Program-made: the position numbers and the translations under genes | In this document: piece after piece, positions 1 to 64,000 of the stretch | How the letters are laid out: every line of letters begins with the position of its first letter | How positions within the stretch are numbered: the first letter of the stretch is position 1 | Origin: Sediminitomix flava | GTDB lineage: Bacteria > Bacteroidota > Bacteroidia > Cytophagales > Flammeovirgaceae | Direction of reading: 5' to 3' | DNA length: 64,000 bases | NCBI RefSeq assembly: GCF_003149185.1 | Contig: NZ_QGDO01000003.1 | Location: forward strand, 186,001 to 250,000 | The notes under the pieces: model-generated | Told to the model about the DNA's origin: nothing | What the model saw: the letters and a program-made list of their open reading frames with translations, nothing else | The model's database searches: none

Positions 1-1843
1 ACTTCCTAAAACGCTTAAGATGTATCAAAAGAATTGGGATTTTATTATTGAAAAGAATTCGGAAGCACTTTCAGTATATACTTCTAAAGAAGGATTTAAA
101 GAACAACTTTCGTTAAGTATTGAGCGAATTGAATTGGTGATTTCAGAACTCAATCGTAAAGAAGCTGAATGGGTAAAAGCTGTTTTGGCTATCGAAGAGA
201 ATGTAAATAGCATTAAGCATTATGAGCAAAGTTTAGCCATTAGTACAGCTGCAGAGACGCAAGCAATTCTAAATGGTTTGAATGGTGGATATATCGCTCC
301 ATCTTCGGGAGGTGACCCAATCACGAATCCTGCAACGGTACCAACGGGTAGAAACTTGTATTCGATTGATGCGCAAAAAACACCTTCTCCAGAGGCTTGG
401 AATGTTGGAAAAGATCTAGCTAAAAACTTATTGAGTACACATTTCAAAAAGCATGGTAAATATCCTCAAAAGATCAGTTTTACACTTTGGCCAGGAGATT
501 TCATCGAAACAGAAGGAGCAATGGTTGCTCAAATATTTTATCTATTAGGAGTAGAACCTGTTCGTGATCCTTTCAAAAGAGTAATGGATATTCGTTTGAT
601 TCCTGAAAAAGAATTGGATAGACCTCGAATTGATGTAGTTGTGCAAACGGCAGGACAATTCCGTGATTTGGCAGCTTCTAGAATGTATTTGATCAATAAA
701 GCTGTTGCGATGGCTGCTGAGGCAAAAGATACCCAAGAGAATTTTGTCAAAAAAGGAGTTTTAGATGCTGAAAGATATATGAAAGAAAATGGTCTTTCTC
801 CAAAACAGGCCAGAGAATGGGCTACTCAACGTGTATTTGGAGGACAGAACAATACCTACGGAACAAATATCATGGGTATGGTAGAAGATGGAAGTGGTTG
901 GAATGATGAAGCCGAGATTGCGGAAACTTACCTCAATAATATGGGCGCAATCTATGATAAAGGGGAGAATTGGGGCGCATTCCAAAAAGGTGTATTTGAA
1001 GCTGCTCTTCAAAATACTGAAGTTGTCGTTCAGCCAAGAGAAAGTAATACTTGGGGTGGTCTGAGCCTCGATCACGTATATGAATTTATGGGTGGACTGA
1101 GTATGGCTGTTAGGCATGTCACAGGAGAAGATCCAGATGCATATTTCAATGATTTTAGAAATCCTTCTAAAGCCAAAGTACAAGATTTGAAAGAAGCACT
1201 TTGGGTAGAAGCACGTTCGACCTTGTTGAATCCGAAATACATCAAAGAATACATGAAAGGTGGTGCTTCTTCTGCCGAATCTTTTGCCGAGACTTTCCGA
1301 AATACTTATGGTTGGAACGTAATGAAGCCAAAGGAAATTGATAATTCATTGTGGAATAATCTGTATGATGTTTATGTGGAAGATCAACTTAATCTGAATG
1401 TACAGGCGTTTTTCGAAAGAGAAAATCCTTATGCCTTAGAAGAAATGACAGCTGTAATGCTTGAGACAATTCGGAAGGGATATTGGAAAGCAAGTGAGCA
1501 GCAAATTGCAAAGCTTTCAGAATTACATACCGAACTTATTCAAAAGCATAATGCAGGATGTAGTGGATTTGTATGTGACAATACAAAACTGAAAAGCTTT
1601 ATCTCTGAGCAGTTATCAGAAGAAAACCAACAAGCTTATGCTTCGGCATTAGAAAAAGTAAGAGAAGTACAGACAGAAGTGGAAGGAATGGTATTGGAGA
1701 AAGAAACATTGCAAGCTGATGAAACAAATGATCAGCCAAAGAATGCGGAAGAATCTTCCGATCAGACTATTCTTTTCCTACTTATCGGAATCGTGGCTGT
1801 AGTGATTTTTGTAGTAGCTGCAAAACGAGTGAAAAATGGCTAA
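1..1843 (+). CDS. hmuS: CobN-like large subunit (HmuS-type), 5' truncated by window
   Basis: This is the C-terminal part of a CobN/magnesium-chelatase-H-like protein. The frame is open from base 2 with no stop before the first ATG at 20, so the gene almost certainly begins upstream of the window. CobN-type features include the stretch LWPGDFIETEGAMVAQIF and the region around QTAGQFRDLAASRM, followed by a Trp/Asn-rich segment. A single C-terminal membrane helix (about residues 585-602 counted from the ATG) ends in a short basic tail, so the protein is probably membrane anchored. It overlaps the next gene by 8 bp and leads a tight four-gene set matching hmuS-hmuT-hmuU-hmuV of Porphyromonas/Bacteroides. 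HmuS homologues are linked to haem or other tetrapyrrole metal handling rather than aerobic cobalamin synthesis; the substrate here is inferred from that context. An alternative is a true CobN. Confidence 0.72.
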   Translation, partial: LPKTLKMYQKNWDFIIEKNSEALSVYTSKEGFKEQLSLSIERIELVISELNRKEAEWVKAVLAIEENVNSIKHYEQSLAISTAAETQAILNGLNGGYIAPSSGGDPITNPATVPTGRNLYSIDAQKTPSPEAWNVGKDLAKNLLSTHFKKHGKYPQKISFTLWPGDFIETEGAMVAQIFYLLGVEPVRDPFKRVMDIRLIPEKELDRPRIDVVVQTAGQFRDLAASRMYLINKAVAMAAEAKDTQENFVKKGVLDAERYMKENGLSPKQAREWATQRVFGGQNNTYGTNIMGMVEDGSGWNDEAEIAETYLNNMGAIYDKGENWGAFQKGVFEAALQNTEVVVQPRESNTWGGLSLDHVYEFMGGLSMAVRHVTGEDPDAYFNDFRNPSKAKVQDLKEALWVEARSTLLNPKYIKEYMKGGASSAESFAETFRNTYGWNVMKPKEIDNSLWNNLYDVYVEDQLNLNVQAFFERENPYALEEMTAVMLETIRKGYWKASEQQIAKLSELHTELIQKHNAGCSGFVCDNTKLKSFISEQLSEENQQAYASALEKVREVQTEVEGMVLEKETLQADETNDQPKNAEESSDQTILFLLIGIVAVVIFVVAAKRVKNG

Positions 1844-2531
1844 TCTTATCATTTTAGTCCAGTTTGCTTTTCTACTTGCTTTTACGACTTCGGTTGTACA
1901 AATGAGTTTATGGAAAATGAAATTACGTATGCTAGTAGCTTTACTACTAGCATGCATTTCTTATCTATCATTTGAATGGCTTCTGGATTTTAGTACCAAA
2001 CAAATAGATCAATGGATTGGACAAAATATTCAGCTACTTTCAACGATTAGTATTGCAGAAGCAATGTTATTTTTTGCTTTTAGCATTCTTCAACTAAAGC
2101 AAGAATCTGGTTACAGGCTAAAGAAGGTTTTAAGGCTTATTCGTTTTTACCCAAGTATTCTTTTGCTAGGTGGAATTCTATATTTTCAAAGTAAAATTTT
2201 TTACAGTTTTGATGGTATTGAATACCAGTATCTAGCCCTAGCTTTCGGCTTATCGATATTCATCTCAATTGGCTTGATTCCAATGATGCTGAAGTATGCA
2301 CATTTACCAAAGCAATTAAGAATTGAGTTGATCTACCTATTTCAAATTGCTCAGTTTTTCGCAGGAGTCTGTATGCTTATTTTGAGCCAATCTCAAAAGG
2401 AATTGGTCAAGATTAATGAATATGAATTAGCCCCTTTTATAGGCGTCTGTGTACTTACTGTCGTTCTTTTTATAGTGGGGTGGATTGGATACAAATTCAA
2501 GGATAAACTACAAACCAAATGGAAATTCTAA
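1836..2531 (+). CDS. Polytopic membrane protein, HmuT position
   Basis: A 231-residue integral membrane protein with about six hydrophobic helices (for example FAFLLAFTTSVVQMSLW near the start and FIGVCVLTVVLFIVGWIGY near the end). I recognise no catalytic motif. It sits between the CobN-like gene, which it overlaps by 8 bp, and the ExbB-like gene, which overlaps it by 13 bp, so translation of the three is probably coupled. By position and size it corresponds to HmuT of hmuSTUV operons, whose biochemical role is not settled. The assignment rests on gene order and topology, not on a recognised sequence family. Confidence 0.65.
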   Translation: MANLIILVQFAFLLAFTTSVVQMSLWKMKLRMLVALLLACISYLSFEWLLDFSTKQIDQWIGQNIQLLSTISIAEAMLFFAFSILQLKQESGYRLKKVLRLIRFYPSILLLGGILYFQSKIFYSFDGIEYQYLALAFGLSIFISIGLIPMMLKYAHLPKQLRIELIYLFQIAQFFAGVCMLILSQSQKELVKINEYELAPFIGVCVLTVVLFIVGWIGYKFKDKLQTKWKF

Positions 2532-3124
2532 ATCAAATATTATACTGGATCTCCACAGGACTGATGATTCCTGTAATGTTGATCTTATGTTTTTTCTTTA
2601 TCAGAGCATTATTGGCTATCGGAGGATTTTACGGACTTTATCAGAAACAATTGAAGTCTAGAAAATTCTTGGATGAATATCTACTTCAAATTGAGCGAAA
2701 AGGTATAGAGCGTTCGGAACTAGAAGATGATACAATGATTTCTTCATTTGTAGAGAAATTGATCAACAGTAGGTCTGCTGTATTCAGAGATAAAGTTTTG
2801 GATGATTATGAAATTGAAATGTCAAGAAAATTGACAAGTTCAAAACGCATGTCAAAGTTAGGTCCTGTATTAGGACTTTTAGGAACATTGATACCCATGG
2901 GCCCAGCCTTGGTTGGTTTGGCTTCTGGAGATATTGGATCAATGGCTCAGAATATGCAAGTTGCTTTTTCTACTACGGTAGTGGGGTTGGTGGTAGGAGC
3001 GATTGGTTTCTTACTTACTGAAATCAAACAAGGATGGTTTGCTAAAGAACTTTCTAATCTTACTTACATCGCAGATTTAATCACAGAAGAAAATGAGAAG
3101 AAGAAAGAACAAATTCTTAACTGA
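2519..3124 (+). CDS. hmuU: MotA/TolQ/ExbB family proton channel (HmuU-type)
   Basis: A 201-residue protein with an N-terminal helix (about residues 10-35), a charged cytoplasmic segment, then the family core KLGPVLGLLGTLIPMGPAL followed by a Thr-rich helix with FSTTVVGLVVGAIGF. This is the MotA/TolQ/ExbB signature. Such proteins form a proton-driven motor with a small single-helix partner, which here should be the DUF2149 protein encoded just downstream (32 bp overlap). Combined with the CobN-like protein it would energise a periplasmic or outer-membrane tetrapyrrole process. Family membership is clear; the energised reaction is inferred. Confidence 0.82.
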   Translation: MEILNQILYWISTGLMIPVMLILCFFFIRALLAIGGFYGLYQKQLKSRKFLDEYLLQIERKGIERSELEDDTMISSFVEKLINSRSAVFRDKVLDDYEIEMSRKLTSSKRMSKLGPVLGLLGTLIPMGPALVGLASGDIGSMAQNMQVAFSTTVVGLVVGAIGFLLTEIKQGWFAKELSNLTYIADLITEENEKKKEQILN

Positions 3125-3422
3125 AAGCACCGATGATCCTATTGCTTTGGTTGCCAATCTATTTGATGTATCCATGGTTTTTGCCGTAGCTCTGATGGTT
3201 GCATTAGTTACTCGTTTCAATATGACAGAAATCTTGACCCAAGAAGATTTTACAATGGTGAAAAACCCTGGGAAAGAGAATATGGAAATCATTACGAAAA
3301 AGGGGAAAGAAATCAATCGTTACAAACAGAATCAGACTAAGGGTAAATCAAATAAAAAAGGCAAACGTGTAGGTACAGCTTATGAGTTGGAAAGTGGTGA
3401 AATCATTTATGTACCCGAATAG
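3093..3422 (+). CDS. hmuV: DUF2149 protein, ExbD/TolR-like partner (HmuV-type)
   Basis: A 109-residue protein starting with an Arg/Lys cluster (MRRRKNKF), then DDPIALVANLFDVSMVFAVA, which is typical of the DUF2149 N-terminus: a short basic cytoplasmic tail and one membrane helix. The remainder is soluble and basic. Its start lies 32 bp inside the ExbB-like gene; this is the only start that preserves the family N-terminus. By analogy with ExbD/TolR it is probably the stator or peptidoglycan-side partner of the channel. It is the last gene of the operon and is followed by a terminator hairpin. Confidence 0.8.
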   Translation: MRRRKNKFLTESTDDPIALVANLFDVSMVFAVALMVALVTRFNMTEILTQEDFTMVKNPGKENMEIITKKGKEINRYKQNQTKGKSNKKGKRVGTAYELESGEIIYVPE

Positions 3423-3440
3423 AAATCATAAAATATGTCT

Positions 3441-3480
3441 AAGTCCAAATTAGAATAAAAACTAGTTTGGGCTTTTCTAT
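3441..3480 (+). terminator. Terminator of hmu-like operon
   Basis: AAGTCCAAATTAG (3441-3453) pairs with CTAGTTTGGGCTT (3462-3474) with two G-U pairs, followed by a T-rich stretch. The stem sequence closely resembles that of the terminator after the next gene. Confidence 0.7.
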
Positions 3481-3598
3481 TTATACTATATCTTTCTGTT
3501 TGTTTTTAAAGTAAACCAAGCGAATACTTCATCTTACTTTATGCTTATAGCGAGGTGAAAACTTTAATACTGATATATAACTCTATATGAATTAAACT

Positions 3599-4132
3599 AT
3601 GTCTATAGCTAAAATAGGAATCATAACAGTTAGTGATAGGGCGAGTGCAGGCGTATATGAAGATCTAAGTGGCAAAGCCATCATCGATACACTCAATGAA
3701 TATCTGACATCTGATTGGGAAGAAGTATATGAAGTGATTCCCGATGAGCAAGCGATTATAGAAAGCACAATCATTGATATGGTCGATAATCAAGATTGCT
3801 GTTTAGTAGTCACAACAGGGGGTACAGGTCCAGCGAAAAGAGATGTGACACCAGAAGCCACAGAAGCTGTTTGCGATCGAATGATGCCCGGTTTTGGAGA
3901 GTTGATGAGGGCAGAATCTTTAAAATTTGTGCCTACAGCCATTTTATCAAGACAAACGGCAGGCTTAAGAGCTAGCAGTTTGATCATAAATTTACCAGGA
4001 AAGCCAAAGTCAATACGAGAATGTTTGGATGCTGTTTTCCCAGCAGTACCTTATTGTATTGATCTTATGGAAGGACCTTATTTAGTTTGTAATGAAGAGG
4101 TCATCAAACCTTTCAGACCAAAGAAGAAGTAA
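3599..4132 (+). CDS. mogA: Molybdopterin adenylyltransferase (MogA/MoaB family)
   Basis: A 177-residue protein of the MoCF family. It adenylylates molybdopterin before molybdate insertion in cofactor synthesis and acts in the cytosol. Visible motifs are ITVSDRASAGVYED at the N-terminus, VVTTGGTGPAKRDVTPEA (residues about 72-89), PGFGELMR, and the Ser/Asn-Leu-Pro-Gly-Lys-Pro loop LPGKPKSIRE. The length fits MogA (about 175-195 residues). It appears to be a single-gene unit with its own terminator; no other molybdenum cofactor gene is in the window. MoaB is the main alternative because the families are close, but the SDRASAG start favours MogA. Confidence 0.88.
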   Translation: MSIAKIGIITVSDRASAGVYEDLSGKAIIDTLNEYLTSDWEEVYEVIPDEQAIIESTIIDMVDNQDCCLVVTTGGTGPAKRDVTPEATEAVCDRMMPGFGELMRAESLKFVPTAILSRQTAGLRASSLIINLPGKPKSIRECLDAVFPAVPYCIDLMEGPYLVCNEEVIKPFRPKKK

Positions 4133-4135
4133 TGA

Positions 4136-4180
4136 AAAAGCTCAAATTAGTTAGGTACTAGTTTGAGCTTTTAATTTTAT
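4136..4180. terminator. Bidirectional terminator between mogA and lrp-type gene
   Basis: AAAAGCTCAAATTAG (4136-4150) pairs with CTAGTTTGAGCTTTT (4158-4172), one G-U pair, 7-nt loop. A and T tracts flank it on both sides, so it can serve mogA on the plus strand and the convergent regulator gene on the minus strand. Confidence 0.8.
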
Positions 4181-4203
4181 TGATCTGATTATAAAAATCA
4201 TTA

Positions 4204-4677
4204 CTACAACCCAGTTTTATCTAAAATGATTTTAGTAGAGTACTTGATCTCCTCTAGTACAATTTGGCTTTCAATATCACTGATATTATGGATGGAAGAG
4301 AGCTCGTTTACAAGAAAATTTCGGAACTCTTGAATGTTTGAAAACCGAACCTTAGCCAAGAAGTCAAAACTACCTGAAGTGTGGTAAAATTCTACAACCT
4401 CTTTTAGTTTTTCCATACGTTTTACAAACTCATTTCTTTTTTCGGAGTGGTGGTCTTTGATCGTGATATTGATAAAAACAGTAATACTTTTTCCAATTAA
4501 ATCAGCATCTAGAAGGGCTACATACTGTTTAATAATTCCTGATTGTTGTAGTTTTTTTATCCGTTCGTAGATAGGGGTAGTCGTTAGCGCAAACTCCGAA
4601 GCCAATTCTTTAGCTGTGATCATGGCATTTTCTTGGAGTTTTTCAAGGATTCTGATATCAATATCGTCTAGTTTCAT
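4204..4677 (-). CDS. Lrp/AsnC family transcriptional regulator
   Basis: A 157-residue regulator. The N-terminus MKLDDIDIRILEKLQ leads into the winged helix (residues about 1-60, with ALTTTPIYERIKKLQQSGII as recognition helix region), followed by an alpha/beta RAM domain (about 65-150) that binds amino acids and drives oligomerisation. It is divergent from the arginine-decarboxylase-type gene; the 165-bp gap holds a 15-bp palindrome that fits the Lrp operator consensus well. It probably represses itself and controls the neighbouring decarboxylase gene in response to an amino acid. The effector is not visible from sequence. Confidence 0.88.
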   Translation of the reverse strand: MKLDDIDIRILEKLQENAMITAKELASEFALTTTPIYERIKKLQQSGIIKQYVALLDADLIGKSITVFINITIKDHHSEKRNEFVKRMEKLKEVVEFYHTSGSFDFLAKVRFSNIQEFRNFLVNELSSIHNISDIESQIVLEEIKYSTKIILDKTGL

Positions 4678-4705
4678 TTAAAATATATGTCAATTACTTA
4701 TTTGG

Positions 4706-4720
4706 TAGTAATTATTACTA
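4706..4720. promoter_or_regulatory. Putative Lrp-family operator
   Basis: TAGTAATTATTACTA is a perfect 15-bp palindrome 29 bp upstream of the regulator start codon. It matches 13 of 15 positions of the E. coli Lrp consensus YAGHAWATTWTDCTR. Its place in the divergent gap fits autoregulation plus control of the decarboxylase gene. Confidence 0.5.
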
Positions 4721-4728
4721 AAATAATA

Positions 4729-4754
4729 TTGTTATGCAAATAAATTCACTTTTG
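4729..4754 (+). promoter_or_regulatory. Possible promoter of decarboxylase gene
   Basis: TTG at 4729-4731 and CACTTTTG at 4747-4754 approximate the Bacteroidota -33 TTG and -7 TAnnTTTG elements, with slightly short spacing and one mismatch in the -7 box. It lies 9 bp downstream of the Lrp-like palindrome and about 90 bp before the start codon. Confidence 0.3.
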
Positions 4755-4842
4755 TATCTGAAATTTGGGGCTAAAATGACTAAATGTTAATTGTAATTTA
4801 GAACTTCAAAATACAACCTAGTGTTTGTATGAGTCGAAGCCA

Positions 4843-6237
4843 ATGAAGAATAAATATAGAGACTTAATAGAGCAGACCTTTGACTTTCCTCAAGCAGAGT
4901 TTCAGCTAGCTGACAATCAACTTCATTTCCATCATATTGATTTGAATGCACTTGTAAAGAAGTATGGAACACCCTTCAAGTTTTCATATTTACCTGTGAT
5001 CGGTGAAAAGATTGATTTATGTAGACAGTGGTTTCAGAACGCATTTGAAGAGCATAATTATAAGGGGAAATACCATTATAGCTATTGCACAAAAAGTTCT
5101 CATTTTGATTTTGTACTTAAAGAATGTCTCAAAAAACAAGTAAACATTGAGACATCATCAGCTTTTGATATTGATATTATCATTTACCTTTTCAATCAAG
5201 GTTTACTCAATGATGATATCTATGTTTTATGTAATGGTTATAAGACAAAGGAGTATATACTCAAGATAGCAGAGCTAATTGATTTAGGTTTTCATAGAAT
5301 CATACCCATCATTGATAGTTTTGACGAGTTTGAAATTTTAGATGAAATGATCGATACTCCTCTGGAAATTGGAATTCGAATTGCATCTGAAGAAGATCCT
5401 AAGTTTGAGTTTTATACTTCTAGACTCGGTATTGGCTATAAGGATATTGTTCCTTTCTTCAAAAAAAGATTGAAAGGGCATCCGAAGTTTAAAGTTTCAA
5501 TGCTGCATTTCTTCGTGAATACAGGAATTAGAGATAATGCCTACTATTGGAACGAACTTCGAAAATTCATAAATGTTTACACAGATCTGATTAAGGCGGA
5601 TGCCCCAATTTGTCATCTAGATATTGGAGGTGGATTTCCCATAAAAAACTCTCTTGCATTTGAGTTTGACTATCAGTACATGATTACTGAAATCGTTGCT
5701 CAGATTAAGCAAGAAGCAGAAAGTGTCGGAGCAGAACATCCTAATATTTTTACGGAGTTTGGTTCATTTACTGTCGCAGAATCTGGAGGAACAATTTATT
5801 CTGTAGTGAATCAGAAGAAACAGAATGACAAAGAGCAATGGAATATGATTGATAGCTCTTTTATGACGACACTGCCAGACACATGGGCTATAAATAAACG
5901 CTTTGTAATGCTGCCGATAAATAGGTGGGGAGATAAATACGAACGTGTTTTTTTGGGTGGAATGACTTGTGATAGTGATGATTATTACAACTCAGAACAG
6001 CATATCAATGCTATTTATCTGCCAGAATTTAAAATGAATGATCCACTTTATATTGGCTTTTTCAATACAGGGGCTTATCAAGAATCTATTTCAGGATATG
6101 GTGGAATTAAACACTGTTTGATTCCTTCTCCAAAGCATATCATTATTGATAAAGATGAAAATGGAGCGTTTACAGATTATGTGTATCGAGAAGAACAAAC
6201 AAGCCAAGATATGTTACAGGTATTGGGTTACAGGTAA
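4843..6237 (+). CDS. PLP-dependent arginine decarboxylase family protein
   Basis: A 464-residue fold-type III (alanine-racemase-like) decarboxylase of the type annotated as arginine decarboxylase in Bacteroidota. I chose the ATG at 4843 over an upstream TTG at 4825 because MKNKYRDLIEQTFDFPQ is the usual N-terminus. The PLP lysine is probably K84 in YCTKSSHF. LDIGGGFPIKNS is the glycine loop binding the phosphate, and GGMTCDSDDYYNSEQH carries the Cys-Asp pair of the active site near the C-terminus. Expected reaction: arginine to agmatine for polyamine synthesis, in the cytosol; substrate identity is inferred from family annotation. It stands alone, divergent from the Lrp-type regulator, and has a strong terminator. 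Confidence 0.8.
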   Translation: MKNKYRDLIEQTFDFPQAEFQLADNQLHFHHIDLNALVKKYGTPFKFSYLPVIGEKIDLCRQWFQNAFEEHNYKGKYHYSYCTKSSHFDFVLKECLKKQVNIETSSAFDIDIIIYLFNQGLLNDDIYVLCNGYKTKEYILKIAELIDLGFHRIIPIIDSFDEFEILDEMIDTPLEIGIRIASEEDPKFEFYTSRLGIGYKDIVPFFKKRLKGHPKFKVSMLHFFVNTGIRDNAYYWNELRKFINVYTDLIKADAPICHLDIGGGFPIKNSLAFEFDYQYMITEIVAQIKQEAESVGAEHPNIFTEFGSFTVAESGGTIYSVVNQKKQNDKEQWNMIDSSFMTTLPDTWAINKRFVMLPINRWGDKYERVFLGGMTCDSDDYYNSEQHINAIYLPEFKMNDPLYIGFFNTGAYQESISGYGGIKHCLIPSPKHIIIDKDENGAFTDYVYREEQTSQDMLQVLGYR

Positions 6238-6282
6238 CATCAGAGTTTTAGAATGTTTGATTTATAATCTGTTTTTATAATG

Positions 6283-6320
6283 AAAATCGGAGTCGACACC
6301 TATCGACTCCGATTTTTTTT
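6283..6320 (+). terminator. Strong rho-independent terminator
   Basis: AAAATCGGAGTCGA (6283-6296) pairs with TCGACTCCGATTTT (6303-6316) around a 6-nt loop, followed by an eight-T run overlapping the stem end. It ends the decarboxylase transcript and separates it from the convergent lipoprotein gene. Confidence 0.9.
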
Positions 6321-6349
6321 TATGATCTAAAAAGTAAACAGGAATAAAC

Positions 6350-7597
6350 CTAGTTGACTTGCAAGATCAATTGTTGACCTGTAGTGATTAAGCCAGGAAT
6401 GTAAAAATCTAGCTTTCCGTTGAAGTTTGCTCCAGCAGGAATATTCCAAGTTGCTAACCACTGACGAGGAGCAGTTGGAGTTGTATAAATATTTTTCACG
6501 ACTCCATTCATACGTAACGGTCCGTTATAAGTGAAAGAAGGACTGTTTACACTATTGGTGTAATTAGATGCGAAGTACAAGGTAACCTGTTTGGCAGTGC
6601 TATTCGGATTGTTCATTGCTAAAGTAATATCATAGCGGTGTCCGTAGTTTCCGTAGGTCTTATCGGCAGAGTCAGAAAGGCGTGTTACTGCTGGCGCATT
6701 CTGATCTTGTTGATACACTCCATTGTAAGCAAATTTACCACTTGTGTTCAATGCAAATCCTATGTAAGACTGCGAAGAAGGCAGCGAAATATCGGTACTA
6801 CCTACCCATTCACTACTTTCATAAACACCTGCCTCACGTCCGTAAGCATTAGGGTTTGGAGAATAAATATCTCCATTAGCAGGTCCGCTCTGAGACTTGT
6901 TTATGGCATCTGTCAAACTACCCGTAGAGGTAACAACAGTATATACATAAGCACCAGCACTAGCAGTTACTTCAAATCTACCATCAATCATACTGTTATT
7001 GGCTACAGGGAGTCTCGCTATTTCATAAGCCTTGTATTTGTTGATGTTTACATTAGAGAAAGAGTAGCGTGGAGTGTTGTTTAGCCAATCTTTAGCGACA
7101 TGAAAACTCTGACCTGTTCCAGCTCCTAAAAGAGGTTTTTCAGAGTTGGTGTACATAGAACCTTTACCCGAAACTGTAATAGCTGAATTATTCGGGTTAG
7201 TGACAAGTATGTGTACATACTTTTGACTTCCAGATTGGTTGATGTGGAAAAGGTAGATCGGAAATGTACCTGAAAGAGGTGTTGGAGCACCTCCACGAGT
7301 TGCATCTGTACGAGAGTTTTGCATGAGCCACCCCGTTCCTCTAAAAATTTCAGGGTTGTTACTTTTCCATACTTCTTTTTCTGTAGGTTGACCACCCAAA
7401 TCTTCAAGCTGATCCAAAGGAACAATACTTGAAATAGAACCTGGTGTCCAATCTGCTTGAGTAACAGCAGACCTCAAATGACTACTCTGAGATGGGATTT
7501 GGTCATTGATTTCTTGTTGAAGTTGCGATTCTTCATGACAAGCACTCAATGAGAGTAAGCCAATCATCATTGAAATGGCAAGAGATGCTCTTTTCAT
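6350..7597 (-). CDS. DUF3370-like lipoprotein
   Basis: A 415-residue exported lipoprotein: the signal peptide ends in a lipobox LSLSAC with Cys20. No enzyme motif is visible. The body resembles DUF3370 proteins, mostly known from cyanobacteria: SNNPEIFRGTGWLMQ early, a G-x-FPIYLFHIN strand, YVHILVTNPNNSAI, a mid YESSEWVG segment, and YGNYGHRYDITLAMNNPNS followed by a beta-rich end. It looks all-beta, two-domain and surface or periplasmic. No partner gene is adjacent: neighbours are the convergent decarboxylase and a same-strand dioxygenase about 240 bp upstream. The family call comes from remembered pattern similarity, so it is tentative; the function is unknown. Confidence 0.62.
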   Translation of the reverse strand: MKRASLAISMMIGLLSLSACHEESQLQQEINDQIPSQSSHLRSAVTQADWTPGSISSIVPLDQLEDLGGQPTEKEVWKSNNPEIFRGTGWLMQNSRTDATRGGAPTPLSGTFPIYLFHINQSGSQKYVHILVTNPNNSAITVSGKGSMYTNSEKPLLGAGTGQSFHVAKDWLNNTPRYSFSNVNINKYKAYEIARLPVANNSMIDGRFEVTASAGAYVYTVVTSTGSLTDAINKSQSGPANGDIYSPNPNAYGREAGVYESSEWVGSTDISLPSSQSYIGFALNTSGKFAYNGVYQQDQNAPAVTRLSDSADKTYGNYGHRYDITLAMNNPNSTAKQVTLYFASNYTNSVNSPSFTYNGPLRMNGVVKNIYTTPTAPRQWLATWNIPAGANFNGKLDFYIPGLITTGQQLILQVN

Positions 7598-7754
7598 CTT
7601 GTTATTGGTATAAGTTTTTAAATAAGTTACTTATAGTAAGGAGTTTATTAATTGTAATATGTACTCTTTTATGCTTTGTTATTTTTTAAGAGCATCATGT
7701 TGAGTGTTTATTATTTAAAGATTTTTAAGGTGAGAAATAGATAGTAGTTAAGGG

Positions 7755-7800
7755 GAAATTAAAAAATAAACCACCTTAGGTTACTTCCTAAGGTGGTTTA
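7755..7800 (-). terminator. Terminator of the PhyH-family gene
   Basis: TAAACCACCTTAGG (7767-7780) pairs perfectly with CCTAAGGTGGTTTA (7787-7800), 14 bp and 6-nt loop. Read on the minus strand the hairpin is followed by a TTTTTT run, so it ends the gene at 7835-8539. Confidence 0.85.
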
Positions 7801-7834
7801 ATACGTATATCAATGATAAATATATGCCCTAGTT

Positions 7835-8539
7835 TTAGACTCTTTCTTCGATCACTTCACTGGTAGAAAATTTATATCTCATGTTTCTGTAAACAGCGAT
7901 ATCTGTAATATCTTCTGGAGTGCCAAATGGTGTTGAACGGAAATTGACTGAAGTTCTGTAAGCTCCTTTTATAGGAAGCACACGATGCCAAGTATGACCA
8001 TGTAAAAGGACAAGTGTTCCTTTTTTCGGAGTCAAAACTACTTGCTTATCGAGAGCTTCATCCGGTTTGCCAGAAGTAAGTTCTCCCATTTTATGTGAAT
8101 TTGGGTAAACCAAGGTTTCCCCTCCAATCTCAGGTGTAATGTCGTGGGTATAGATGAGTCGATTTAGATTGAATTGTTTTGAGTTTTCGGGCGGACAATC
8201 TTGATGCCATGCCTGTCCTTTTGTTCCTTGTTTAGAGAACATAATCATACAGTAAAGAAGATTCCATTTATCCCCCAAAACCTGATTCGTAAGTTCATTA
8301 AGTCTTGGGTCGTTTTCGATCACTTGAAAGTCCAAAACACCTTCTCGAGCAGGGAACCATGGTACTACTTCTGTAGCTGATTTTTCAATGAATTCATCAG
8401 AATGATCCCAATCAGGAGTCATCCCGAAGTGGTCAATGATTTTTTGATTTAGTTGATCCATCAACTCATCTTCAAAAAAGTTTTCAATCACTAAATATCC
8501 TTCTTCCCAAAATTGTTGTGCATAAGCTGTTATATCCAT
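7835..8539 (-). CDS. Phytanoyl-CoA dioxygenase (PhyH) family protein
   Basis: A 234-residue Fe(II)/2-oxoglutarate-dependent dioxygenase fold. The metal triad is visible: H112 and D114 in AWHQDCPP, and the distal His in LLHGHTWHRVLP (H182 or H185), with R195 or R201 in YRTSVNFR as the 2-oxoglutarate-binding arginine. There is no signal peptide, so it is cytosolic. The family hydroxylates diverse small molecules and lipids and substrate cannot be read from sequence. It is a single-gene unit with a strong terminator and no obvious pathway partner, although the oxidoreductase gene is divergent from it. Confidence 0.85.
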   Translation of the reverse strand: MDITAYAQQFWEEGYLVIENFFEDELMDQLNQKIIDHFGMTPDWDHSDEFIEKSATEVVPWFPAREGVLDFQVIENDPRLNELTNQVLGDKWNLLYCMIMFSKQGTKGQAWHQDCPPENSKQFNLNRLIYTHDITPEIGGETLVYPNSHKMGELTSGKPDEALDKQVVLTPKKGTLVLLHGHTWHRVLPIKGAYRTSVNFRSTPFGTPEDITDIAVYRNMRYKFSTSEVIEERV

Positions 8540-8790
8540 TACTCTTAGTATATTTTATGGAGTTAGTAAAAAGTGAAAAAGAGTTCTTGTCAAAAAATTA
8601 TAGAACTATGGAGTAGAAGTAAGTAAAATTAATTTCAAGTAGGTAGCTCCAAAAAAGAATGAAGTGTGTAAAATACGTTAATGAAGTAGTCGCGAAGTAG
8701 CTTAAGGTGTATACTTTGCTATATTTTTTTGTTTTTTGAGAATTGTTATAGCGCCTGAATAAGGTTTATTTTTTACCATATAAATGATTT

Positions 8791-9753
8791 ATGAAAAAGA
8801 TTAAATGGGGAATTATTGGTCCTGGAATTATTGCACATAGTTTTGCACAAGATTTTGCTCATGTTACTAAAGGAGAACTTGTGGCAGTTGCTTCTCGAAA
8901 TGAAGAAAGAGCTAAAAAATTTGCTGATCAATATAAAATTCCGAAGGTTTATACCTCTTATGAATCGCTTTGTGAAGACCCAGAAATTGATGCGATTTAT
9001 ATTGCAACACCTCATAATTTTCATTACGATCAAACGCTTTTAGCTCTCCAATCAAACAAAGCCGTTTTATGTGAAAAACCCCTAACGCATATTGCTGAAC
9101 AGACTGATGAGTTGATTGCTTTTGCAGAACAATCAGGTAATTATTTGATGGAGGGAATGTGGACTTATTTTTTACCTGTAATTCAGAAAGCGAAACAATG
9201 GGTAAAGGAAGGAAAAATAGGAAAAGTAAAGCATGTAAAATCTGAATTTGGTTATCCTGTTCCTTATGATACTTCAAGTAGATATTATGACCCAAAATTG
9301 GCAGGTGGAGCACTTTTGGATATGGGGGTATATAATGTAGCCATGGCTTGTTTCTTTTTTGATGGAAAAGAACCTTCAGATATTCATGTGGTAGCTCGTA
9401 AAGCAGAAAGTGGTGTAGATCACGATGTCACAACATTATTAGTTTATGAAGATGAGATTGCGAATTTGACGACAGCCTTTAGGTGTAAACTTCCCAACTC
9501 TTGTATCATTATAGGTGAGGAAGGTTATATCGAGATTCCAGATTTTTGGAGAGCAAAAGAATGTAGAAGGTATAAAATGGAAGACTGTGTAGAAGTCTTT
9601 GAAGATCATAGAAATGGGAATGGCTTTGAATTTGAGATAGAAGCTGTAAGTATTGATTTGTTAGAAGGTCGTAAGTCCTCTGAAGTCGTGCCTTGGGAAG
9701 TAAGTAAACATCTCCAAAGTGTGATGAAGAAGATTATGGAAAAGTTTGATTGA
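8791..9753 (+). CDS. Gfo/Idh/MocA family NAD(P)-dependent oxidoreductase
   Basis: A 320-residue two-domain oxidoreductase. The Rossmann domain begins WGIIGPGIIAHSFAQDF (residues 6-22) and includes the family motif LCEKPLTH with the conserved Lys. The C-terminal alpha/beta domain starts near MEGMWTYFLPVIQKAK. This segment and the overall length resemble the dihydrodiol dehydrogenase / NADP-dependent D-xylose dehydrogenase branch. Such enzymes oxidise or reduce sugars or polyols. Its place next to the xylose block makes a pentose substrate possible, but no residue proves this. It has its own transcript ending in a bidirectional terminator. Confidence 0.85.
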   Translation: MKKIKWGIIGPGIIAHSFAQDFAHVTKGELVAVASRNEERAKKFADQYKIPKVYTSYESLCEDPEIDAIYIATPHNFHYDQTLLALQSNKAVLCEKPLTHIAEQTDELIAFAEQSGNYLMEGMWTYFLPVIQKAKQWVKEGKIGKVKHVKSEFGYPVPYDTSSRYYDPKLAGGALLDMGVYNVAMACFFFDGKEPSDIHVVARKAESGVDHDVTTLLVYEDEIANLTTAFRCKLPNSCIIIGEEGYIEIPDFWRAKECRRYKMEDCVEVFEDHRNGNGFEFEIEAVSIDLLEGRKSSEVVPWEVSKHLQSVMKKIMEKFD

Positions 9754-9783
9754 TTTTTATCTCAGTATAGAATTTAAAAAAAA

Positions 9784-9820
9784 GAAAGGGTTTTAGTATC
9801 GCTAAAACCCTTTCACTTTT
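9784..9820. terminator. Bidirectional terminator between oxidoreductase and lacI-type gene
   Basis: GAAAGGGTTTTAG (9784-9796) pairs perfectly with CTAAAACCCTTTC (9802-9814) around a 5-nt loop. An A-tract lies on the left and a T-tract on the right, so it serves both convergent genes. Confidence 0.9.
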
Positions 9821-9841
9821 TATGATCTATTTTTTTATTAA

Positions 9842-10864
9842 TTAGGTAGATTCTTTGACATCGAGTTTAGTTTCAAAAACTTTGATCTCATGAGGAAGTA
9901 CTTCTTCCTCTTCTTCAATTTTTATTTCTTTGATCAACTGAGCTGCTGCGGCTCTTCCTATTTCAAAAGCAGGTTGTTCCATTGTTGTAATTCTAGGGGT
10001 AATGATATCGGTGATTGGGTCTCCAGCAAAACCAGTTACAGCAATATCATTTGGAACATTTAATCCTCTTTGTTGGAGTCTTTTGATCACTTCTACAGCC
10101 ATATAATCATGCATACACATGATGACTTTAGGCGGATTTTCTTCCAAGAATACCTTACGAATAGCATCTCTTACGTCTAATGAAAGGCGTTCGCATTCGT
10201 AAACTTTAGCTTCAGATACTCTTTGCCCATAGTCACGTAAAGCTTGGATGTAACCTTCATATCTTTTTCGACTAATTTCAAGATTCATCGGACCACTGAA
10301 ATAGGCAATATCATCATAGCCCTTTTCGAGCAAGTAAGCTGTCAGTTCGTAAGCCCCTTTAAAGTCATCTACAATTACTTGAGAAACATCAAGTCCTTCT
10401 GCTCCTCTGTCAAAAAGAACAACGGGTACGCCACTATCTTTAAGGTTAAGAATATGGTTATGATTTTGTGTTTCGCGAGATAGAGACATCAAAACACCCG
10501 CAGCTCTATTATTTCGTAAGATTTGCGACTGTTTGACTTCTTCTTCAAAGCTTTCATCAGATTGACAGATCATAATTGTATAACCACTCTTTTTTGCTTC
10601 AGATTGAATGCCTTCTAAAGCCGCAGCAAAGAAATGTTGCCTCGAAATCTCTGGAACAATTACACCTATAATACTACTTTTTTTACTGGCTAAGCCTGAT
10701 GCTAATAAATTTGGTTGGTAGTTAAGTTCCTCAGCAAGAGCTTTTACTCTAGCCCGTGTTTTAGGATTTACATCAGGATGATCCTTCAGTGCTCTCGATA
10801 CTGTTGATTTGGATACACCTAATTTGATGGAAAGGTCTGTGATAGTATAGTTTTTTTTTCTCAT
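9842..10864 (-). CDS. LacI-family transcriptional repressor (xylose block)
   Basis: A 340-residue LacI/GalR-type regulator. The DNA-binding helix-turn-helix is YTITDLSIKLGVSKSTVSRA near the N-terminus, followed by the hinge helix region NYQPNLLASGLAS and a periplasmic-binding-protein-like sensor core (IIGVIVPEISRQHFFA; VVLFDRG; VTGFAGDPI). I chose the ATG at 10864 because it gives the canonical start MRKKNYTITDLS; an upstream in-frame start at 10996 would add 44 basic residues foreign to the family and would run across the operator. It is divergent from xylB. An operator-like palindrome in the gap recurs before the xylose symporter gene, so the likely inducer is xylose or a xylose-derived metabolite. 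Confidence 0.9.
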   Translation of the reverse strand: MRKKNYTITDLSIKLGVSKSTVSRALKDHPDVNPKTRARVKALAEELNYQPNLLASGLASKKSSIIGVIVPEISRQHFFAAALEGIQSEAKKSGYTIMICQSDESFEEEVKQSQILRNNRAAGVLMSLSRETQNHNHILNLKDSGVPVVLFDRGAEGLDVSQVIVDDFKGAYELTAYLLEKGYDDIAYFSGPMNLEISRKRYEGYIQALRDYGQRVSEAKVYECERLSLDVRDAIRKVFLEENPPKVIMCMHDYMAVEVIKRLQQRGLNVPNDIAVTGFAGDPITDIITPRITTMEQPAFEIGRAAAAQLIKEIKIEEEEEVLPHEIKVFETKLDVKEST

Positions 10865-10954
10865 GTGTCCTGCAAATTCCCCTCTTGAAAAAATCTTATG
10901 TATGCTCAAAATTACACACAAAATATAGGCAATCCTTCCTGTTTTTGAAAATTG

Positions 10955-11054
10955 GAAACGGTTGCGAAACCGCTTTTTGATCTTGAGTTGGGTCACAAAC
11001 CTTGATTATGTGTTTAGTCTACACTAGCATTGTAATGTCCACAGCGGACAAATA
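10955..11054 (+). promoter_or_regulatory. LacI-type operator plus promoter module of xylB
   Basis: The core CGGTTGCGAAACCG (10959-10972) is a palindrome with a 4-bp centre, flanked by A-rich and T-rich arms. Downstream lie TATGTGT (11007), TACACTA (11020), TTGTAAT (11030) and GGACAAATA (11046). The same words recur in the same order, with nearly the same spacing, upstream of the sugar symporter at 36430. The gap also serves the divergent repressor gene. No clean TAnnTTTG box was found. Confidence 0.75.
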
Positions 11055-11080
11055 GAGTGAAACCATAAATTAACACGAAT

Positions 11081-12562
11081 ATGTATTTTCTGGGATATGA
11101 CATTGGGACATCATCGGTAAAAGCGAGTATCATAGAGGCGGATACGGGTAAGTTGGAAGCATCGGCTTATTTTCCGAAAGAGGAACAACCTATTACGAGT
11201 CATCAGACCGCTTGGGCGGAGCAAGACCCAGAAATGTGGTGGAACTCATTGAAAGAAGCAACAAAAGAGCTTAGAGCTAAAGGGATAGATACAAAAAAAG
11301 TTATTGGTGTTGGTATTTCTTACCAAATGCATGGTTTGGTGGTAGTTGACGGTGAACTTCAACCTTTGCGTCCTTCTATAATTTGGTGTGACAGTCGAGC
11401 AGTCACACTTGGAGACAAGGCATTTAGGTCGTTAGGAGAAGAGTTGTGCCTTGAGCATTTGTTGAACTCACCGGGCAACTTCACTGCATCAAAACTAAAA
11501 TGGGTCAAGGAAAATGAACCAAGTGTGTATGAGCAAATCTATAAGATCATGTTGCCAGGCGATTTCATAGCGATGCGCATGACTGGAGAAGTGAATACAA
11601 CAATTAGTGGTTTGTCTGAAGGAATTCTTTGGGATTTTAAAGGCGAGCAACCAGCTCAGATTCTTTTAGAAGAATATGGAATTGACAAAGAATTGTTACC
11701 AGAATTATGTCCAACATTTGGTGAGCAAGGGAAAATTACGGCTACAATTGCTGAAGAGTTGGGTTTAGCTGAAGGTACAAAAATTACATATAGAGCTGGA
11801 GATCAACCTAACAATGCTTTATCACTTAATGTAATGAACCCAGGAGAAATAGCTGCAACTGCAGGAACTTCAGGAGTAATTTATGGCGTAAGTGATGAGT
11901 TGAAGTACGATCCTGCCTCTAGAGTAAATACATTTGCTCACGTTAATCATACAGAAGAAGAAAGACGTTTAGGTATTCTGTTATGTATTAATGGAACAGG
12001 CATTCAAAATAGTTGGTTAAAAAATGCAATGAGTAACCAATTAGGTTATGAAGCAATGAATACAGCTGCAGCTAGTGTGAACATTGGTTCTGAAGGGCTG
12101 CTAGCTTACCCTTTTGGAAATGGAGCTGAAAGAGTATTGGGAAATCAGTTAGTAGGCGGAAGTTTCCAAAATATCGACTTTAATAAACATACACAAGCAC
12201 ACCTTTGTAGAGCGGTTCAAGAAGGAATTGTATTCGCCTTCCGTTATGGTATTTCGATCATGCAAGAGATGGGCATGAATCCTACAGTAATTAGAGCTGG
12301 TAAGGCGAATATGTTCCAGAGCCCTGTATTTACAGCAACCTTGGCTGGGGTAACAGGTGCTCCAATTGAACTCTACGAAACAGATGGAAGTAGGGGAGCA
12401 GCAATGGGTGCAGCTTACGGTTTTGGTTATTTCGATTCATTTGATGAAGCCTTTAAATCTACGGATAAATTAGGCGTGATTGAGCCAGAAACAAACAAGT
12501 TAGAAGAGTACGAGAATGCTTATCAGCAATGGAAAATCAAGTTTGATGAGCTAGTCAAATAA
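11081..12562 (+). CDS. xylB: Xylulokinase
   Basis: A 493-residue FGGY-family carbohydrate kinase that phosphorylates D-xylulose to xylulose-5-phosphate in the cytosol. The N-terminal phosphate loop is GYDIGTSSVKASI. The substrate segment is GISYQMHGLVVVD with WCDSRA. The catalytic aspartate is D241 in RAGDQPNNAL, followed by the ATP-binding GEIAATAGTSGVIYG and the C-terminal GAAMGAAYGFG loop. Length is typical of XylB. It is the first gene of the xylose block, 190 bp before xylA, under the shared LacI-type operator. Confidence 0.95.
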   Translation: MYFLGYDIGTSSVKASIIEADTGKLEASAYFPKEEQPITSHQTAWAEQDPEMWWNSLKEATKELRAKGIDTKKVIGVGISYQMHGLVVVDGELQPLRPSIIWCDSRAVTLGDKAFRSLGEELCLEHLLNSPGNFTASKLKWVKENEPSVYEQIYKIMLPGDFIAMRMTGEVNTTISGLSEGILWDFKGEQPAQILLEEYGIDKELLPELCPTFGEQGKITATIAEELGLAEGTKITYRAGDQPNNALSLNVMNPGEIAATAGTSGVIYGVSDELKYDPASRVNTFAHVNHTEEERRLGILLCINGTGIQNSWLKNAMSNQLGYEAMNTAAASVNIGSEGLLAYPFGNGAERVLGNQLVGGSFQNIDFNKHTQAHLCRAVQEGIVFAFRYGISIMQEMGMNPTVIRAGKANMFQSPVFTATLAGVTGAPIELYETDGSRGAAMGAAYGFGYFDSFDEAFKSTDKLGVIEPETNKLEEYENAYQQWKIKFDELVK

Positions 12563-12639
12563 TTAAGAAAATAAAAAGTGATCAACTGACAACGGAAGCA
12601 TTATTACAAGAAAAGGTGAAAGAGTTCTGTAATGCTATA

Positions 12640-12690
12640 AAAGATGTATGAGTGAGGTTGTTTGAGGTGTTTACTTCACTCTCATCTTTT
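12640..12690 (+). other. Intercistronic hairpin between xylB and xylA
   Basis: AAAGATG and GAGTGA (12640-12655) pair with TCACTC and CATCTTT (12676-12689) across a small internal loop. The T-tract is weak (TTTTCC), so it may attenuate or stabilise the mRNA rather than fully terminate it. Confidence 0.5.
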
Positions 12691-12751
12691 CCGCTGAAGG
12701 TCACATAAGATATATAGAAGAAATTTTCACATTCATAAATCCATAAGAGCG

Positions 12752-14083
12752 ATGAGCGTAGTATTAGGCAATCAAGAGTATTTCAAAGGTATTGAGAAAA
12801 TTCAGTACGAAGGTCCAAATTCAAAAAATCCATTGGCATTCAGGTACTATGATGAAAACAGAGTAGTAGCTGGAAAAACAATGAAGGAGCACTTCAAGTT
12901 TGCTGGTGCGTACTGGCACAACATGTGTGGAGATGGTGGTGATCCATTCGGTGCAGCTACTCGTTTATTCCCATATGCTGACATTAAAGACCCTGTAGAG
13001 AAAGCAAAAGCTAAAATGGACTTTGCCTTCGAATTTTTCACAAAGCTAGGTTTACCTTATTACTGTTTCCATGATATTGATTTGGTAGATGAAGGGGCGA
13101 ATGTATTGGATACAGAAAAGCGTTTGAGAGCAATTGTTGACTATGCAAAAGAAAAGCAATCAGCTTCAGGAATGAAATTGCTTTGGGGTACTTCAAACTT
13201 ATTCTCGAATCCAAGATTCATGAATGGAGCGATGACTAATCCTGATTTCAATGTATTGGCATATGCTGGAGCTCATTTGAAAAATGCTTTGGATGCAACT
13301 ATTGAATTGGGTGGAGAAAACTACGTATTTTGGGGTGGTCGTGAAGGTTACATGAGCCTTCTAAACACAGACATGAAGCGTGAAAAAGAGCATATGGCTC
13401 ATATGCTTCACTTGGCGAAAGACTATGCACGTAAGCAAGGCTTTAAAGGTAACTTCTTTATTGAGCCTAAGCCAGCAGAGCCAAGTAAGCACCAATATGA
13501 TTTCGATTCAGAAACTGTAATCGGTTTCTTGAGACAATATGATTTATTGGATGATTTCTACTTAAATCTAGAAGTCAACCATGCTACTTTGGCGGGGCAC
13601 ACTTTCCAACATGAATTACAAGTAGCTGTAGATGCAGGAAAACTAGGTAGTATAGATGCCAACCGTGGTGATTACCAAAACGGATGGGATACAGACCAAT
13701 TCCCTACAAATGTCTATGAGTTAGTGGAAGCGATGCTTGTCATTTTACCTGGTGGTGGATTCCAAGGTGGTGGAGTTAACTTCGATGCAAAAGTAAGAAG
13801 AAACTCAACTGACTTAGTAGACATGTTCTATGCACACATTGGTGGTATGGACAACTTTGCTAGAGCTCTACTGATTGCAAATGATATCTTAGAAAATTCT
13901 GAGTATAACCAAATCAGAACTGATCGTTACGCTTCATTCGATAGTGGATTAGGTCAACAGTTTGAAGAGGGTATTTTGAAGTTGGAAGACCTGTATTATC
14001 ATGCTGTTGAAAATGGTGAGCCTGCAAGAATCAGTGGAAGACAAGAGTACTTAGAGAACTTGATTAACATGTACATGAGATAA
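12752..14083 (+). CDS. xylA: Xylose isomerase (class II)
   Basis: A 443-residue TIM-barrel enzyme interconverting D-xylose and D-xylulose with two divalent metals. Catalytic H107 and D110 are in [13 protein letters not shown]. Metal and substrate residues are in [46 protein letters not shown] and [19 protein letters not shown]. The length and the long N-terminal extension fit class II isomerases. It is cytosolic. It follows xylB and precedes transaldolase with hairpins in both gaps; the whole set makes the standard isomerase route into the pentose phosphate pathway. Confidence 0.97.
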
Positions 14084-14116
14084 GCTTTATAAATGTGTTG
14101 ATTATTTGAAATCTTA

Positions 14117-14156
14117 GTAGAGGCAAGCACTAACATTGTTTATGACTTGTCTCTAC
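14117..14156 (+). other. Intercistronic hairpin between xylA and transaldolase gene
   Basis: GTAGAGGCAAG (14117-14127) pairs with CTTGTCTCTAC (14146-14156) with one G-U pair. It is followed by AAAACAC, not a T-tract, so it is better explained as an mRNA processing or stability element than a terminator. Confidence 0.5.
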
Positions 14157-14217
14157 AAAACACATTCACGCTTCCATTAAGAAAACTGCTACAAATAACC
14201 ATTTTAAACCAAAGACA

Positions 14218-14892
14218 ATGAAATTTTTTATTGATACAGCAAACCTTGAAGAAATCCAAGCAGCTTATGATTTAGGTGTATTGGATGGTGTTACGACCAA
14301 TCCTTCACTAATGGCAAAAGAAGGTATTGCAGGTGAAGAAAATGTAATGGCACATTATAAAGCAATCTGCGATATCGTAGATGATAAAGTAAGTGCTGAA
14401 ATTATTTCAACTACTTATGAAAAAATGATTGAAGAAGGAGAAAGATTAGCTGCAATCGACCCTAAGATCGTGTTGAAGTTACCAATGATCAAAGACGGTG
14501 TGAAAGCTATCCGTTATTTCTCAAACAAAGGAATTCGTACAAATTGTACATTGATTTTTTCAGCAGGGCAAGCATTATTAGCTGCAAAAGCAGGAGCAAC
14601 TTACGTATCTCCTTTCTTAGGTAGGTTGGACGATATTAGTATGTCTGGTGTTGATTTGATCGCAGATATCAAGACGATCTTTGATAATTATGATCTTGGT
14701 ACTGAAATTTTATGTGCATCGATCAGACATCCAATGCACTTGTTAGACTGTGCTAAACTTGGCGCTGAAGTTTCAACTTCTCCTCTAAAAGTATTCTTAC
14801 AGTTATTAAACCACCCACTTACAGACAGTGGTTTGGAGAAATTCTTGACAGACCATGCAAAAGTAAATGCTGAAGTCGCACAAGAGGCATAA
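14218..14892 (+). CDS. tal: TalC/Fsa-type transaldolase
   Basis: A 224-residue short aldolase of the fructose-6-phosphate aldolase/transaldolase family. Motifs are FFIDTANLEEI, DGVTTNPSLMAKEG, the Schiff-base Lys K87 in VLKLPMIKDG, and SPFLGRLDD. Two positions separate the subgroups: E61 (in SAEIIS) stands where E. coli FsaA has Gln59, and F133 (in SPFLGR) where FsaA has Tyr131. Both match TalC-type transaldolases such as B. subtilis YwjH. It should transfer dihydroxyacetone units between sedoheptulose-7-P and glyceraldehyde-3-P. With transketolase downstream it completes the route from xylulose-5-P to glycolysis. Confidence 0.9.
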   Translation: MKFFIDTANLEEIQAAYDLGVLDGVTTNPSLMAKEGIAGEENVMAHYKAICDIVDDKVSAEIISTTYEKMIEEGERLAAIDPKIVLKLPMIKDGVKAIRYFSNKGIRTNCTLIFSAGQALLAAKAGATYVSPFLGRLDDISMSGVDLIADIKTIFDNYDLGTEILCASIRHPMHLLDCAKLGAEVSTSPLKVFLQLLNHPLTDSGLEKFLTDHAKVNAEVAQEA

Positions 14893-15003
14893 GAATTAGG
14901 TTTTTGTGCTAAGATATAAGAACATGAGTTCGTTTTTATTTTTAAAATCTCTTGCATTGTGGAGACTGTGTTTCTTATTCAAATTGTAGTGTTCATTTCT
15001 TTC

Positions 15004-15206
15004 CTTGATGAAAGAAACGAACCAAAGAAAATCAAGCCACATAAAAAACGGTCAGTCCACTAGCTTTCGCTTCTCCGCTTTTGTGGCAAACAACCCACTA
15101 ATACGCATAAGTGAGCTGCTTGTCCCATCGTGCGGAGCTAGGGTAGATTTATGGGGAGGACGATTGAATGGGACTTGACTTTTTTTGCTTCGTTTTTTGT
15201 GTCAAG
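15004..15206. repeat. Interspersed repeat-like element with inverted ends
   Basis: The 507-bp gap between transaldolase and transketolase holds no gene but a structured, more GC-rich segment. Its left end (15004-15036, CTTGA...TCAAG) and right end (15174-15206, CTTGA...TCAAG) are about 33 bp imperfect inverted copies of each other, sharing AAACGAA and the terminal CTTGA/TCAAG. Each end is itself bounded by that inverted pentamer. Inside, GTCCCAT (15122-15128) pairs with ATGGGAC (15168-15174). No transposase is present. Similar non-coding segments occur in Bacteroidota genomes as far as I recall; I cannot count copies here. Confidence 0.55.
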
Positions 15207-15399
15207 ACAAAAAATGAAGGCTACAATAATGTCAAAGGACTACTGAGTCCACTGTGTAAGGATATTTTTAATGGAAAGCAAAACACATTAAATATGTCTT
15301 AGTTCTTAAGATTTTCATTTTCATATTTTGGGGCAAGGCGGTGATGGATAAATTGATCACCGTCTTCTTTTTTTCAAATACCTTGACTTTTCGATCATC

Positions 15400-17445
15400 A
15401 TGGAAAATAATATTCTACAAGATATAAATGTATCAGAGCTAGCAGCGAATAACATCCGTATTCTGTCTGCGGCAATGGTTGAGCAAGCAAAATCAGGACA
15501 CCCAGGAGGTGCAATGGGAGGAGCTGATTTTATACATGTGCTCTACAGCGAATTTTTGAAGTTTGATCCGAAAGACCCTACATGGAATAACAGAGATCGT
15601 TTCTTCCTAGACCCAGGTCATATGTCTCCAATGCTTTACAGTGTGTTGGCATTGCAAGGGAAATATACTTTAGAGGAATTAAAGAACTTCAGACAATGGG
15701 GAAGCCCTACTCCAGGACACCCAGAGGTAGATGTCGAAAGAGGTGTGGAAAACACTTCTGGTCCTTTAGGGCAAGGACATGCTATGGCTGTTGGAGCAGC
15801 AATTGCAGAACGTTTCTTGGCGGCTAAGTTTGGTGAGTGGACAGCACATAAAACGTATGCTTATATTTCTGATGGAGGTATTCAAGAAGAAATCTCTCAA
15901 GGAGCGGGGCGAATAGCTGGTTTCTTAGGTTTGAGCAATTTGATTATGTTCTATGATGCAAACCAAATTCAGCTTTCGACTACCGTAGAGGAGGTAACGA
16001 GTGAAGACACAAAGGCAAAATATGAGTCTTGGGGATGGAGCGTGATTGAGATAGATGGAAATGACCATGCTCAAATTCGTCAAGCACTTTATGATGCACA
16101 TGCAGAAGAAAGCAAACCAACACTAATTATTGGTAACACCGTAATGGGTAAAGGAGCTGTTGGTGCTGAAGGCGAATCTTATGAAGCTAAAACTTCTACT
16201 CATGGGCAGCCTCTTACAAATGCGGGTGCATCTTTTGCCAAGACAGTTGAAAACTTGGGTGGAGATCCTGAAAATCCATTCCGAATTTTTCCTGAAGTAG
16301 CAGAGCTTTATGCAGAGGTGAATACTTACAATCAAACGTATGTACAAAGCAGAAAAGCAACAGAAACTTCATGGGCTGAAGAGCATCCAGATTTAGCATT
16401 GAAATTGGATGATTTCTTCAAAATGAATACCATCGAGAATGTTGATTTTGCAAGTATCGTACAAAAAGAAAATGTAGCAACTAGAGCAGCTTCATCGGCT
16501 GTGTTGGCCACATTTGCAGAGAAAGTAGAAAACATGATTGTGTCTTCAGCAGATTTGAGTAACTCAGATAAAACAGATGGGTTCTTGAAGAAAACGACAA
16601 CAATCACAAAAGATAATTATGGAGGCGCATTCCTTCAAGCAGGGGTATCTGAGCTTACAATGGCTTGTTTGGCAAATGGTATGGCACTTCATGGAGGTGT
16701 AATTCCTGTAGTCGGAACATTCTTTGTATTCTCTGATTATATGAAGCCTGCATACCGTCTTTCTGCTTTGATGGAGCTTCCGGTGAAGTATGTATGGACT
16801 CACGATGCATTCCGTGTGGGTGAAGACGGACCTACTCATCAGCCAATCGAGCATGAAGCGCAAATCCGTTTGATGGAACGTTTACAAAACCATCATGGAG
16901 AAAACTCGATGTTGGCACTTCGTCCTTCTGATGCAGAAGAGACAACAGTAGCTTGGGAAATGGCACTTAAAAATACAGCTACGCCTTCTGCTCTGATTCT
17001 TTCGAGACAAAATATCAAGAATCTTCCAGTAGTTGAGGGTACTCGTTGTGAGGCAGCTCAAGGAGCTAGAAAAGGAGCATATGTAGTTACTGATGTAGAA
17101 AACCCAGATATCCTATTGCTAGGAAGTGGTTCTGAAGTAGCTACGTTGGTAGCGGGTGCTGAATTATTGACAGAGTATAAAGTGAAAATTGTAGCAGTTC
17201 CTTCAGAAGGACTGTTCAGAAAGCAAGACAAAGCTTATCAAGCAGAAGTATTGCCAGCAGGAGTGCCAAAATTGGGACTTACAGCCGGTTTGCCAGTAAC
17301 CCTTTTAGAGTTGGTAGGAGAGAATGGAAAAGTTTGTGGTCTGGATCACTTCGGGTACTCTGCTCCAGCAGGAGTACTTGATGAGAAGTTTGGATTTACC
17401 GCAGCACATGTTGCCAATGAAGTTAGAACATTTCTAAGTGAGTAA
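15400..17445 (+). CDS. tkt: Transketolase
   Basis: A 681-residue full-length transketolase (TPP enzyme) moving two-carbon units between ketose and aldose phosphates in the cytosol. The N-terminal domain has AKSGHPGGAMGGADF, DPGHMSPMLYS and SGPLGQGHAMAVGAA. The TPP motif reads SDGGIQEEISQGAGRIAG with NLIMFYDAN, i.e. Ser instead of the first Gly of GDG, as in Bacteroides-type transketolases. The Pyr domain (GVSELTMACLANGMALHGG; HDAFRVGEDGPTHQPIEH) and the C-terminal domain (LLGSGSEVATLVAG) follow. It is the last gene of the xylose block and ends with a strong terminator. The repeat upstream may or may not interrupt the transcript. Confidence 0.95.
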   Translation: MENNILQDINVSELAANNIRILSAAMVEQAKSGHPGGAMGGADFIHVLYSEFLKFDPKDPTWNNRDRFFLDPGHMSPMLYSVLALQGKYTLEELKNFRQWGSPTPGHPEVDVERGVENTSGPLGQGHAMAVGAAIAERFLAAKFGEWTAHKTYAYISDGGIQEEISQGAGRIAGFLGLSNLIMFYDANQIQLSTTVEEVTSEDTKAKYESWGWSVIEIDGNDHAQIRQALYDAHAEESKPTLIIGNTVMGKGAVGAEGESYEAKTSTHGQPLTNAGASFAKTVENLGGDPENPFRIFPEVAELYAEVNTYNQTYVQSRKATETSWAEEHPDLALKLDDFFKMNTIENVDFASIVQKENVATRAASSAVLATFAEKVENMIVSSADLSNSDKTDGFLKKTTTITKDNYGGAFLQAGVSELTMACLANGMALHGGVIPVVGTFFVFSDYMKPAYRLSALMELPVKYVWTHDAFRVGEDGPTHQPIEHEAQIRLMERLQNHHGENSMLALRPSDAEETTVAWEMALKNTATPSALILSRQNIKNLPVVEGTRCEAAQGARKGAYVVTDVENPDILLLGSGSEVATLVAGAELLTEYKVKIVAVPSEGLFRKQDKAYQAEVLPAGVPKLGLTAGLPVTLLELVGENGKVCGLDHFGYSAPAGVLDEKFGFTAAHVANEVRTFLSE

Positions 17446-17495
17446 TATATAACTTGAAATTGTTAAGAGGCGAAGGCCTCAGTCATGATTATGAG

Positions 17496-17530
17496 ATACC
17501 GCCTGTCATTTTGATAGGCGGTATTTTTTC
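17496..17530 (+). terminator. Terminator after transketolase
   Basis: ATACCGCCT (17496-17504) pairs with AGGCGGTAT (17516-17524), followed by TTTTTT. It shows that the apparent upstream reading frame of the next gene (from 17454) is not its real start. Confidence 0.85.
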
Positions 17531-17564
17531 TCATAATATTTTATCCCTAAAAAACTTTTCTCGT

Positions 17565-18887
17565 ATGATATTCCTCAAAAAAAATAGAAGATTACTTTCA
17601 ATATTCTTTTTTCTTAATAGTTACCTCCTAGCATTTAATTTATTCGGACAATCCAATTTGTCAGAAACGGCACATAAAGATAGAATCATGTGGTATGCAG
17701 GAGATTGGGTAAGTTCCGTCTCTTCAAATTCGGATAGTATAGCTGAAAAACCAGAGTTAAGAGTAAGTTGCCGTCCAACAATGAATAACCAATCGTTGCA
17801 GGTTGAAGTCTTTCAAATGCAAGATGGTGTTTATAAAAATATTGTCTCAGAACAGTTGAGTTATGATCAGAAATCTGACTCTCTTTTTGCCTTAGGGCAA
17901 AACGGTGAGGGGGTGTTGTTTTTAGGAAAAGGAACATTCTCAAATCATAAAAATGGCTGGGATATGCTTGATATTGATATGAGTGGAAAGCCATTTATGA
18001 CCGCTAAATTTACCTTTAATAATTTCACTGATTTATCTATTGAAGGTTTTGACCCTTCTGAAAAATCACTTTGGAAAGTGAAGTATATCAAACAGAATTC
18101 TAAGAGGAAAAATATCGGAATACAGTTGGTTTCTGTTCATGAAGATATGCTGAAAGATCCAGAAGGAACATTAAAACAATTGGGGCGAATGGGCTATAGT
18201 TTTGTAGAGACTTTTGTCTACTCAGATGGGCTTTTCTATGGAATGAAAGCTCAAGAATTTAAAGCCTCAGTCGAAAAGCAAGGAATGAAGTTTTTGGGTT
18301 CAATGACTTTCTATGATTTACCTCAAAAAGGAAAATGGGAAGAGGCTATGAAGTGGTGGCAAAATTGTATTGCAGATCATAAAAAAGCAGGTGTGGAATA
18401 TCTTTCTACCTCAAATCATCAGCTAAAGCAAGTCCGTTCGGAAGAAGAATTGGAAGCTTATTGTAAGTACTATAATGCCGTTGGGAAACTCTGTAAAGAA
18501 AACGGTCTGACTTTCGTTTATCATAATCACGCCGATGAATTTCTTGAGGTGAATGGTAAGCCTATTTACGACTACTTTTTAGCCCATACAAATCCCGAAT
18601 ATGTATCATTTCAATCGGACTTATATTGGATGTATAAGGGAGGAGTAGATCCAAAAGATTATTTTGAGAAATACCCGAAACGTTTTGTGAGCTGGCATAT
18701 GAAGGACGAAAAAGAATTGGGAGAAAGTGGAAAGATTGATTTTAAAGAACTGATCAAGTTAAAAGAATTAGCAGGCTTACAATATTTGGTTGCAGAAGTA
18801 GAAGACTATTCTTATCCGCCTTTATTTAGTGTGAATTTGGCATGGAGATATATTTTTTATGACTTATTAGATGAAATCAGCCAATGA
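17565..18887 (+). CDS. Exported two-domain protein: DUF1579-like region plus sugar phosphate isomerase/epimerase-like TIM barrel
   Basis: A 440-residue protein; I start it at the ATG at 17565 because upstream codons lie in the transketolase terminator and this start gives a signal peptide (RRLLSIFFFLNSYLLAFNLF). Residues about 30-165 form a beta-rich domain (IMWYAGDWVSS; GWDMLDIDMSGKPFMTAKF) that loosely resembles DUF1579 lipocalin-like proteins. From about 172, NIGIQLVSVHEDMLKDPEGT begins a xylose-isomerase-like/AP-endonuclease-2 barrel with FVYHNHADEF, QSDLYWMYKGGVDP and VSWHMKDEKE, the usual metal-ligand regions. It overlaps the ThuA-like gene by 4 bp. Periplasmic isomerase or lyase action on an oxidised sugar is likely; the substrate is unknown. 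Confidence 0.8.
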   Translation: MIFLKKNRRLLSIFFFLNSYLLAFNLFGQSNLSETAHKDRIMWYAGDWVSSVSSNSDSIAEKPELRVSCRPTMNNQSLQVEVFQMQDGVYKNIVSEQLSYDQKSDSLFALGQNGEGVLFLGKGTFSNHKNGWDMLDIDMSGKPFMTAKFTFNNFTDLSIEGFDPSEKSLWKVKYIKQNSKRKNIGIQLVSVHEDMLKDPEGTLKQLGRMGYSFVETFVYSDGLFYGMKAQEFKASVEKQGMKFLGSMTFYDLPQKGKWEEAMKWWQNCIADHKKAGVEYLSTSNHQLKQVRSEEELEAYCKYYNAVGKLCKENGLTFVYHNHADEFLEVNGKPIYDYFLAHTNPEYVSFQSDLYWMYKGGVDPKDYFEKYPKRFVSWHMKDEKELGESGKIDFKELIKLKELAGLQYLVAEVEDYSYPPLFSVNLAWRYIFYDLLDEISQ

Positions 18888-19654
18888 GATCTATCCACAA
18901 ATTTTTGATTCTAACTCTATTACTTATGTCTTTTACTGAAGAAGCTCCAGCGCAAAATCAATTTAAGGTATTGCTTTTTATACATCATGATGATTGGCAC
19001 TCAGACTGTATTCCTGTAGCTGTTGAAGCGTTTCAGGACATGGCTCAGAAAAATCAATTTGCTTTCCGATGGACTCAACGCCCAAATGAGCTTCCAACAT
19101 TGTTGCCACAGTGTGATGTTGTTATTTTTCTGAATACCAATACTGACTTTATGGATAGCTCACAAGTAGAGGCATTGCAAGAGTTTATTCACAAAGGAGG
19201 TGGTTTTGTAGGGATTCATGGTGCATCGGCATCCATAAAACGAAATGAATGGTATGATAAATTAGTAGGTGGTGTTTTTGTAGATCATCCGAAATTGCAA
19301 GCAGGAGTAGTTCATAATGTGGGCGATTTTCCTGCTACTTGGCATTTGCCTCAGAAGTGGCTTTGGAGTGATGAATGGTATAATTTCTCTCATATTGATG
19401 TGAGCAAACTCAATGTGATCCTTACCGTAGATGAATCTACTTATGATTATACACTTGGCTATGATGAAATCCCTTTGAAAGGCATGGGAAAAGACCATCC
19501 TGTGGCTTGGTCTCATCATTTTGAAGGTGGAAGTGTTTTTTATACTTCATTGGGGCACAAACCCGAAGTTTACAAAGATGAAAACTTCTTAAAACACATC
19601 TTTGGAGGGATATATTGGGCAAGTAAAAAAGTGAAAAATATAGAATCTAAATAG
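18884..19654 (+). CDS. Exported ThuA-like domain protein
   Basis: A 256-residue protein with a signal peptide (FLILTLLLMSF ... APA). The ThuA fold, a class I glutamine-amidotransferase-like flavodoxin-type domain, is seen in KVLLFIHHDDWHSDC, DVVIFLNTNTDFMDSSQ, FIHKGGGFVGIHGASAS, GMGKDHPVAWSHHFEGG and VFYTSLGHKPEVYKDE. ThuA relatives are linked to trehalose or other disaccharide 3-keto intermediates and usually neighbour sugar isomerases and Gfo/Idh oxidoreductases. Start and stop overlap (ATGA) with the isomerase-like gene, so the two are translationally coupled and probably act together in the periplasm on a modified sugar. Confidence 0.85.
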   Translation: MRSIHKFLILTLLLMSFTEEAPAQNQFKVLLFIHHDDWHSDCIPVAVEAFQDMAQKNQFAFRWTQRPNELPTLLPQCDVVIFLNTNTDFMDSSQVEALQEFIHKGGGFVGIHGASASIKRNEWYDKLVGGVFVDHPKLQAGVVHNVGDFPATWHLPQKWLWSDEWYNFSHIDVSKLNVILTVDESTYDYTLGYDEIPLKGMGKDHPVAWSHHFEGGSVFYTSLGHKPEVYKDENFLKHIFGGIYWASKKVKNIESK

Positions 19655-19734
19655 GTCTTTAAATGGAATGTAGCTAAATATCAATATATAAGTGTTTTTT
19701 TGACTTATATTCTTGCTTAGCTACTTCCTAGACC
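19654..19734 (+). other. Long composite hairpin after the ThuA-like gene
   Basis: Three nested stems: GGTCT (19654) with AGACC (19730-19734); GGAA-t-GTAGCTAA (19665-19677) with TTAGCTACTTCC (19717-19728); ATATAAGT (19686-19693) with ACTTATAT (19703-19710) around a loop of seven Ts. There is no terminal T-tract after the outer stem. It may act as a terminator or as a 3'-end stability structure. Confidence 0.5.
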
Positions 19735-19796
19735 ATATTTATTTATGTAAATTAGTCCAATAATACATCATGCTTTTTGGGACTTGAAAGTGAAGA

Positions 19797-22700
19797 ATGA
19801 AGACTAACCATCAATTTTTTAAAGGATTTCAATATCTATTTTTAATCACCTTTTTATTTGGCCAAAACCTTCTTTGTGCACAGCATAACGATTTCCAACA
19901 TTTTATTTCTTTTGAAGAAAATATAGCGAATCGTCCGATCAATTCTTTTCAAGAAGATCATTTGGGTTATTTGTGGATTGGCTCTTATGGTGGCGGACTT
20001 TACCGTTTTGACGGACATAATTATGATGCTTTTCATTTCGATTGGCAAGATTCAACGTCTTTGAGTAGCAATTTTGTTCAAGCCATTTTTGAAGACAGCC
20101 AGCAAAGGCTATGGGTAGGAACAGAAAAAGGATTGAATTTGTATCAGAAAACAGCGCGTAACTTCCAACGAATAGAACTTTCCTTTCAAGGATTCCCAGT
20201 CTCAGTCGCTTGTATTTCGGAAGATTCTGATCACCAAATTTTAATAGGAACACATAGTTTTGGTTTGGTAAAAATCAATCCCGAAACTTTTGAGATTCAA
20301 AGAATTTGGAAGCCTGAAGGAAGTGACAAATCAGACCCGAATGTATATGATATTGTTTTCGATAAAGACGAAACTGCATTTTTAGCTACAAATCAAGGCT
20401 TATTAAAATATTCCAAAGACTACGAACATTTGTATTATCCGTCTTTTGCCATGAATCATTCTGAGCTAGTACATCAAGCTTTAGAGTCTATTTATTTGGA
20501 TAAAGAAGGCAAATTGTGGTTAGGGACTTTTGAGAATGGGCTGTACCAAGTTAAGCTGAGTCAGCATACAGGAAAGCCGTTGGTTACATTGAAACATTTT
20601 GATTTGACCAGTAACCGAGTGATGGATATTGCAGAAACGGAAGGCGATGGACTTTGGTTTGCTACAGAAAATGATGGACTATTTCTTTTCCCTAAAGGAA
20701 AAAAAGAAGCTATCCAACTTAAGAAAAATGTCTTACAAAATGCTTCTTTAGAGTCAAACTCAATTTGGGCTTTATATACTTCTGCTCACGATCAACTCTG
20801 GTTGGGCTATTATGATTATGGAATAGGATTGTTTGATCCTAATTACTATAAATTTGATAAGATTCAGCATAATCCGATTCATTCGAATTCATTGAAGTCA
20901 GCCTCTGTGAATGCCTTGGTTGCTCAAGGAAAAAATGTACTTTGGATTGGTATGGATGGTGGTGGAATTGATAAATATATGATCAATCAGAATCGTTTTG
21001 AACATATCAATTCACAAGACCAAACATACATTTCTGGACTGACCAATGATGCTGTTCAAGGTTTATTCTTAGATAGTAAAGAAAACTTATGGGTAGCGTG
21101 TTGGGATGGAGGCATTTTTTTCTTAGCCAAAGGAAGTCGGAATTTCATTCATTATAATCATGAAAATACCAATGGTGCTTTAGCGAGTAATAAAGTGATT
21201 GGTTTTGATGAGGATAAAGAAGGAACAATTTGGATAGCAACTTTTAGAGCTGGTTTACATTCATATTCTTATGAAAAAAATGCTTTTACACATCACCAAG
21301 AAAAGGAAATACGAAGACATCAGATTGACGTAAGTGATGTCCGAAAAGTCTTGGTAGCCCATGATCATAAAATTTGGATAGGCACGACAAATGGACTTTT
21401 TCTGATGGATAAAAACGGAGATGATTTCAATATTCGATCTTTCCGAGATGCCGAGAAATTTAAGCCTCATCATCCAAATTTTGATTATGTACTTACACTT
21501 TTTGAAGATGCTTCTCACCGTATTTGGGTAGGAACAGACGGGGCAGGGCTTTATTGTTATGACCCTAAATCTGATGCATTTATTTGGTATAACAAGAGTA
21601 AGGGGCTAGAGCAAGATATCGTTTGTGGTATTACAGCATCTGAAGATGGGAAATTATGGATCACAGGGAAGTCTGGCGTGTCATTGCTCAATCCAGAAAC
21701 AGGAGAAGTGAGTAACTTTGGATTGAATGACGGACTTTTTTCTAAAAGCTTCAATTACAATGCAATTCTTCATTCCGATGTACAGAAGAAAGTCTATTTA
21801 GGAAACCTTAAAGGGCTAAATATTGTCAAGCCAAGAGCCGTCAATCAGATGAATTCTAAGGTGGTTTCTTACCTAAAAGATTTAAGGATTTATAATCGAA
21901 TTACTTTACCTCAGCAAGAAAATTCGCCACTGTCAGATGATATCTCTGAGACGGAAAATATTACTCTAAATCATGAACAGAATGTTTTTACCATAGATTT
22001 TACGGCCATAGATTTCACAAACCCAGACCGATTCAAGTTTGCATACTATTTGGAAGGTTTGGAAAATGAATGGAATTATGTGAGTAATCAACGAAGTGCA
22101 ACTTACACCACTTTGGAAAGGGGGGATTATATTTTCCATTTGAAAGCTCTAAACGGTGATGGCGAATGGTCAGAAGGAAAAACATTAAAAATCAAAGTTT
22201 TACCACCATGGTACCGAAGTAATTGGGCAATTCTGACTTATGTGATTTCACTGCTGTTGGTTGTTATTGGACTTTCTTATTTATTTCAAATGCGATTTAG
22301 AGAGCAAGAAGAACTAATGCGTGAAAGAGAAAAGTTTAAACAAGAGGAAGAACTTCATCAGCGAAAACTTCAATTTTTTACAAATATCTCTCATGAGTTC
22401 AGAACACCTCTGACCTTGATCTTAAATCCTTTGAATGATTTGGTGATCAATAAGCAAGTTCCGACAGGAGTTTTCTCAAAATTTCAGACGATTCAACGAA
22501 ATGCACAGCGTTTGGAGCGTCTGATTAATGAATTGATGGATTTCCGCAAGTTGAATTCTAATAAAATGAAACTAGAGAAATCAGATATTCAGATGATGGA
22601 TATTGTGAGTGAGGTCAGTTCTCATTTTGAAGAAGAATCGAAAAGCCGTAAAATAAATCTGTTGGTGCCTACACCTCAAGATAGTCCTGTTCAAGTAGAC

Positions 22701-23933
22701 CGAGGAATGGTCGAGAAAATTCTGTTTAACCTTTTATCAAATGCTTTTAAACTGACACCCGATGGTGGGCAAATCAGCATTTCTATTGCTGAACAACAAA
22801 AGGAAGAAGAAGGATTGACGAAGAACTATCTCAAACTTTCTGTAGCAGATACTGGGCCTGGTATTTCAGCAAAAGACGTAACGCATATTTTTGAACGCTT
22901 CTACCAAGTAGAACATCAAAATAAGTGGTATTACAGCGGTACAGGTATTGGTTTGGAAGTGGTCAAAAGCTTTATGGAACTTCATGAAGGAAGTGTAGAA
23001 GTGGAAAGTGAATTAGGGAAAGGAACGGTCTTTCATTTGTATTTCCCGTTGTCTTTTAATGCAGAATATATTCAAAATACTTTAGTGGAAGTACATGAAG
23101 TAGAAAATAAACATATAGACTTTACTCCAATCTATAATTTTTCAGAAAATATAGAAGAAGATCGGAAAGCAACAGTACTGATTGTAGAAGACAACTACGA
23201 ACTCAGAACCTATTTGAAAACTGAACTTGCGTCTATTTATAAAATAATTCTGGCCAAAAATGGAGCAGAAGGAGTTGAAAAAGCACAAAAACATACTCCC
23301 GATCTGATCATTACAGATTTGATGATGCCCGAAATGGATGGATTTGAACTTTGTGAAAAAGTAAAGAAAAATCTTAAAACAAGTCATATTCCATTGCTAA
23401 TGCTTACTGCAAAAACAGCTCTGAAAGATCGGATCAGAGGAATTGATTTAGGTGCTGATGCTTACTTAAGCAAGCCTTTTGATATCATTCACTTGAAAGT
23501 CCAACTCAAGCAATTATTACATTCTCGTCAGATATTATTTGAGAAATTCTTGGGAGGTTTTAGCGAAAAAGAAAAACTAGAAAATACCACAACAGCTGAC
23601 AAAGATTTCTTAAGCCAAGTCATGAAATTGGTTTATGAAAAAATAAGTGACCCAGAGTTATCGGTGGAAGTCATTGCCGAAGGAGTATACTTAAGCAGGA
23701 GTCAGTTATACCGTAAAGTGAAGGCATTAGCAGGTGTTTCTGCTACTGAGTTTATTCGCCGAATACGTTTAGAAGAAGCCAAAAAACAGATTCAAGCAGG
23801 AAATACGAATATTAGTGATGTAGGCTATAAAGTTGGTTTTTCATCCCCTTCTTATTTTTCGAAATGTTATAAAGAATACTTTGGGATTTTGCCAAGTGAT
23901 GAAGGAAAGGTAGTTTCAGATAAAAAAATGTGA
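19797..23933 (+). CDS. Hybrid two-component system sensor/regulator of the xylan locus
   Basis: A 1378-residue single-polypeptide sensor, kinase and transcription factor. After a signal peptide, residues about 30-690 hold Reg_prop beta-propeller repeats (YLWIGSYGGGLYRFDG; LWVGTEKGLNLY; IWIGTTNGLFLMD), then a Y_Y_Y domain (about 745-800) and a membrane helix (about 808-830). The kinase has His866 in FFTNISHEFRTPLTLIL, an N box in ILFNLLSNAFKLTPDGG, and G boxes DTGPGIS and GTGIGLEVV. A receiver domain follows with Asp1174 in IITDLMMPEMDGFE, and an AraC-type HTH ends the protein (SVEVIAEGVYLSRSQLYRKV). All catalytic residues are present. It should sense a periplasmic oligosaccharide, probably xylo-oligosaccharide, and activate the GH3/SusCD/GH10 genes downstream. 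Confidence 0.95.
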   Translation: MKTNHQFFKGFQYLFLITFLFGQNLLCAQHNDFQHFISFEENIANRPINSFQEDHLGYLWIGSYGGGLYRFDGHNYDAFHFDWQDSTSLSSNFVQAIFEDSQQRLWVGTEKGLNLYQKTARNFQRIELSFQGFPVSVACISEDSDHQILIGTHSFGLVKINPETFEIQRIWKPEGSDKSDPNVYDIVFDKDETAFLATNQGLLKYSKDYEHLYYPSFAMNHSELVHQALESIYLDKEGKLWLGTFENGLYQVKLSQHTGKPLVTLKHFDLTSNRVMDIAETEGDGLWFATENDGLFLFPKGKKEAIQLKKNVLQNASLESNSIWALYTSAHDQLWLGYYDYGIGLFDPNYYKFDKIQHNPIHSNSLKSASVNALVAQGKNVLWIGMDGGGIDKYMINQNRFEHINSQDQTYISGLTNDAVQGLFLDSKENLWVACWDGGIFFLAKGSRNFIHYNHENTNGALASNKVIGFDEDKEGTIWIATFRAGLHSYSYEKNAFTHHQEKEIRRHQIDVSDVRKVLVAHDHKIWIGTTNGLFLMDKNGDDFNIRSFRDAEKFKPHHPNFDYVLTLFEDASHRIWVGTDGAGLYCYDPKSDAFIWYNKSKGLEQDIVCGITASEDGKLWITGKSGVSLLNPETGEVSNFGLNDGLFSKSFNYNAILHSDVQKKVYLGNLKGLNIVKPRAVNQMNSKVVSYLKDLRIYNRITLPQQENSPLSDDISETENITLNHEQNVFTIDFTAIDFTNPDRFKFAYYLEGLENEWNYVSNQRSATYTTLERGDYIFHLKALNGDGEWSEGKTLKIKVLPPWYRSNWAILTYVISLLLVVIGLSYLFQMRFREQEELMREREKFKQEEELHQRKLQFFTNISHEFRTPLTLILNPLNDLVINKQVPTGVFSKFQTIQRNAQRLERLINELMDFRKLNSNKMKLEKSDIQMMDIVSEVSSHFEEESKSRKINLLVPTPQDSPVQVDRGMVEKILFNLLSNAFKLTPDGGQISISIAEQQKEEEGLTKNYLKLSVADTGPGISAKDVTHIFERFYQVEHQNKWYYSGTGIGLEVVKSFMELHEGSVEVESELGKGTVFHLYFPLSFNAEYIQNTLVEVHEVENKHIDFTPIYNFSENIEEDRKATVLIVEDNYELRTYLKTELASIYKIILAKNGAEGVEKAQKHTPDLIITDLMMPEMDGFELCEKVKKNLKTSHIPLLMLTAKTALKDRIRGIDLGADAYLSKPFDIIHLKVQLKQLLHSRQILFEKFLGGFSEKEKLENTTTADKDFLSQVMKLVYEKISDPELSVEVIAEGVYLSRSQLYRKVKALAGVSATEFIRRIRLEEAKKQIQAGNTNISDVGYKVGFSSPSYFSKCYKEYFGILPSDEGKVVSDKKM

Positions 23934-23985
23934 AGTGACTGTAATGACAAATCAGTCTCTTAAATTTTAAAAAGAAATCTATAAC

Positions 23986-24312
23986 ATGAAAAAAGTATTG
24001 CTTATCGTTTACTTTTTTACTTTTTCCTCATGCTTATCTACTGATCAAAAGAGTTTTGATGAGAGAGAATTTCTTTATCATTTAAACATAGTGAAAGAAC
24101 ATTATAATTTTGAAAATGGTAAAAAATGGGTGACTGATGAAGAAATTAAAGAGTATAAAAAAAGTTTGTACTACCTCCATAATCTAACAGGCATAAAACC
24201 AAATGTAGTCTATTCACTTAACGGTTTACCTTATCGGACTATAGAGAATTTAAATAATGATTTAAAAAGTTGGGAGAATTGGTATGAAATAAATTCATCT
24301 GAGAAGAGGTAA
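23986..24312 (+). CDS. Small putative lipoprotein
   Basis: A 108-residue protein with a short signal peptide and lipobox-like end (FFTFSSC, Cys16), then a charged, Lys/Glu/Asn-rich, mostly helical segment with several aromatic residues (SWENWYEIN near the C-terminus). I recognise no family. It begins 52 bp after the hybrid sensor gene and may be co-transcribed with it. Its low complexity and very AT-rich codons differ little from neighbours. It could be a real but lineage-specific gene; function unknown. Confidence 0.55.
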   Translation: MKKVLLIVYFFTFSSCLSTDQKSFDEREFLYHLNIVKEHYNFENGKKWVTDEEIKEYKKSLYYLHNLTGIKPNVVYSLNGLPYRTIENLNNDLKSWENWYEINSSEKR

Positions 24313-24921
24313 GTTATAAAACTTTATTTAGTAAAGTATTTCCCCTCCTCCTTATGAGTCTTGTATGAGGAAATGGAAATCATACAAAACACTGTTTGAA
24401 GAGTTAGCGTAGCGATCTTCAAACTGGAATATGAAAAAAGAGTCTTCAGACTCAATATAAAAAAACAGTTTAATTCGAGTAAGTGAAAATAAGCTTTCCG
24501 ATTATATTCATTTCTCTATTTGTAGATAGTTTCCCAAAACGCTACGAATAGAAAAATTTTACTTTCCAGGAATAAATACTTTTACACTCCTACAAGTTTA
24601 GCTCCATTGGAGAAGAAGAAAACGGAGTTTAGTATATCTCAAGATTTCTGAATGTTTTCAATCCCTAATTTTATACACACTCACACTTTTTTACTAGAAG
24701 AAATGTAGCCCATGCTTTGCTACACTTTTAGATTTTTTAAATAATGAATAAAAATATCTTGTCAGTGGTGCAAATGATGATGCATTGCATGAAACATATC
24801 GTGCAATAATGCGAAAACCACCTCAAATGCGTCAATAATACACTTTCGTGAACGATTCGTTATAGGTGTCAATCGTACGTTTATGTAGCTTGCTCTTGCA
24901 AAGAACGAAAACGAGAAAGCC
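24313..24921. other. Gene-free region with several hairpins
   Basis: No convincing protein is encoded. Hairpins seen: TTGTATGA/TCATACAA (24361-24387); GTTTGAAGA/TCTTCAAAC (24394-24424); GAGTC-TTCA-GACTC (24440-24453); TGTAGC/GCTACA (24704-24724) followed by T-rich sequence, a likely terminator; and GCATTGCA with TGCAATAATGC (24778-24802). The second and third look like interspersed non-coding palindromic repeats. Promoter elements for the GH3 gene should lie in the right half but no clear box is visible. Confidence 0.5.
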
Positions 24922-25020
24922 ATGAAGAAGCCAACGATCTCTAAAAAGGTGATCATCATTGAGACCTTACTGATCACCTTGTTGATAGTTTTGATCATTG
25001 CAATTGTCCGATTTGTATAA
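24922..25020 (+). CDS. Putative 32-residue single-helix membrane peptide
   Basis: A short frame of 32 codons: a basic N-terminus (MKKPTISKK) followed by an uninterrupted Ile/Leu/Val helix (ETLLITLLIVLIIAIVRF). AACGAGAAAG just upstream could be a ribosome binding site. It ends 18 bp before the GH3 start codon, suggesting co-transcription. The Lys-rich start plus one membrane span is typical of real small membrane proteins, but such a short frame may arise by chance. Function unknown. Confidence 0.4.
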   Translation: MKKPTISKKVIIIETLLITLLIVLIIAIVRFV

Positions 25021-25038
25021 AAAGTAAACGACTGACAT

Positions 25039-27663
25039 ATGAAACATTTTTTTAAACCTAAAAAGATATTTTTCTTAGCGCTTATCACGATTGTGGTGGC
25101 AGGTTCTGCATATACTTTTAATAAGGATGTAGAAAATGAATTGACACCAGAAATGAGAGCTAGACAATTGGTAAGTCAGATGACACTCCAAGAGAAAGTT
25201 TCTCAAATGAAATATGATGCGCCAGCCATCGAACGCCTAAATGTTCCTGCTTATAATTGGTGGAATGAATGTTTGCATGGAGTAGGTAGAGCAGGAGAAG
25301 CAACGGTTTTTCCGCAAGCAATCGGGATGGGGGCTTCTTGGGATACTACGCTTATATTTGAGGCTGCAACAGCCATTTCAGATGAGGCTAGAGCAAAGCA
25401 CCATAGATTTATTAAAGAAGGAAAAAGAGGAATCTATCAAGGTTTAACTTTCTGGACGCCCAATATCAATATTTTCAGAGATCCGAGATGGGGACGTGGA
25501 CAAGAAACTTATGGCGAAGACCCATTTTTGACCTCAAGAATTGGAGTGAATTTTATTAATGGCCTTCAAGGGGATAGAGATGATTATTTGAAAGTGGTAG
25601 CAACAGCAAAACACTTTGCCGTGCACTCGGGGCCAGAAAAGTCAAGACACGAAGATAATTATATCACTACAGATAAAGACTTGCACGAAACTTATTTACC
25701 TGCTTTTGAGGCTGCAATTATTGAAGCCAATGTAGCGTCGGTGATGTGTGCATATAATAGACATAACGATCAAGCATGTTGTGGAAGTAATCTTTTGCTA
25801 GATTCGATCTTAAGACAAGATTGGGCTTTTGATGGATACGTAGTTTCAGATTGTTGGGCCATCAATGATTTCTATTTTCCAAACCGTCATGGCGTTTCTT
25901 CAGATGGAAAAGAAGCATCTGCTTTGGCCGTGAAAACAGGAACAGACTTGAACTGTGGAAACACTTATGATCCACATTTGGCCGAAGCTGTTCTTGAGAA
26001 AATAATTGATGAAGAAGAGCTAGATATTGCACTTACACGATTATTTACGGCTCGTTTCAAACTGGGAATGTTTGATGATGAAAAAGAAGTATTTTGGGCA
26101 CAAATTCCTTACGATGTAGTAACAAGTGAAAAGCATTACGCTTTGTCTGAGCAAATGTCTAAAGAGTCGATGGTATTGTTGAAAAATGAAAATAAGCATT
26201 TGCCACTTTCTAAAGACTTGAAAAAAGTAGCTGTTATTGGTCCTAACGCACACTCAAAGCAGGCTTTACTAGGGAATTATCATGGTACGCCAAAAACATA
26301 TATTACACCACTAGAAGCGATTAAAACCAAATTACCAAATGCAGAAGTGGTATATGAAAGAGGAACTGAGATTGCAGAAGGTTGGCCATTACTAACCCCA
26401 ATTCCTGCTGAAAACTTGAATTGTAAAGGTCAGAAAGGATTAAAAGGAAGTTATTTTACAAATGATAATTGGAACGGAGAACCTGCTTTTGTTCGCCAAG
26501 ATGAAATAGTAGATTTTGTTTGGATTGAAAGACCAATTGAAGGGCATTTATCAGATACAATGACGGTCAGATGGGAAGGAGAAATAGTGGCACCTAAAGC
26601 AGGAAGTTACCGTATTGGACTAAGAGCTTGTAACTCTGGTAAACTTCATTTGAATGGAGAACAAGTATTTGAATTTTCGGATGATCACCAGCCTCAAATG
26701 AAATATTATGATATGAATTTGAAGGAAGGAGAAAAGGTAGCCGTTCAAGTTGACTATTACAATTTCCATGCAGACCCACAAGTTCAATTGCTTTGGGGTA
26801 GAATGGATGAAGACTTACTCGCTCCTGCCGTAAAGGCAGCAAAAGAAGCAGATGCAGTGATCTTGTGTCTTGGTTTAAGTCCAGATATTGAAGGAGAGGA
26901 AATGCCTGTTCTTTTGGAGGGCTTTGACAAAGGAGACCGTTCTGATATTAGATTACCGAAACCTCAGAGAGAGTTACTTCAGGAAATCATGAAAACAGGA
27001 AAATCTGTGACATTGGTACTCATGAATGGTAGTGCTTTGGCGGTGAATTATGCGGCTGAAAACGTACCCGCAATTTTGGAGGCTTGGTATCCGGGGCAAT
27101 TTGGAGGAAAAGCGATCGCAGACGTATTATTTGGAGATTACAATCCGGCAGGTCGTTTGCCAGTCACATTCTATAAGTCCGTAGATGATTTGCCACATTT
27201 CAAATCATATGACATGACGAATAGAACGTATAAATACTTCAAGGGAGAACCTTTATTCCCATTCGGTCATGGTCTAAGTTATACGACATTCAAATATTCT
27301 GAATTGAATCTTCCTAAAATGCTAGAAGCAGGCAAAAAGGTAAATGTGAGTGTAGATGTAACTAACACAGGAGATTATGATGGCGATGAGGTTGTACAAC
27401 TTTACGTAAGTATGCCAGATGCAGAATTAGCTCCGATTAGATCTTTAATTGGTTTTGACCGAATTCATTTGAAAAAAGGCGAAACAAAACGAGTTACTTT
27501 TAATTTAAAGCCAGAACAACTGAAGGTGATCACTTTGGGAGGCAATAAAATCAATTATAAAGGAACGGTACAGTTTTCGGTAGGAGGAAAGCAAGCAGGG
27601 TTTGAAGGAGTAGCAGATGCCTCAAGTACTGAAGTCATAACCGCTAATCTGAAAATGAAATAA
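25039..27663 (+). CDS. GH3 beta-xylosidase/beta-glucosidase with PA14 domain
   Basis: An 874-residue exported glycoside hydrolase family 3 enzyme. An N-terminal hydrophobic segment (IFFLALITIVVAGSA) exports or anchors it. The TIM-barrel domain has WWNECLHGVGRAGEATVFPQ and WTPNINIFRDPRWGRGQETY; the nucleophile is D271 in GYVVSDCWAIND. A PA14 domain (about residues 470-590; LKGSYFTNDNW, YRIGLRACNSGKLHLNG) is inserted in the second alpha/beta domain, and a fibronectin-like C-terminal domain follows (SYTTFKYSELNL). The NEC-LHG and SDCW patterns resemble bacterial beta-xylosidases. It probably releases xylose from periplasmic xylo-oligosaccharides. It lies 77-101 bp before SusC, in the same direction. 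Confidence 0.93.
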   Translation: MKHFFKPKKIFFLALITIVVAGSAYTFNKDVENELTPEMRARQLVSQMTLQEKVSQMKYDAPAIERLNVPAYNWWNECLHGVGRAGEATVFPQAIGMGASWDTTLIFEAATAISDEARAKHHRFIKEGKRGIYQGLTFWTPNINIFRDPRWGRGQETYGEDPFLTSRIGVNFINGLQGDRDDYLKVVATAKHFAVHSGPEKSRHEDNYITTDKDLHETYLPAFEAAIIEANVASVMCAYNRHNDQACCGSNLLLDSILRQDWAFDGYVVSDCWAINDFYFPNRHGVSSDGKEASALAVKTGTDLNCGNTYDPHLAEAVLEKIIDEEELDIALTRLFTARFKLGMFDDEKEVFWAQIPYDVVTSEKHYALSEQMSKESMVLLKNENKHLPLSKDLKKVAVIGPNAHSKQALLGNYHGTPKTYITPLEAIKTKLPNAEVVYERGTEIAEGWPLLTPIPAENLNCKGQKGLKGSYFTNDNWNGEPAFVRQDEIVDFVWIERPIEGHLSDTMTVRWEGEIVAPKAGSYRIGLRACNSGKLHLNGEQVFEFSDDHQPQMKYYDMNLKEGEKVAVQVDYYNFHADPQVQLLWGRMDEDLLAPAVKAAKEADAVILCLGLSPDIEGEEMPVLLEGFDKGDRSDIRLPKPQRELLQEIMKTGKSVTLVLMNGSALAVNYAAENVPAILEAWYPGQFGGKAIADVLFGDYNPAGRLPVTFYKSVDDLPHFKSYDMTNRTYKYFKGEPLFPFGHGLSYTTFKYSELNLPKMLEAGKKVNVSVDVTNTGDYDGDEVVQLYVSMPDAELAPIRSLIGFDRIHLKKGETKRVTFNLKPEQLKVITLGGNKINYKGTVQFSVGGKQAGFEGVADASSTEVITANLKMK

Positions 27664-27672
27664 AGATAAAAA

Positions 27673-27735
27673 GTCAGTAAGCGTGCAGGCTTACTGACTA
27701 CTGCCAAATGCTGTGCAGGCATCGGCAGCTTTTTT
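27673..27735 (+). terminator. Tandem hairpins between GH3 gene and susC
   Basis: Hairpin 1: GTCAGTAAGC (27673-27682) with GCTTACTGAC (27689-27698). Hairpin 2: CTGCC...GC (27701-27711) with GC...GGCAG (27719-27728), followed by seven Ts. Both loops carry GTGCAGG. With no room for a promoter after the T-tract, read-through into susC is probable, so this may be a partial terminator that sets GH3:SusC ratio. Confidence 0.65.
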
Positions 27736-27764
27736 AATCAATGTTTATTTTAACGCAAAATACA

Positions 27765-30700
27765 ATGAATTGTAATCAACTTAAAGTGATTTTGCCTCAA
27801 AAATGGCATAGAGCACTCATTTTTTTGGGAGTGTTTATGCTAAATGTCTATTCGATTCCGCTTCTGGCAGAAGGCGTACAAGACAGGGTGATTAAAGGAA
27901 CGATCACAGATGGAAGTGACGGGACATTCTTAGTAGGTGCATACGTACTTTTGAAGGGAACTTCTACAGGAACAATCACCGATTTTGATGGTGAATTTTC
28001 TATTAGTGTACCTCAAGAAGGAGGCGTTTTGGTTTTCAGTTCTGTAGGGTATAAATCTCAAGAAGTTGAGGTTTTAGGACAGACTGAGATAAACGTAACA
28101 CTTGAAGTAGATGTACAGCAGTTGGAAGAAATAGTAGTAGTTGGTTATGGTACACAAGAAAGAGCTAAGGTAACTGGTGCAGTAGCTACCGTAGGTTCAG
28201 CAGAAATTACTTCAGTGCCCGTTTATACGGCAGATCAAGCCTTACAAGGTAGAGCACCGGGGGTAATGGTGAGTAATAATGGTTCTCCCGGAAATGACCC
28301 GATTGTTCAAATTCGTGGAGTGATGGGTACAAGCGGAAACTCTCCACTGATTGTTGTTGACGGTATTATTGTACAAGGTTTAGGAGATCTGAACCCTTCT
28401 GATATCGAAAATATGACAGTATTGAAAGATGCTGCTACAACAGCAATTTATGGTGCACAAGGTGCAAATGGTGTTGTTTTGGTCACTACGAAAAAAGGAA
28501 AGACAGGAGAAATTACAATTGATGTAGATGGATACACAGGAGTGCAGTCCGTGAATCAACGTTACAATGTAATGAACAGAGACGAGTATATTCAATATGC
28601 GGGAATGTGGGAAAATCCTGCCTCGGGAAGATTGGATAATCCGAAGTTTATGGATATCAGCAAATACGATACAAATTGGCAAGATGAGATTTTCCAAACA
28701 GGGAAAATTGAAAATTATAATGTTGGCCTTTCGGGAGGTTCTGAAAATGCAACTTACCGAATCAGTACAAATTACATGAATCAAGATGGTGTTCTAAAAA
28801 ATACAGGTATCGAAAGATATATGTTTAGAGCCAATTCTTCTTATACCAAAAACAAACTAAATGTAAATCAAACGTTTTCTGTTTCTTATACAGATAAACA
28901 ACCCGAACAAACAAGTGGAGGACGTTCTGCCTTAGAACATGCCATTAAGATGCCTCCATATTTGACAGCTTATAATGCCTCTAACTTAGGCGGTTTTCAA
29001 GGTACTGACGTAAAACTAGATGGGCAAGATGCCGAAAACCCTTTAAGAGTATTAGAGCATACGCAAATCTCTAATCGAAGAGTAAATATGCTCGGTACAC
29101 TTTCAGCCGAGTATGAAATTTTACCAGGTTTGACTGCCAAAGGACAGGCGGGTATGGATTATTTCAGTTATAAAAATGAGCTTTTCTCAGCGGCTTACAA
29201 TGATGGTTCTGCGCTGTCTCGTGATCGAGCATTGATAGAAAGAGCCTATGGTGAGCACAGCCTTTTGACATTGATAGGGCAAATGAGTTACATAAAATCA
29301 TTTGGCAAACATAATATTAATGCGATTGCCGTAGCGGAACGAATTGAAAAGAAATCTTCGAATGCAGGAATGTCTAGCTTTAATGAAATTACAAACGAGA
29401 TAGAAAACATAACCAATGTTGATCTGACAGGAGGTTCTTTCGAAACTATATATGGAAAATTGGGCTATTTAGGCCGACTCAACTACGATTATGATGGCAG
29501 ATATTTATTTGCTGCTTCTTACAGATATGATGCTTCATCAAGGTTTGGAACAAATAATAGATGGGCTGGTTTTTATTCCGTTTCCGCAGGTTGGAATATC
29601 GCAGACGAAGCCTTTTTCCCAGAAACAGATGCCGTTTCTCAGTTGAAACTTAGAGGTAGTTATGGTTCAGTAGGAAATGATAATATTGGAGATTACCGCT
29701 ATTCTGCATCTATTATGACGGGTAATCACAACTATATTTTCCAAGGAAATAATGGATTGTATCAAACTCCGGGTTCTACGGCTGGAAACTTACCCAACCC
29801 GAACTTGAAATGGGAGACGACATTTATGACTAACATAGGTATCGACTTAGGTTTGTTTGAAGATCGTTTTACACTTTCGGCAGAATATTATAAAAATGAA
29901 AGTAATGATTTATTGATCAATGTTTCACAAGTTTCTTCGATTGGTGGAGTTAATTCAACACAAGCCAAAAATGCAGGAGGAGCACAAGTAAGTGGTGTGG
30001 AAGTCAATTTGGGGGTGAAAAACTTTGACAAAGCCTTTAAGTGGTCAGCCAATCTGAACTTGAGTACCATGAATAATAAGGTCAATGATTTGGGTGGAGA
30101 AACTTTGTACGAAGGCTATTACGAAAACAATGGTTCTATTCTGAGAAGTGTAGAAGGAGAGCCACTACGCCATTTCTATGGCTATGAAGTAGCGGGTATT
30201 TTCAGGTCTTGGGAAGAAATTTATACTTCAGCAGAACAAACCAACAATACAGCTCCTGGAGATATCAAATACAGAGATCAGAACAATGACGGCGTGATCG
30301 ATGAAAATGATAGAGTTGTGATCGGTAATCCTACACCAGATTTGGTTTTTGGTTTTAGTCTAGATTTCTCATACAAAAACTTTGACTTGAATATGTTCTT
30401 AAACGGAACCTATGGAAATGAAATCTACAACACTACTTTATGGTATTTGGAAGGTGGACAACGTTTCTTCAATGCCGAGCCGAAGATGTTGAATGCTTGG
30501 ACTCCAGAAAATCCAGATTCAAATGTCCCACGTCTGAATAGCTCTGGAGATAACCTTCGAACATCAGATCGATTTGTGGAAGATGGTTCTTATGTGAGGT
30601 TAAAAAATATCACTTTAGGATATACGATTCCGAGTCAGAAAATCTCTAAATACATTTCAAGATGTCGATTGTATATGAGTGCCCAAAATCTTTTCACACT

Positions 30701-30836
30701 GACAAATTACAGTGGTTTAGATCCTGAAGTAGGTGCTGCTGCTGCAAGTGGAAATAACCCTGCTGAAATGGGAATCGACAGAGGGAATTACCCAACACCT
30801 GTCACAATTATTGGCGGACTACAACTAAACTTTTAA
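27765..30836 (+). CDS. SusC/RagA TonB-linked outer membrane transporter (locus 1)
   Basis: About 1023 residues. I prefer the ATG at 27765; an in-frame ATG at 27741 sits 5 bases after a terminator T-tract. After the signal peptide comes a carboxypeptidase-regulatory-like domain (IKGTITDGSDGTFLVGAYVL ... TGTITDFDGEFSIS), the TonB-contact region and plug (VVVGYGTQERAKVTGAVATV; ALQGRAPGVMVSNNGSPGND; LIVVDGIIVQGL), then a 22-strand barrel ending in a Phe (GGLQLNF). It imports oligosaccharides across the outer membrane with its SusD lid, energised by TonB. The stop is directly followed by the SusD start. Context says xylo-oligosaccharides. Confidence 0.95.
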   Translation: MNCNQLKVILPQKWHRALIFLGVFMLNVYSIPLLAEGVQDRVIKGTITDGSDGTFLVGAYVLLKGTSTGTITDFDGEFSISVPQEGGVLVFSSVGYKSQEVEVLGQTEINVTLEVDVQQLEEIVVVGYGTQERAKVTGAVATVGSAEITSVPVYTADQALQGRAPGVMVSNNGSPGNDPIVQIRGVMGTSGNSPLIVVDGIIVQGLGDLNPSDIENMTVLKDAATTAIYGAQGANGVVLVTTKKGKTGEITIDVDGYTGVQSVNQRYNVMNRDEYIQYAGMWENPASGRLDNPKFMDISKYDTNWQDEIFQTGKIENYNVGLSGGSENATYRISTNYMNQDGVLKNTGIERYMFRANSSYTKNKLNVNQTFSVSYTDKQPEQTSGGRSALEHAIKMPPYLTAYNASNLGGFQGTDVKLDGQDAENPLRVLEHTQISNRRVNMLGTLSAEYEILPGLTAKGQAGMDYFSYKNELFSAAYNDGSALSRDRALIERAYGEHSLLTLIGQMSYIKSFGKHNINAIAVAERIEKKSSNAGMSSFNEITNEIENITNVDLTGGSFETIYGKLGYLGRLNYDYDGRYLFAASYRYDASSRFGTNNRWAGFYSVSAGWNIADEAFFPETDAVSQLKLRGSYGSVGNDNIGDYRYSASIMTGNHNYIFQGNNGLYQTPGSTAGNLPNPNLKWETTFMTNIGIDLGLFEDRFTLSAEYYKNESNDLLINVSQVSSIGGVNSTQAKNAGGAQVSGVEVNLGVKNFDKAFKWSANLNLSTMNNKVNDLGGETLYEGYYENNGSILRSVEGEPLRHFYGYEVAGIFRSWEEIYTSAEQTNNTAPGDIKYRDQNNDGVIDENDRVVIGNPTPDLVFGFSLDFSYKNFDLNMFLNGTYGNEIYNTTLWYLEGGQRFFNAEPKMLNAWTPENPDSNVPRLNSSGDNLRTSDRFVEDGSYVRLKNITLGYTIPSQKISKYISRCRLYMSAQNLFTLTNYSGLDPEVGAAAASGNNPAEMGIDRGNYPTPVTIIGGLQLNF

Positions 30837-32312
30837 ATGGTGATGAAAATGAAACGATTTAATATTCTATCATTGTTGATTGTGTTTTTCGCAAGCTCAT
30901 GTAGTACAGACTTTTTAGAATTATCAAACCCAAATGATCTGACTGATGAGACTTTTTTCAAGAATAAAGCACAGTTACAGTCTTCAGTAGATGCAGCATA
31001 TGCCAATATGCAGTCGAAGGGTTTGTTTATTCGTCATTTCTTCTTCATGCACGATAACATGGCGCATGAAGTATCTCTGAACCCTCAGCACGAGACAGAT
31101 AAAAGACAGTATTTTGATTTCAATTTTGATGCAAACCATCAAGGGATTTTTACCTATTGGGACAATTGTTTCAGAGGAATCAATAAGGCGAATTTTGTCA
31201 TTTCTAATCAAGACAAATTTGAGAATGTCACGCAAGATGATATCAATAGAGCTTTAGGTGAAACGTACTTTATGAGAGCCTTTTATTATCATCTGTTGGT
31301 GACAAGGTTTGGCGGTGTGCCTATTTATACAGAGCTGACAGATATACCACAGCCAAGAGCTACGAAAGAGGAAGTGTATGATTTCATTTTTGAAAACTTG
31401 AACTATGCCACAGAGCTTTTACCAGATCGTTTGAATACGGATGGAGGTAGAGCAACTGTAGGAGCCGCTTGGGCACTCAAAGGCAAAATGCATTTGTATT
31501 TGGGAGAATGGCAAGCAGCAAGAGATAGTTTTGAGAAGGTGACAGGTTATAACTTGGTAGCTGATTATATGGACAACTTCTTGGAAGAAACGGAATATAA
31601 TGAGGAGTCTATATTTGAAGTTGGGTTCACTAGAGAGTTTGGGTGGTCTGATGCAGATACTTGGTGGAATGAAGACGCTTCTGGTATGCAGTATGTATCT
31701 CTTAGAGGACAGGAGTATGGTTGGAATGATTGGTTTAATTCTTATCCTAGTGATGATTTGCTTGATGAATATGAAGACAATGACCCAAGATATGTAGCCA
31801 ATTTCTATACTGATGGAGAAATGTTTAATAATGGTACAGAGGTAGTAAGCTTACCAGATCATAGAGCCGCATGGAAGAAATACCAAAACTATTACCAACG
31901 TCCGAATGAAGAAATTGCTTCTGGGATCAACCACAGAGTCATCCGATATGCAGATGTCCTTTTGATGTGGGCAGAAGCGGAGAACGAGTTGGGCAATACT
32001 TCTAAGGCCGTTGAACTTATGAATCAAGTACGTGATCGTGTAGGTATGCCTCGTTATGGAACATCAGAAATGAATGTTTCTTATCCTGTCGGAAACAAGC
32101 AGCAAATTTTTGATGCAATTGTTCACGAACGAAAAGTAGAGTTGGCAGGAGAGCAAGTTCGTCTCAATGATTTACTACGTTGGAATCTGGCAGAATCTTT
32201 CTTAGCAGGAACAGGATTTGTGAAAGGAAAACATGAACTGTTGCCTATTCCTCAGAAAGAAATTGATGTAAATCCAGTCATCGATGAAGCAGACCAAAAT
32301 CCAGGCTATTAA
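30837..32312 (+). CDS. SusD/RagB nutrient-binding lipoprotein (locus 1)
   Basis: A 491-residue lipoprotein whose lipobox FFASSC precedes Cys23. SusD features: STDFLELSNPNDLTDETFF at the start, GETYFMRAFYYHLLVTRFGGVP in the TPR part, RVIRYADVLLMWAEAENELG, a RKVELAGEQVRLNDLLRW helix and a terminal ELLPIPQKEID ... QNPGY. It is the extracellular lid of the SusC transporter and binds the glycan. Its start codon abuts the susC stop, so translation is coupled (ATGs at codons 1, 3 and 5 are possible starts). Followed 11 bp later by a glycan-binding lipoprotein gene. Confidence 0.95.
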   Translation: MVMKMKRFNILSLLIVFFASSCSTDFLELSNPNDLTDETFFKNKAQLQSSVDAAYANMQSKGLFIRHFFFMHDNMAHEVSLNPQHETDKRQYFDFNFDANHQGIFTYWDNCFRGINKANFVISNQDKFENVTQDDINRALGETYFMRAFYYHLLVTRFGGVPIYTELTDIPQPRATKEEVYDFIFENLNYATELLPDRLNTDGGRATVGAAWALKGKMHLYLGEWQAARDSFEKVTGYNLVADYMDNFLEETEYNEESIFEVGFTREFGWSDADTWWNEDASGMQYVSLRGQEYGWNDWFNSYPSDDLLDEYEDNDPRYVANFYTDGEMFNNGTEVVSLPDHRAAWKKYQNYYQRPNEEIASGINHRVIRYADVLLMWAEAENELGNTSKAVELMNQVRDRVGMPRYGTSEMNVSYPVGNKQQIFDAIVHERKVELAGEQVRLNDLLRWNLAESFLAGTGFVKGKHELLPIPQKEIDVNPVIDEADQNPGY

Positions 32313-32323
32313 TTTTTAATCTT

Positions 32324-33562
32324 ATGAAATTCACTATGAAAAAGATAGCGATATATTTTAGCTCACTCTTACTTATAGGGCTGTTTTACAGTTGTAATAA
32401 TTCAGAAGATGAGCCAAGTTTAGAATCCGTTGTAGCACAGTTTACAGCGACACCAAGTGAAGAAAATCCGAACTATATTGTTCTAAATAATACTTCAACA
32501 GGCTCACATGTACTAAGCTCTTGGAAGTTTAAAGAAGATGGTCCTTTTGTGAGAGGAAAGTTGGGAATGGATACCACCTATTATCCAAATGAAGGGACAT
32601 ACAAAGTCACGCTGTATTCGGGTAATGATTTGGGATATGATTCCACTTCTCAAGAGATTGTCATTAACCAACGCGATCCAGATCTTCCACCTGTAGGTGG
32701 TGATAGTTTCTTACTCTTAGGTGATTTTGAAGATGGCGAAGTAGGAGATTGGAATGCATGGGGGCAAGATGTTTCTGTAGTCGCAAACCCTGCAGCAAAT
32801 GCCGTTAATCCATCAGATATGGTGTTGAAAATGACACAATCTAGTGCTTGGGAGAATAGTGCTTGCCGTCAAGTGGCTCAAGTCAATGGTAAAACCACAA
32901 AGATTGTTGTAGATGTTTACTTTGAACAAGCAGGAGATCTTAAGCTTCAAATTGAAGGAGATTTTAATACAGGTTATTTCCAAGGAGTACCAGCGGGAGA
33001 ATGGGTGACTTTAGAGTATGATATTGAAAATGAAGTAGATGATAGTACAGAATATCCATGGATTCTTTTTCAAGGAAATACAGGAGGAAGTTATTATATC
33101 GATAACATAAAATATTATGCCTTAGATGTTGGAGGACCTGGAGGTACAAATTATGGCGATTTCGAAGATCAGCAAGTCGGAGAATGGAATGCGTGGAGTC
33201 AGCCTGTGTCTGTTGTGGCAAATCCGTCACCATCTGCAGAAAACAGTTCTGAATTTGTGCTGATGATGAGTCAAACAGAGCCTTGGTCTTCAAATGCCGT
33301 TCGAAATGGTGAGATTGTAGGTATAGCTGCAGATAAAATTACGATTGATGTTTACTTTGAAGAAGCGGGGTCACTAAAACTCCAATTAGAAGAAAGCTTT
33401 GAAACAGGCTATTTCCTTGATGTAGAAGCAGGAAAATGGCAGACGCTAGAGTATGATCTAAAAGATCAGATTGATCCTAGCATTACGTATCCTTGGGTAG
33501 TGATTCAAGGGAATACAGCAGGTAATTACTATATCGATAATATCACCTATCACGAATTGTAG
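32324..33562 (+). CDS. Surface glycan-binding lipoprotein with duplicated CBM-like module
   Basis: A 412-residue lipoprotein (Cys24 after LLLIGLFYSC; a second in-frame ATG at 32336 is equally plausible). Residues about 35-125 form a PKD-like beta domain (VAQFTATPSEENPNY; YPNEGTYKVTLYSGN). Two homologous modules follow (about 130-270 and 277-412), each with GDFED..VG.WNAW, VSVVANP, a Trp-containing QS-AW / TEPW segment, VDVYFE.AG.LKLQ, and PW...QGNT.G.YYIDNI, like jelly-roll carbohydrate-binding modules. Position after SusD marks it as the SusE/F-like surface binding protein of this locus, probably holding xylan for the GH10 enzymes. Confidence 0.82.
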   Translation: MKFTMKKIAIYFSSLLLIGLFYSCNNSEDEPSLESVVAQFTATPSEENPNYIVLNNTSTGSHVLSSWKFKEDGPFVRGKLGMDTTYYPNEGTYKVTLYSGNDLGYDSTSQEIVINQRDPDLPPVGGDSFLLLGDFEDGEVGDWNAWGQDVSVVANPAANAVNPSDMVLKMTQSSAWENSACRQVAQVNGKTTKIVVDVYFEQAGDLKLQIEGDFNTGYFQGVPAGEWVTLEYDIENEVDDSTEYPWILFQGNTGGSYYIDNIKYYALDVGGPGGTNYGDFEDQQVGEWNAWSQPVSVVANPSPSAENSSEFVLMMSQTEPWSSNAVRNGEIVGIAADKITIDVYFEEAGSLKLQLEESFETGYFLDVEAGKWQTLEYDLKDQIDPSITYPWVVIQGNTAGNYYIDNITYHEL

Positions 33563-33662
33563 TCTTTATTATAGATCAATAAGATTACATTTTTCAGAGT
33601 AAATGCAGTATCCGAAACGGATATGTAGTTTAATTTTTTTAAACATTAAAAAAGAAGCAATC

Positions 33663-35006
33663 ATGAACACAAAGCACATTCTAGTTCTATTTGCTTTCCT
33701 TTTAGCTTTCACAAGCTGCGAAGAAAACAAGGAGAGAAGCATTACGCTAGCTCAGCCAGAAATATATAATGTGACCAATCTTAAAGCGAATAGTTTTAAA
33801 ATTGAATACACACAAATAGTCAATGCTCAGAGTTATGAGATCAGTTTGGCTACCGATGAATCTTTTACAGAACTTGTCTCGCCATATGAAAGCGTAAGTG
33901 TGAAGGATGATAATTATAGTTTTACGGACTTACAGGCCAATCAGACCTATTACGTGAGAGTAACCGCAGAATATCAGGAATTGAGATCTGAAAGTTCAGT
34001 GGCAGAAAAGGTAACTACTCTAGTGGCCGATGATGTAGAGCCAGATACAGCACTAAAAGAAGTCGCAGAGTCATTCCACGTAGGTATGGCCGTTATTACT
34101 GAAAGGTTGAATGGTACACATCATGAGATTTATCAGAGAGAGTATAATCAAATTACTGCAGAATGGGAGATGAAAATGAATATTATGTATCCAACAGAAG
34201 GACGTTATGATTTCACTGCGGCAGATCAATTGGTGGATTATGCCGAAGCAAATGGAATGAGAATTCACGGTCATGCACTTATTTGGCATGCTGCTACGCC
34301 TACTTGGGTTGAAGATTTTGCAGGAACTGATGAGGAGTTTGAAACAATGGTAGAAGATTACATTAAAACTACCGTTTCTCGTTACAAAGGTCGAATCGTA
34401 TCTTGGGATGTCGTAAACGAAGCAGTCAATGATAGTAATGGCGAATTGAGAAATACAGTTTTCCTTCAAAGAATGGGCGCTGATTATATCCAAAAATGTT
34501 TCCAATGGGCTAGAGAAGCTGATCCAGATGTATTGCTTTTCTACAATGATTATAACCTTTGTTGGGATCAAACAAAACTAGGTACAGTACTAAATCTGAT
34601 TGATGACTTTCAGACTAATAATGTCCCTTTAGATGGAGTTGGTTTCCAAATGCATATCAGTTACAATGGCCCTTCTAAAGCTCGAATTGCAGAAAATACG
34701 AAGCTCGTCACAGACAAAGGTGTTTTACTTCATTATTCAGAATTAGATGTGAAAGTAAACCCAGACAATGACATTTCTGAATTGACTGAAGAAAGAGCAT
34801 TTGCACAAAAAGACAAGGTAACTGAAGTTGTAGAAATCTATAATGCAATACCAGAGGGAAGCAAGTTTGCTCTCACAATTTGGGGATTAAGAGACAATGA
34901 ATCTTGGATTCCTAATCAACAAGGACATGCCGACTGGGCATTGTTCTATGATGAAGATTTTAATATCAAGAAAGCACATACGGGTTTCCTTGAAGGACTT
35001 GAATAA
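33663..35006 (+). CDS. GH10 endo-xylanase lipoprotein with N-terminal FN3 domain
   Basis: 447 residues from the ATG at 33663, which gives a lipoprotein signal (LLAFTSC, Cys17); the upstream in-frame ATG at 33603 would add a non-signal extension. Residues about 30-125 are a fibronectin type III domain (PEIYNVTNLKANSFKIEY; YVRVTAEYQ). The GH10 barrel follows: GHALIWHAATPTWV, the acid/base E253 in SWDVVNEAVND, FYNDYN, GVGFQMHI, the nucleophile E360 in LLHYSELDVKVN, and FALTIWGLRDNESWIP. It should cleave beta-1,4-xylan at the cell surface for SusCD import. All catalytic residues are present. Confidence 0.93.
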   Translation: MNTKHILVLFAFLLAFTSCEENKERSITLAQPEIYNVTNLKANSFKIEYTQIVNAQSYEISLATDESFTELVSPYESVSVKDDNYSFTDLQANQTYYVRVTAEYQELRSESSVAEKVTTLVADDVEPDTALKEVAESFHVGMAVITERLNGTHHEIYQREYNQITAEWEMKMNIMYPTEGRYDFTAADQLVDYAEANGMRIHGHALIWHAATPTWVEDFAGTDEEFETMVEDYIKTTVSRYKGRIVSWDVVNEAVNDSNGELRNTVFLQRMGADYIQKCFQWAREADPDVLLFYNDYNLCWDQTKLGTVLNLIDDFQTNNVPLDGVGFQMHISYNGPSKARIAENTKLVTDKGVLLHYSELDVKVNPDNDISELTEERAFAQKDKVTEVVEIYNAIPEGSKFALTIWGLRDNESWIPNQQGHADWALFYDEDFNIKKAHTGFLEGLE

Positions 35007-35038
35007 TTCATAAATAAGTAGTTTAAACAAAAAGCTCA

Positions 35039-35091
35039 AAAACGTCAGTGGACATACCATCTTTTATTAATCGGTATTAAACTGACGTTTT
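35039..35091 (+). terminator. Hairpin between the two GH10 genes
   Basis: AAAACGTCAGT (35039-35049) pairs perfectly with ACTGACGTTTT (35081-35091), with an inner ATACC/GGTAT stem in the loop. The T-tract is within the stem end. It may be an intra-operon attenuator. Confidence 0.6.
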
Positions 35092-35122
35092 GGGTTTCAT
35101 GACAATTTTAAAGACTGACAAC

Positions 35123-36265
35123 ATGAAACATCAATTATATTCAATGCTTTATTTGTGCTTTTTAGCAACCTTAGTAGGCGTGGTTTCTTGCCAACAGAAA
35201 GAAACAATTTCTATTCAAGATCAGATCAGACAAAGTACAGACAAAGGCTTAAAAGATTGGGGCAAATTTCCAGTCGGAGGAGCCGTAAATATCAGTGACG
35301 TATTAAAAGACCCGAAATTACAAGCTATCACAGAAAAGAATTTCAATAGTATCACTGCCACAAATGACATGAAAATGTACGGTATAATTCCTACAGAAGG
35401 TGTTTATTATTGGGATAAGGTTGATACCTTGGTTTCTTTCTGTGAAAAGAATAATCAAAGACTTTTTGGACATGCCTTAATCTGGCACCATGGAGCACCT
35501 CAATGGATAAAAGATCAAACAGCAGAAAATGGCGCAGAATGGATGGATTCTTTTATGAAAGAATATATTCAAACGGTAGTCGGAAGGTATAAAGGAAAAG
35601 TAGCAGCTTGGGATGTCGTAAATGAAGCTTTTGCTTCTGAAGGTGGAGCATATAGAGAAACGCTTTGGTACAATAATCTGGGTAAAAAATATATTGCAAA
35701 TGCATTTAGATATGCTCATGAAGCTGATCCTGAAGCAGATTTATTTTACAATGATTTCAATATTGAAAGAGATGCTGAGAAATTGGATGGGGTAATCTCT
35801 ATGATTACCGAATTGAAAGCGCAAAATGTTCCTATTACAGGTTTAGGTTTTCAGATGCATATCCGTATTGATACACCAGAAGAATTGATTGAAAATTCTT
35901 TAAAGAAAGCTGCTGAAACAGGTTTAAAAATACATATCTCAGAGCTTGACATCATTTTCAATAAACACAATGATACTGAAGGTGGAGGAGAACAAAGTAT
36001 TACTGAGTTGACAGAAGAGCTCAAACAACTTCAAGCAGAGAAATACCAAAGAATCGTAAAAATATATAGAAAAGTTGTACCTGCGGCTCAGCAATTTGGG
36101 ATTACGTTTTGGGATTTTACAGATCGAGATACATGGATTCGTCCCTTCTTTAACTTGACTGATTGGCCAACGGTTTTTGATGAAGAATTGGAGCCTAAAC
36201 CAGCCTATTACAGTTTTGCAGAAGGTCTGGTTTTACCTCTTGATGAATTAGAAGTTTCTCAGTAA
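35123..36265 (+). CDS. GH10 endo-xylanase (second)
   Basis: 380 residues from the ATG at 35123; upstream in-frame codons lie in the preceding hairpin. A signal with lipobox-like end (TLVGVVSC, Cys23) makes it a lipoprotein. The GH10 barrel starts almost at once: FPVGGAVNISDVL, GHALIWHHGAPQWI, acid/base E168 in AWDVVNEAF, LFYNDFNIERD, GLGFQMHI, nucleophile E274 in HISELDIIF, and ITFWDFTDRDTWI. It lacks the FN3 domain of its neighbour and is a compact catalytic unit, possibly periplasmic-facing and acting on shorter oligosaccharides. It is last in the SusCD-GH10 cluster before the symporter promoter. Confidence 0.93.
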   Translation: MKHQLYSMLYLCFLATLVGVVSCQQKETISIQDQIRQSTDKGLKDWGKFPVGGAVNISDVLKDPKLQAITEKNFNSITATNDMKMYGIIPTEGVYYWDKVDTLVSFCEKNNQRLFGHALIWHHGAPQWIKDQTAENGAEWMDSFMKEYIQTVVGRYKGKVAAWDVVNEAFASEGGAYRETLWYNNLGKKYIANAFRYAHEADPEADLFYNDFNIERDAEKLDGVISMITELKAQNVPITGLGFQMHIRIDTPEELIENSLKKAAETGLKIHISELDIIFNKHNDTEGGGEQSITELTEELKQLQAEKYQRIVKIYRKVVPAAQQFGITFWDFTDRDTWIRPFFNLTDWPTVFDEELEPKPAYYSFAEGLVLPLDELEVSQ

Positions 36266-36300
36266 AAATTATAGTTTTTTAATCCCTTTTGGAAGTATTG

Positions 36301-36398
36301 AAAACGGTTGCGAAACCGCTTTCTTGGAAATCCATGAGGTTAGAAATTGAATATGTGTCATGATTACACTAAAATGTGATTGTAATCATGGACAAATA
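36301..36398 (+). promoter_or_regulatory. LacI-type operator plus promoter module of the xylose symporter gene
   Basis: The core CGGTTGCGAAACCG (36305-36318) with A/T arms is identical over 21 bp to the site before xylB. TATGTGT (36352), TACACTA (36365), TTGTAAT (36380) and GGACAAATA (36390) follow. Here CATGATTACA (36359-36368) and TGTAATCATG (36381-36390) also form a perfect 10-bp inverted repeat, which is only partly kept at xylB. Confidence 0.78.
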
Positions 36399-36429
36399 CT
36401 CATAGAGAAAACTAATAACCAAGAAATCA

Positions 36430-37857
36430 ATGAATACAAAAATAGAACAATCATATAATACGACTTTCATAGCCTTAATAACCTGTGTAGCAGCATTAGG
36501 AGGTTTACTCTTTGGATATGATACCGCAGTAATTTCGGGAGCAATAGGAAACTTGAAAACTTTTTTTGATTTATCATCAGCTGAGCAAGGTTTTGCAGCT
36601 TCAAGTGCTTTAGGAGGTTGTATATTGGGGGCAGGAGTAGCGGGTATGTTGAGCGATAGAATCGGACGTAGATTAGCATTGATTATTGCAGGTATTTTAT
36701 TTTTTATCTCAGCAGTAGGTTCAGCTGTTCCTGATTCTTTTACAGAGTTTATTGTTTATAGAATCATCGGTGGAGTAGGTGTAGGTATTGCTTCTATACT
36801 ATCTCCAATGTATATCGCAGAAATTGCCCCAGCACATCTAAGAGGACGGTTAGTAGCAATTAATCAATTTGCTATCATCTTTGGTATGTTAGTGGTCTAT
36901 TTCGTGAATTATTATATTGTTCTTCAAGGTGATATTAGCTGGAATGTAGATACAGGTTGGCGATGGATGTTTGGTTCTGAAGCAATTCCTGCAGGTTTAT
37001 TTACATTTCTATTGATCACAGTTCCAGAATCTCCAAGATGGTTGGCAATGAAAAATAAGGAAAGTCAAGCACTGGGAGTTTTAGAAAAAATAGGCGGAGA
37101 TGCCAAAGCTGCTTTAAATAGTATTCAAAAATCTCTCAATGCTGAAGGTCTTGTAGAAAAAGTGAGTATTACTGCTCCATGGGCATTGAAAATTGTAGTG
37201 ATTGGTTCACTTATTTCTTTCTTCCAACAAGTAACAGGCATCAATGTATTCTTGTATTACGCTCCTGAAATATTCAAGAATTTGGGTGATGGAGGAACCG
37301 ATACGGCAATGCTTCAAACCATTGTAGTTGGGGCCGTAAATTTATTATTTACCGTGATCGCAATTGTATCAGTAGATAAGTTTGGTCGTAAACCTTTATT
37401 GCTAATCGGATCATTTGGAATGGGCGTTTGTATGATTGCATTGGGTACTGCAGCATATTTTCAAAATACAGATGTGTGGTTGTTGGTATTTGTTCTAGGT
37501 TATATAGCTTGTTTTGCATTATCATTAGGACCTGTAGTTTGGGTATTGCTATCTGAGATTTTCCCAAATAGTATTAGAGCGGTAGCGATGTCAATTGCTG
37601 TAGCTGTACAATGGATATCAAACTTTATAGTATCACAGACCTTCCCAATGATGATGGATAATCAGACGCTTCAAGATAATTTTCATGGAGGTTTTCCATT
37701 CTGGGTGTATGGAGTAATGTGTATGGTAACAATTGTATTTGTTTGGAAATATGTCCCTGAAACAAAAGGTAAATCTTTAGAAGATATGGAAGCTTTATGG
37801 AAGGGTGAGAAAGAAATTGAAAAAATTGAGGAAAACGAAAAAGTGGCGACAATTTGA
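36430..37857 (+). CDS. MFS sugar:proton symporter, XylE-like
   Basis: A 475-residue 12-helix sugar porter of the inner membrane. Signatures are GGLLFGYDTAVISGA in helix 1, DRIGRR in loop 2-3, VPESPRWLAMK after helix 6, FFQQVTGINVFLYYAPEIF in helix 7, DKFGRKPLLLIG in loop 8-9 and VPETKGKSLEDMEALW at the end. QQVTGIN and the overall pattern fit E. coli XylE. The promoter holds the same operator as xylB, so D-xylose:H+ symport is the best call. It has its own terminator. Arabinose or another aldopentose is the alternative substrate. Confidence 0.9.
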   Translation: MNTKIEQSYNTTFIALITCVAALGGLLFGYDTAVISGAIGNLKTFFDLSSAEQGFAASSALGGCILGAGVAGMLSDRIGRRLALIIAGILFFISAVGSAVPDSFTEFIVYRIIGGVGVGIASILSPMYIAEIAPAHLRGRLVAINQFAIIFGMLVVYFVNYYIVLQGDISWNVDTGWRWMFGSEAIPAGLFTFLLITVPESPRWLAMKNKESQALGVLEKIGGDAKAALNSIQKSLNAEGLVEKVSITAPWALKIVVIGSLISFFQQVTGINVFLYYAPEIFKNLGDGGTDTAMLQTIVVGAVNLLFTVIAIVSVDKFGRKPLLLIGSFGMGVCMIALGTAAYFQNTDVWLLVFVLGYIACFALSLGPVVWVLLSEIFPNSIRAVAMSIAVAVQWISNFIVSQTFPMMMDNQTLQDNFHGGFPFWVYGVMCMVTIVFVWKYVPETKGKSLEDMEALWKGEKEIEKIEENEKVATI

Positions 37858-37895
37858 TTGGGATAATAAAGTAATCATGTTATTTAGGAAAAATG

Positions 37896-37921
37896 GGGAT
37901 CATACTGTGATCCCTTTTTTT
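37896..37921 (+). terminator. Terminator after symporter gene
   Basis: GGGATCA (37896-37902) pairs with TGATCCC (37908-37914) around a 5-nt loop, followed by a seven-T run. Confidence 0.9.
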
Positions 37922-38090
37922 ATAATTTAGATTGATTTCAAAATAAATATAGTTATATATCTCATTAGGTCTAAGGCACAGAAGAATCCTTAGAAATTTG
38001 AATAATTAAATATTTTCTAAATTAATTTTTATCTTGTAAAACAAGGCGCATTTAGAGTTTTACAACAACATCACATATTTTACTATCAAC

Positions 38091-40979
38091 ATGAAGATAT
38101 CATCAAGAAATTCTTATCTACGATTGGGTCTTCTTTTCAGTCTTATTTTTTATTATCAGAGTTTATCAGCTCAAAGAGTTTTTAAAGGAGTTCATTTAAC
38201 TAAAACCTACAGTTCCCTTGATTATCAGAGTGGTTCGAAGAACTGGGAAGTGACTAAAGGAAAAGATGGGAGTATGTACTTCGCAAATAGTGCTGGTTTA
38301 CTTGAGTTTGACGGAAAGTATTGGCAAACCTATGCTTTGAACAGACCCAATAACAATTTGATGTCCCTTTTAGCAACTACAGATGGAAATATTTATGTAG
38401 GAGGACAGGGTAACTTTGGTTTTTTCTCAAAAGCAGAGAATGGGCAACTCCAATACACAGACCTAACAGTCAAAATAGATTCATCCTTAAATGTTCAGTT
38501 TGATGAAGTTTGGGATATCTACGAATTAGAAAATTCTGAAATTCTATTTTGTTCTCATAATGCACTTTTCAGATATGATGGCGAGAATTTAAAGGTGATT
38601 TTACCCCAAACACCTACTTTCTATAGCTATTATGTGAGAGGTAAAGTATATGCCAATTCTTGGAGTTTAGGCTTGCAGGAACTTGACGGCGATTCCTTCA
38701 AAAAGGTGAAAGGCGGTGCTGTTTTAGAGCAACAAACTGTTCGTTCTATTGTACCATTTAAAGATGATCAACTGCTCATTGCTACCTTAGAAGGAAATAT
38801 GTACTTGTATGATCGCAAGGAACTTCACCCTTGGGCAAATTCTTTACATACTATTTTTGAAAACAGTATGATAAATATTGTTCGAGTACTTAAAGATGGA
38901 AAGATCGCTGTTGGTACTCAAAATAATGGACTGTTTATCATCTCAGATGAAGGCGAAATTATTCATCATTTCAACAAAGGAAAAGGATTGAATGATCGAA
39001 TAGTTTATGGTATTTATCAGGAAAAGAATGGTAATCTATGGCTTACTCACAATGAGGGAATTTCTTATGTTGAATTAAATTCTCCGTTTACGCTATTTAA
39101 TGAAAATAATGGCGTAGAAGGGGCGGGTTATGCTGCAAAAGTTTTTGAAGGTCAACTTTATATAGGAACCTCAAATGGCCTTTTCAAAGGAAATAAGCAT
39201 CCTCAAACTCATCAACTAGAGTTTGAATTTATGTTAGGCTCTCAAGGTCAAGCTCATGAAATAGAAGAATTAGATGGAAGTCTTTATTATGCTCAACACA
39301 ATGGGGCATTCAAGATAAAGAAGGATGGTGTTGAACAGTTGAGTAATAAAAATGGAGCTTGGAACTATATGAAATTACTTGAAGATGAAAACTTTGTTCT
39401 TCAAGGGTTTTATGGGGGTATCATTCTTTATGAAAAACAAAATAAAACATGGAAACCTGTTCGTCAGCTGAAAGGATTTACTGAATCTCCAAGGTTAATG
39501 GCTCAAGATGAAAACCACTTTATTTGGGCAAGTCATGGCTTTAAAGGAGTCTATCGGATGAAACTCAATGCCGAAAAGGATAGTGTAGAGGACCTCAGGC
39601 ATTATGGTAAAGACGAAGGTTTTCCTTCTAACTTGCTTATCAACATGTATAAGATCAATTCCCGTCTTATATTTTGTGCTGAATCAGGTATTTATGTTTA
39701 TGATGAAACTTCAGATAGATTTGTAAAGGATGATTTCTTTAATCAGTTATTAGGAGAAGAGAGAGTTTCTTATATGACTGAAGATATGAATGGAAATATT
39801 TATTTCCTTCAAGAAGGCAAGCTTGGGTATATACAATTAGATAAATTTGGGAACCATAAGGTCGAGAGAAAGAAGTTCTTCAGAATTAATCCTATGATCT
39901 GTGATAATTTTGACCGAGTAGTACCGATTGATCTTCATAATATTTTGATTACAAGTAAAGATGGATTTATTCATTATAACCCTTCTTTTAAACCCAATAA
40001 TCAGAAGGAATATCAAGTCTCAATCAGAGAAATAAAAGCAATGAATGGGACTGAAGAAGAAATTGTTCTTCAGAAATACCTTCCAGAAGCGAATAAGATT
40101 AAAACGATAAATTTACCTTTTGAACTGAATAACATAGAACTATCTTTTGTAGCTCCAAATTTTGAGGGGAGCGAATTTGTTGAGTACCAATACATTTTAG
40201 ATGGTTATGACAATCGTTGGTCAAAGTGGAATAAAACTTCTGAACAACGTTATACAAATTTGAGAGAAGGTACTTACATTTTTAAAGTAAGAGCAAAGAA
40301 TATTCAAGAAGAAGTTAGTTTTGAAACTTCAGTCCGACTTATCATTAAACCACCTTGGTATCGCTCAAACTGGGCTATTTTGTGCTATATAGCTATTTTA
40401 TTGACGAGTTCTGGAGTCGGTATATACGTTGTTCGATCTCATTATGCTAGAGAACAACAGGATTTGATGGAGGAAACTCAATATCAACTTACTCAGAAAG
40501 ATGGGCAAATTAAACAGCTTCAAGATGAGATGTTGAAAGATCAGATTGAATCTAAAAACAGAGAGTTGACTTTGTCTACCATGCATTTGACTCAAAAGAA
40601 TGCCTTTTTATCAAGTCTTCAAGAAGATCTACAAAAAGCATTGAAAGGAGTTGATCAAAAACTTCAGCAGAAAGAACTAAAGGTTTTGATTAAACGAATC
40701 GAAAAAGATATCAATGATAGCAAAGAATGGGAGAAGTTTGAGGAGCATTTTGACTTTGTTCATGGCGATTTCTTTAAAAAGATAAAGAATCACTATCCAG
40801 ATTTGACAACGCAAGAATGTAAAATATGTGGGTATATAAGAATGGATATGTCAACTAAAGATATTGCGAATACTTTGAATATGTCTGTTCGAGGAGTTGA
40901 AACAAGTAGGTATAGATTAAAGAAAAAGTTAGGCTTAGAAAAAGAAGTGAAATTGAAAGATTTTATCCTGACTTTATAA
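38091..40979 (+). CDS. Membrane-tethered beta-propeller/Y_Y_Y regulator with LuxR-type HTH
   Basis: A 962-residue one-polypeptide regulator without kinase. A signal peptide is followed by propeller repeats (about 30-640: NNLMSLLATTDGNIYVGGQG; RIVYGIYQEKNGNLWLT), a Y_Y_Y domain (about 690-745; YQYILDGYDNRWSKW), one membrane helix (about 757-780) and a charged coiled coil (about 785-870). The C-terminus (about 903-955) is a LuxR/GerE-type HTH: LTTQECKICGYIRMDMSTKD followed by NTLNMSVRGVETSRYRLKKK. No HisKA, HATPase or receiver is present. It probably senses a periplasmic glycan and binds DNA while anchored in the membrane, controlling the SusCD set immediately downstream. Confidence 0.9.
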   Translation: MKISSRNSYLRLGLLFSLIFYYQSLSAQRVFKGVHLTKTYSSLDYQSGSKNWEVTKGKDGSMYFANSAGLLEFDGKYWQTYALNRPNNNLMSLLATTDGNIYVGGQGNFGFFSKAENGQLQYTDLTVKIDSSLNVQFDEVWDIYELENSEILFCSHNALFRYDGENLKVILPQTPTFYSYYVRGKVYANSWSLGLQELDGDSFKKVKGGAVLEQQTVRSIVPFKDDQLLIATLEGNMYLYDRKELHPWANSLHTIFENSMINIVRVLKDGKIAVGTQNNGLFIISDEGEIIHHFNKGKGLNDRIVYGIYQEKNGNLWLTHNEGISYVELNSPFTLFNENNGVEGAGYAAKVFEGQLYIGTSNGLFKGNKHPQTHQLEFEFMLGSQGQAHEIEELDGSLYYAQHNGAFKIKKDGVEQLSNKNGAWNYMKLLEDENFVLQGFYGGIILYEKQNKTWKPVRQLKGFTESPRLMAQDENHFIWASHGFKGVYRMKLNAEKDSVEDLRHYGKDEGFPSNLLINMYKINSRLIFCAESGIYVYDETSDRFVKDDFFNQLLGEERVSYMTEDMNGNIYFLQEGKLGYIQLDKFGNHKVERKKFFRINPMICDNFDRVVPIDLHNILITSKDGFIHYNPSFKPNNQKEYQVSIREIKAMNGTEEEIVLQKYLPEANKIKTINLPFELNNIELSFVAPNFEGSEFVEYQYILDGYDNRWSKWNKTSEQRYTNLREGTYIFKVRAKNIQEEVSFETSVRLIIKPPWYRSNWAILCYIAILLTSSGVGIYVVRSHYAREQQDLMEETQYQLTQKDGQIKQLQDEMLKDQIESKNRELTLSTMHLTQKNAFLSSLQEDLQKALKGVDQKLQQKELKVLIKRIEKDINDSKEWEKFEEHFDFVHGDFFKKIKNHYPDLTTQECKICGYIRMDMSTKDIANTLNMSVRGVETSRYRLKKKLGLEKEVKLKDFILTL

Positions 40980-41004
40980 GCTAATCTTAGAAGTATATGT
41001 ATTG

Positions 41005-41040
41005 AAGTCCATCAAGTGTATTGGTGGACTTTTTTCTTTT
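41005..41040 (+). terminator. Terminator after the LuxR-HTH regulator gene
   Basis: AAGTCCA (41005-41011) pairs with TGGACTT (41025-41031), extended by TCAA/TTGG inside, and is followed by TTTTTCTTTTT. Confidence 0.8.
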
Positions 41041-41400
41041 TAATAGCTCTATTGTTTTTTGAAGTAATTCAATTGAAATGTAAATCTTAACAGATGTTCT
41101 TTAAATTTATATAATAGAATTCTTAGCGATAAAAGTATTGGATGAGTAAATGTGAAAATAAATTAAAATCAACATAAGTGTCTTTATGACGCTATTTGCG
41201 TGATTGAAGTGTGCTGATTTGGGGGTTGAAGTACCCTTGAAGTAGTTGAAGTGTTGTTTTTACTATTGTTTTAGCCCTTTATTGCAATGACAGAAAAAAG
41301 GAACAGTATTACTTTTTAATCATCACAGGTGTTTCGGCATCTACAAAAAGAATACAAAATCACATTTCTGACTCACTAAGTTTAAGCATCTGTTTATTGA

Positions 41401-41435
41401 CGTACATGCCCGGGCGTACGCATGAAAATACATGC
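41401..41435 (+). promoter_or_regulatory. GC-rich nested palindromes in the susC2 upstream region
   Basis: In an otherwise AT-rich 510-bp gap, CGTACATGCCCGGGCGTACG (41401-41420) carries CGTAC/GTACG arms around the 8-bp palindrome GCCCGGGC. Overlapping alternatives exist: CATGC (41405) with GCATG (41420-41424), and GCATG (41420-41424) with CATGC (41431-41435). They lie 55-90 bp before the susC2 start codon, so the segment is either an operator or a leader RNA switching between hairpins. The rest of the gap after the terminator shows no gene. Confidence 0.5.
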
Positions 41436-41489
41436 AATATTTTTTATATGGATAGCTGAATGCTGCCAACTGTAAACTACTATAAGACT

Positions 41490-44400
41490 ATGAAACTTAT
41501 TCAAAGAACGATGTCTTGCCGATGGCTTCTCTTCGGACTTTTAAGCTTTGCCTTTGTGCTTCCATCACAAGCTCAAGAGGTAATCATAAAAGGAAATGTC
41601 ATTAGTGCAACAGATAAAATGCCTTTACCCGGTGTTAACGTAAAACTAGAAGGAACATCAACAGGTACGGTTACAGATTTTGATGGTAATTATACTTTAT
41701 CTGTAGGAGAAAATAGTACACTTGTATTTAGCTACATTGGTTTTCAAACCACACAAGTTGAAGTAGCAGGAAGATCAGTAATTAATATTGAATTGATTGA
41801 GGAAGCTGATCAGTTAGATGAAATTGTAGTAATTGGTTATGGTGAAATCTCAGCTAGAGAAGTTTCAACAGCAGTTACTAAAATTGACGGTTCAAAATTA
41901 GCTCAACAGCCAGTAGCTCGTGCAGAGCAAGCATTACAGGGTAATGCTCCAGGAGTTGTTGTACTTCAAGAGTCTGGTTCACCAGGTGCGCCAATGACCA
42001 TCAGAATTAGAGGTAACTCTTCTGTGAACAATTCAAATCCTCTTTATATCGTAGATGGAGTACAGGTTCCTAATCTTGATTTCCTAAACTCTTCAGATAT
42101 TGAAAATATCTCAATCTTGAAAGATGGTGCTTCAGCTGCAATCTATGGTGCTAGAGGTGGTAATGGAGTAGTTTTGGTGACTACTAAAACAGGGGATAAT
42201 AAGACAACAGCTCCTAAAGTAAGCTTCTCAGGTTATTACGGAGTTCAAAGCTTGGGTAATAAGCCAGAATTGATGGATAAGAATCAATACATTGACTTCT
42301 TTAACAATTCAGTAGATTATTATAACACTTACGGTCTAGAAGAAGGCATTCCTTCAAGAGGTAAATTTACAGCAGAAGAGGCAGCTAAATTACCAGATAC
42401 AGATTGGTATGACGAAGTATTCAATCAAGCAGCTATTCAAAATTACCATGCTAGCGTTGGTGGCGGAGGAGAAAGCTACAACTACATGTTTGCAACTGGT
42501 ATTTACAAACAAGATGGTATGGTAGGCGGAGACTTGGATAAGTCAAACTTTGAAAGAAAGTCTCTTAGAGGAAGCTTCAATAAAAATTTAGCAGAAGGAT
42601 TGAAAATTAATTTTGGAGGTACTTATGCACAAACAGATCGTAATTTCTTAGCTGAAAACAGTGCAGGTACAGGTAGTGCTATTTTGAATTATGTGAACAA
42701 CTTGCCTCCAATCTTCCCAGTTTATGCGGACAACGGTGAAATCTTTAACCCAGGTAGACAAACTCCAGTACAGTCTTATAATGGTGTAGAGTTGCCATAT
42801 ATTGGAGCAATTACAAACCCAATGTTAGCACTTGAGCTGACGAACAACAATGCTGTAATTGATGTGGTATCGGCATTCGCAGGAGCATCTTATGAAGTGA
42901 ACAACTTCAAGTTTAGAACAAATTATTCGTACTACGGTCAAACGGGTAAAACTCGTTCATTCACACCTACGTTCGATTATCCAGAGCAAACTTTCACAAA
43001 TCTAAATGCTTATTACCAAGAAGGTTTAGAAACATTTTTTAGAACTCAATGGGATAATACTTTACAATATACTTTTGAACAAAATGATCATAAGTTAGTC
43101 GGTCTTCTAGGTATGACAGTTATTGAAGATTCATGGTCTTCTTCGTCAATGAATGGTCAAAACTTCTACACAAATAACTTTGATGATGTGACTTTCGCAA
43201 TGATGAAAGATAAATCACAAATCAATGTGACTCCAGCTTCAGTTGTTGAGAACGGATGGTTGTCATACTTTGGTAGAGTAAACTACAGCTACAAAGGAAA
43301 ATACTTGTTCGAAGCTACAGTTCGTTCGGATGCTTCTTCTAAATTCGGTCCTAATAACAGATGGGGTTACTTCCCTTCAGTTTCTGCAGGTTGGAATATC
43401 TCAGATGAAGAATTCATTAAGGATATAGACTTTATTGATCTATTGAAATTTAGAGCGAGTTGGGGTGTAAATGGTAATGACCAAATTGATGCTTACCAAT
43501 ACCTTCCAAGTCTTACTTCTAATGCTCAATATGTGATTTCAGGACAGCAAACAGATGGTATTGCACCAATCATTATGGGTAACCAAGATATCAAGTGGGA
43601 AGAAGTAACTCAAACAAACATTGGTTTAGATGCTGATTTCTTAAATAATAGAATCGGAATCTCTGTGGATTACTTCATCAAAGAAACTTCTGATATGTTG
43701 GCACAAGTGGGTACGCCAATTTATGTAGGAATCGGTGCTCCATTCTCTAACGTAGGTAGTGTAAGAAACTCAGGTATTGAAATCGCTCTTAGCCACAGAA
43801 ACACAGTAGCTGGTGACTTGAAATACAATCTTGGTTTCAACTTCGCTACCATGAAAAATGAAGTGACAGATTTAGGAGGAGGACAGCCAATTAATTCAGG
43901 TGTGGTTCAACCATCTTGGGCATCACCAATCTCGAAAACAGAAGAAGGACATTCTATCGCTAGTTTCTATGGTTATCAAGTAGATGGTTTTGATGAAGCT
44001 GGAAACATAGTATTCAAAGACCTAGATGGAGAAGAAGGAATCACAGAGGCTGATAAAACATTTATCGGTAACCCATTCCCAGAGTTTACATACGGTATTA
44101 CGGGTGGATTGGAATACAAAGGATTTGATTTGAACTTCTTCTTCTTCGGAAGCCAAGGAAACGATATCTACAAAGCATTCCTTCGTCCAGATGCCATCAA
44201 CTTGAACAGACCTACATATTTTGGAGATTCTTGGTCAGCTGATAACTCAAATTCAGATGTAGCAAGATCTAACCTATTCGGTTATCACGGAGGTCATGAT
44301 GAAGTATCTGACTACTACATTGAGGATGGTTCTTTCCTAAGATTGAAGAACATTTCTTTAGGTTATTCTTTACCAACTCAACTTGTAGAGAAGATTGGAG

Positions 44401-44576
44401 CTTCAAAGGTTAGAGTTTATGTTTCAGCACAAAACTTATTTACGATCACAGATTACACAGGTGCTGATCCAGAAATTGGACAATCAAACAGTGGAGCATT
44501 CTTGGATGTAGGAATTGACCGTGGTTTCTATCCACAACCAAGAACAGTAATGGGCGGATTCCAAATCAATTTCTAA
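41490..44576 (+). CDS. SusC/RagA TonB-linked outer membrane transporter (locus 2)
   Basis: 1028 residues from the ATG at 41490, chosen because it starts a proper signal peptide (MKLIQRTMSCRWLLFGLLSF ... PSQAQ); an in-frame ATG at 41460 adds ten residues. Carboxypeptidase-regulatory-like domain (IIKGNVISATDKMPLPGVNV; TVTDFDGNYTLSVG), TonB-contact and plug (IVVIGYGEISAREVSTAVTK; ALQGNAPGVVVLQESGSPGA; IRIRGNSSVNNSNPLYIVDG), then barrel ending GGFQINF. It differs clearly from the locus 1 SusC, so it probably imports another oligosaccharide. It pairs with the SusD gene 20 bp downstream. Confidence 0.95.
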   Translation: MKLIQRTMSCRWLLFGLLSFAFVLPSQAQEVIIKGNVISATDKMPLPGVNVKLEGTSTGTVTDFDGNYTLSVGENSTLVFSYIGFQTTQVEVAGRSVINIELIEEADQLDEIVVIGYGEISAREVSTAVTKIDGSKLAQQPVARAEQALQGNAPGVVVLQESGSPGAPMTIRIRGNSSVNNSNPLYIVDGVQVPNLDFLNSSDIENISILKDGASAAIYGARGGNGVVLVTTKTGDNKTTAPKVSFSGYYGVQSLGNKPELMDKNQYIDFFNNSVDYYNTYGLEEGIPSRGKFTAEEAAKLPDTDWYDEVFNQAAIQNYHASVGGGGESYNYMFATGIYKQDGMVGGDLDKSNFERKSLRGSFNKNLAEGLKINFGGTYAQTDRNFLAENSAGTGSAILNYVNNLPPIFPVYADNGEIFNPGRQTPVQSYNGVELPYIGAITNPMLALELTNNNAVIDVVSAFAGASYEVNNFKFRTNYSYYGQTGKTRSFTPTFDYPEQTFTNLNAYYQEGLETFFRTQWDNTLQYTFEQNDHKLVGLLGMTVIEDSWSSSSMNGQNFYTNNFDDVTFAMMKDKSQINVTPASVVENGWLSYFGRVNYSYKGKYLFEATVRSDASSKFGPNNRWGYFPSVSAGWNISDEEFIKDIDFIDLLKFRASWGVNGNDQIDAYQYLPSLTSNAQYVISGQQTDGIAPIIMGNQDIKWEEVTQTNIGLDADFLNNRIGISVDYFIKETSDMLAQVGTPIYVGIGAPFSNVGSVRNSGIEIALSHRNTVAGDLKYNLGFNFATMKNEVTDLGGGQPINSGVVQPSWASPISKTEEGHSIASFYGYQVDGFDEAGNIVFKDLDGEEGITEADKTFIGNPFPEFTYGITGGLEYKGFDLNFFFFGSQGNDIYKAFLRPDAINLNRPTYFGDSWSADNSNSDVARSNLFGYHGGHDEVSDYYIEDGSFLRLKNISLGYSLPTQLVEKIGASKVRVYVSAQNLFTITDYTGADPEIGQSNSGAFLDVGIDRGFYPQPRTVMGGFQINF

Positions 44577-44595
44577 TCCTTAATCAACTGAAGTC

Positions 44596-46197
44596 ATGAA
44601 ACAAAGATTTATAAAAACAATAGGGGCAGCCTTACTAGGATTATCAATTGTAGGTTGTGATACGGATGAATTATTAGATAAATCACCAGTTACAGAATTA
44701 AGTGGTGATAGCTATAACACAGAGCCAAACCTAATGGCGGCATTGTATGCAAGTTATGATGTATTGCAATGGCAAGTAATGGATGGGGTACATGTTTTCC
44801 CATTGATGTGGCAAGGAATCAGAGCTGACGATTTGCACTCTCAATTTGCAAACTTCTGGACACCAGGTACCATCATGGACGATTTCTCATTGATGCAATC
44901 AAACAATGTGAGTGTTCAGAAATTATGGCAAAAATGGTATGGTGGAGTTTCTAGAGCAAACATTGTAATCGCGAAAGCACAAGAATTTGATGGATGGGAA
45001 ACAGAAGGACTTCAAGCGCAAGTAATTGCTGAAGCAAAAACACTCAGAGCATTCTTCTACTTCGAATTGGTAAGAATGTGGGGTGGAGTTCCATTGATCA
45101 CAGAGCCAATTGCATCACCTTCTGAAATCCCTTCAGGAGAAAGAGCAACGGCAGCTCAAATTTACGCACAAATTGACGCTGACTTGATGGATGCTGTTGA
45201 TGATCTTCCAACAAAATCAGGAACAGTAGAAGGGCGAGTAACGAAAGGTTTAGCACAAACTTTATTGGCAAAGTCTAAACTTTATCAAGAAGATTATGCT
45301 AGTGTAATTGCTTATACAGAGGCTGTTATCAATTCTGGTGAGTATGCTTTAGAAGAAGATTTCGGAAGAAACTTTAAGCTTGATAATGAGAATGGTAAAG
45401 AATCAATTCTTGAAATTCAATATGAAGATGGTTTTAGTGCTGATTTCTTTGAAGTAGCAAGCCAAAGCCAACAAGGTTCGGGTATGTGGCAAATGTGTTA
45501 CCCTTGGATTTTTGGTAGATGGACGTCTTGGAGTAATATGTTGCCATTGGGAGAACTTGTAGATCAATATGATAAAGTAAACGATGTTCGTTATGAAGAT
45601 ACGTTTATCTCAGTAGGTATGGATATCAGAGGTGATCTTCCAAATCTTGCAGCAAACTGGTGTCCTCCAAGAGATTACAATGGAGATGAAACAATCTCAG
45701 CTGATGAAATATTGGCGACAGATGGTGTTGTGCTAGATTGGAATGTAAGTTGGTTGAGACCAAATCTTGAAGACTGTAACTACACTCGTAAATACATCAT
45801 TGATTGGGATGTGTTGGATGGCTTATTACAACCGTCACAATCTCCATTGAATGAAAAAATCATCCGTTATTCAGAAGTTTTACTAATGCACGCAGAAGCT
45901 TCAGCAATGGGTGGCGGTGGAAACGGACTTGCTTCATTGAATGCCGTTCGTGAAAGAGCAGGGCTTACAGCTTTAGGTTCGTACACAATGGACGATGTTA
46001 AAAGCGAGCGTAGAAAAGAATTGGCAACTGAAGGATGGAATAGATTCTCGGATGTAGTTCGTTGGGGTGATGCTACTTCAAATGCAACTTTCCAAAGAAA
46101 GAATTTCCAATCGGGTAGAGATGAGTTATTACCAATTCCACAATCGGAAATTGACGTGGTAGGAGCTGATATTCTTCAACAAAATCCTGGCTACTAA
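44596..46197 (+). CDS. SusD/RagB nutrient-binding lipoprotein (locus 2)
   Basis: A 533-residue lipoprotein (lipobox LSIVGC, Cys21). SusD features are TDELLDKSPVTELSGDSYNT at the start, VIAEAKTLRAFFYFELVRMW GGVP, IIRYSEVLLMHAEASAMGGG, RRKELATEGWNRFSDVVRWG and the terminal ELLPIPQSEID ... QQNPGY. It is the partner lid of the SusC gene 20 bp upstream. A 12-bp perfect hairpin follows it, before the MFS gene, which may lower expression of the downstream cytoplasmic functions. Confidence 0.95.
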   Translation: MKQRFIKTIGAALLGLSIVGCDTDELLDKSPVTELSGDSYNTEPNLMAALYASYDVLQWQVMDGVHVFPLMWQGIRADDLHSQFANFWTPGTIMDDFSLMQSNNVSVQKLWQKWYGGVSRANIVIAKAQEFDGWETEGLQAQVIAEAKTLRAFFYFELVRMWGGVPLITEPIASPSEIPSGERATAAQIYAQIDADLMDAVDDLPTKSGTVEGRVTKGLAQTLLAKSKLYQEDYASVIAYTEAVINSGEYALEEDFGRNFKLDNENGKESILEIQYEDGFSADFFEVASQSQQGSGMWQMCYPWIFGRWTSWSNMLPLGELVDQYDKVNDVRYEDTFISVGMDIRGDLPNLAANWCPPRDYNGDETISADEILATDGVVLDWNVSWLRPNLEDCNYTRKYIIDWDVLDGLLQPSQSPLNEKIIRYSEVLLMHAEASAMGGGGNGLASLNAVRERAGLTALGSYTMDDVKSERRKELATEGWNRFSDVVRWGDATSNATFQRKNFQSGRDELLPIPQSEIDVVGADILQQNPGY

Positions 46198-46212
46198 TCA
46201 GGTAATGAAGTT

Positions 46213-46251
46213 AAGCAAAGCCTCTAGGACTTTTGTACGGAGGCTTTGCTT
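46213..46251 (+). terminator. Hairpin after susD2
   Basis: AAGCAAAGCCTC (46213-46224) pairs perfectly with GAGGCTTTGCTT (46240-46251). The T-tract is weak (TTATAT), so partial termination within the operon is likely. Confidence 0.7.
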
Positions 46252-46303
46252 TATATCAGTTAATTGAAATGATATAAGAACAGTCTTCAAACATTATGCA
46301 ATC

Positions 46304-48079
46304 ATGAAAAAGCGAGCGTATTATTCAGTATTGGTTGCCCTTATTGTATCTATTGGCGGTTTTTTATTGGGATTTGATGGGACTGTGAATTCAGGTGCTG
46401 TTCCATTCTATAAAAATACTTTTGATATTGCGGATCAGCCATTTTTGATAGGTTTATCCACTGGGGTGATTATTTTAGGGGGATTTTTTGGAAACCTTAC
46501 AGCAGGTTTTCTTAACGATAAATGGGGTAGAAGACCTAGTCTATTTTTTACTTCTTTTTTATTTATGGCAGGAGCCTTAGGTACGGCTTTAGCTCCAAAC
46601 ATTCTTCTTTTTATCTTTTTTAAACTCATAGCAGGTTACGGAGTTGGTATTGCAATACTTACAGCTCCAGTTTATATTTCTGAAATTGCGCCACCAGATC
46701 AGCGTGGGCGGCTAGTTACATTTAACCAATTAAATATAGTCTTAGGTCTTACTATTGCATATTTTTCCAATTACTACATTTTACAATGGGTAGATGACCC
46801 AGAACTGAACTGGCGTTGGATGTTGGGTGTCGGTTTCTTTCCGGCAGTAGCTTATTTTGGTTTACTTTTCTTCATTCCAGAAAGCCCAAGATGGTTAATC
46901 AAAAAAGGATATGATCAAAAAGCGAAGACAATCCTAGAGAAAATAGGTGGACCAGCTTTGGCAGAAGAAGAGTACGACTGTATTAAAAAGAGTATTGAAG
47001 ATGATGAAAATAGAAAAGAGGGTGGATTATCTGAGTTCTTTTCTAAGAAAATGAAATTGGTACTACTTATTGGTTTTGGTATAGCATTTTTTCAGCAAGT
47101 ATCGGGGATTAATGCTGTGCTTTATTATGCGCCTATGATTTTCCAATCTACAGGTGGAGGGCAAGATGCGGCATTCCTTCAGTCAATAGTGGTAGGTTTG
47201 GTATTTGTGGGAATGACAATCATATCGATGTTCTTGATTGACAGGCTAGGAAGAAAACCACTTCTAGTTATTGGAACCTCTGTGATGTCTATTTCTTTAT
47301 TGATTGCGTCTTTTGGTTTTTATAAAGCCACTTATACGCTGAATGAAGAAAGTATAATGACAATTGAATATGATTTAAGAAGTAATATTGAAAACGCTGA
47401 AAAAGGGATATCTCCGATTGAAAAAGCAAGTCTGTATGCAGAAGTTGATTTACTCGTAAATACACTTAAATCAATTGAAGATATAGAGTTTGACGGTGAG
47501 TTAGTTTTCTTCAACAATATTAAGTCTAAGCTTTTAAGTAGGGGGAATAAGCTGAAGCATCATGAAGGAGAGGCATTTTACAGAGAAATTCATCATTACA
47601 TGATGGATGGAATGAAACAAGATGCTGCTATTGAGAAAGCTGTACTTTCAAAATACAATTCATCTTATAAGAGTATGATCTTAAATAAGAGTATTAGTAT
47701 TAATGATGTGTTGGTTTTAGTAGGTATTCTCGGATTTATTGCTGGTTTCTCAATCTCTTTAGGTCCTGTGACTTGGGCGATGCTACCAGAAATTTTACCA
47801 AATAGACTACGAGCTTTAGGGATTTCAATTTTTGGAGCACTAAACGGAATTACAAGTTTTTCGGTGGCAACAATGTTTCCAATGGAATTGGAGCTTTTAG
47901 GAGCAAGCACAACCTTCCTTGTTTTTGCAATCTTTATGATCATCTGTCTGATCTTCTCATTGACGGTAGTAGTCGAGACGAAAGGGAAATCATTGGAACA
48001 GGTTGAGAAAGAGCTTATAGGAGAAGTTGTGACTAGTGCAGATGAAGTAGTGGAAGAGAAAATAATAATTGGACATTAG
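46304..48079 (+). CDS. MFS sugar porter with ~120-residue periplasmic insert
   Basis: A 591-residue inner-membrane sugar porter. Standard signatures are GGFLLGFDGTVNSGAVPF, NDKWGRRPSLFF, IPESPRWLIKKGYDQKA, FFQQVSGINAVLYYAPMIF, DRLGRKPLLVIG and VETKGKSLEQVEKEL. It is over 100 residues longer than XylE because a charged, helical segment (about 342-462; TYTLNEESIMTIEYDLRSN to KSMILNKSISIND) is inserted between helices 9 and 10, a loop predicted to face the periplasm. It lies 3 bp before a cytosolic GH43 gene, suggesting uptake of xylobiose or longer oligosaccharides that are hydrolysed inside. Substrate is inferred. Confidence 0.88.
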   Translation: MKKRAYYSVLVALIVSIGGFLLGFDGTVNSGAVPFYKNTFDIADQPFLIGLSTGVIILGGFFGNLTAGFLNDKWGRRPSLFFTSFLFMAGALGTALAPNILLFIFFKLIAGYGVGIAILTAPVYISEIAPPDQRGRLVTFNQLNIVLGLTIAYFSNYYILQWVDDPELNWRWMLGVGFFPAVAYFGLLFFIPESPRWLIKKGYDQKAKTILEKIGGPALAEEEYDCIKKSIEDDENRKEGGLSEFFSKKMKLVLLIGFGIAFFQQVSGINAVLYYAPMIFQSTGGGQDAAFLQSIVVGLVFVGMTIISMFLIDRLGRKPLLVIGTSVMSISLLIASFGFYKATYTLNEESIMTIEYDLRSNIENAEKGISPIEKASLYAEVDLLVNTLKSIEDIEFDGELVFFNNIKSKLLSRGNKLKHHEGEAFYREIHHYMMDGMKQDAAIEKAVLSKYNSSYKSMILNKSISINDVLVLVGILGFIAGFSISLGPVTWAMLPEILPNRLRALGISIFGALNGITSFSVATMFPMELELLGASTTFLVFAIFMIICLIFSLTVVVETKGKSLEQVEKELIGEVVTSADEVVEEKIIIGH

Positions 48080-48082
48080 GCT

Positions 48083-49678
48083 ATGAAAACAATTCAAAAT
48101 CCGATACTTAAAGGTTTTAATCCAGACCCTTCAATTATCAGAGTGGGAGAGGATTATTACATAGCAACTTCTACTTTCGAATGGTTTCCGGGTGTTCAGA
48201 TTCATCATTCAAAAGACCTTGTTAATTGGGAATTGATAGGACATCCACTGAATCGAAAAAGTCAGTTGGATATGCTTGGTGTACCTGACTCTTGTGGAGT
48301 ATGGGCACCTTGTCTGACCTACGATAATGGTACTTTCTATTTGGTTTATTCTAATGTGAAGTCTTTCGATGGAGTTTGGAAAGATACGCCAAATTATTTG
48401 GTCACTACAGATGATATCAGAGGTGAATGGTCAGAGCCAATTTATCTGAGTAGTAGTGGTTTTGATGGATCACTTTTCCATGATGAAGATGGCAGAAAAT
48501 GGTTCACTTCTATGATTGTAGACCATAGAAAAGGAAAGTTCTTTGGCGGTATCATCATTCAAGAATATGACAACGTGCAACAGAAGTTAATCGGGAAATC
48601 AGCGCATATTTTTGAAGGAAGTGAGTTAGGAATAACGGAAGGTCCTCATATCTATCAGAAAAATGGATATTATTATCTTTTAACTGCTGAAGGAGGAACA
48701 GAGTATGGACATGCGATTTCTTTGGCTAGGTCTGAATCTCTGATGGGACCTTATGAAATTCATCCAGAAAATCCTGTGATATCGGCAAGAAATCATTCTT
48801 CACATCCACTTCAAAGAGCTGGTCATGGAGATATTGTAGAAACGCCAAATGGTGATTGGTATTGTGTGTTTCTAGTTGGGCGACCGCTAACCAATATAGG
48901 AAGATGTATTTTAGGAAGAGAGACAGCTATTGAGAAAGTAGAATGGAGAGAAGATGGTTGGTTATATGCAAGTAGCGGAAGTGCATTACCAAGAGTTGAG
49001 TTAGAATCACCATCTCCAGAAGTAGATTATAAGCCTTCAACATTATTCTTTGAGGACTTTGAATCTGATTCTTTAAATATTCATTTTCAGTCTTTAAGAA
49101 TACCTGTTTCGGAGGATTGGTTAAGTCTTTCTGAAAGAGAAGGATTCCTACGTTTGTATGGCCGTCAATCTCTTACCTCTAAACATCATCAAAGTTTAAT
49201 TGCTAGAAGAGTTCAGGCATTTCATAGTGTAACCACAGTAGCCTTAGAGTTTTCTCCTGAAAGCTTTCAACAAATGGCAGGCTTGGTATGCTATTACAAT
49301 ACTTCTCATTACTACTATTTACACCTAAGTGGTGATGAAAACGGACAATCGGTGCTCAATATTATAGCGTGTAATAAGTATGGGACATCGGAACCAATGG
49401 ATAAACCAATCCAATTGGGAGATCAATCTCGTGTTTATCTACGAGCAGATTTTAACAGAGACAAACTTCAGTTTTTCTACAGTGTAGACAATAATGAGTG
49501 GCAAAAAGCGGGGGAGGTTTTAGATGGCAGCATTTTATCAGATGACTATGTCAGAGATGGACTTGGTGACATCTATCGCCCTGCTTTTACTGGAAGTTTT
49601 GTTGGGGTATGTTGTCAGGATTTGACGGGACAAAATAAACATGCCGATTTCGATTGGTTTACTTACGAAGAATTATAG
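48083..49678 (+). CDS. GH43 beta-xylosidase, intracellular (XynB type)
   Basis: A 531-residue GH43 enzyme with no signal peptide. The five-bladed propeller carries the catalytic set: base D15 in GFNPDPSIIRVG, pKa modulator D128 in SGFDGSLFHDEDG, and acid E186 in GITEGPHIYQ. These positions coincide with those of characterised GH43 subfamily 11 beta-xylosidases. The C-terminal beta-sandwich (about 325-531; LFFEDFESDSLNIHFQSLR ... ADFDWFTYEE) completes the active site. It hydrolyses xylobiose and short xylo-oligosaccharides to xylose in the cytosol. It starts 3 bp after the MFS gene and ends 3 bp before the GH26 gene, so the three form one operon. Confidence 0.94.
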   Translation: MKTIQNPILKGFNPDPSIIRVGEDYYIATSTFEWFPGVQIHHSKDLVNWELIGHPLNRKSQLDMLGVPDSCGVWAPCLTYDNGTFYLVYSNVKSFDGVWKDTPNYLVTTDDIRGEWSEPIYLSSSGFDGSLFHDEDGRKWFTSMIVDHRKGKFFGGIIIQEYDNVQQKLIGKSAHIFEGSELGITEGPHIYQKNGYYYLLTAEGGTEYGHAISLARSESLMGPYEIHPENPVISARNHSSHPLQRAGHGDIVETPNGDWYCVFLVGRPLTNIGRCILGRETAIEKVEWREDGWLYASSGSALPRVELESPSPEVDYKPSTLFFEDFESDSLNIHFQSLRIPVSEDWLSLSEREGFLRLYGRQSLTSKHHQSLIARRVQAFHSVTTVALEFSPESFQQMAGLVCYYNTSHYYYLHLSGDENGQSVLNIIACNKYGTSEPMDKPIQLGDQSRVYLRADFNRDKLQFFYSVDNNEWQKAGEVLDGSILSDDYVRDGLGDIYRPAFTGSFVGVCCQDLTGQNKHADFDWFTYEEL

Positions 49679-49681
49679 ACG

Positions 49682-50812
49682 ATGAGCAGATTAAAAGTAT
49701 TAGCGTTGTTTCTCCTTAGTCTCTCAATTTGGGCATGTGGAGAACAAAAAGAACAAGCGACTCTAGAAGCTTCAACAGATGAGCGTCCTAGAGCCAAATT
49801 TGAACCCTCAGATGGAGAAGTTATTCTGTTTGCAGGTCAGAGTTTAGCTGCATTAGGCGGATTGGATGAGTACAATGATGGCTATTTAGACCATTTTGAA
49901 ACGCCAGGTGGTTTCACGATGTACACAAAGATTTTACCTCCACAAAGAGAAATAAATCATAAGTATGAATTGTTACCTGGTTTAGTAACAACAGATGATT
50001 GGGGGGATGGACCTAACAATATGCAACTGCAAATTGATGATACAGACTTCCAGCATTCGGCACTTGCAATTGGTTTGGAGTTAGTTGATTACGAAAATGC
50101 AACAGCCAATGGTGAAATGGATTCTATGGTTATCGCTCTCGGAGAATGGATCAAAGGATTAGGAAATAGACCTGTTTTTCTAAGAATAGGTTATGAATTT
50201 GATGGCCATGATTGGAATCATTATGATCGAGAAGGCTACCTTGGAGCTTATAAAAGAATCTACCATATGTATGACTCTATGCAGATTGATAACATTGCTT
50301 ATGTTTGGCAAAGTACGGGTTGGGGATCATCTTATATGGATTTAAAAGATTGGTATCCTGGTGATGAGTACGTGGATTGGTGTGCGTATTCACATTTTGC
50401 AAGACATCCTGAAGCAGCTCCTTTATTTCAGTTTGCAAGAGACCACAAGAAGCCAGTGATGATCGCTGAAGCTACTCCAACTTTACCAACTGAAACTATA
50501 AAAACAGATGGGAAGACGAAAGAAACAAAGTTGGATAATCCTACTCAAGCACAAGAAGCATTGGAGCAATGGTTCAAACCATTTTTCCAAGTAGTCTATG
50601 AAAATGAGGATGTTGTTAAGGCTATTCATTATATAAATACAGATTGGCATAACTATTCAATGTGGAAGACGAATCCTACTTTCCAAGATATAGATGCGAG
50701 GCTTCAATTAAATCAAGAAATAAAGAGCTATTGGATAGAAGAAACTTCAAAGCCAAAATATTTGAAAGCATCACCTGATTTGTTCTCTAAACTATGGGGG
50801 ATTGAGGAATAA
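49682..50812 (+). CDS. GH26 lipoprotein, beta-1,3-xylanase-like
   Basis: A 376-residue lipoprotein (lipobox LSLSIWAC, Cys19). GH26 features: acid/base E172 in PVFLRIGYEFDGHDWNHYD, substrate-site NIAYVWQSTGWG, WYPGDEYVDWCAYSHF, and nucleophile E263 in KPVMIAEATP. The RIGYEFDG and YPGDEYVDW patterns recall GH26 beta-1,3-xylanases of marine bacteria more than beta-mannanases. It should act at the outer membrane surface on beta-1,3-xylosyl linkages of algal xylan. It is the last gene of the SusCD-MFS-GH43-GH26 operon and begins 3 bp after the GH43 stop. Mannanase or another GH26 activity remains the alternative. Confidence 0.8.
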   Translation: MSRLKVLALFLLSLSIWACGEQKEQATLEASTDERPRAKFEPSDGEVILFAGQSLAALGGLDEYNDGYLDHFETPGGFTMYTKILPPQREINHKYELLPGLVTTDDWGDGPNNMQLQIDDTDFQHSALAIGLELVDYENATANGEMDSMVIALGEWIKGLGNRPVFLRIGYEFDGHDWNHYDREGYLGAYKRIYHMYDSMQIDNIAYVWQSTGWGSSYMDLKDWYPGDEYVDWCAYSHFARHPEAAPLFQFARDHKKPVMIAEATPTLPTETIKTDGKTKETKLDNPTQAQEALEQWFKPFFQVVYENEDVVKAIHYINTDWHNYSMWKTNPTFQDIDARLQLNQEIKSYWIEETSKPKYLKASPDLFSKLWGIEE

Positions 50813-50859
50813 TTAAAGTGATATAAATAGTTATTAGATAGTTCTCGAGTATGTGTTAA

Positions 50860-50907
50860 AGTGTTGCCACTAAGTTTGTGTTGTGCTTATGTGGTAACAC
50901 TATTTTT
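50860..50907 (+). terminator. Terminator of locus 2
   Basis: AGTGTTGCCAC (50860-50870) pairs with GTGGTAACACT (50891-50901) with one G-U pair, followed by ATTTTTTG. Confidence 0.85.
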
Positions 50908-51034
50908 TGTTAGATATAAAGTGATTTTCAATTCGGGTGAATTTCTAAAATTCTATTAGGGGAACGATTATATCTTAGTTTAATGAAGTTCTGTATCGTA
51001 TGATGACCTATTTTTAGTTGGTGTGAAATGCTAC

Positions 51035-51077
51035 AATCCTACCTAAAATCGAGGCTATAGATTTTAAGTAGGATTTT
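51035..51077. other. Second hairpin in the gap before the GH38 gene
   Basis: AATCCTACCTAAAATC (51035-51050) pairs with GATTTTAAGTAGGATT (51060-51075), one mismatch, 9-nt loop. The remaining gap (50908-51289) is AT-rich with no gene seen; the GH38 promoter should lie in its right half. Confidence 0.5.
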
Positions 51078-51289
51078 CTGCTTTTAAATAACTGTTTTCA
51101 ATTCTTAAAGAAATAGTTTTTACACTCTTCTGATTTACTTTTATTGTAATAAATTGAATATGTAACTGTTAACATTTATGGTTTAACAATTGATAAATGT
51201 AATCTTCACGCATTTTATAGATCTTTACTCTCAACAAGCATTCTTACTTACCATAAGTAAACTAAACGACAACCACACACTTAATAAAC

Positions 51290-54200
51290 ATGACAAGGAG
51301 TAAAGAAAGATCGGTAAGATTAACACTGTGCTTATTCTTACTAAGCCTTTTACCACTTAGCCTATTTGCACAAGAAAAATTATTCTTAAAAGGGTTTACA
51401 AAGCACAAACACGGAGAATTGATGCCTTACAAATCTCCTCAAGAAGATGCCAGTCAAGCCATGCTCATTCGTTGTATGGAAGGCAAAAACAGTATGGAAT
51501 GGGAATCCGAAGCCATACCAAGTTCTTTCAAAGGAGAATATGTAGAATTTGGGGCGATCATGGGAGTTGATATTGATCGTGCAATGTATAGCTATGATTT
51601 CTACCTCAACGATAAAAAATATTTCACCTTCAAAGCTCCCGAAGAAAGCATTTTGCAAGATGTACACGCAGAAGGACCTAACGGATCTTCTCTGACATTC
51701 AAAGGCACAATGATTGACACTTACAGCGACCTTTTTGGTTATGTATTCTTCAAAATAAAAGCAGAAGATCTTCCAAGAGATGAACCGATCCGATTTAAAG
51801 CTGTGGCTCCTAGTATCGGGAAGTCAAGTTGGATGATGCTTTTCCGATATGGACTTGAAGGAAATGTAAGTTGGAAACAAGAACCTGCCGTTGTCAAAAC
51901 ACCTAAAGGTTCTAAGCAACTGTTGAGAACAACTATTCTACATTATGGAGAACCTACTTCTGCCACTATTATAGCGGGCAAGTCAAAAGAAAAAGTGACA
52001 CTCAATGTAGGAGCTAATGTTTTTAGAGTAAAAGTGCCAAAGCTAGAAGAGGAAACAAAAATGCCTGTAAAAGTCATAGTCAATAAACAGGTACTCGATG
52101 AAAGAACTTTGACACTAACACCTGTAAAACCATACGACCTTTACTTATTACATCATTCTCACGTAGATATTGGCTACACACATACGCAAGATGAGGTTGA
52201 GAAAATGCAATGGAAAAACCTTGACGATGCCGTAATGATGAGCCAAAAGACAGCCAATTATCCTGAAGGCTCAAAATTCAAATGGTCAGTAGAAGTGATG
52301 TGGGCAGTAGAAAGCTACCTCAAACAAGCAAGCCCTGCTCAGAAAACTGCATTTTTAGAAGCTGTAAAAAATGGCTCGATTGCACTAGAAGGCCTCTATG
52401 GAAACATGCTCACAGGACTCTCTAATCCGCAAGAGCTGGTAGAATCTACTTTTGATGCCTTACAAGTTTCTGACGAAGTAGGTGTGCCATTAACTTCTGC
52501 AATGATTACCGACGTACCAGGCTATACATGGGGTTTGGTTCCCGTATTGGCTCACTCTGGAGTGAAATATCTTTCCGCAGGAACAAACGTTTTCCACCGA
52601 ATTGGCGGAACGATCTCAACTTGGGGAGACAGACCATTCTATTGGATATCGCCATCAGGTGAAGAAAAAATCATGGTTTGGGTTCATGAGAAAGGATATT
52701 CTCATTTCCACACCGGTTTAGGTTTTACAGACTTAAAGGTACTGCTTACTCCAAAATCGGTATTTGATTATCTAAACGAATTGAATGACCGAAATTACCC
52801 TTACGACATCACAACCTTAAGATATACAGTAGGTTCTGACAATGGCCCTGTAGACCAAGGAATCAGTGAAACTGTGAAAGAATGGAATGAAATTTATGAA
52901 ACACCGAAAGTAATTCTTTCTACCACAACCGAATCTTTTCAAGCATTTGAAGACAAATACGGAGATCAACTGCCTGTTGTAAAAGGAGATTTCACACCTT
53001 ATTGGGAAGATGGTGCGGGTTCTACCTCAAAAGAAACAGCAATAGTAAGAAATGCATCTGAGCGTCTTTCTCAAGCCATGACTTTGCTTTCTTTAAACCA
53101 AGTACAAATCCCAAATGAGAAATTTGAAGAGGCTTGGCGTTGTGTTTTACTTTACAACGAGCACACTTGGGGAGCTTACAATTCGATCTCTGAACCAGAA
53201 GCTGATTTTGTACATTCACAATGGGCCGTCAAACAATCATTTGCACTAAAAGCAGATAGCATTGCCTCGGAATTATTGGATTTAGCTTTGGCTTCTTCAG
53301 AAAAATCAGAAGGTATTGTATTGACCAATTCATTGAGTTGGGAAAGGTCGGGAATTATCCGTTTGTCAAAAGAGCAATCTGAAAAAGGAGATAAAGTAGT
53401 TGACAAAAATGGAAATCTACTTCCTTCGCAACGTCTGAACACAGGAGAATTAGCTGTTTGGGTAGAAAATCTGGAAGCATATGGTACAAAAGAAATTTTT
53501 GTAGAAAAAGGGAATGCATTCGCCCCTAAATCACTTACGACAGAAAACACAACAATCAAAAGTGAGTTCTTAACACTTGAGATAGACACAGAGACAGGCG
53601 CTATAACCAAATTGTACGATAAAGTCAGAAAGCAGAATTTTGCAAATACAAAAGAGCTGAAAGGACTAAACGACTACTACTATGTAGCAGGTAGAAATCC
53701 GAAAGCTCCAAAAACAACTGGAAATGATATTCAAATCAATATCATAGAAGCAGGAGGTGTGTTGAGTACTTTAGAAATTACATCATCAGCACCGGGTGCA
53801 GAAGAATGGAAACGTTACATCACGATCAATGCTTTTGATAATTCTATTGGAATTGATAACCGTATCAATAAAACCAACATTTACGATCCTGAAGGAGTCC
53901 ATATTGCATTCCCGTTCAATGTAGAAAATGGAGATGTTCGTATAGATGTGCCATTCGGTGAATACATCCCAGAAGTAGAGCAGTTGCAAGGTTCTTGTAA
54001 AAACTACTTTACCGTACAGCGATATGTAGACGTTTCAAATATTGATTATGGTATCACTTGGGCCTCACCAGATGCTCCAATGATCGAACTGGGAGAAATC
54101 ACAACCGATGCTCTCTCTTACGGTTGGGTACAAGAAGTAAAACCGACCCAAACGGTCTATGCCTACTTGATGAATAACTATTGGGAAACTAATTACAAGG

Positions 54201-54589
54201 CGAGTCAAGATGGCTGGCATCAATTCCGATTTGCCCTAAAACCACATGGCAGTTATGTATCTAGTCAGGCCAAAAAATTCAGTACTGAAATCTCTCAGCC
54301 AATTCTGATTAGTGAAACAGCAAATAACGGATTTGAAGCAATCTTAACTCCACAGTCAGAACATACAATTGTTACAGCTTCAAGACCGATGTCAGACAAT
54401 ACAGTTCTCGTAACAATCTTGAATGCCTCTGCTGCCCCTCAACAATTAGAATGGGAAACCTCAGAGAAAGTCTCAAATATTTACTTGTCAAATATTAATG
54501 GAGATAAAATGGAAAACTATCAAGAAGGTGAAGAATTGCCTGCTTGGGGATTGCGTTTTCTTCTGATTGAAAAGAATACAGGTATTTAG
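51290..54589 (+). CDS. Exported GH38 alpha-mannosidase-like protein
   Basis: A 1099-residue secreted protein: signal peptide (LTLCLFLLSLLPLSLFAQ), an N-terminal beta region of about 260 residues, then the GH38 catalytic barrel. Zinc ligands H291 and D293 are in YLLHHSHVDIGYTHTQDE; the likely nucleophile is D408 in AMITDVPGYTWG. A three-helix bundle (LYNEHTWGAYNSISEPEAD) and large beta-sandwich domains follow. Most bacterial GH38 enzymes are cytosolic or shorter; the exported form suggests attack on external mannosides such as glycoproteins. It stands alone, without SusCD or other mannan genes, between two terminators. Exact linkage specificity cannot be read. Confidence 0.85.
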   Translation: MTRSKERSVRLTLCLFLLSLLPLSLFAQEKLFLKGFTKHKHGELMPYKSPQEDASQAMLIRCMEGKNSMEWESEAIPSSFKGEYVEFGAIMGVDIDRAMYSYDFYLNDKKYFTFKAPEESILQDVHAEGPNGSSLTFKGTMIDTYSDLFGYVFFKIKAEDLPRDEPIRFKAVAPSIGKSSWMMLFRYGLEGNVSWKQEPAVVKTPKGSKQLLRTTILHYGEPTSATIIAGKSKEKVTLNVGANVFRVKVPKLEEETKMPVKVIVNKQVLDERTLTLTPVKPYDLYLLHHSHVDIGYTHTQDEVEKMQWKNLDDAVMMSQKTANYPEGSKFKWSVEVMWAVESYLKQASPAQKTAFLEAVKNGSIALEGLYGNMLTGLSNPQELVESTFDALQVSDEVGVPLTSAMITDVPGYTWGLVPVLAHSGVKYLSAGTNVFHRIGGTISTWGDRPFYWISPSGEEKIMVWVHEKGYSHFHTGLGFTDLKVLLTPKSVFDYLNELNDRNYPYDITTLRYTVGSDNGPVDQGISETVKEWNEIYETPKVILSTTTESFQAFEDKYGDQLPVVKGDFTPYWEDGAGSTSKETAIVRNASERLSQAMTLLSLNQVQIPNEKFEEAWRCVLLYNEHTWGAYNSISEPEADFVHSQWAVKQSFALKADSIASELLDLALASSEKSEGIVLTNSLSWERSGIIRLSKEQSEKGDKVVDKNGNLLPSQRLNTGELAVWVENLEAYGTKEIFVEKGNAFAPKSLTTENTTIKSEFLTLEIDTETGAITKLYDKVRKQNFANTKELKGLNDYYYVAGRNPKAPKTTGNDIQINIIEAGGVLSTLEITSSAPGAEEWKRYITINAFDNSIGIDNRINKTNIYDPEGVHIAFPFNVENGDVRIDVPFGEYIPEVEQLQGSCKNYFTVQRYVDVSNIDYGITWASPDAPMIELGEITTDALSYGWVQEVKPTQTVYAYLMNNYWETNYKASQDGWHQFRFALKPHGSYVSSQAKKFSTEISQPILISETANNGFEAILTPQSEHTIVTASRPMSDNTVLVTILNASAAPQQLEWETSEKVSNIYLSNINGDKMENYQEGEELPAWGLRFLLIEKNTGI

Positions 54590-54599
54590 TTATAAAAAA

Positions 54600-54629
54600 G
54601 TAGCCATTCAAAACTATTTGAATGGCTAC
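54600..54629. terminator. Bidirectional terminator after GH38 gene
   Basis: GTAGCCATTCAAA (54600-54612) pairs perfectly with TTTGAATGGCTAC (54617-54629), 4-nt loop. On the minus strand it is followed by TTTTTTAT, so it best serves the convergent gene, and less strongly the GH38 gene. Confidence 0.85.
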
Positions 54630-54700
54630 AAAATTTATGATGAAGAGTAGTGTAACTCATTGATTTCATCGGAGAATGAAAAACTTATTGTTAAAGCTTC

Positions 54701-55096
54701 TTACTTTTTAAGAGCTAAGATTTTCTTTTGAATACTAGAGAAATTAGTTTCTCCTTTTTCAATTTTTTGAACCAAAGCTTTTTGGTAATACTCAAAAGCC
54801 ATTTGATCTAAACAATGAAGCGCTAAATAATCACCTTTCAATTCTAGGTTTGAAGCTGTTTCCTTGATTGCAATTGAGTGTTCAATCCAAGTATAAGCTT
54901 CAGACATATTTTGCTTGTCTTTTACACATACTTTTGCAGCTGCTAAAGGTGTTTCCCAGTCCATCGCAGTAGATAGAGCTACTTTTTTTCTGAGTCTATC
55001 ATATTTGTTTGCATCTAAATCGAATAAATCATTTGATGCAAATGCGTTTGCAGAAAGGGCAATAGTTGTAGCGAAAGTAAAGATCAATTTTTTCAT
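54701..55096 (-). CDS. Small exported helical protein of unknown function
   Basis: A 131-residue protein with a clear signal peptide (KKLIFTFATTIALSANAFA). The mature part is helical and charged, with segments such as PLAAAKVCVKDKQNMSEAYTW and CLDQMAFEYYQKAL that look like one or two TPR-type repeats. Two cysteines (in KVCVK and LHCLDQ) may form a disulfide. I recognise no family. It is a single-gene unit, convergent with the GH38 gene and divergent from the PD40 gene. Role unknown. Confidence 0.7.
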   Translation of the reverse strand: MKKLIFTFATTIALSANAFASNDLFDLDANKYDRLRKKVALSTAMDWETPLAAAKVCVKDKQNMSEAYTWIEHSIAIKETASNLELKGDYLALHCLDQMAFEYYQKALVQKIEKGETNFSSIQKKILALKK

Positions 55097-55729
55097 TTGA
55101 GTATAAGTTATTTTGACACTGAATCTGAATGAGTTGTACTGTTGTTGTACATGGTTTTAAAATGCCAAAGTTGTGCCGGTAAATCATAAGTGGTTGTTAT
55201 TTAGTCGGTTATGTGAGTTTGTAACTGTGGTAGTAGAAAAAGAAGTATTCGGGATTGAGACAGTTGCGTTCGAAAATGTACAATTTCTTATTTCATAGAA
55301 GTTTAACACCATTCTATCGCTACTTTTTAACGCTTTCAATACCTATATAACATCATGTAAAATGAGAAATTCAATTTAAAGAGATTCAAAATTCATTAAA
55401 TGTAAATCTACTTTTGTTGGTCTGATAGTGGATTTGTTTATGTATATCGTTTAACATTTATCACTATAATTTTATGCTATTTTTTCCACTTTAAGCCGAA
55501 AATCACTGATTTCAGTTATAGTGTTCATGGTATTTAGTGACTTAAATGTTAATAAAGCTTTCTAATTTTATGAATGTAGCTACAAACTTACACTTTACTA
55601 GCATATCTATTAAGTCACATCATAGAAAGAAAGAGGAGAAAGGACATTGTGTAAATGGACTAGTATCTGTGTTCAAGGACATCCTTATAAGGGTATACAT
55701 TCACATTTTTTACTCAAAAACGACTCAGT
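55097..55729. other. 633-bp gene-free divergent region
   Basis: AT-rich spacer between two divergent genes. TACTTTTG at 55409-55416 matches the Bacteroidota -7 box TAnnTTTG on the plus strand but is over 300 bp from the PD40 start and has no clear TTG box at the right spacing. No gene or strong hairpin was seen. Confidence 0.35.
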
Positions 55730-56563
55730 ATGAGAAAGACCTTAACTCTTCTCTTAATGATCATGGTTACGTCAGCCATGGCTCAAGAAAAAAAAGTGAC
55801 GAAATTGAACGTAAAAGGGTATCGCGTTGCATTAGCACCTGATGGTTCTGGAGTGGTTTATACTTCACCAGGCTTGATCGGGCTGAAACATTTTGACTTT
55901 TCAAGCAAGAAAGAAACTGTTTTATCTAAAGCAAGAGGAGCTGGTTATCAACCTTCTTTTTACGAAGGAGAAGTTGTTTTTAAGGAACGTACTAATAAAA
56001 CAGTCCTTAAACGAGCAAGTCTAACTTCTAATGCTTCTAAAACTATTTCAACCACAGGAGTAAGTCCTAAAAAATGGGCAAAAACTCAAGTAATGTCAAA
56101 TAAGAGAGTTTCAAAAAAAGAAGTATCATATGCATCAACTTCTGAAACACTTAATGATTTTGTGGTAGCGTACTCGGATGGTTCTGAAAAGAGAATTGCA
56201 CCATTTGGAGATCAGGAGGATTATATATGGGTTTCGTTATCTCCTGACAAAACAAAAGTGCTATTTAAACTAGTAGGTGTATCTGCCTACGTTTGTGACT
56301 TAAAAGGAAAGATTCTTCATGACCTTGGAGATCTAGAAAATCCTAAATGGGTTACAAATGACAAGATTGTGTACATGATAACCGAGGAAGATCATGATTC
56401 TTTCACAAAGTCAGATATATACACAATTTCTATCGCTCAAAAGGAGCGTAAAAACTTGACTAAAGGAATGAAGCAAATTGCATTATATCCTGATATGGTC
56501 GGGGATCAAGTTGTTTTCAATACTCCTGAAGGTGACATCTATTTGATGGAGGTAAGTCAATAA
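55730..56563 (+). CDS. Exported PD40/TolB-like beta-propeller protein
   Basis: A 277-residue exported protein with signal peptide (TLTLLLMIMVTSAMAQ). Repeated strands of the WD40-like PD40 type are visible: YRVALAPDGSGVVYTSPG, YIWVSLSPDKTKVLFKLVG, NPKWVTNDKIVYMI and LYPDMVGDQVVFNTPEG. A Lys/Ser-rich stretch lies at about 95-135. It probably folds as a six-bladed propeller and binds a protein or glycan in the periplasm or outside. It lies 69 bp upstream of the amidase-GHL10 gene on the same strand and is likely co-transcribed, so it may assist that protein. No catalytic residue is visible. Confidence 0.8.
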   Translation: MRKTLTLLLMIMVTSAMAQEKKVTKLNVKGYRVALAPDGSGVVYTSPGLIGLKHFDFSSKKETVLSKARGAGYQPSFYEGEVVFKERTNKTVLKRASLTSNASKTISTTGVSPKKWAKTQVMSNKRVSKKEVSYASTSETLNDFVVAYSDGSEKRIAPFGDQEDYIWVSLSPDKTKVLFKLVGVSAYVCDLKGKILHDLGDLENPKWVTNDKIVYMITEEDHDSFTKSDIYTISIAQKERKNLTKGMKQIALYPDMVGDQVVFNTPEGDIYLMEVSQ

Positions 56564-56632
56564 AATTCGAGGTATTCATTTCACATATCTCATTTTATTC
56601 AACCTCAATTCAACATTCTATTTAGAAAAATC

Positions 56633-59600
56633 ATGAAAAAATATATCACTTCTATCTTGTGCATAGGAGGGTTGCTTTTTAGTGCCCAAACTTTTGCACA
56701 AGTCCCTGCCAATGTGCCTCAACTTTTGACAGGAAAGAAAATTGCAATCGACCCTGGTCATGGAGGTCACGATTCAGATGACCGAGAAACACCTTTAGGA
56801 AATGGATTTACATATTATGAATCTGATGGTGTTTGGGAAATGGGGCTTATTCTTCAAGATATCTTAGATGAAGTAGGTGCCAATACAAAACTTACAAAAA
56901 CCAACAATAGCATTACAGCTCCAGACCGTGATCCTTCATTATCAGAAAGGGTAGCAGTAGCCAATGCTTTTGATGCGGACTATATGCATTCCATTCATAC
57001 AAATGCGGGTGGTGGTTCTGCAAACTATACACTTCTTCTTTATCGAGGAATAAATAGTACACCATCTTGGCCAGATGCCAAAGTTATGGGAGGTATTATG
57101 ACTCAGCGATTGAAAGATTATATGTATACGACAGACGCTTACAATCGTGCAGATAGAGATTTTCTTCCTTACTATTTGGGTGTATTAAGTGGAACACAAA
57201 TGCCTGCTACATTATCAGAAGGTTCATTCCATGATAATTTGCCAGAAGGTAAGAGATTGATGAGTAGCATGTACAGAAGAGCGGCTGCTTGGGCTATGGC
57301 CAAATCATTCTTTGAGTTTTATAATACAGGACAACTTCCATACGGAGAAGTTGGTGGTTTATTAAGAGATAATTCTGGAACACCTATTAATGCAGTTACT
57401 TGTACGATCAACCCGGGTACATCAGATGCGAGAACGGTTACAGTAGATAATGCAGACAACGGTTATTACATTTTTGATTGGTTAGACGCAGGAAATTATA
57501 CGATAGAGTTTAGCAAATCTGGCTATGCAACAACCATTCAGAATGTAACGGTTACTTCTGGAGGATATACTCAAACAGATGTGACCATGATTGACCTTGG
57601 TGATCCTCCAGCTCGTCCTACTTTAGCTTTTGTTGGAAACCCAAATGGAGGTACTTCAGTAGAAGCAAGATGGTCATTGACTTCGGGAGCTACAGGTTAT
57701 CGTTTGTACTATGCTGAAAATGATAACTTGACTTCATGGAAATTGGCAGCTGATGAAAACACATTGACTTCATCATCGACACAAGTAACACTGAACAGCG
57801 CTGCTGATTTTGTAGATGTCCCTTCTAGCGATGTTTATCATTTCAGATTAGTGGCTACTTCTGTTGGTACAGGAGGTGTAATCTTGGAAAGCGAAACTTC
57901 AGATGTTTATTCTCGTTCGTCAAATACTTCTGGAGATGCAGTCTTAATTGTAGATGGTTTTGACAGAAATACAGGTTCTTATACTGGAGCTACACATTCG
58001 TTTGTTACAGGTTATTTCAAATCTCTAAGAGATAGTAAAAGTGTGGTTGTAGAGTCTACAGATAACTCAAAAGTAGCAGATGGTACGGTTGTACTTACAG
58101 ACTATGAAGCGGTTGTATGGTTTGTGGGTGATGAGTCTACGAACGCTGAAACATTCGCAACAGCAGAACAGACCAAAGTACAAGCCTATTTAGAAGCAGG
58201 TGGAAAGCTATTTGTAAGTGGATCAGAAGTAGGATGGGATTTATGGGAGAAAGGTACTTCAACAGATCAAGCGTTCTATACAAATTACTTGAAAGCTGCT
58301 TACCAAAGTGATGGTGCTGGAAATTATTCACCAGCAACAGGAGTTTCAGGAACTGCATTCGCAGGAGTTTCTGTGCCATTCGGAATCACATATACAGAAG
58401 ATTATGCTGATGATATCGATCCTGTAAGTGGTGCAACTTCAATCTTGACTTATGCTGAAGCTGGTAAAGCTGGTGGTGTGGCATATACAGGAACATTTGG
58501 TGGCGGAACACAGTCTGGAGCTGTGGTTTACGTTTCATTCCCTGCAGAAACAGCTGCCTTAAGTGACCAAACCACATTGATGGGTAAAGTATTGGATTAC
58601 TTCAATGTAAGTGCTGTAAATGTAGCTCCTATTGCGAATAATGATCAAGCGTCAACAACACAAGATGTAGCTATTAGTATCAATGTACTTTCTAATGATA
58701 CAGATTCAAATATTGATGCTTCAACATTGACAATTGTAGCAAACGCAAGCAATGGAACAGCGGTAGTAAATAATGGTCAAGTTGATTATACTCCTTCTTC
58801 AGGGTACATTGGTTCAGATAGTTTTACTTATCAAGTTTCAGATACAGAAGGACTTGTTTCAAATGTAGCAACTGTAAATATTGATGTTTTAGAGTTACTT
58901 AACTGTGCAGGTGAAGGAACAGAAATTAATCCTGATAAGCCAAAGAGAGATTTCAGAGCATCATGGATTTCTACAGTAGCAAATATTGATTGGCCATCTT
59001 CTCCAAATCTATCAGTGGCAGCACAACAAGCTGAACTTATCGGTTTGATAGATGGATTGAAAGAAAGTGGTGTAAATGCTATTTTATTCCAAGTAAGACC
59101 AGAGTGTGATGCATTATATGCTTCAACTATAGATCCTTGGTCATATTATTTGACAGGTCAGCAAGGGCAAGCTCCTTCGCCATTCTACGATCCGCTTACT
59201 TTTGCAATTGATGAAGCTCACAAAAGAGGTATGGAACTTCACGCTTGGTTAAATCCTTACAGGGCACAACAAGGAACGCCTAGCCTTTCATCTTCTCACG
59301 TAGCTAGCCAACATCCTGACTGGGTGATGGATTTCACTGAAAGAGATATTCTTAACCCAGGTATTCCTGCGGTTAGAGATTATGTAGTTTCAGTAATCAA
59401 TGATATTGCAAGTCGTTACGATGTAGATGGTATTCATTTTGATGATTATTTCTACCCTTACTCTGGTATGGGAAGCCAAGATGCTTCAGCTTTTGCAAGT
59501 TATAACCCGAATAGTTTGAGTCTTGCGGATTGGAGAAGAGACAATGTAAATAAATTAGTTGAAATGGTGTTTGATGAAATTCAACTAGTAAATCAAGCAC

Positions 59601-62281
59601 AAAATAAGAGTATCAAGTTTGGTATTTCTCCATTTGGTATCTGGAAAAGTGGTGTTCCTTCAGGAATTTCTGGAATGTCTGCATATGATGTAATTTACGC
59701 TGATGCCTTGGCTTGGTTAAGTGCAGGTACTGTAGATTATATTTCTCCTCAATTGTATTGGGATTTTGGTGGCGGACAAGATTATGCTGCATTATCAACT
59801 TGGTGGGATGACCAAGCAGCAGCGGCAGGTAAGCTACATTACCCAGGACTTGGTTTATATCGTCTTGTTGATTCTGGAAGTTGGCCTGCATCTACTATTC
59901 AATCAATGATTGATGAGAACAGATTAGCGAAGAATGAGGCGACAAAAGGTCAAATTTTCTTCACGACAAATAACCTTACAGATAACGATAAAGGGATTAA
60001 AACAGCACTTCAAGGTGATCAGTACCAATATCCATCTGTTGTTCCAACAATGTCTTGGAAAGAATCAGTTTGTCCGAATGTGCCTTCTAACTTCCGTTAT
60101 GAAGGCGGTGACTTGGTTTGGGATGCTCCTTCGGCGGCATCAGATGGCGATTTAGCTGAGCGTTATGCTGTATATAGATTTTCTTCTTTAGCTGAACTAA
60201 CAACAAATCTTCACGATGGAACAAAGCTAGTTGCTGTAACTGGAGAAACTTCAGTGGGTGTAGCATCAGCTTGGTTAACAGGAACAGATAACTACTTTGT
60301 AGTTTCGGCTTTAGATAAAAATAGTAACGAAAGTGGGTTCACGGCATCTGTAAATATTGCAGGAAATGTACAATACTGTGCTGCTCAAGGAAACAATACG
60401 ACTTATGAGTGGATTGCAGGTGTTGCAATTGGAGCTATTACTAAGTCAAGTGGTAGTGATGGTGGTTATGCAGATAAAACAGCTGAATCTTTCCCACTAA
60501 CTATTGGAAATACTTACAGTTTAACATTGACTCCAGGCTATGCAAGTACAGCTTATAATGAGAATTGGAAAGTATGGATTGACTTTAATGAAGATGGTGA
60601 TTTTGATGATACTGATGAACTAGTTTACGCAATAGGTAGTGTTGCTAAAAATGCAGTATCAGGTTCGCTTACAATTCCTGCTGGTGTAAGTGCGGGTAAT
60701 AAACGTATGCGTGTAGGAATGAATGGTTCTTCATCAGATTATACTTTGAATTCTTGTGGTTCATTTGCTTATGGTGAAGTAGAGGATTATACCGTATCTT
60801 TAACTGCTCCAACTCCTGTAGCACCAGTAGCAAACAATGATTCAGAATCAGTACAATCTGCGGTAGCAGTTGCTCTAGCTGTATTAGCGAATGATACTGA
60901 TACAAATGGCGATATAGACGTTTCAACAGTGACTATTGTTTCAGCTGTTTCAAATGGTTTTACTTCAGTAAATGCATCTACAGGTGTGATTACTTATACA
61001 TCTAATGTAGGATTTACAGGAACTGATAGCTTTACATATACTGTACAAGATCAATCAGGTTTAACGTCAAATACTGCAACAGTAACAATTAGTGTTACAG
61101 ATTTACCACCTGCCCCTTGTGCTTCGAGTAATCATAATGCCACTTATGAGTGGATTGATAATGTGACTTTTGGAGCATTTAGTAATACGTCAGGTAGTGA
61201 TGGTGGATATGGAGATTATACTTCTCAAACTATTTCTGGTGTAAGCACTGGAGGTCAATATTCAATTAGCTTGAAACCAGGTTTCCAAAGTACTGCATAC
61301 CAAGAGCATTGGAAAGTTTGGATTGACTTCAACGCTGATGGTGATTTTGATGATGCAGGAGAAGAATTGTTTGATACTTACGGAACAGGTACTGCTGCTG
61401 TTACAGGTTCTATTACTATACCATTTGATGTGACTTCGGGTACAAAAACAATGCGTGTGGGTATGAATGGTACTTCAGCAGATTATACGCTGACTCCATG
61501 TAATGCATTTACTTACGGTGAGGTTGAGGACTATTATATCTTTATCAATAACACGGGTTGTACTCCTCCAGCGGTTACATCTATGGTTATTGACAATAAT
61601 GATACTGGATATTCTGAAACTGGAACGTGGATCTCAAGTACATCAACAGCAGGGTACATTGGTTCAGGTTACCGTCATGAAGGAGATGCAAACAAAGGAA
61701 ATGCATCTGTAACATACGCACCAGATATTACTGTAGATGGAACATATGAAGTATTTATTTTCTATACAGCTGGTTCAAACAGAGCAACAAATGCACCTGT
61801 AGATATCAATCATGCAAATGGTACTACTCAAGTAATCGTTAATCAACAGAATAACAACACAACTTGGGTTTCTTTAGGGACATACAGCTTCTTGGCAGGT
61901 TCAGGAAATGCAGTCTTGAAAAATGATGGTACTGATGGTGTAGTTATCGCAGATGCTATGCGATTTGACTTTGTGAATTGTAATGTGGCATCTTCTCGTA
62001 AGTCAATTGAAGACGGAGTTGCTGGATTAGAATCACCAGTATTATACCCTAACCCTGTAGTTGACAGAGCACAAGTGAAGTTTAATTCAGAGGTAGAGGG
62101 TGAAGTTACAATTCTACTATATGCTCAAACAGGTGAACTTGTAGGAGAAACGGTAGAACAAGGAATTAAAGGACTTAATGTCTTGAATATTCCAACAGCC
62201 CAACTTAGTACAGGAGTTTACATCGTTCAAGTGATTGAAGCTGATGGTAAAACTTCTTACTTAAGAATGTTGAAAAACTAA
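56633..62281 (+). CDS. T9SS-secreted N-acetylmuramoyl-L-alanine amidase / GHL10 glycosidase fusion
   Basis: An 1882-residue secreted multidomain protein. In order: signal peptide; Amidase_3 zinc amidase (about 33-240; H43 in IDPGHGGHDSD, E69, H122 in HSIHTNAGG, E196 in LSEGSFHDN); carboxypeptidase-regulatory-like domain (about 240-325); FN3-like (about 330-430); a Rossmann-like domain starting VLIVDGFDR (about 435-660); cadherin-like (about 663-758); GHL10 glycosyl-hydrolase-like barrel (about 770-1140; RASWISTVANIDWPS, HAWLNPYRAQQ, VDGIHFDDYFYPY); FN3-like; GEVED; cadherin-like; GEVED; golvesin-C-like beta domain (about 1643-1780); T9SS sorting domain (LYPNPVVDRAQVKF ... YLRMLKN). It should strip peptides from peptidoglycan and cut the glycan outside the cell. 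Confidence 0.88.
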   Translation: MKKYITSILCIGGLLFSAQTFAQVPANVPQLLTGKKIAIDPGHGGHDSDDRETPLGNGFTYYESDGVWEMGLILQDILDEVGANTKLTKTNNSITAPDRDPSLSERVAVANAFDADYMHSIHTNAGGGSANYTLLLYRGINSTPSWPDAKVMGGIMTQRLKDYMYTTDAYNRADRDFLPYYLGVLSGTQMPATLSEGSFHDNLPEGKRLMSSMYRRAAAWAMAKSFFEFYNTGQLPYGEVGGLLRDNSGTPINAVTCTINPGTSDARTVTVDNADNGYYIFDWLDAGNYTIEFSKSGYATTIQNVTVTSGGYTQTDVTMIDLGDPPARPTLAFVGNPNGGTSVEARWSLTSGATGYRLYYAENDNLTSWKLAADENTLTSSSTQVTLNSAADFVDVPSSDVYHFRLVATSVGTGGVILESETSDVYSRSSNTSGDAVLIVDGFDRNTGSYTGATHSFVTGYFKSLRDSKSVVVESTDNSKVADGTVVLTDYEAVVWFVGDESTNAETFATAEQTKVQAYLEAGGKLFVSGSEVGWDLWEKGTSTDQAFYTNYLKAAYQSDGAGNYSPATGVSGTAFAGVSVPFGITYTEDYADDIDPVSGATSILTYAEAGKAGGVAYTGTFGGGTQSGAVVYVSFPAETAALSDQTTLMGKVLDYFNVSAVNVAPIANNDQASTTQDVAISINVLSNDTDSNIDASTLTIVANASNGTAVVNNGQVDYTPSSGYIGSDSFTYQVSDTEGLVSNVATVNIDVLELLNCAGEGTEINPDKPKRDFRASWISTVANIDWPSSPNLSVAAQQAELIGLIDGLKESGVNAILFQVRPECDALYASTIDPWSYYLTGQQGQAPSPFYDPLTFAIDEAHKRGMELHAWLNPYRAQQGTPSLSSSHVASQHPDWVMDFTERDILNPGIPAVRDYVVSVINDIASRYDVDGIHFDDYFYPYSGMGSQDASAFASYNPNSLSLADWRRDNVNKLVEMVFDEIQLVNQAQNKSIKFGISPFGIWKSGVPSGISGMSAYDVIYADALAWLSAGTVDYISPQLYWDFGGGQDYAALSTWWDDQAAAAGKLHYPGLGLYRLVDSGSWPASTIQSMIDENRLAKNEATKGQIFFTTNNLTDNDKGIKTALQGDQYQYPSVVPTMSWKESVCPNVPSNFRYEGGDLVWDAPSAASDGDLAERYAVYRFSSLAELTTNLHDGTKLVAVTGETSVGVASAWLTGTDNYFVVSALDKNSNESGFTASVNIAGNVQYCAAQGNNTTYEWIAGVAIGAITKSSGSDGGYADKTAESFPLTIGNTYSLTLTPGYASTAYNENWKVWIDFNEDGDFDDTDELVYAIGSVAKNAVSGSLTIPAGVSAGNKRMRVGMNGSSSDYTLNSCGSFAYGEVEDYTVSLTAPTPVAPVANNDSESVQSAVAVALAVLANDTDTNGDIDVSTVTIVSAVSNGFTSVNASTGVITYTSNVGFTGTDSFTYTVQDQSGLTSNTATVTISVTDLPPAPCASSNHNATYEWIDNVTFGAFSNTSGSDGGYGDYTSQTISGVSTGGQYSISLKPGFQSTAYQEHWKVWIDFNADGDFDDAGEELFDTYGTGTAAVTGSITIPFDVTSGTKTMRVGMNGTSADYTLTPCNAFTYGEVEDYYIFINNTGCTPPAVTSMVIDNNDTGYSETGTWISSTSTAGYIGSGYRHEGDANKGNASVTYAPDITVDGTYEVFIFYTAGSNRATNAPVDINHANGTTQVIVNQQNNNTTWVSLGTYSFLAGSGNAVLKNDGTDGVVIADAMRFDFVNCNVASSRKSIEDGVAGLESPVLYPNPVVDRAQVKFNSEVEGEVTILLYAQTGELVGETVEQGIKGLNVLNIPTAQLSTGVYIVQVIEADGKTSYLRMLKN

Positions 62282-62296
62282 TTCAAATTTAGATAT

Positions 62297-62332
62297 GACC
62301 GTAGTGTGGAAACATGCTACGGTCTTTTTTTT
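62297..62332 (+). terminator. Terminator after amidase-GHL10 gene
   Basis: GACCGTAG (62297-62304) pairs with CTACGGTC (62317-62324), followed by an eight-T run. Confidence 0.92.
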
Positions 62333-62352
62333 ACCCTCAATTTACTTATGAA

Positions 62353-64000
62353 ATGAAACACATTTACTGGAGAGCCCTACTCCTTACGTTGTTCTTTGGG
62401 TATCATTCACTTCATGCCCAAGAGATTTTCAAAAACAAATTACAGAATGCATTACGTACCGCTTGGGAAAAAACAAGTATTCCAGGTATAGGTTTAGCCG
62501 TTTCAACCCCTGATCAAGGAATGATTTTTACTTCTGTAGGTATCGGGAATATTTACACCAATTCCGCTATTACAGAAGAAAGTCGCTTTCTCATCGCTAG
62601 TAACTCAAAGACTTTTACTGCAGCATTGGTACTTCGTTTACAGGATGCTGGATACTTTGATATTGACGATAAATTGTCTGATCACCTGATTGTATCTGGT
62701 TTACCCAATAATTATAGCATGACCATTCGTCAATTGCTTAACCATTCGGCAGGTGTATATGACCATTTTAATAACAGTAACTATTGGAGTTTGGCTACAG
62801 CTCAACCCTATAAAGTATTTACTGATGCTGAAGTGATGTCTTACTCAAATGCTTTAGGTCCTTCATTTTCACCAGGAAGTTCATATTCATATTCCAATGC
62901 TGGTTTTTATCTTTTAGGAATGTTGGTAGAGGCGAAGCTTGGTATTTCAGCAAGAGAAGCAATGGATCAGTGGGTGATACAACCTATGGGCTTAGACCTA
63001 AGCTTTTTAGATGACAGCAGTGATCCATCAAACAAAATTCCATACTTAGCCGAAAATAGTCGAGCTTACGAGTATCATAAAAGTTCAATTACTACGGCAG
63101 GTTCAATGGTGGCTACTCCTCAGAATGTAGCACAATTTGCAAAGGCTGTTTTTAGTGAAGGATTCTTATCTTCTTCATCACTAAATGAAATGATTGCTCC
63201 GTCAACGAGAAATAGCTCATACGGTTTGGGAACAAGAAGATTCTCAGATAATGGCGTTACGCATTATGGTCACACAGGTACTTTGGCAGGCTATAAAAGT
63301 TACATGTACTATATCCCTTCTATGGATGTATCTGTTGCTATGCATGCAAATGCCTACACAGACCCTTCTTCATTATGGTTTGATATTGTAGATGCTGTTT
63401 TTGATGTTGTTACACAAGAATACGGTTCTTATTGTCAGAATAATAACTGTAATGCACCATCTCGTCCAAGACTTTTAACTTCTAAAAATAATGTAGATGG
63501 AAGCTTTACTTTGGAATGGATAGCGAATACTGAAACAGATTTGTCGGGTTACCGAATTTATTATTCTACATCTGATAATTTGAGTAACTGGCAAATAGCC
63601 GCAAATGAAGCTTCTCTTTCACCTTCAACATCTAGTTTTACTTTCTCATCTACTTCAGCTTTTGAAGTTCCTACGGCAGAGTCTACGGTATTTTTAAAAT
63701 TGGTAGCTGTTGGTGATGATGGTCTTGAAAGTGAAAGTAGTGATGTGTATGTTCGCTCCGACAATGCCAATGGAAAGAAAGTATTGATCGTAGATGGTTT
63801 TGATAGAACTGGAGGAAGTGCTTCTTGGGGAAGTGTAACGCATAATTTTGCTGCAGATTACTTAAAAGTATTTAGAGATGCAGAAGGAAGCCAATTATCG
63901 GTTTCATCGATTGCGAATGAAGCTCTAACAAGTGGTTTGACTTATCTGCAAGATTATGACATGGTCATTTGGTTCTTAGGAGATGAGTCAACTATTGCAG
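62353..64000 (+). CDS. Exported serine hydrolase (beta-lactamase/DD-peptidase clan) with FN3 and DGFDR domains, 3' truncated by window
   Basis: The frame opens at the ATG at 62353 and has no stop to the window end (549 codons seen), so it is partial. A signal peptide (WRALLLTLFFGYHSLHA) leads to a class C beta-lactamase-type domain (about 25-355): S83-x-x-K86 in IASNSKTFTAAL, Y180-x-N in YSYSNAGFYLLG and H307-T-G in YGHTGTLAGYKS. An FN3-like domain follows (SGYRIYYSTSDNLSNWQ), then VLIVDGFDRTGG ... MVIWFLGDES, the same module pair seen in the preceding amidase-GHL10 protein. D-amino acid peptidase or esterase action is likely; peptidoglycan is suggested by context. A T9SS domain may lie beyond the window. 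Confidence 0.85.
   Translation, partial: MKHIYWRALLLTLFFGYHSLHAQEIFKNKLQNALRTAWEKTSIPGIGLAVSTPDQGMIFTSVGIGNIYTNSAITEESRFLIASNSKTFTAALVLRLQDAGYFDIDDKLSDHLIVSGLPNNYSMTIRQLLNHSAGVYDHFNNSNYWSLATAQPYKVFTDAEVMSYSNALGPSFSPGSSYSYSNAGFYLLGMLVEAKLGISAREAMDQWVIQPMGLDLSFLDDSSDPSNKIPYLAENSRAYEYHKSSITTAGSMVATPQNVAQFAKAVFSEGFLSSSSLNEMIAPSTRNSSYGLGTRRFSDNGVTHYGHTGTLAGYKSYMYYIPSMDVSVAMHANAYTDPSSLWFDIVDAVFDVVTQEYGSYCQNNNCNAPSRPRLLTSKNNVDGSFTLEWIANTETDLSGYRIYYSTSDNLSNWQIAANEASLSPSTSSFTFSSTSAFEVPTAESTVFLKLVAVGDDGLESESSDVYVRSDNANGKKVLIVDGFDRTGGSASWGSVTHNFAADYLKVFRDAEGSQLSVSSIANEALTSGLTYLQDYDMVIWFLGDESTIA

Follow-up and report, generated by a model that had tools for sequence, protein, structure and literature searches.

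A predicted T9SS-exported protein that joins an Amidase_3 domain to a GHL10 barrel, a putative bifunctional digester of peptidoglycan

Why would a single polypeptide carry both an amidase of the kind that strips peptides from peptidoglycan and a GHL10 barrel of the kind that cuts glycan? The question is raised by one gene in a 64,000-nucleotide stretch of DNA (the window; G000:C3:186001-250000) from a 6.6 Mb genome whose relatives are Bacteroidota. The original prediction for this gene was that Amidase_3, GHL10, and T9SS sorting domains lie in one secreted product, with the product of one active site serving as the substrate of the other. The reading we favor, and consider probable though well short of assured, is that the protein would be a T9SS-exported bifunctional peptidoglycan digester, in which the amidase strips and the GHL10 barrel cuts.

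The gene (56633-62281, + strand) is an uninterrupted open reading frame of 1882 aa that has exactly these limits in the ORF listing of the window. A Pfam scan of the product reported 13 families. Among them, Amidase_3 (PF01520) scores 77.6 bits against a cut-off of 27, GHL10 (PF02638) scores 206 bits against 27.9, and Por_Secre_tail (PF18962, residues 1804-1874) scores 35.2 bits against 27. Of the two NCBIfam models suggested at the outset, TIGR04183 matches with 31.5 bits against a cut-off of 23, and TIGR04131 is absent from the families that the NCBIfam scan reported. The claim of a single polypeptide with the three domains thus holds, as does that of GEVED, golvesin-like, and cadherin-like modules: Pfam finds GEVED twice, Golvesin_C, and Big_9 twice, the last in the same stretches that cadherin-like models match. 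The genome also encodes the PorU sortase (1174 bits against a cut-off of 420); together, the T9SS tail and the PorU gene support predicted export of the protein by T9SS. Table 1 collects the features.

Table 1. Features of the fusion gene and of its immediate neighbors, in window coordinates
Feature	Position	Strand	Basis or remark
TolB-like secreted-looking protein, 277 aa	55730..56563	+	ORF; conserved partner directly upstream of amidase gene
Signal-peptide-like start, residues 1-23	56633..56701	+	By eye from sequence
Amidase_3 domain, residues 37-224	56741..57304	+	Pfam, alignment, model
CarboxypepD_reg-like domain, residues 240-319	57350..57589	+	Pfam
FN3 + GATase-1/ThuA-like domain, residues 325-662	57605..58618	+	Predicted structure, fold comparison; without Pfam match
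Big_9 / cadherin-like domain, residues 663-750	58619..58882	+	Pfam
GHL10 barrel, Pfam 774-1073, Cwp19 homology to about 1140	58952..60052	+	Pfam, alignment
GEVED domain 1, residues 1311-1388	60563..60796	+	Pfam
Second Big_9 / tandem-95-like domain, about 1398-1500	60824..61132	+	Pfam/NCBIfam, limits approximate
GEVED domain 2, about 1500-1645	61130..61570	+	Pfam second stretch, limits by eye
Golvesin C-terminal-like domain, residues 1651-1778	61583..61966	+	Pfam
T9SS type A sorting domain, residues 1804-1882	62042..62278	+	Pfam, NCBIfam
Tandem paralogue, 1886 aa in all, past window end	62314..64000	+	L009:10315-15975; 32 bases after fusion stop
S12 DD-peptidase-like domain of paralogue	about 62443-63360	+	Homology to R61

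The amidase half retains its active-site residues, with one correction to the set first proposed (H43, E69, H122, and E196). Specifically, H43, E63, H122, and E196 are invariant in an alignment of 31 of 31 amidase-subfamily sequences, and it is E63 that lines up with a Glu in two solved amidases, Cwp6 (5j72) and CwlD (7rag). Column 69 is neither invariant nor nearly so in the same 31 sequences, and we rejected E69 as a zinc ligand in favor of E63. In the Amidase_3 family, residues at these positions act as the zinc ligands (H43, E63, and H122) and as the catalytic Glu (E196). The predicted structure of the domain (pLDDT 93.9) has CwlV as its best fold match (1jwq, E 2.8e-14) and also matches other Amidase_3 structures. 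The domain thus resembles CwlV, Cwp6, CwlD, and AmiC in profile, zinc-site residues, and predicted fold. It differs from them in belonging to a Bacteroidota subfamily that has a CarboxypepD_reg domain, a middle region, and a T9SS tail, and in being fused to GHL10.

The closest solved chain to the GHL10 half is the Clostridioides difficile lytic transglycosylase Cwp19 (PDB 5oq2, E 7.9e-128). Thirteen pocket residues of Cwp19 are given in its structure paper (PMC5765458). Their counterparts in the fusion are W778, Q820, W872, R877, D937, D938, Y939, S999, Q1040, Y1042, G1072, F1110, and T1111; 12 of the 13 are kept, and Thr (T1111) replaces Ser368. Escherichia coli DigH (YddW), which is 38% identical to the fusion barrel over 358 positions, has the same 12 residues. 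The proposal that the barrel is of the DigH kind is borne out to this extent, and its assignment to the DigH/Cwp19 type is supported. One yardstick in the original prediction, an acidic pair as the mark of an active barrel, proved unsuitable. According to the same structure paper (PMC5765458), Gly328, conserved in GHL10, takes the place of the second catalytic acid that is usual in related barrels, and the fusion carries the equivalent glycine, G1072. Because the second acid is a conserved glycine in this family, an acidic pair is the wrong criterion, and we discarded it.

Peptidoglycan glycan is the likeliest substrate of the barrel, a view supported by the pocket match and by fusions and neighborhoods with amidases and NamZ, described below. 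How tightly the two reactions would be coupled is a separate matter. DigH is described, in a citing paper, as a specific degrader of denuded (amidase-made) glycan. The original claim of a substrate handed from one site to the other is nevertheless too strict: purified Cwp19 is reported to release peptide-bearing anhydromuropeptides, including GlcNAc-anhydroMurNAc with its stem peptide, and to give reducing-end products at unsubstituted MurNAc. Because Cwp19 also cuts beside peptide-bearing MurNAc, an amidase–GHL10 relay need not be strict, and facilitation rather than strict dependence is the best reading.

The same two classes of Cwp19 product could also be expected if both domains attack peptidoglycan independently, GHL10 cutting with or without peptides and the amidase adding a second kind of cut, neither depending on the other. 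The reported specificity of DigH, whose pocket the fusion has in common, argues against such independence. So does the report that Cwp19 frees nothing soluble from the C. difficile vegetative wall but does free soluble material from the wall of M. lysodeikticus, which has bare MurNAc. We consider independent action unlikely, although deserving of real weight, and we continue to favor facilitated, sequential digestion.

The site of action is suggested by the tail. Export by T9SS would place the protein outside the outer membrane and therefore favors scavenging or attack over division. Remodeling of the producer's own wall, for example in division, has a precedent in DigH, which with amidases is reported to act at the E. 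coli septum. Here, the T9SS tail should take the protein past the outer membrane and away from the sacculus. Moreover, the genome has other Amidase_3 genes, along with a 510 aa and a 536 aa GHL10 protein that both lack a T9SS match, and these could do this work. An own-wall role is thus very improbable, and extracellular digestion is the preferred reading.

The predicted structure of residues 325-662, which lie between the amidase and the barrel, has a pLDDT of 91.4. It shows an FN3 domain and, after it, a domain similar to GATase-1/ThuA-like chains at Z about 12-13 and to parts of GH42 enzymes at Z about 14-16. The fold that this predicted domain has in common with GATase-like and GH42 chains shows no function. 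With a limit of E 1e-10, 66 of the 395 phylum genomes sampled contain the FN3 and GATase-like domain, which sits variously in amidases, in S12 proteins, and in other long proteins. We rejected the idea that it is specific to wall enzymes, given weaker copies at 6 loci in long proteins that match neither amidase nor GHL10.

The genes on either side of the fusion, neither of them mentioned in the original prediction, offer further context. The TolB-like protein upstream has no match in a Pfam scan. Of 29 loci (L059-L087), 23 have a homologue immediately upstream of the amidase gene, and in two more the homologue begins after that gene; one homologue (L302) matches PD40 propeller repeats. Downstream lies the tandem paralogue. 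The best solved relative of its N-terminal S12 domain is the Streptomyces R61 D-Ala-D-Ala carboxypeptidase (E 3.4e-32), with which it aligns at motifs that we take to be SxxK, YSN, and HTG. The paralogue has the middle region, golvesin, GEVED, and T9SS tail in common with the fusion, its GHL10 and T9SS tail lying beyond the window; it differs from R61 in joining the S12 domain to an altered GHL10 and a T9SS tail. In that GHL10, DRIRFP stands in place of DDYFYP, and the equivalents of Cwp19 Gln77, Arg132, and Asp196 are missing. Beyond the paralogue is a repeat-protein gene whose WG-repeat nature was recognized by eye. The TolB-like gene, the fusion, the paralogue, and the repeat-protein gene occur in the same order in a genome of another genus (G017). 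Peptidoglycan-recycling genes (MurQ, AmpG, kinase, epimerase, SusCD) are not adjacent to the fusion, whose neighbors are the TolB-like gene and the paralogue.

Elsewhere in the window, positions 25039-36265 hold a xylan-type locus (GH3, TonB plug, SusD, CBM, GH10 twice, and a transporter), and positions 41460-54589 hold a mannoside-type locus (SusD, transporter, GH26, and GH38) with a 1038 aa gene at 41460. Between the mannoside-type locus and the TolB-like gene lies a 131 aa open reading frame (54701-55096, - strand) that starts in a signal-like manner and lacks a Pfam match.

The G017 orthologue is 68% identical to the fusion over residues 1-1392 and 48% identical over residues 1642-1881. 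Identity is concentrated in the catalytic domains, the best-kept parts of the protein: 283 of 366 residues are identical in GHL10 and 132 of 188 in Amidase_3, compared with 25 of 79 in the T9SS tail. The orthologue lacks the second Big_9 domain and most of GEVED domain 2. Because conservation is highest in both catalytic domains, the fusion is not an assembly artifact. The pattern also bears on whether one or both barrels are inactive, the protein being mainly an adhesin or a wall-binding scaffold of GEVED, golvesin, and Ig-like modules. Most of its length is noncatalytic, and the paralogue has lost three pocket residues. Nevertheless, all four amidase residues are present, as are 12 of 13 in the GHL10 pocket, and between orthologues the accessory blocks come and go whereas both catalytic domains persist. 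We therefore give an inactive scaffold very little credence relative to an active digester.

This architecture is rare. A whole-protein search of 18 genomes of the family found it in two, the source genome and G017. Among 194 genomes of the order, a set that overlaps the 18, the amidase subfamily is matched at E below 1e-100 only in these same two genomes. In 395 genomes of the phylum, the strong amidase-subfamily matches listed (E below 1e-40), the window gene aside, lie in open frames of 540-892 aa. A widespread fusion is thus rejected, and a related-locus search with the fusion protein alone as query returned no relatives. The source genome itself encodes an unfused amidase-T9SS protein that is 60% identical to residues 1-663. 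TolB-like genes accompany both this stand-alone amidase and the amidase gene of G017. The source genome further encodes an S12-middle-T9SS protein without GHL10.

Although the particular architecture is rare, the pairing of the two activities recurs in other forms; at least five amidase–GHL10 fusions are confirmed by sequence among the GHL10 proteins scanned, a subset of the total (the source gene, its G017 orthologue, G012, G370, and L187). In G012, of the same family, a 1355 aa protein with a lipobox-like start, recognized by eye, has the reverse order (GHL10 44-340, Amidase_3 1178-1347). In G370, of another class of the phylum, a GHL10-Amidase_3 frame with a DRIRYP-type GHL10 and an ambiguous predicted start directly follows a 931 aa GHL10-NamZ fusion; the two are separate open reading frames, not one fusion. 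The latter (L178:8357-11149) carries GHL10, NamZ_N, and NamZ_C in a single frame, and NamZ is, by its domain description and a title in a reference list, an exo-beta-N-acetylmuramidase family. In a Chitinophagaceae MAG (L187, the top match in the GTDB GHL10 search, with 54% identity), a borderline SLT-like domain, Amidase_2, the same middle region, Big_9, GHL10, and a T9SS tail occur together. Amidase_2 and Amidase_3 have unrelated folds.

Adjacent genes provide a third form of the pairing. In G099, G193, G052, and G064, a GHL10 gene is followed on the same strand by an Amidase_3 gene. We rejected open-frame length in a genome search as proof of fusion, given that the two halves in G099 are separate frames. 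After this pair, G099 has genes for a NagK-like kinase, an AmpG-family MFS protein, an NlpC/P60-SH3 protein, and an L-Ala-D/L-Glu-epimerase-like protein; the AmpG, NagK, and epimerase names are at family level, with NCBIfam scores below curated cut-offs. G193 and G052 show the same gene order, judged from ORF starts only. In G245, GHL10, TolB-like, and Amidase_3 genes share one strand, and in G310 and G259, GHL10 is accompanied by a golvesin-type protein and an AmpG-family gene. Of four golvesin-type proteins scanned, one matches Amidase_3, below the cut-off (E 0.0034), and such neighbors are possible amidases. In all, several lineages pair an amidase with GHL10, whether by placing a non-homologous amidase on the common scaffold, by reversing the domain order, or by setting the two genes side by side. 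A different grouping is seen in a Paludibacteraceae MAG (L221:8172-19376), where four consecutive GHL10 frames of 571 to 1167 aa lie on one strand.

How general is the association? Counts were taken from lists of best matches in the 395-genome sample, with 4 Mb assumed for every genome, the source genome excluded, and second and third pieces among middle-domain rows set aside. On this basis, 12 genomes have GHL10 and a middle-domain protein no more than 5 kb apart, always on one strand, where random placement predicts 0.45 pairs. These neighbors are largely of the golvesin type, putative amidases. Ten of the 12 genomes belong to one family, which implies few independent events. For A1-type amidases within 5 kb of GHL10, the same lists give two pairs against 0.36 expected, after removal of amidase rows that match only CarboxypepD_reg, of rows for a second piece of the same gene, and of a portion of the weakest rows. 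In the GTDB search, among the best 80 of 578 confirmed GHL10 matches, 34 of them without full flanks, Amidase_3 occurs within up to 10 kb in none, with a model whose sensitivity was 61 of 62. By single-sequence search of these 80 loci, Amidase_2 occurs in one and S12 in none. NamZ lies near GHL10 in five of the 80, three of them Pontibacter. The amidase–GHL10 link thus holds in particular lineages, and most of the GHL10 genes sampled do not show it.

Several observations count against the digester reading: the mere two A1-type pairs where 0.36 are expected, the concentration of ten of the 12 middle-domain neighbors in one family, the zero of 80 loci, the lack of adjacent recycling genes, and DogH, another GHL10 enzyme, with reported activity on starch, cellobiose, and melibiose. 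One alternative is that GHL10 acts on a glycan other than peptidoglycan (capsule, plant, or algal polysaccharide), with the amidase a separate tool on the same carrier. The activity of DogH on starch, the xylan- and mannoside-type loci upstream, and the lack of a nearby amidase at most sampled GHL10 genes would all suit such a role. Against it stand the identity of the pocket with those of Cwp19 and DigH, the joining of GHL10 to amidases and to NamZ, and the NamZ genes near GHL10 in the GTDB loci. We judge another glycan improbable and retain peptidoglycan as the predicted target.

A possible destination for the products lies elsewhere in the source genome. At about C1 969330-991172 (L314, L010, L315) are SusD, a SusC-like gene assigned by eye, and two GHL10 genes. 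Two regulator-like genes lie between these and a cluster of BadF-type kinase (31.2 bits, cut-off 31.5), MurQ (359.9 against 168), GNAT, AmpG-family (192 against 350), and GH3 genes. The combined SusC/SusD-GHL10 and MurNAc-salvage-like region is a candidate peptidoglycan utilization locus. Two NamZ genes lie elsewhere in the genome. GHL10 genes of a third type, with GDDRLPA for DDYFYP (L013:3052-6273 and L013:1987-2961), lie beside a phosphodiester glycosidase (NAGPA) gene.

The mechanism we envision runs as follows. The N-terminal zinc amidase would cut the MurNAc-L-Ala bond, removing stem peptides. The GHL10 barrel would then cut the MurNAc-GlcNAc backbone, most readily at stripped or thinly substituted strands and probably hydrolytically where MurNAc is bare. 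The FN3/GATase-like, Big_9, GEVED, and golvesin modules may serve as spacers or anchors for both enzymes. The tandem DD-peptidase-like paralogue would act on the cross-links of the same peptidoglycan. The material digested would probably be peptidoglycan outside the cell, belonging to bacteria that are dead, lysed, or under attack, and it would probably serve as food. The gene, its domains and active-site residues, its synteny in one other genus, and the recurrent pairing in some lineages come directly from the computational analysis; both activities, export, the order of action, and the nutritional role we infer.

Parts of this scheme have precedents. Atl-type staphylococcal autolysins combine an amidase and a glucosaminidase in one polypeptide. 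They resemble the fusion in pairing an amidase with a glycan cutter in one chain and differ in drawing on other amidase and glycosidase families; a Glucosaminidase domain is absent from the 13 Pfam families of the fusion. Relay from an amidase to an enzyme acting on denuded glycan is known for SpoIIP and SpoIID. The same is reported for amidases with RlpA or DigH. Cwp19 belongs to the same GHL10 subfamily as the fusion and is reported to cut peptidoglycan, but it has one catalytic domain with cell-wall-binding repeats and neither amidase nor T9SS tail. DigH, reported to work after amidases, differs in being a 439 aa protein that is separate from them and acts in the producer's own envelope. 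Bifunctional wall hydrolases and denuded-glycan relays are thus already known; what appears new is their combination with GHL10 on a scaffold of T9SS type, together with the swapping of partner enzymes, neither of which was found in open-license literature listings. An amidase–GHL10 fusion is likewise not described in the titles and abstract openings of the open-license literature on DigH, GHL10, NamZ, and T9SS amidases.

We speculate further, as a tentative proposal that could readily prove wrong, that DDY-type GHL10 supplies the glycan-cutting activity in a "strip and cut" peptidoglycan module that arose more than once in the Bacteroidota, with its peptide-side partner recruited by reaction rather than by ancestry. 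On one T9SS-type scaffold, the partner would be Amidase_3 here, Amidase_2 with an SLT-like domain in Chitinophagaceae, and an R61-like DD-peptidase in the paralogue with its altered GHL10. The tandem pair, with four domains on two proteins, would then dismantle walls outside the cell and supply the MurNAc salvage loci that the genome carries elsewhere.

GHL10 is a wide and barely characterized family whose substrate is unsettled, with published reports pointing to peptidoglycan for Cwp19 and DigH and to starch for DogH. For the DDY subfamily, natural fusions and gene neighborhoods that involve amidases, NamZ, AmpG-like proteins, and MurQ indicate peptidoglycan. The fusion protein provides a test case for dependence on stripped strands within one chain. 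If three unrelated peptide-side enzymes have indeed been swapped on a single T9SS scaffold, the case would reveal how extracellular wall degraders are assembled in the Bacteroidota.
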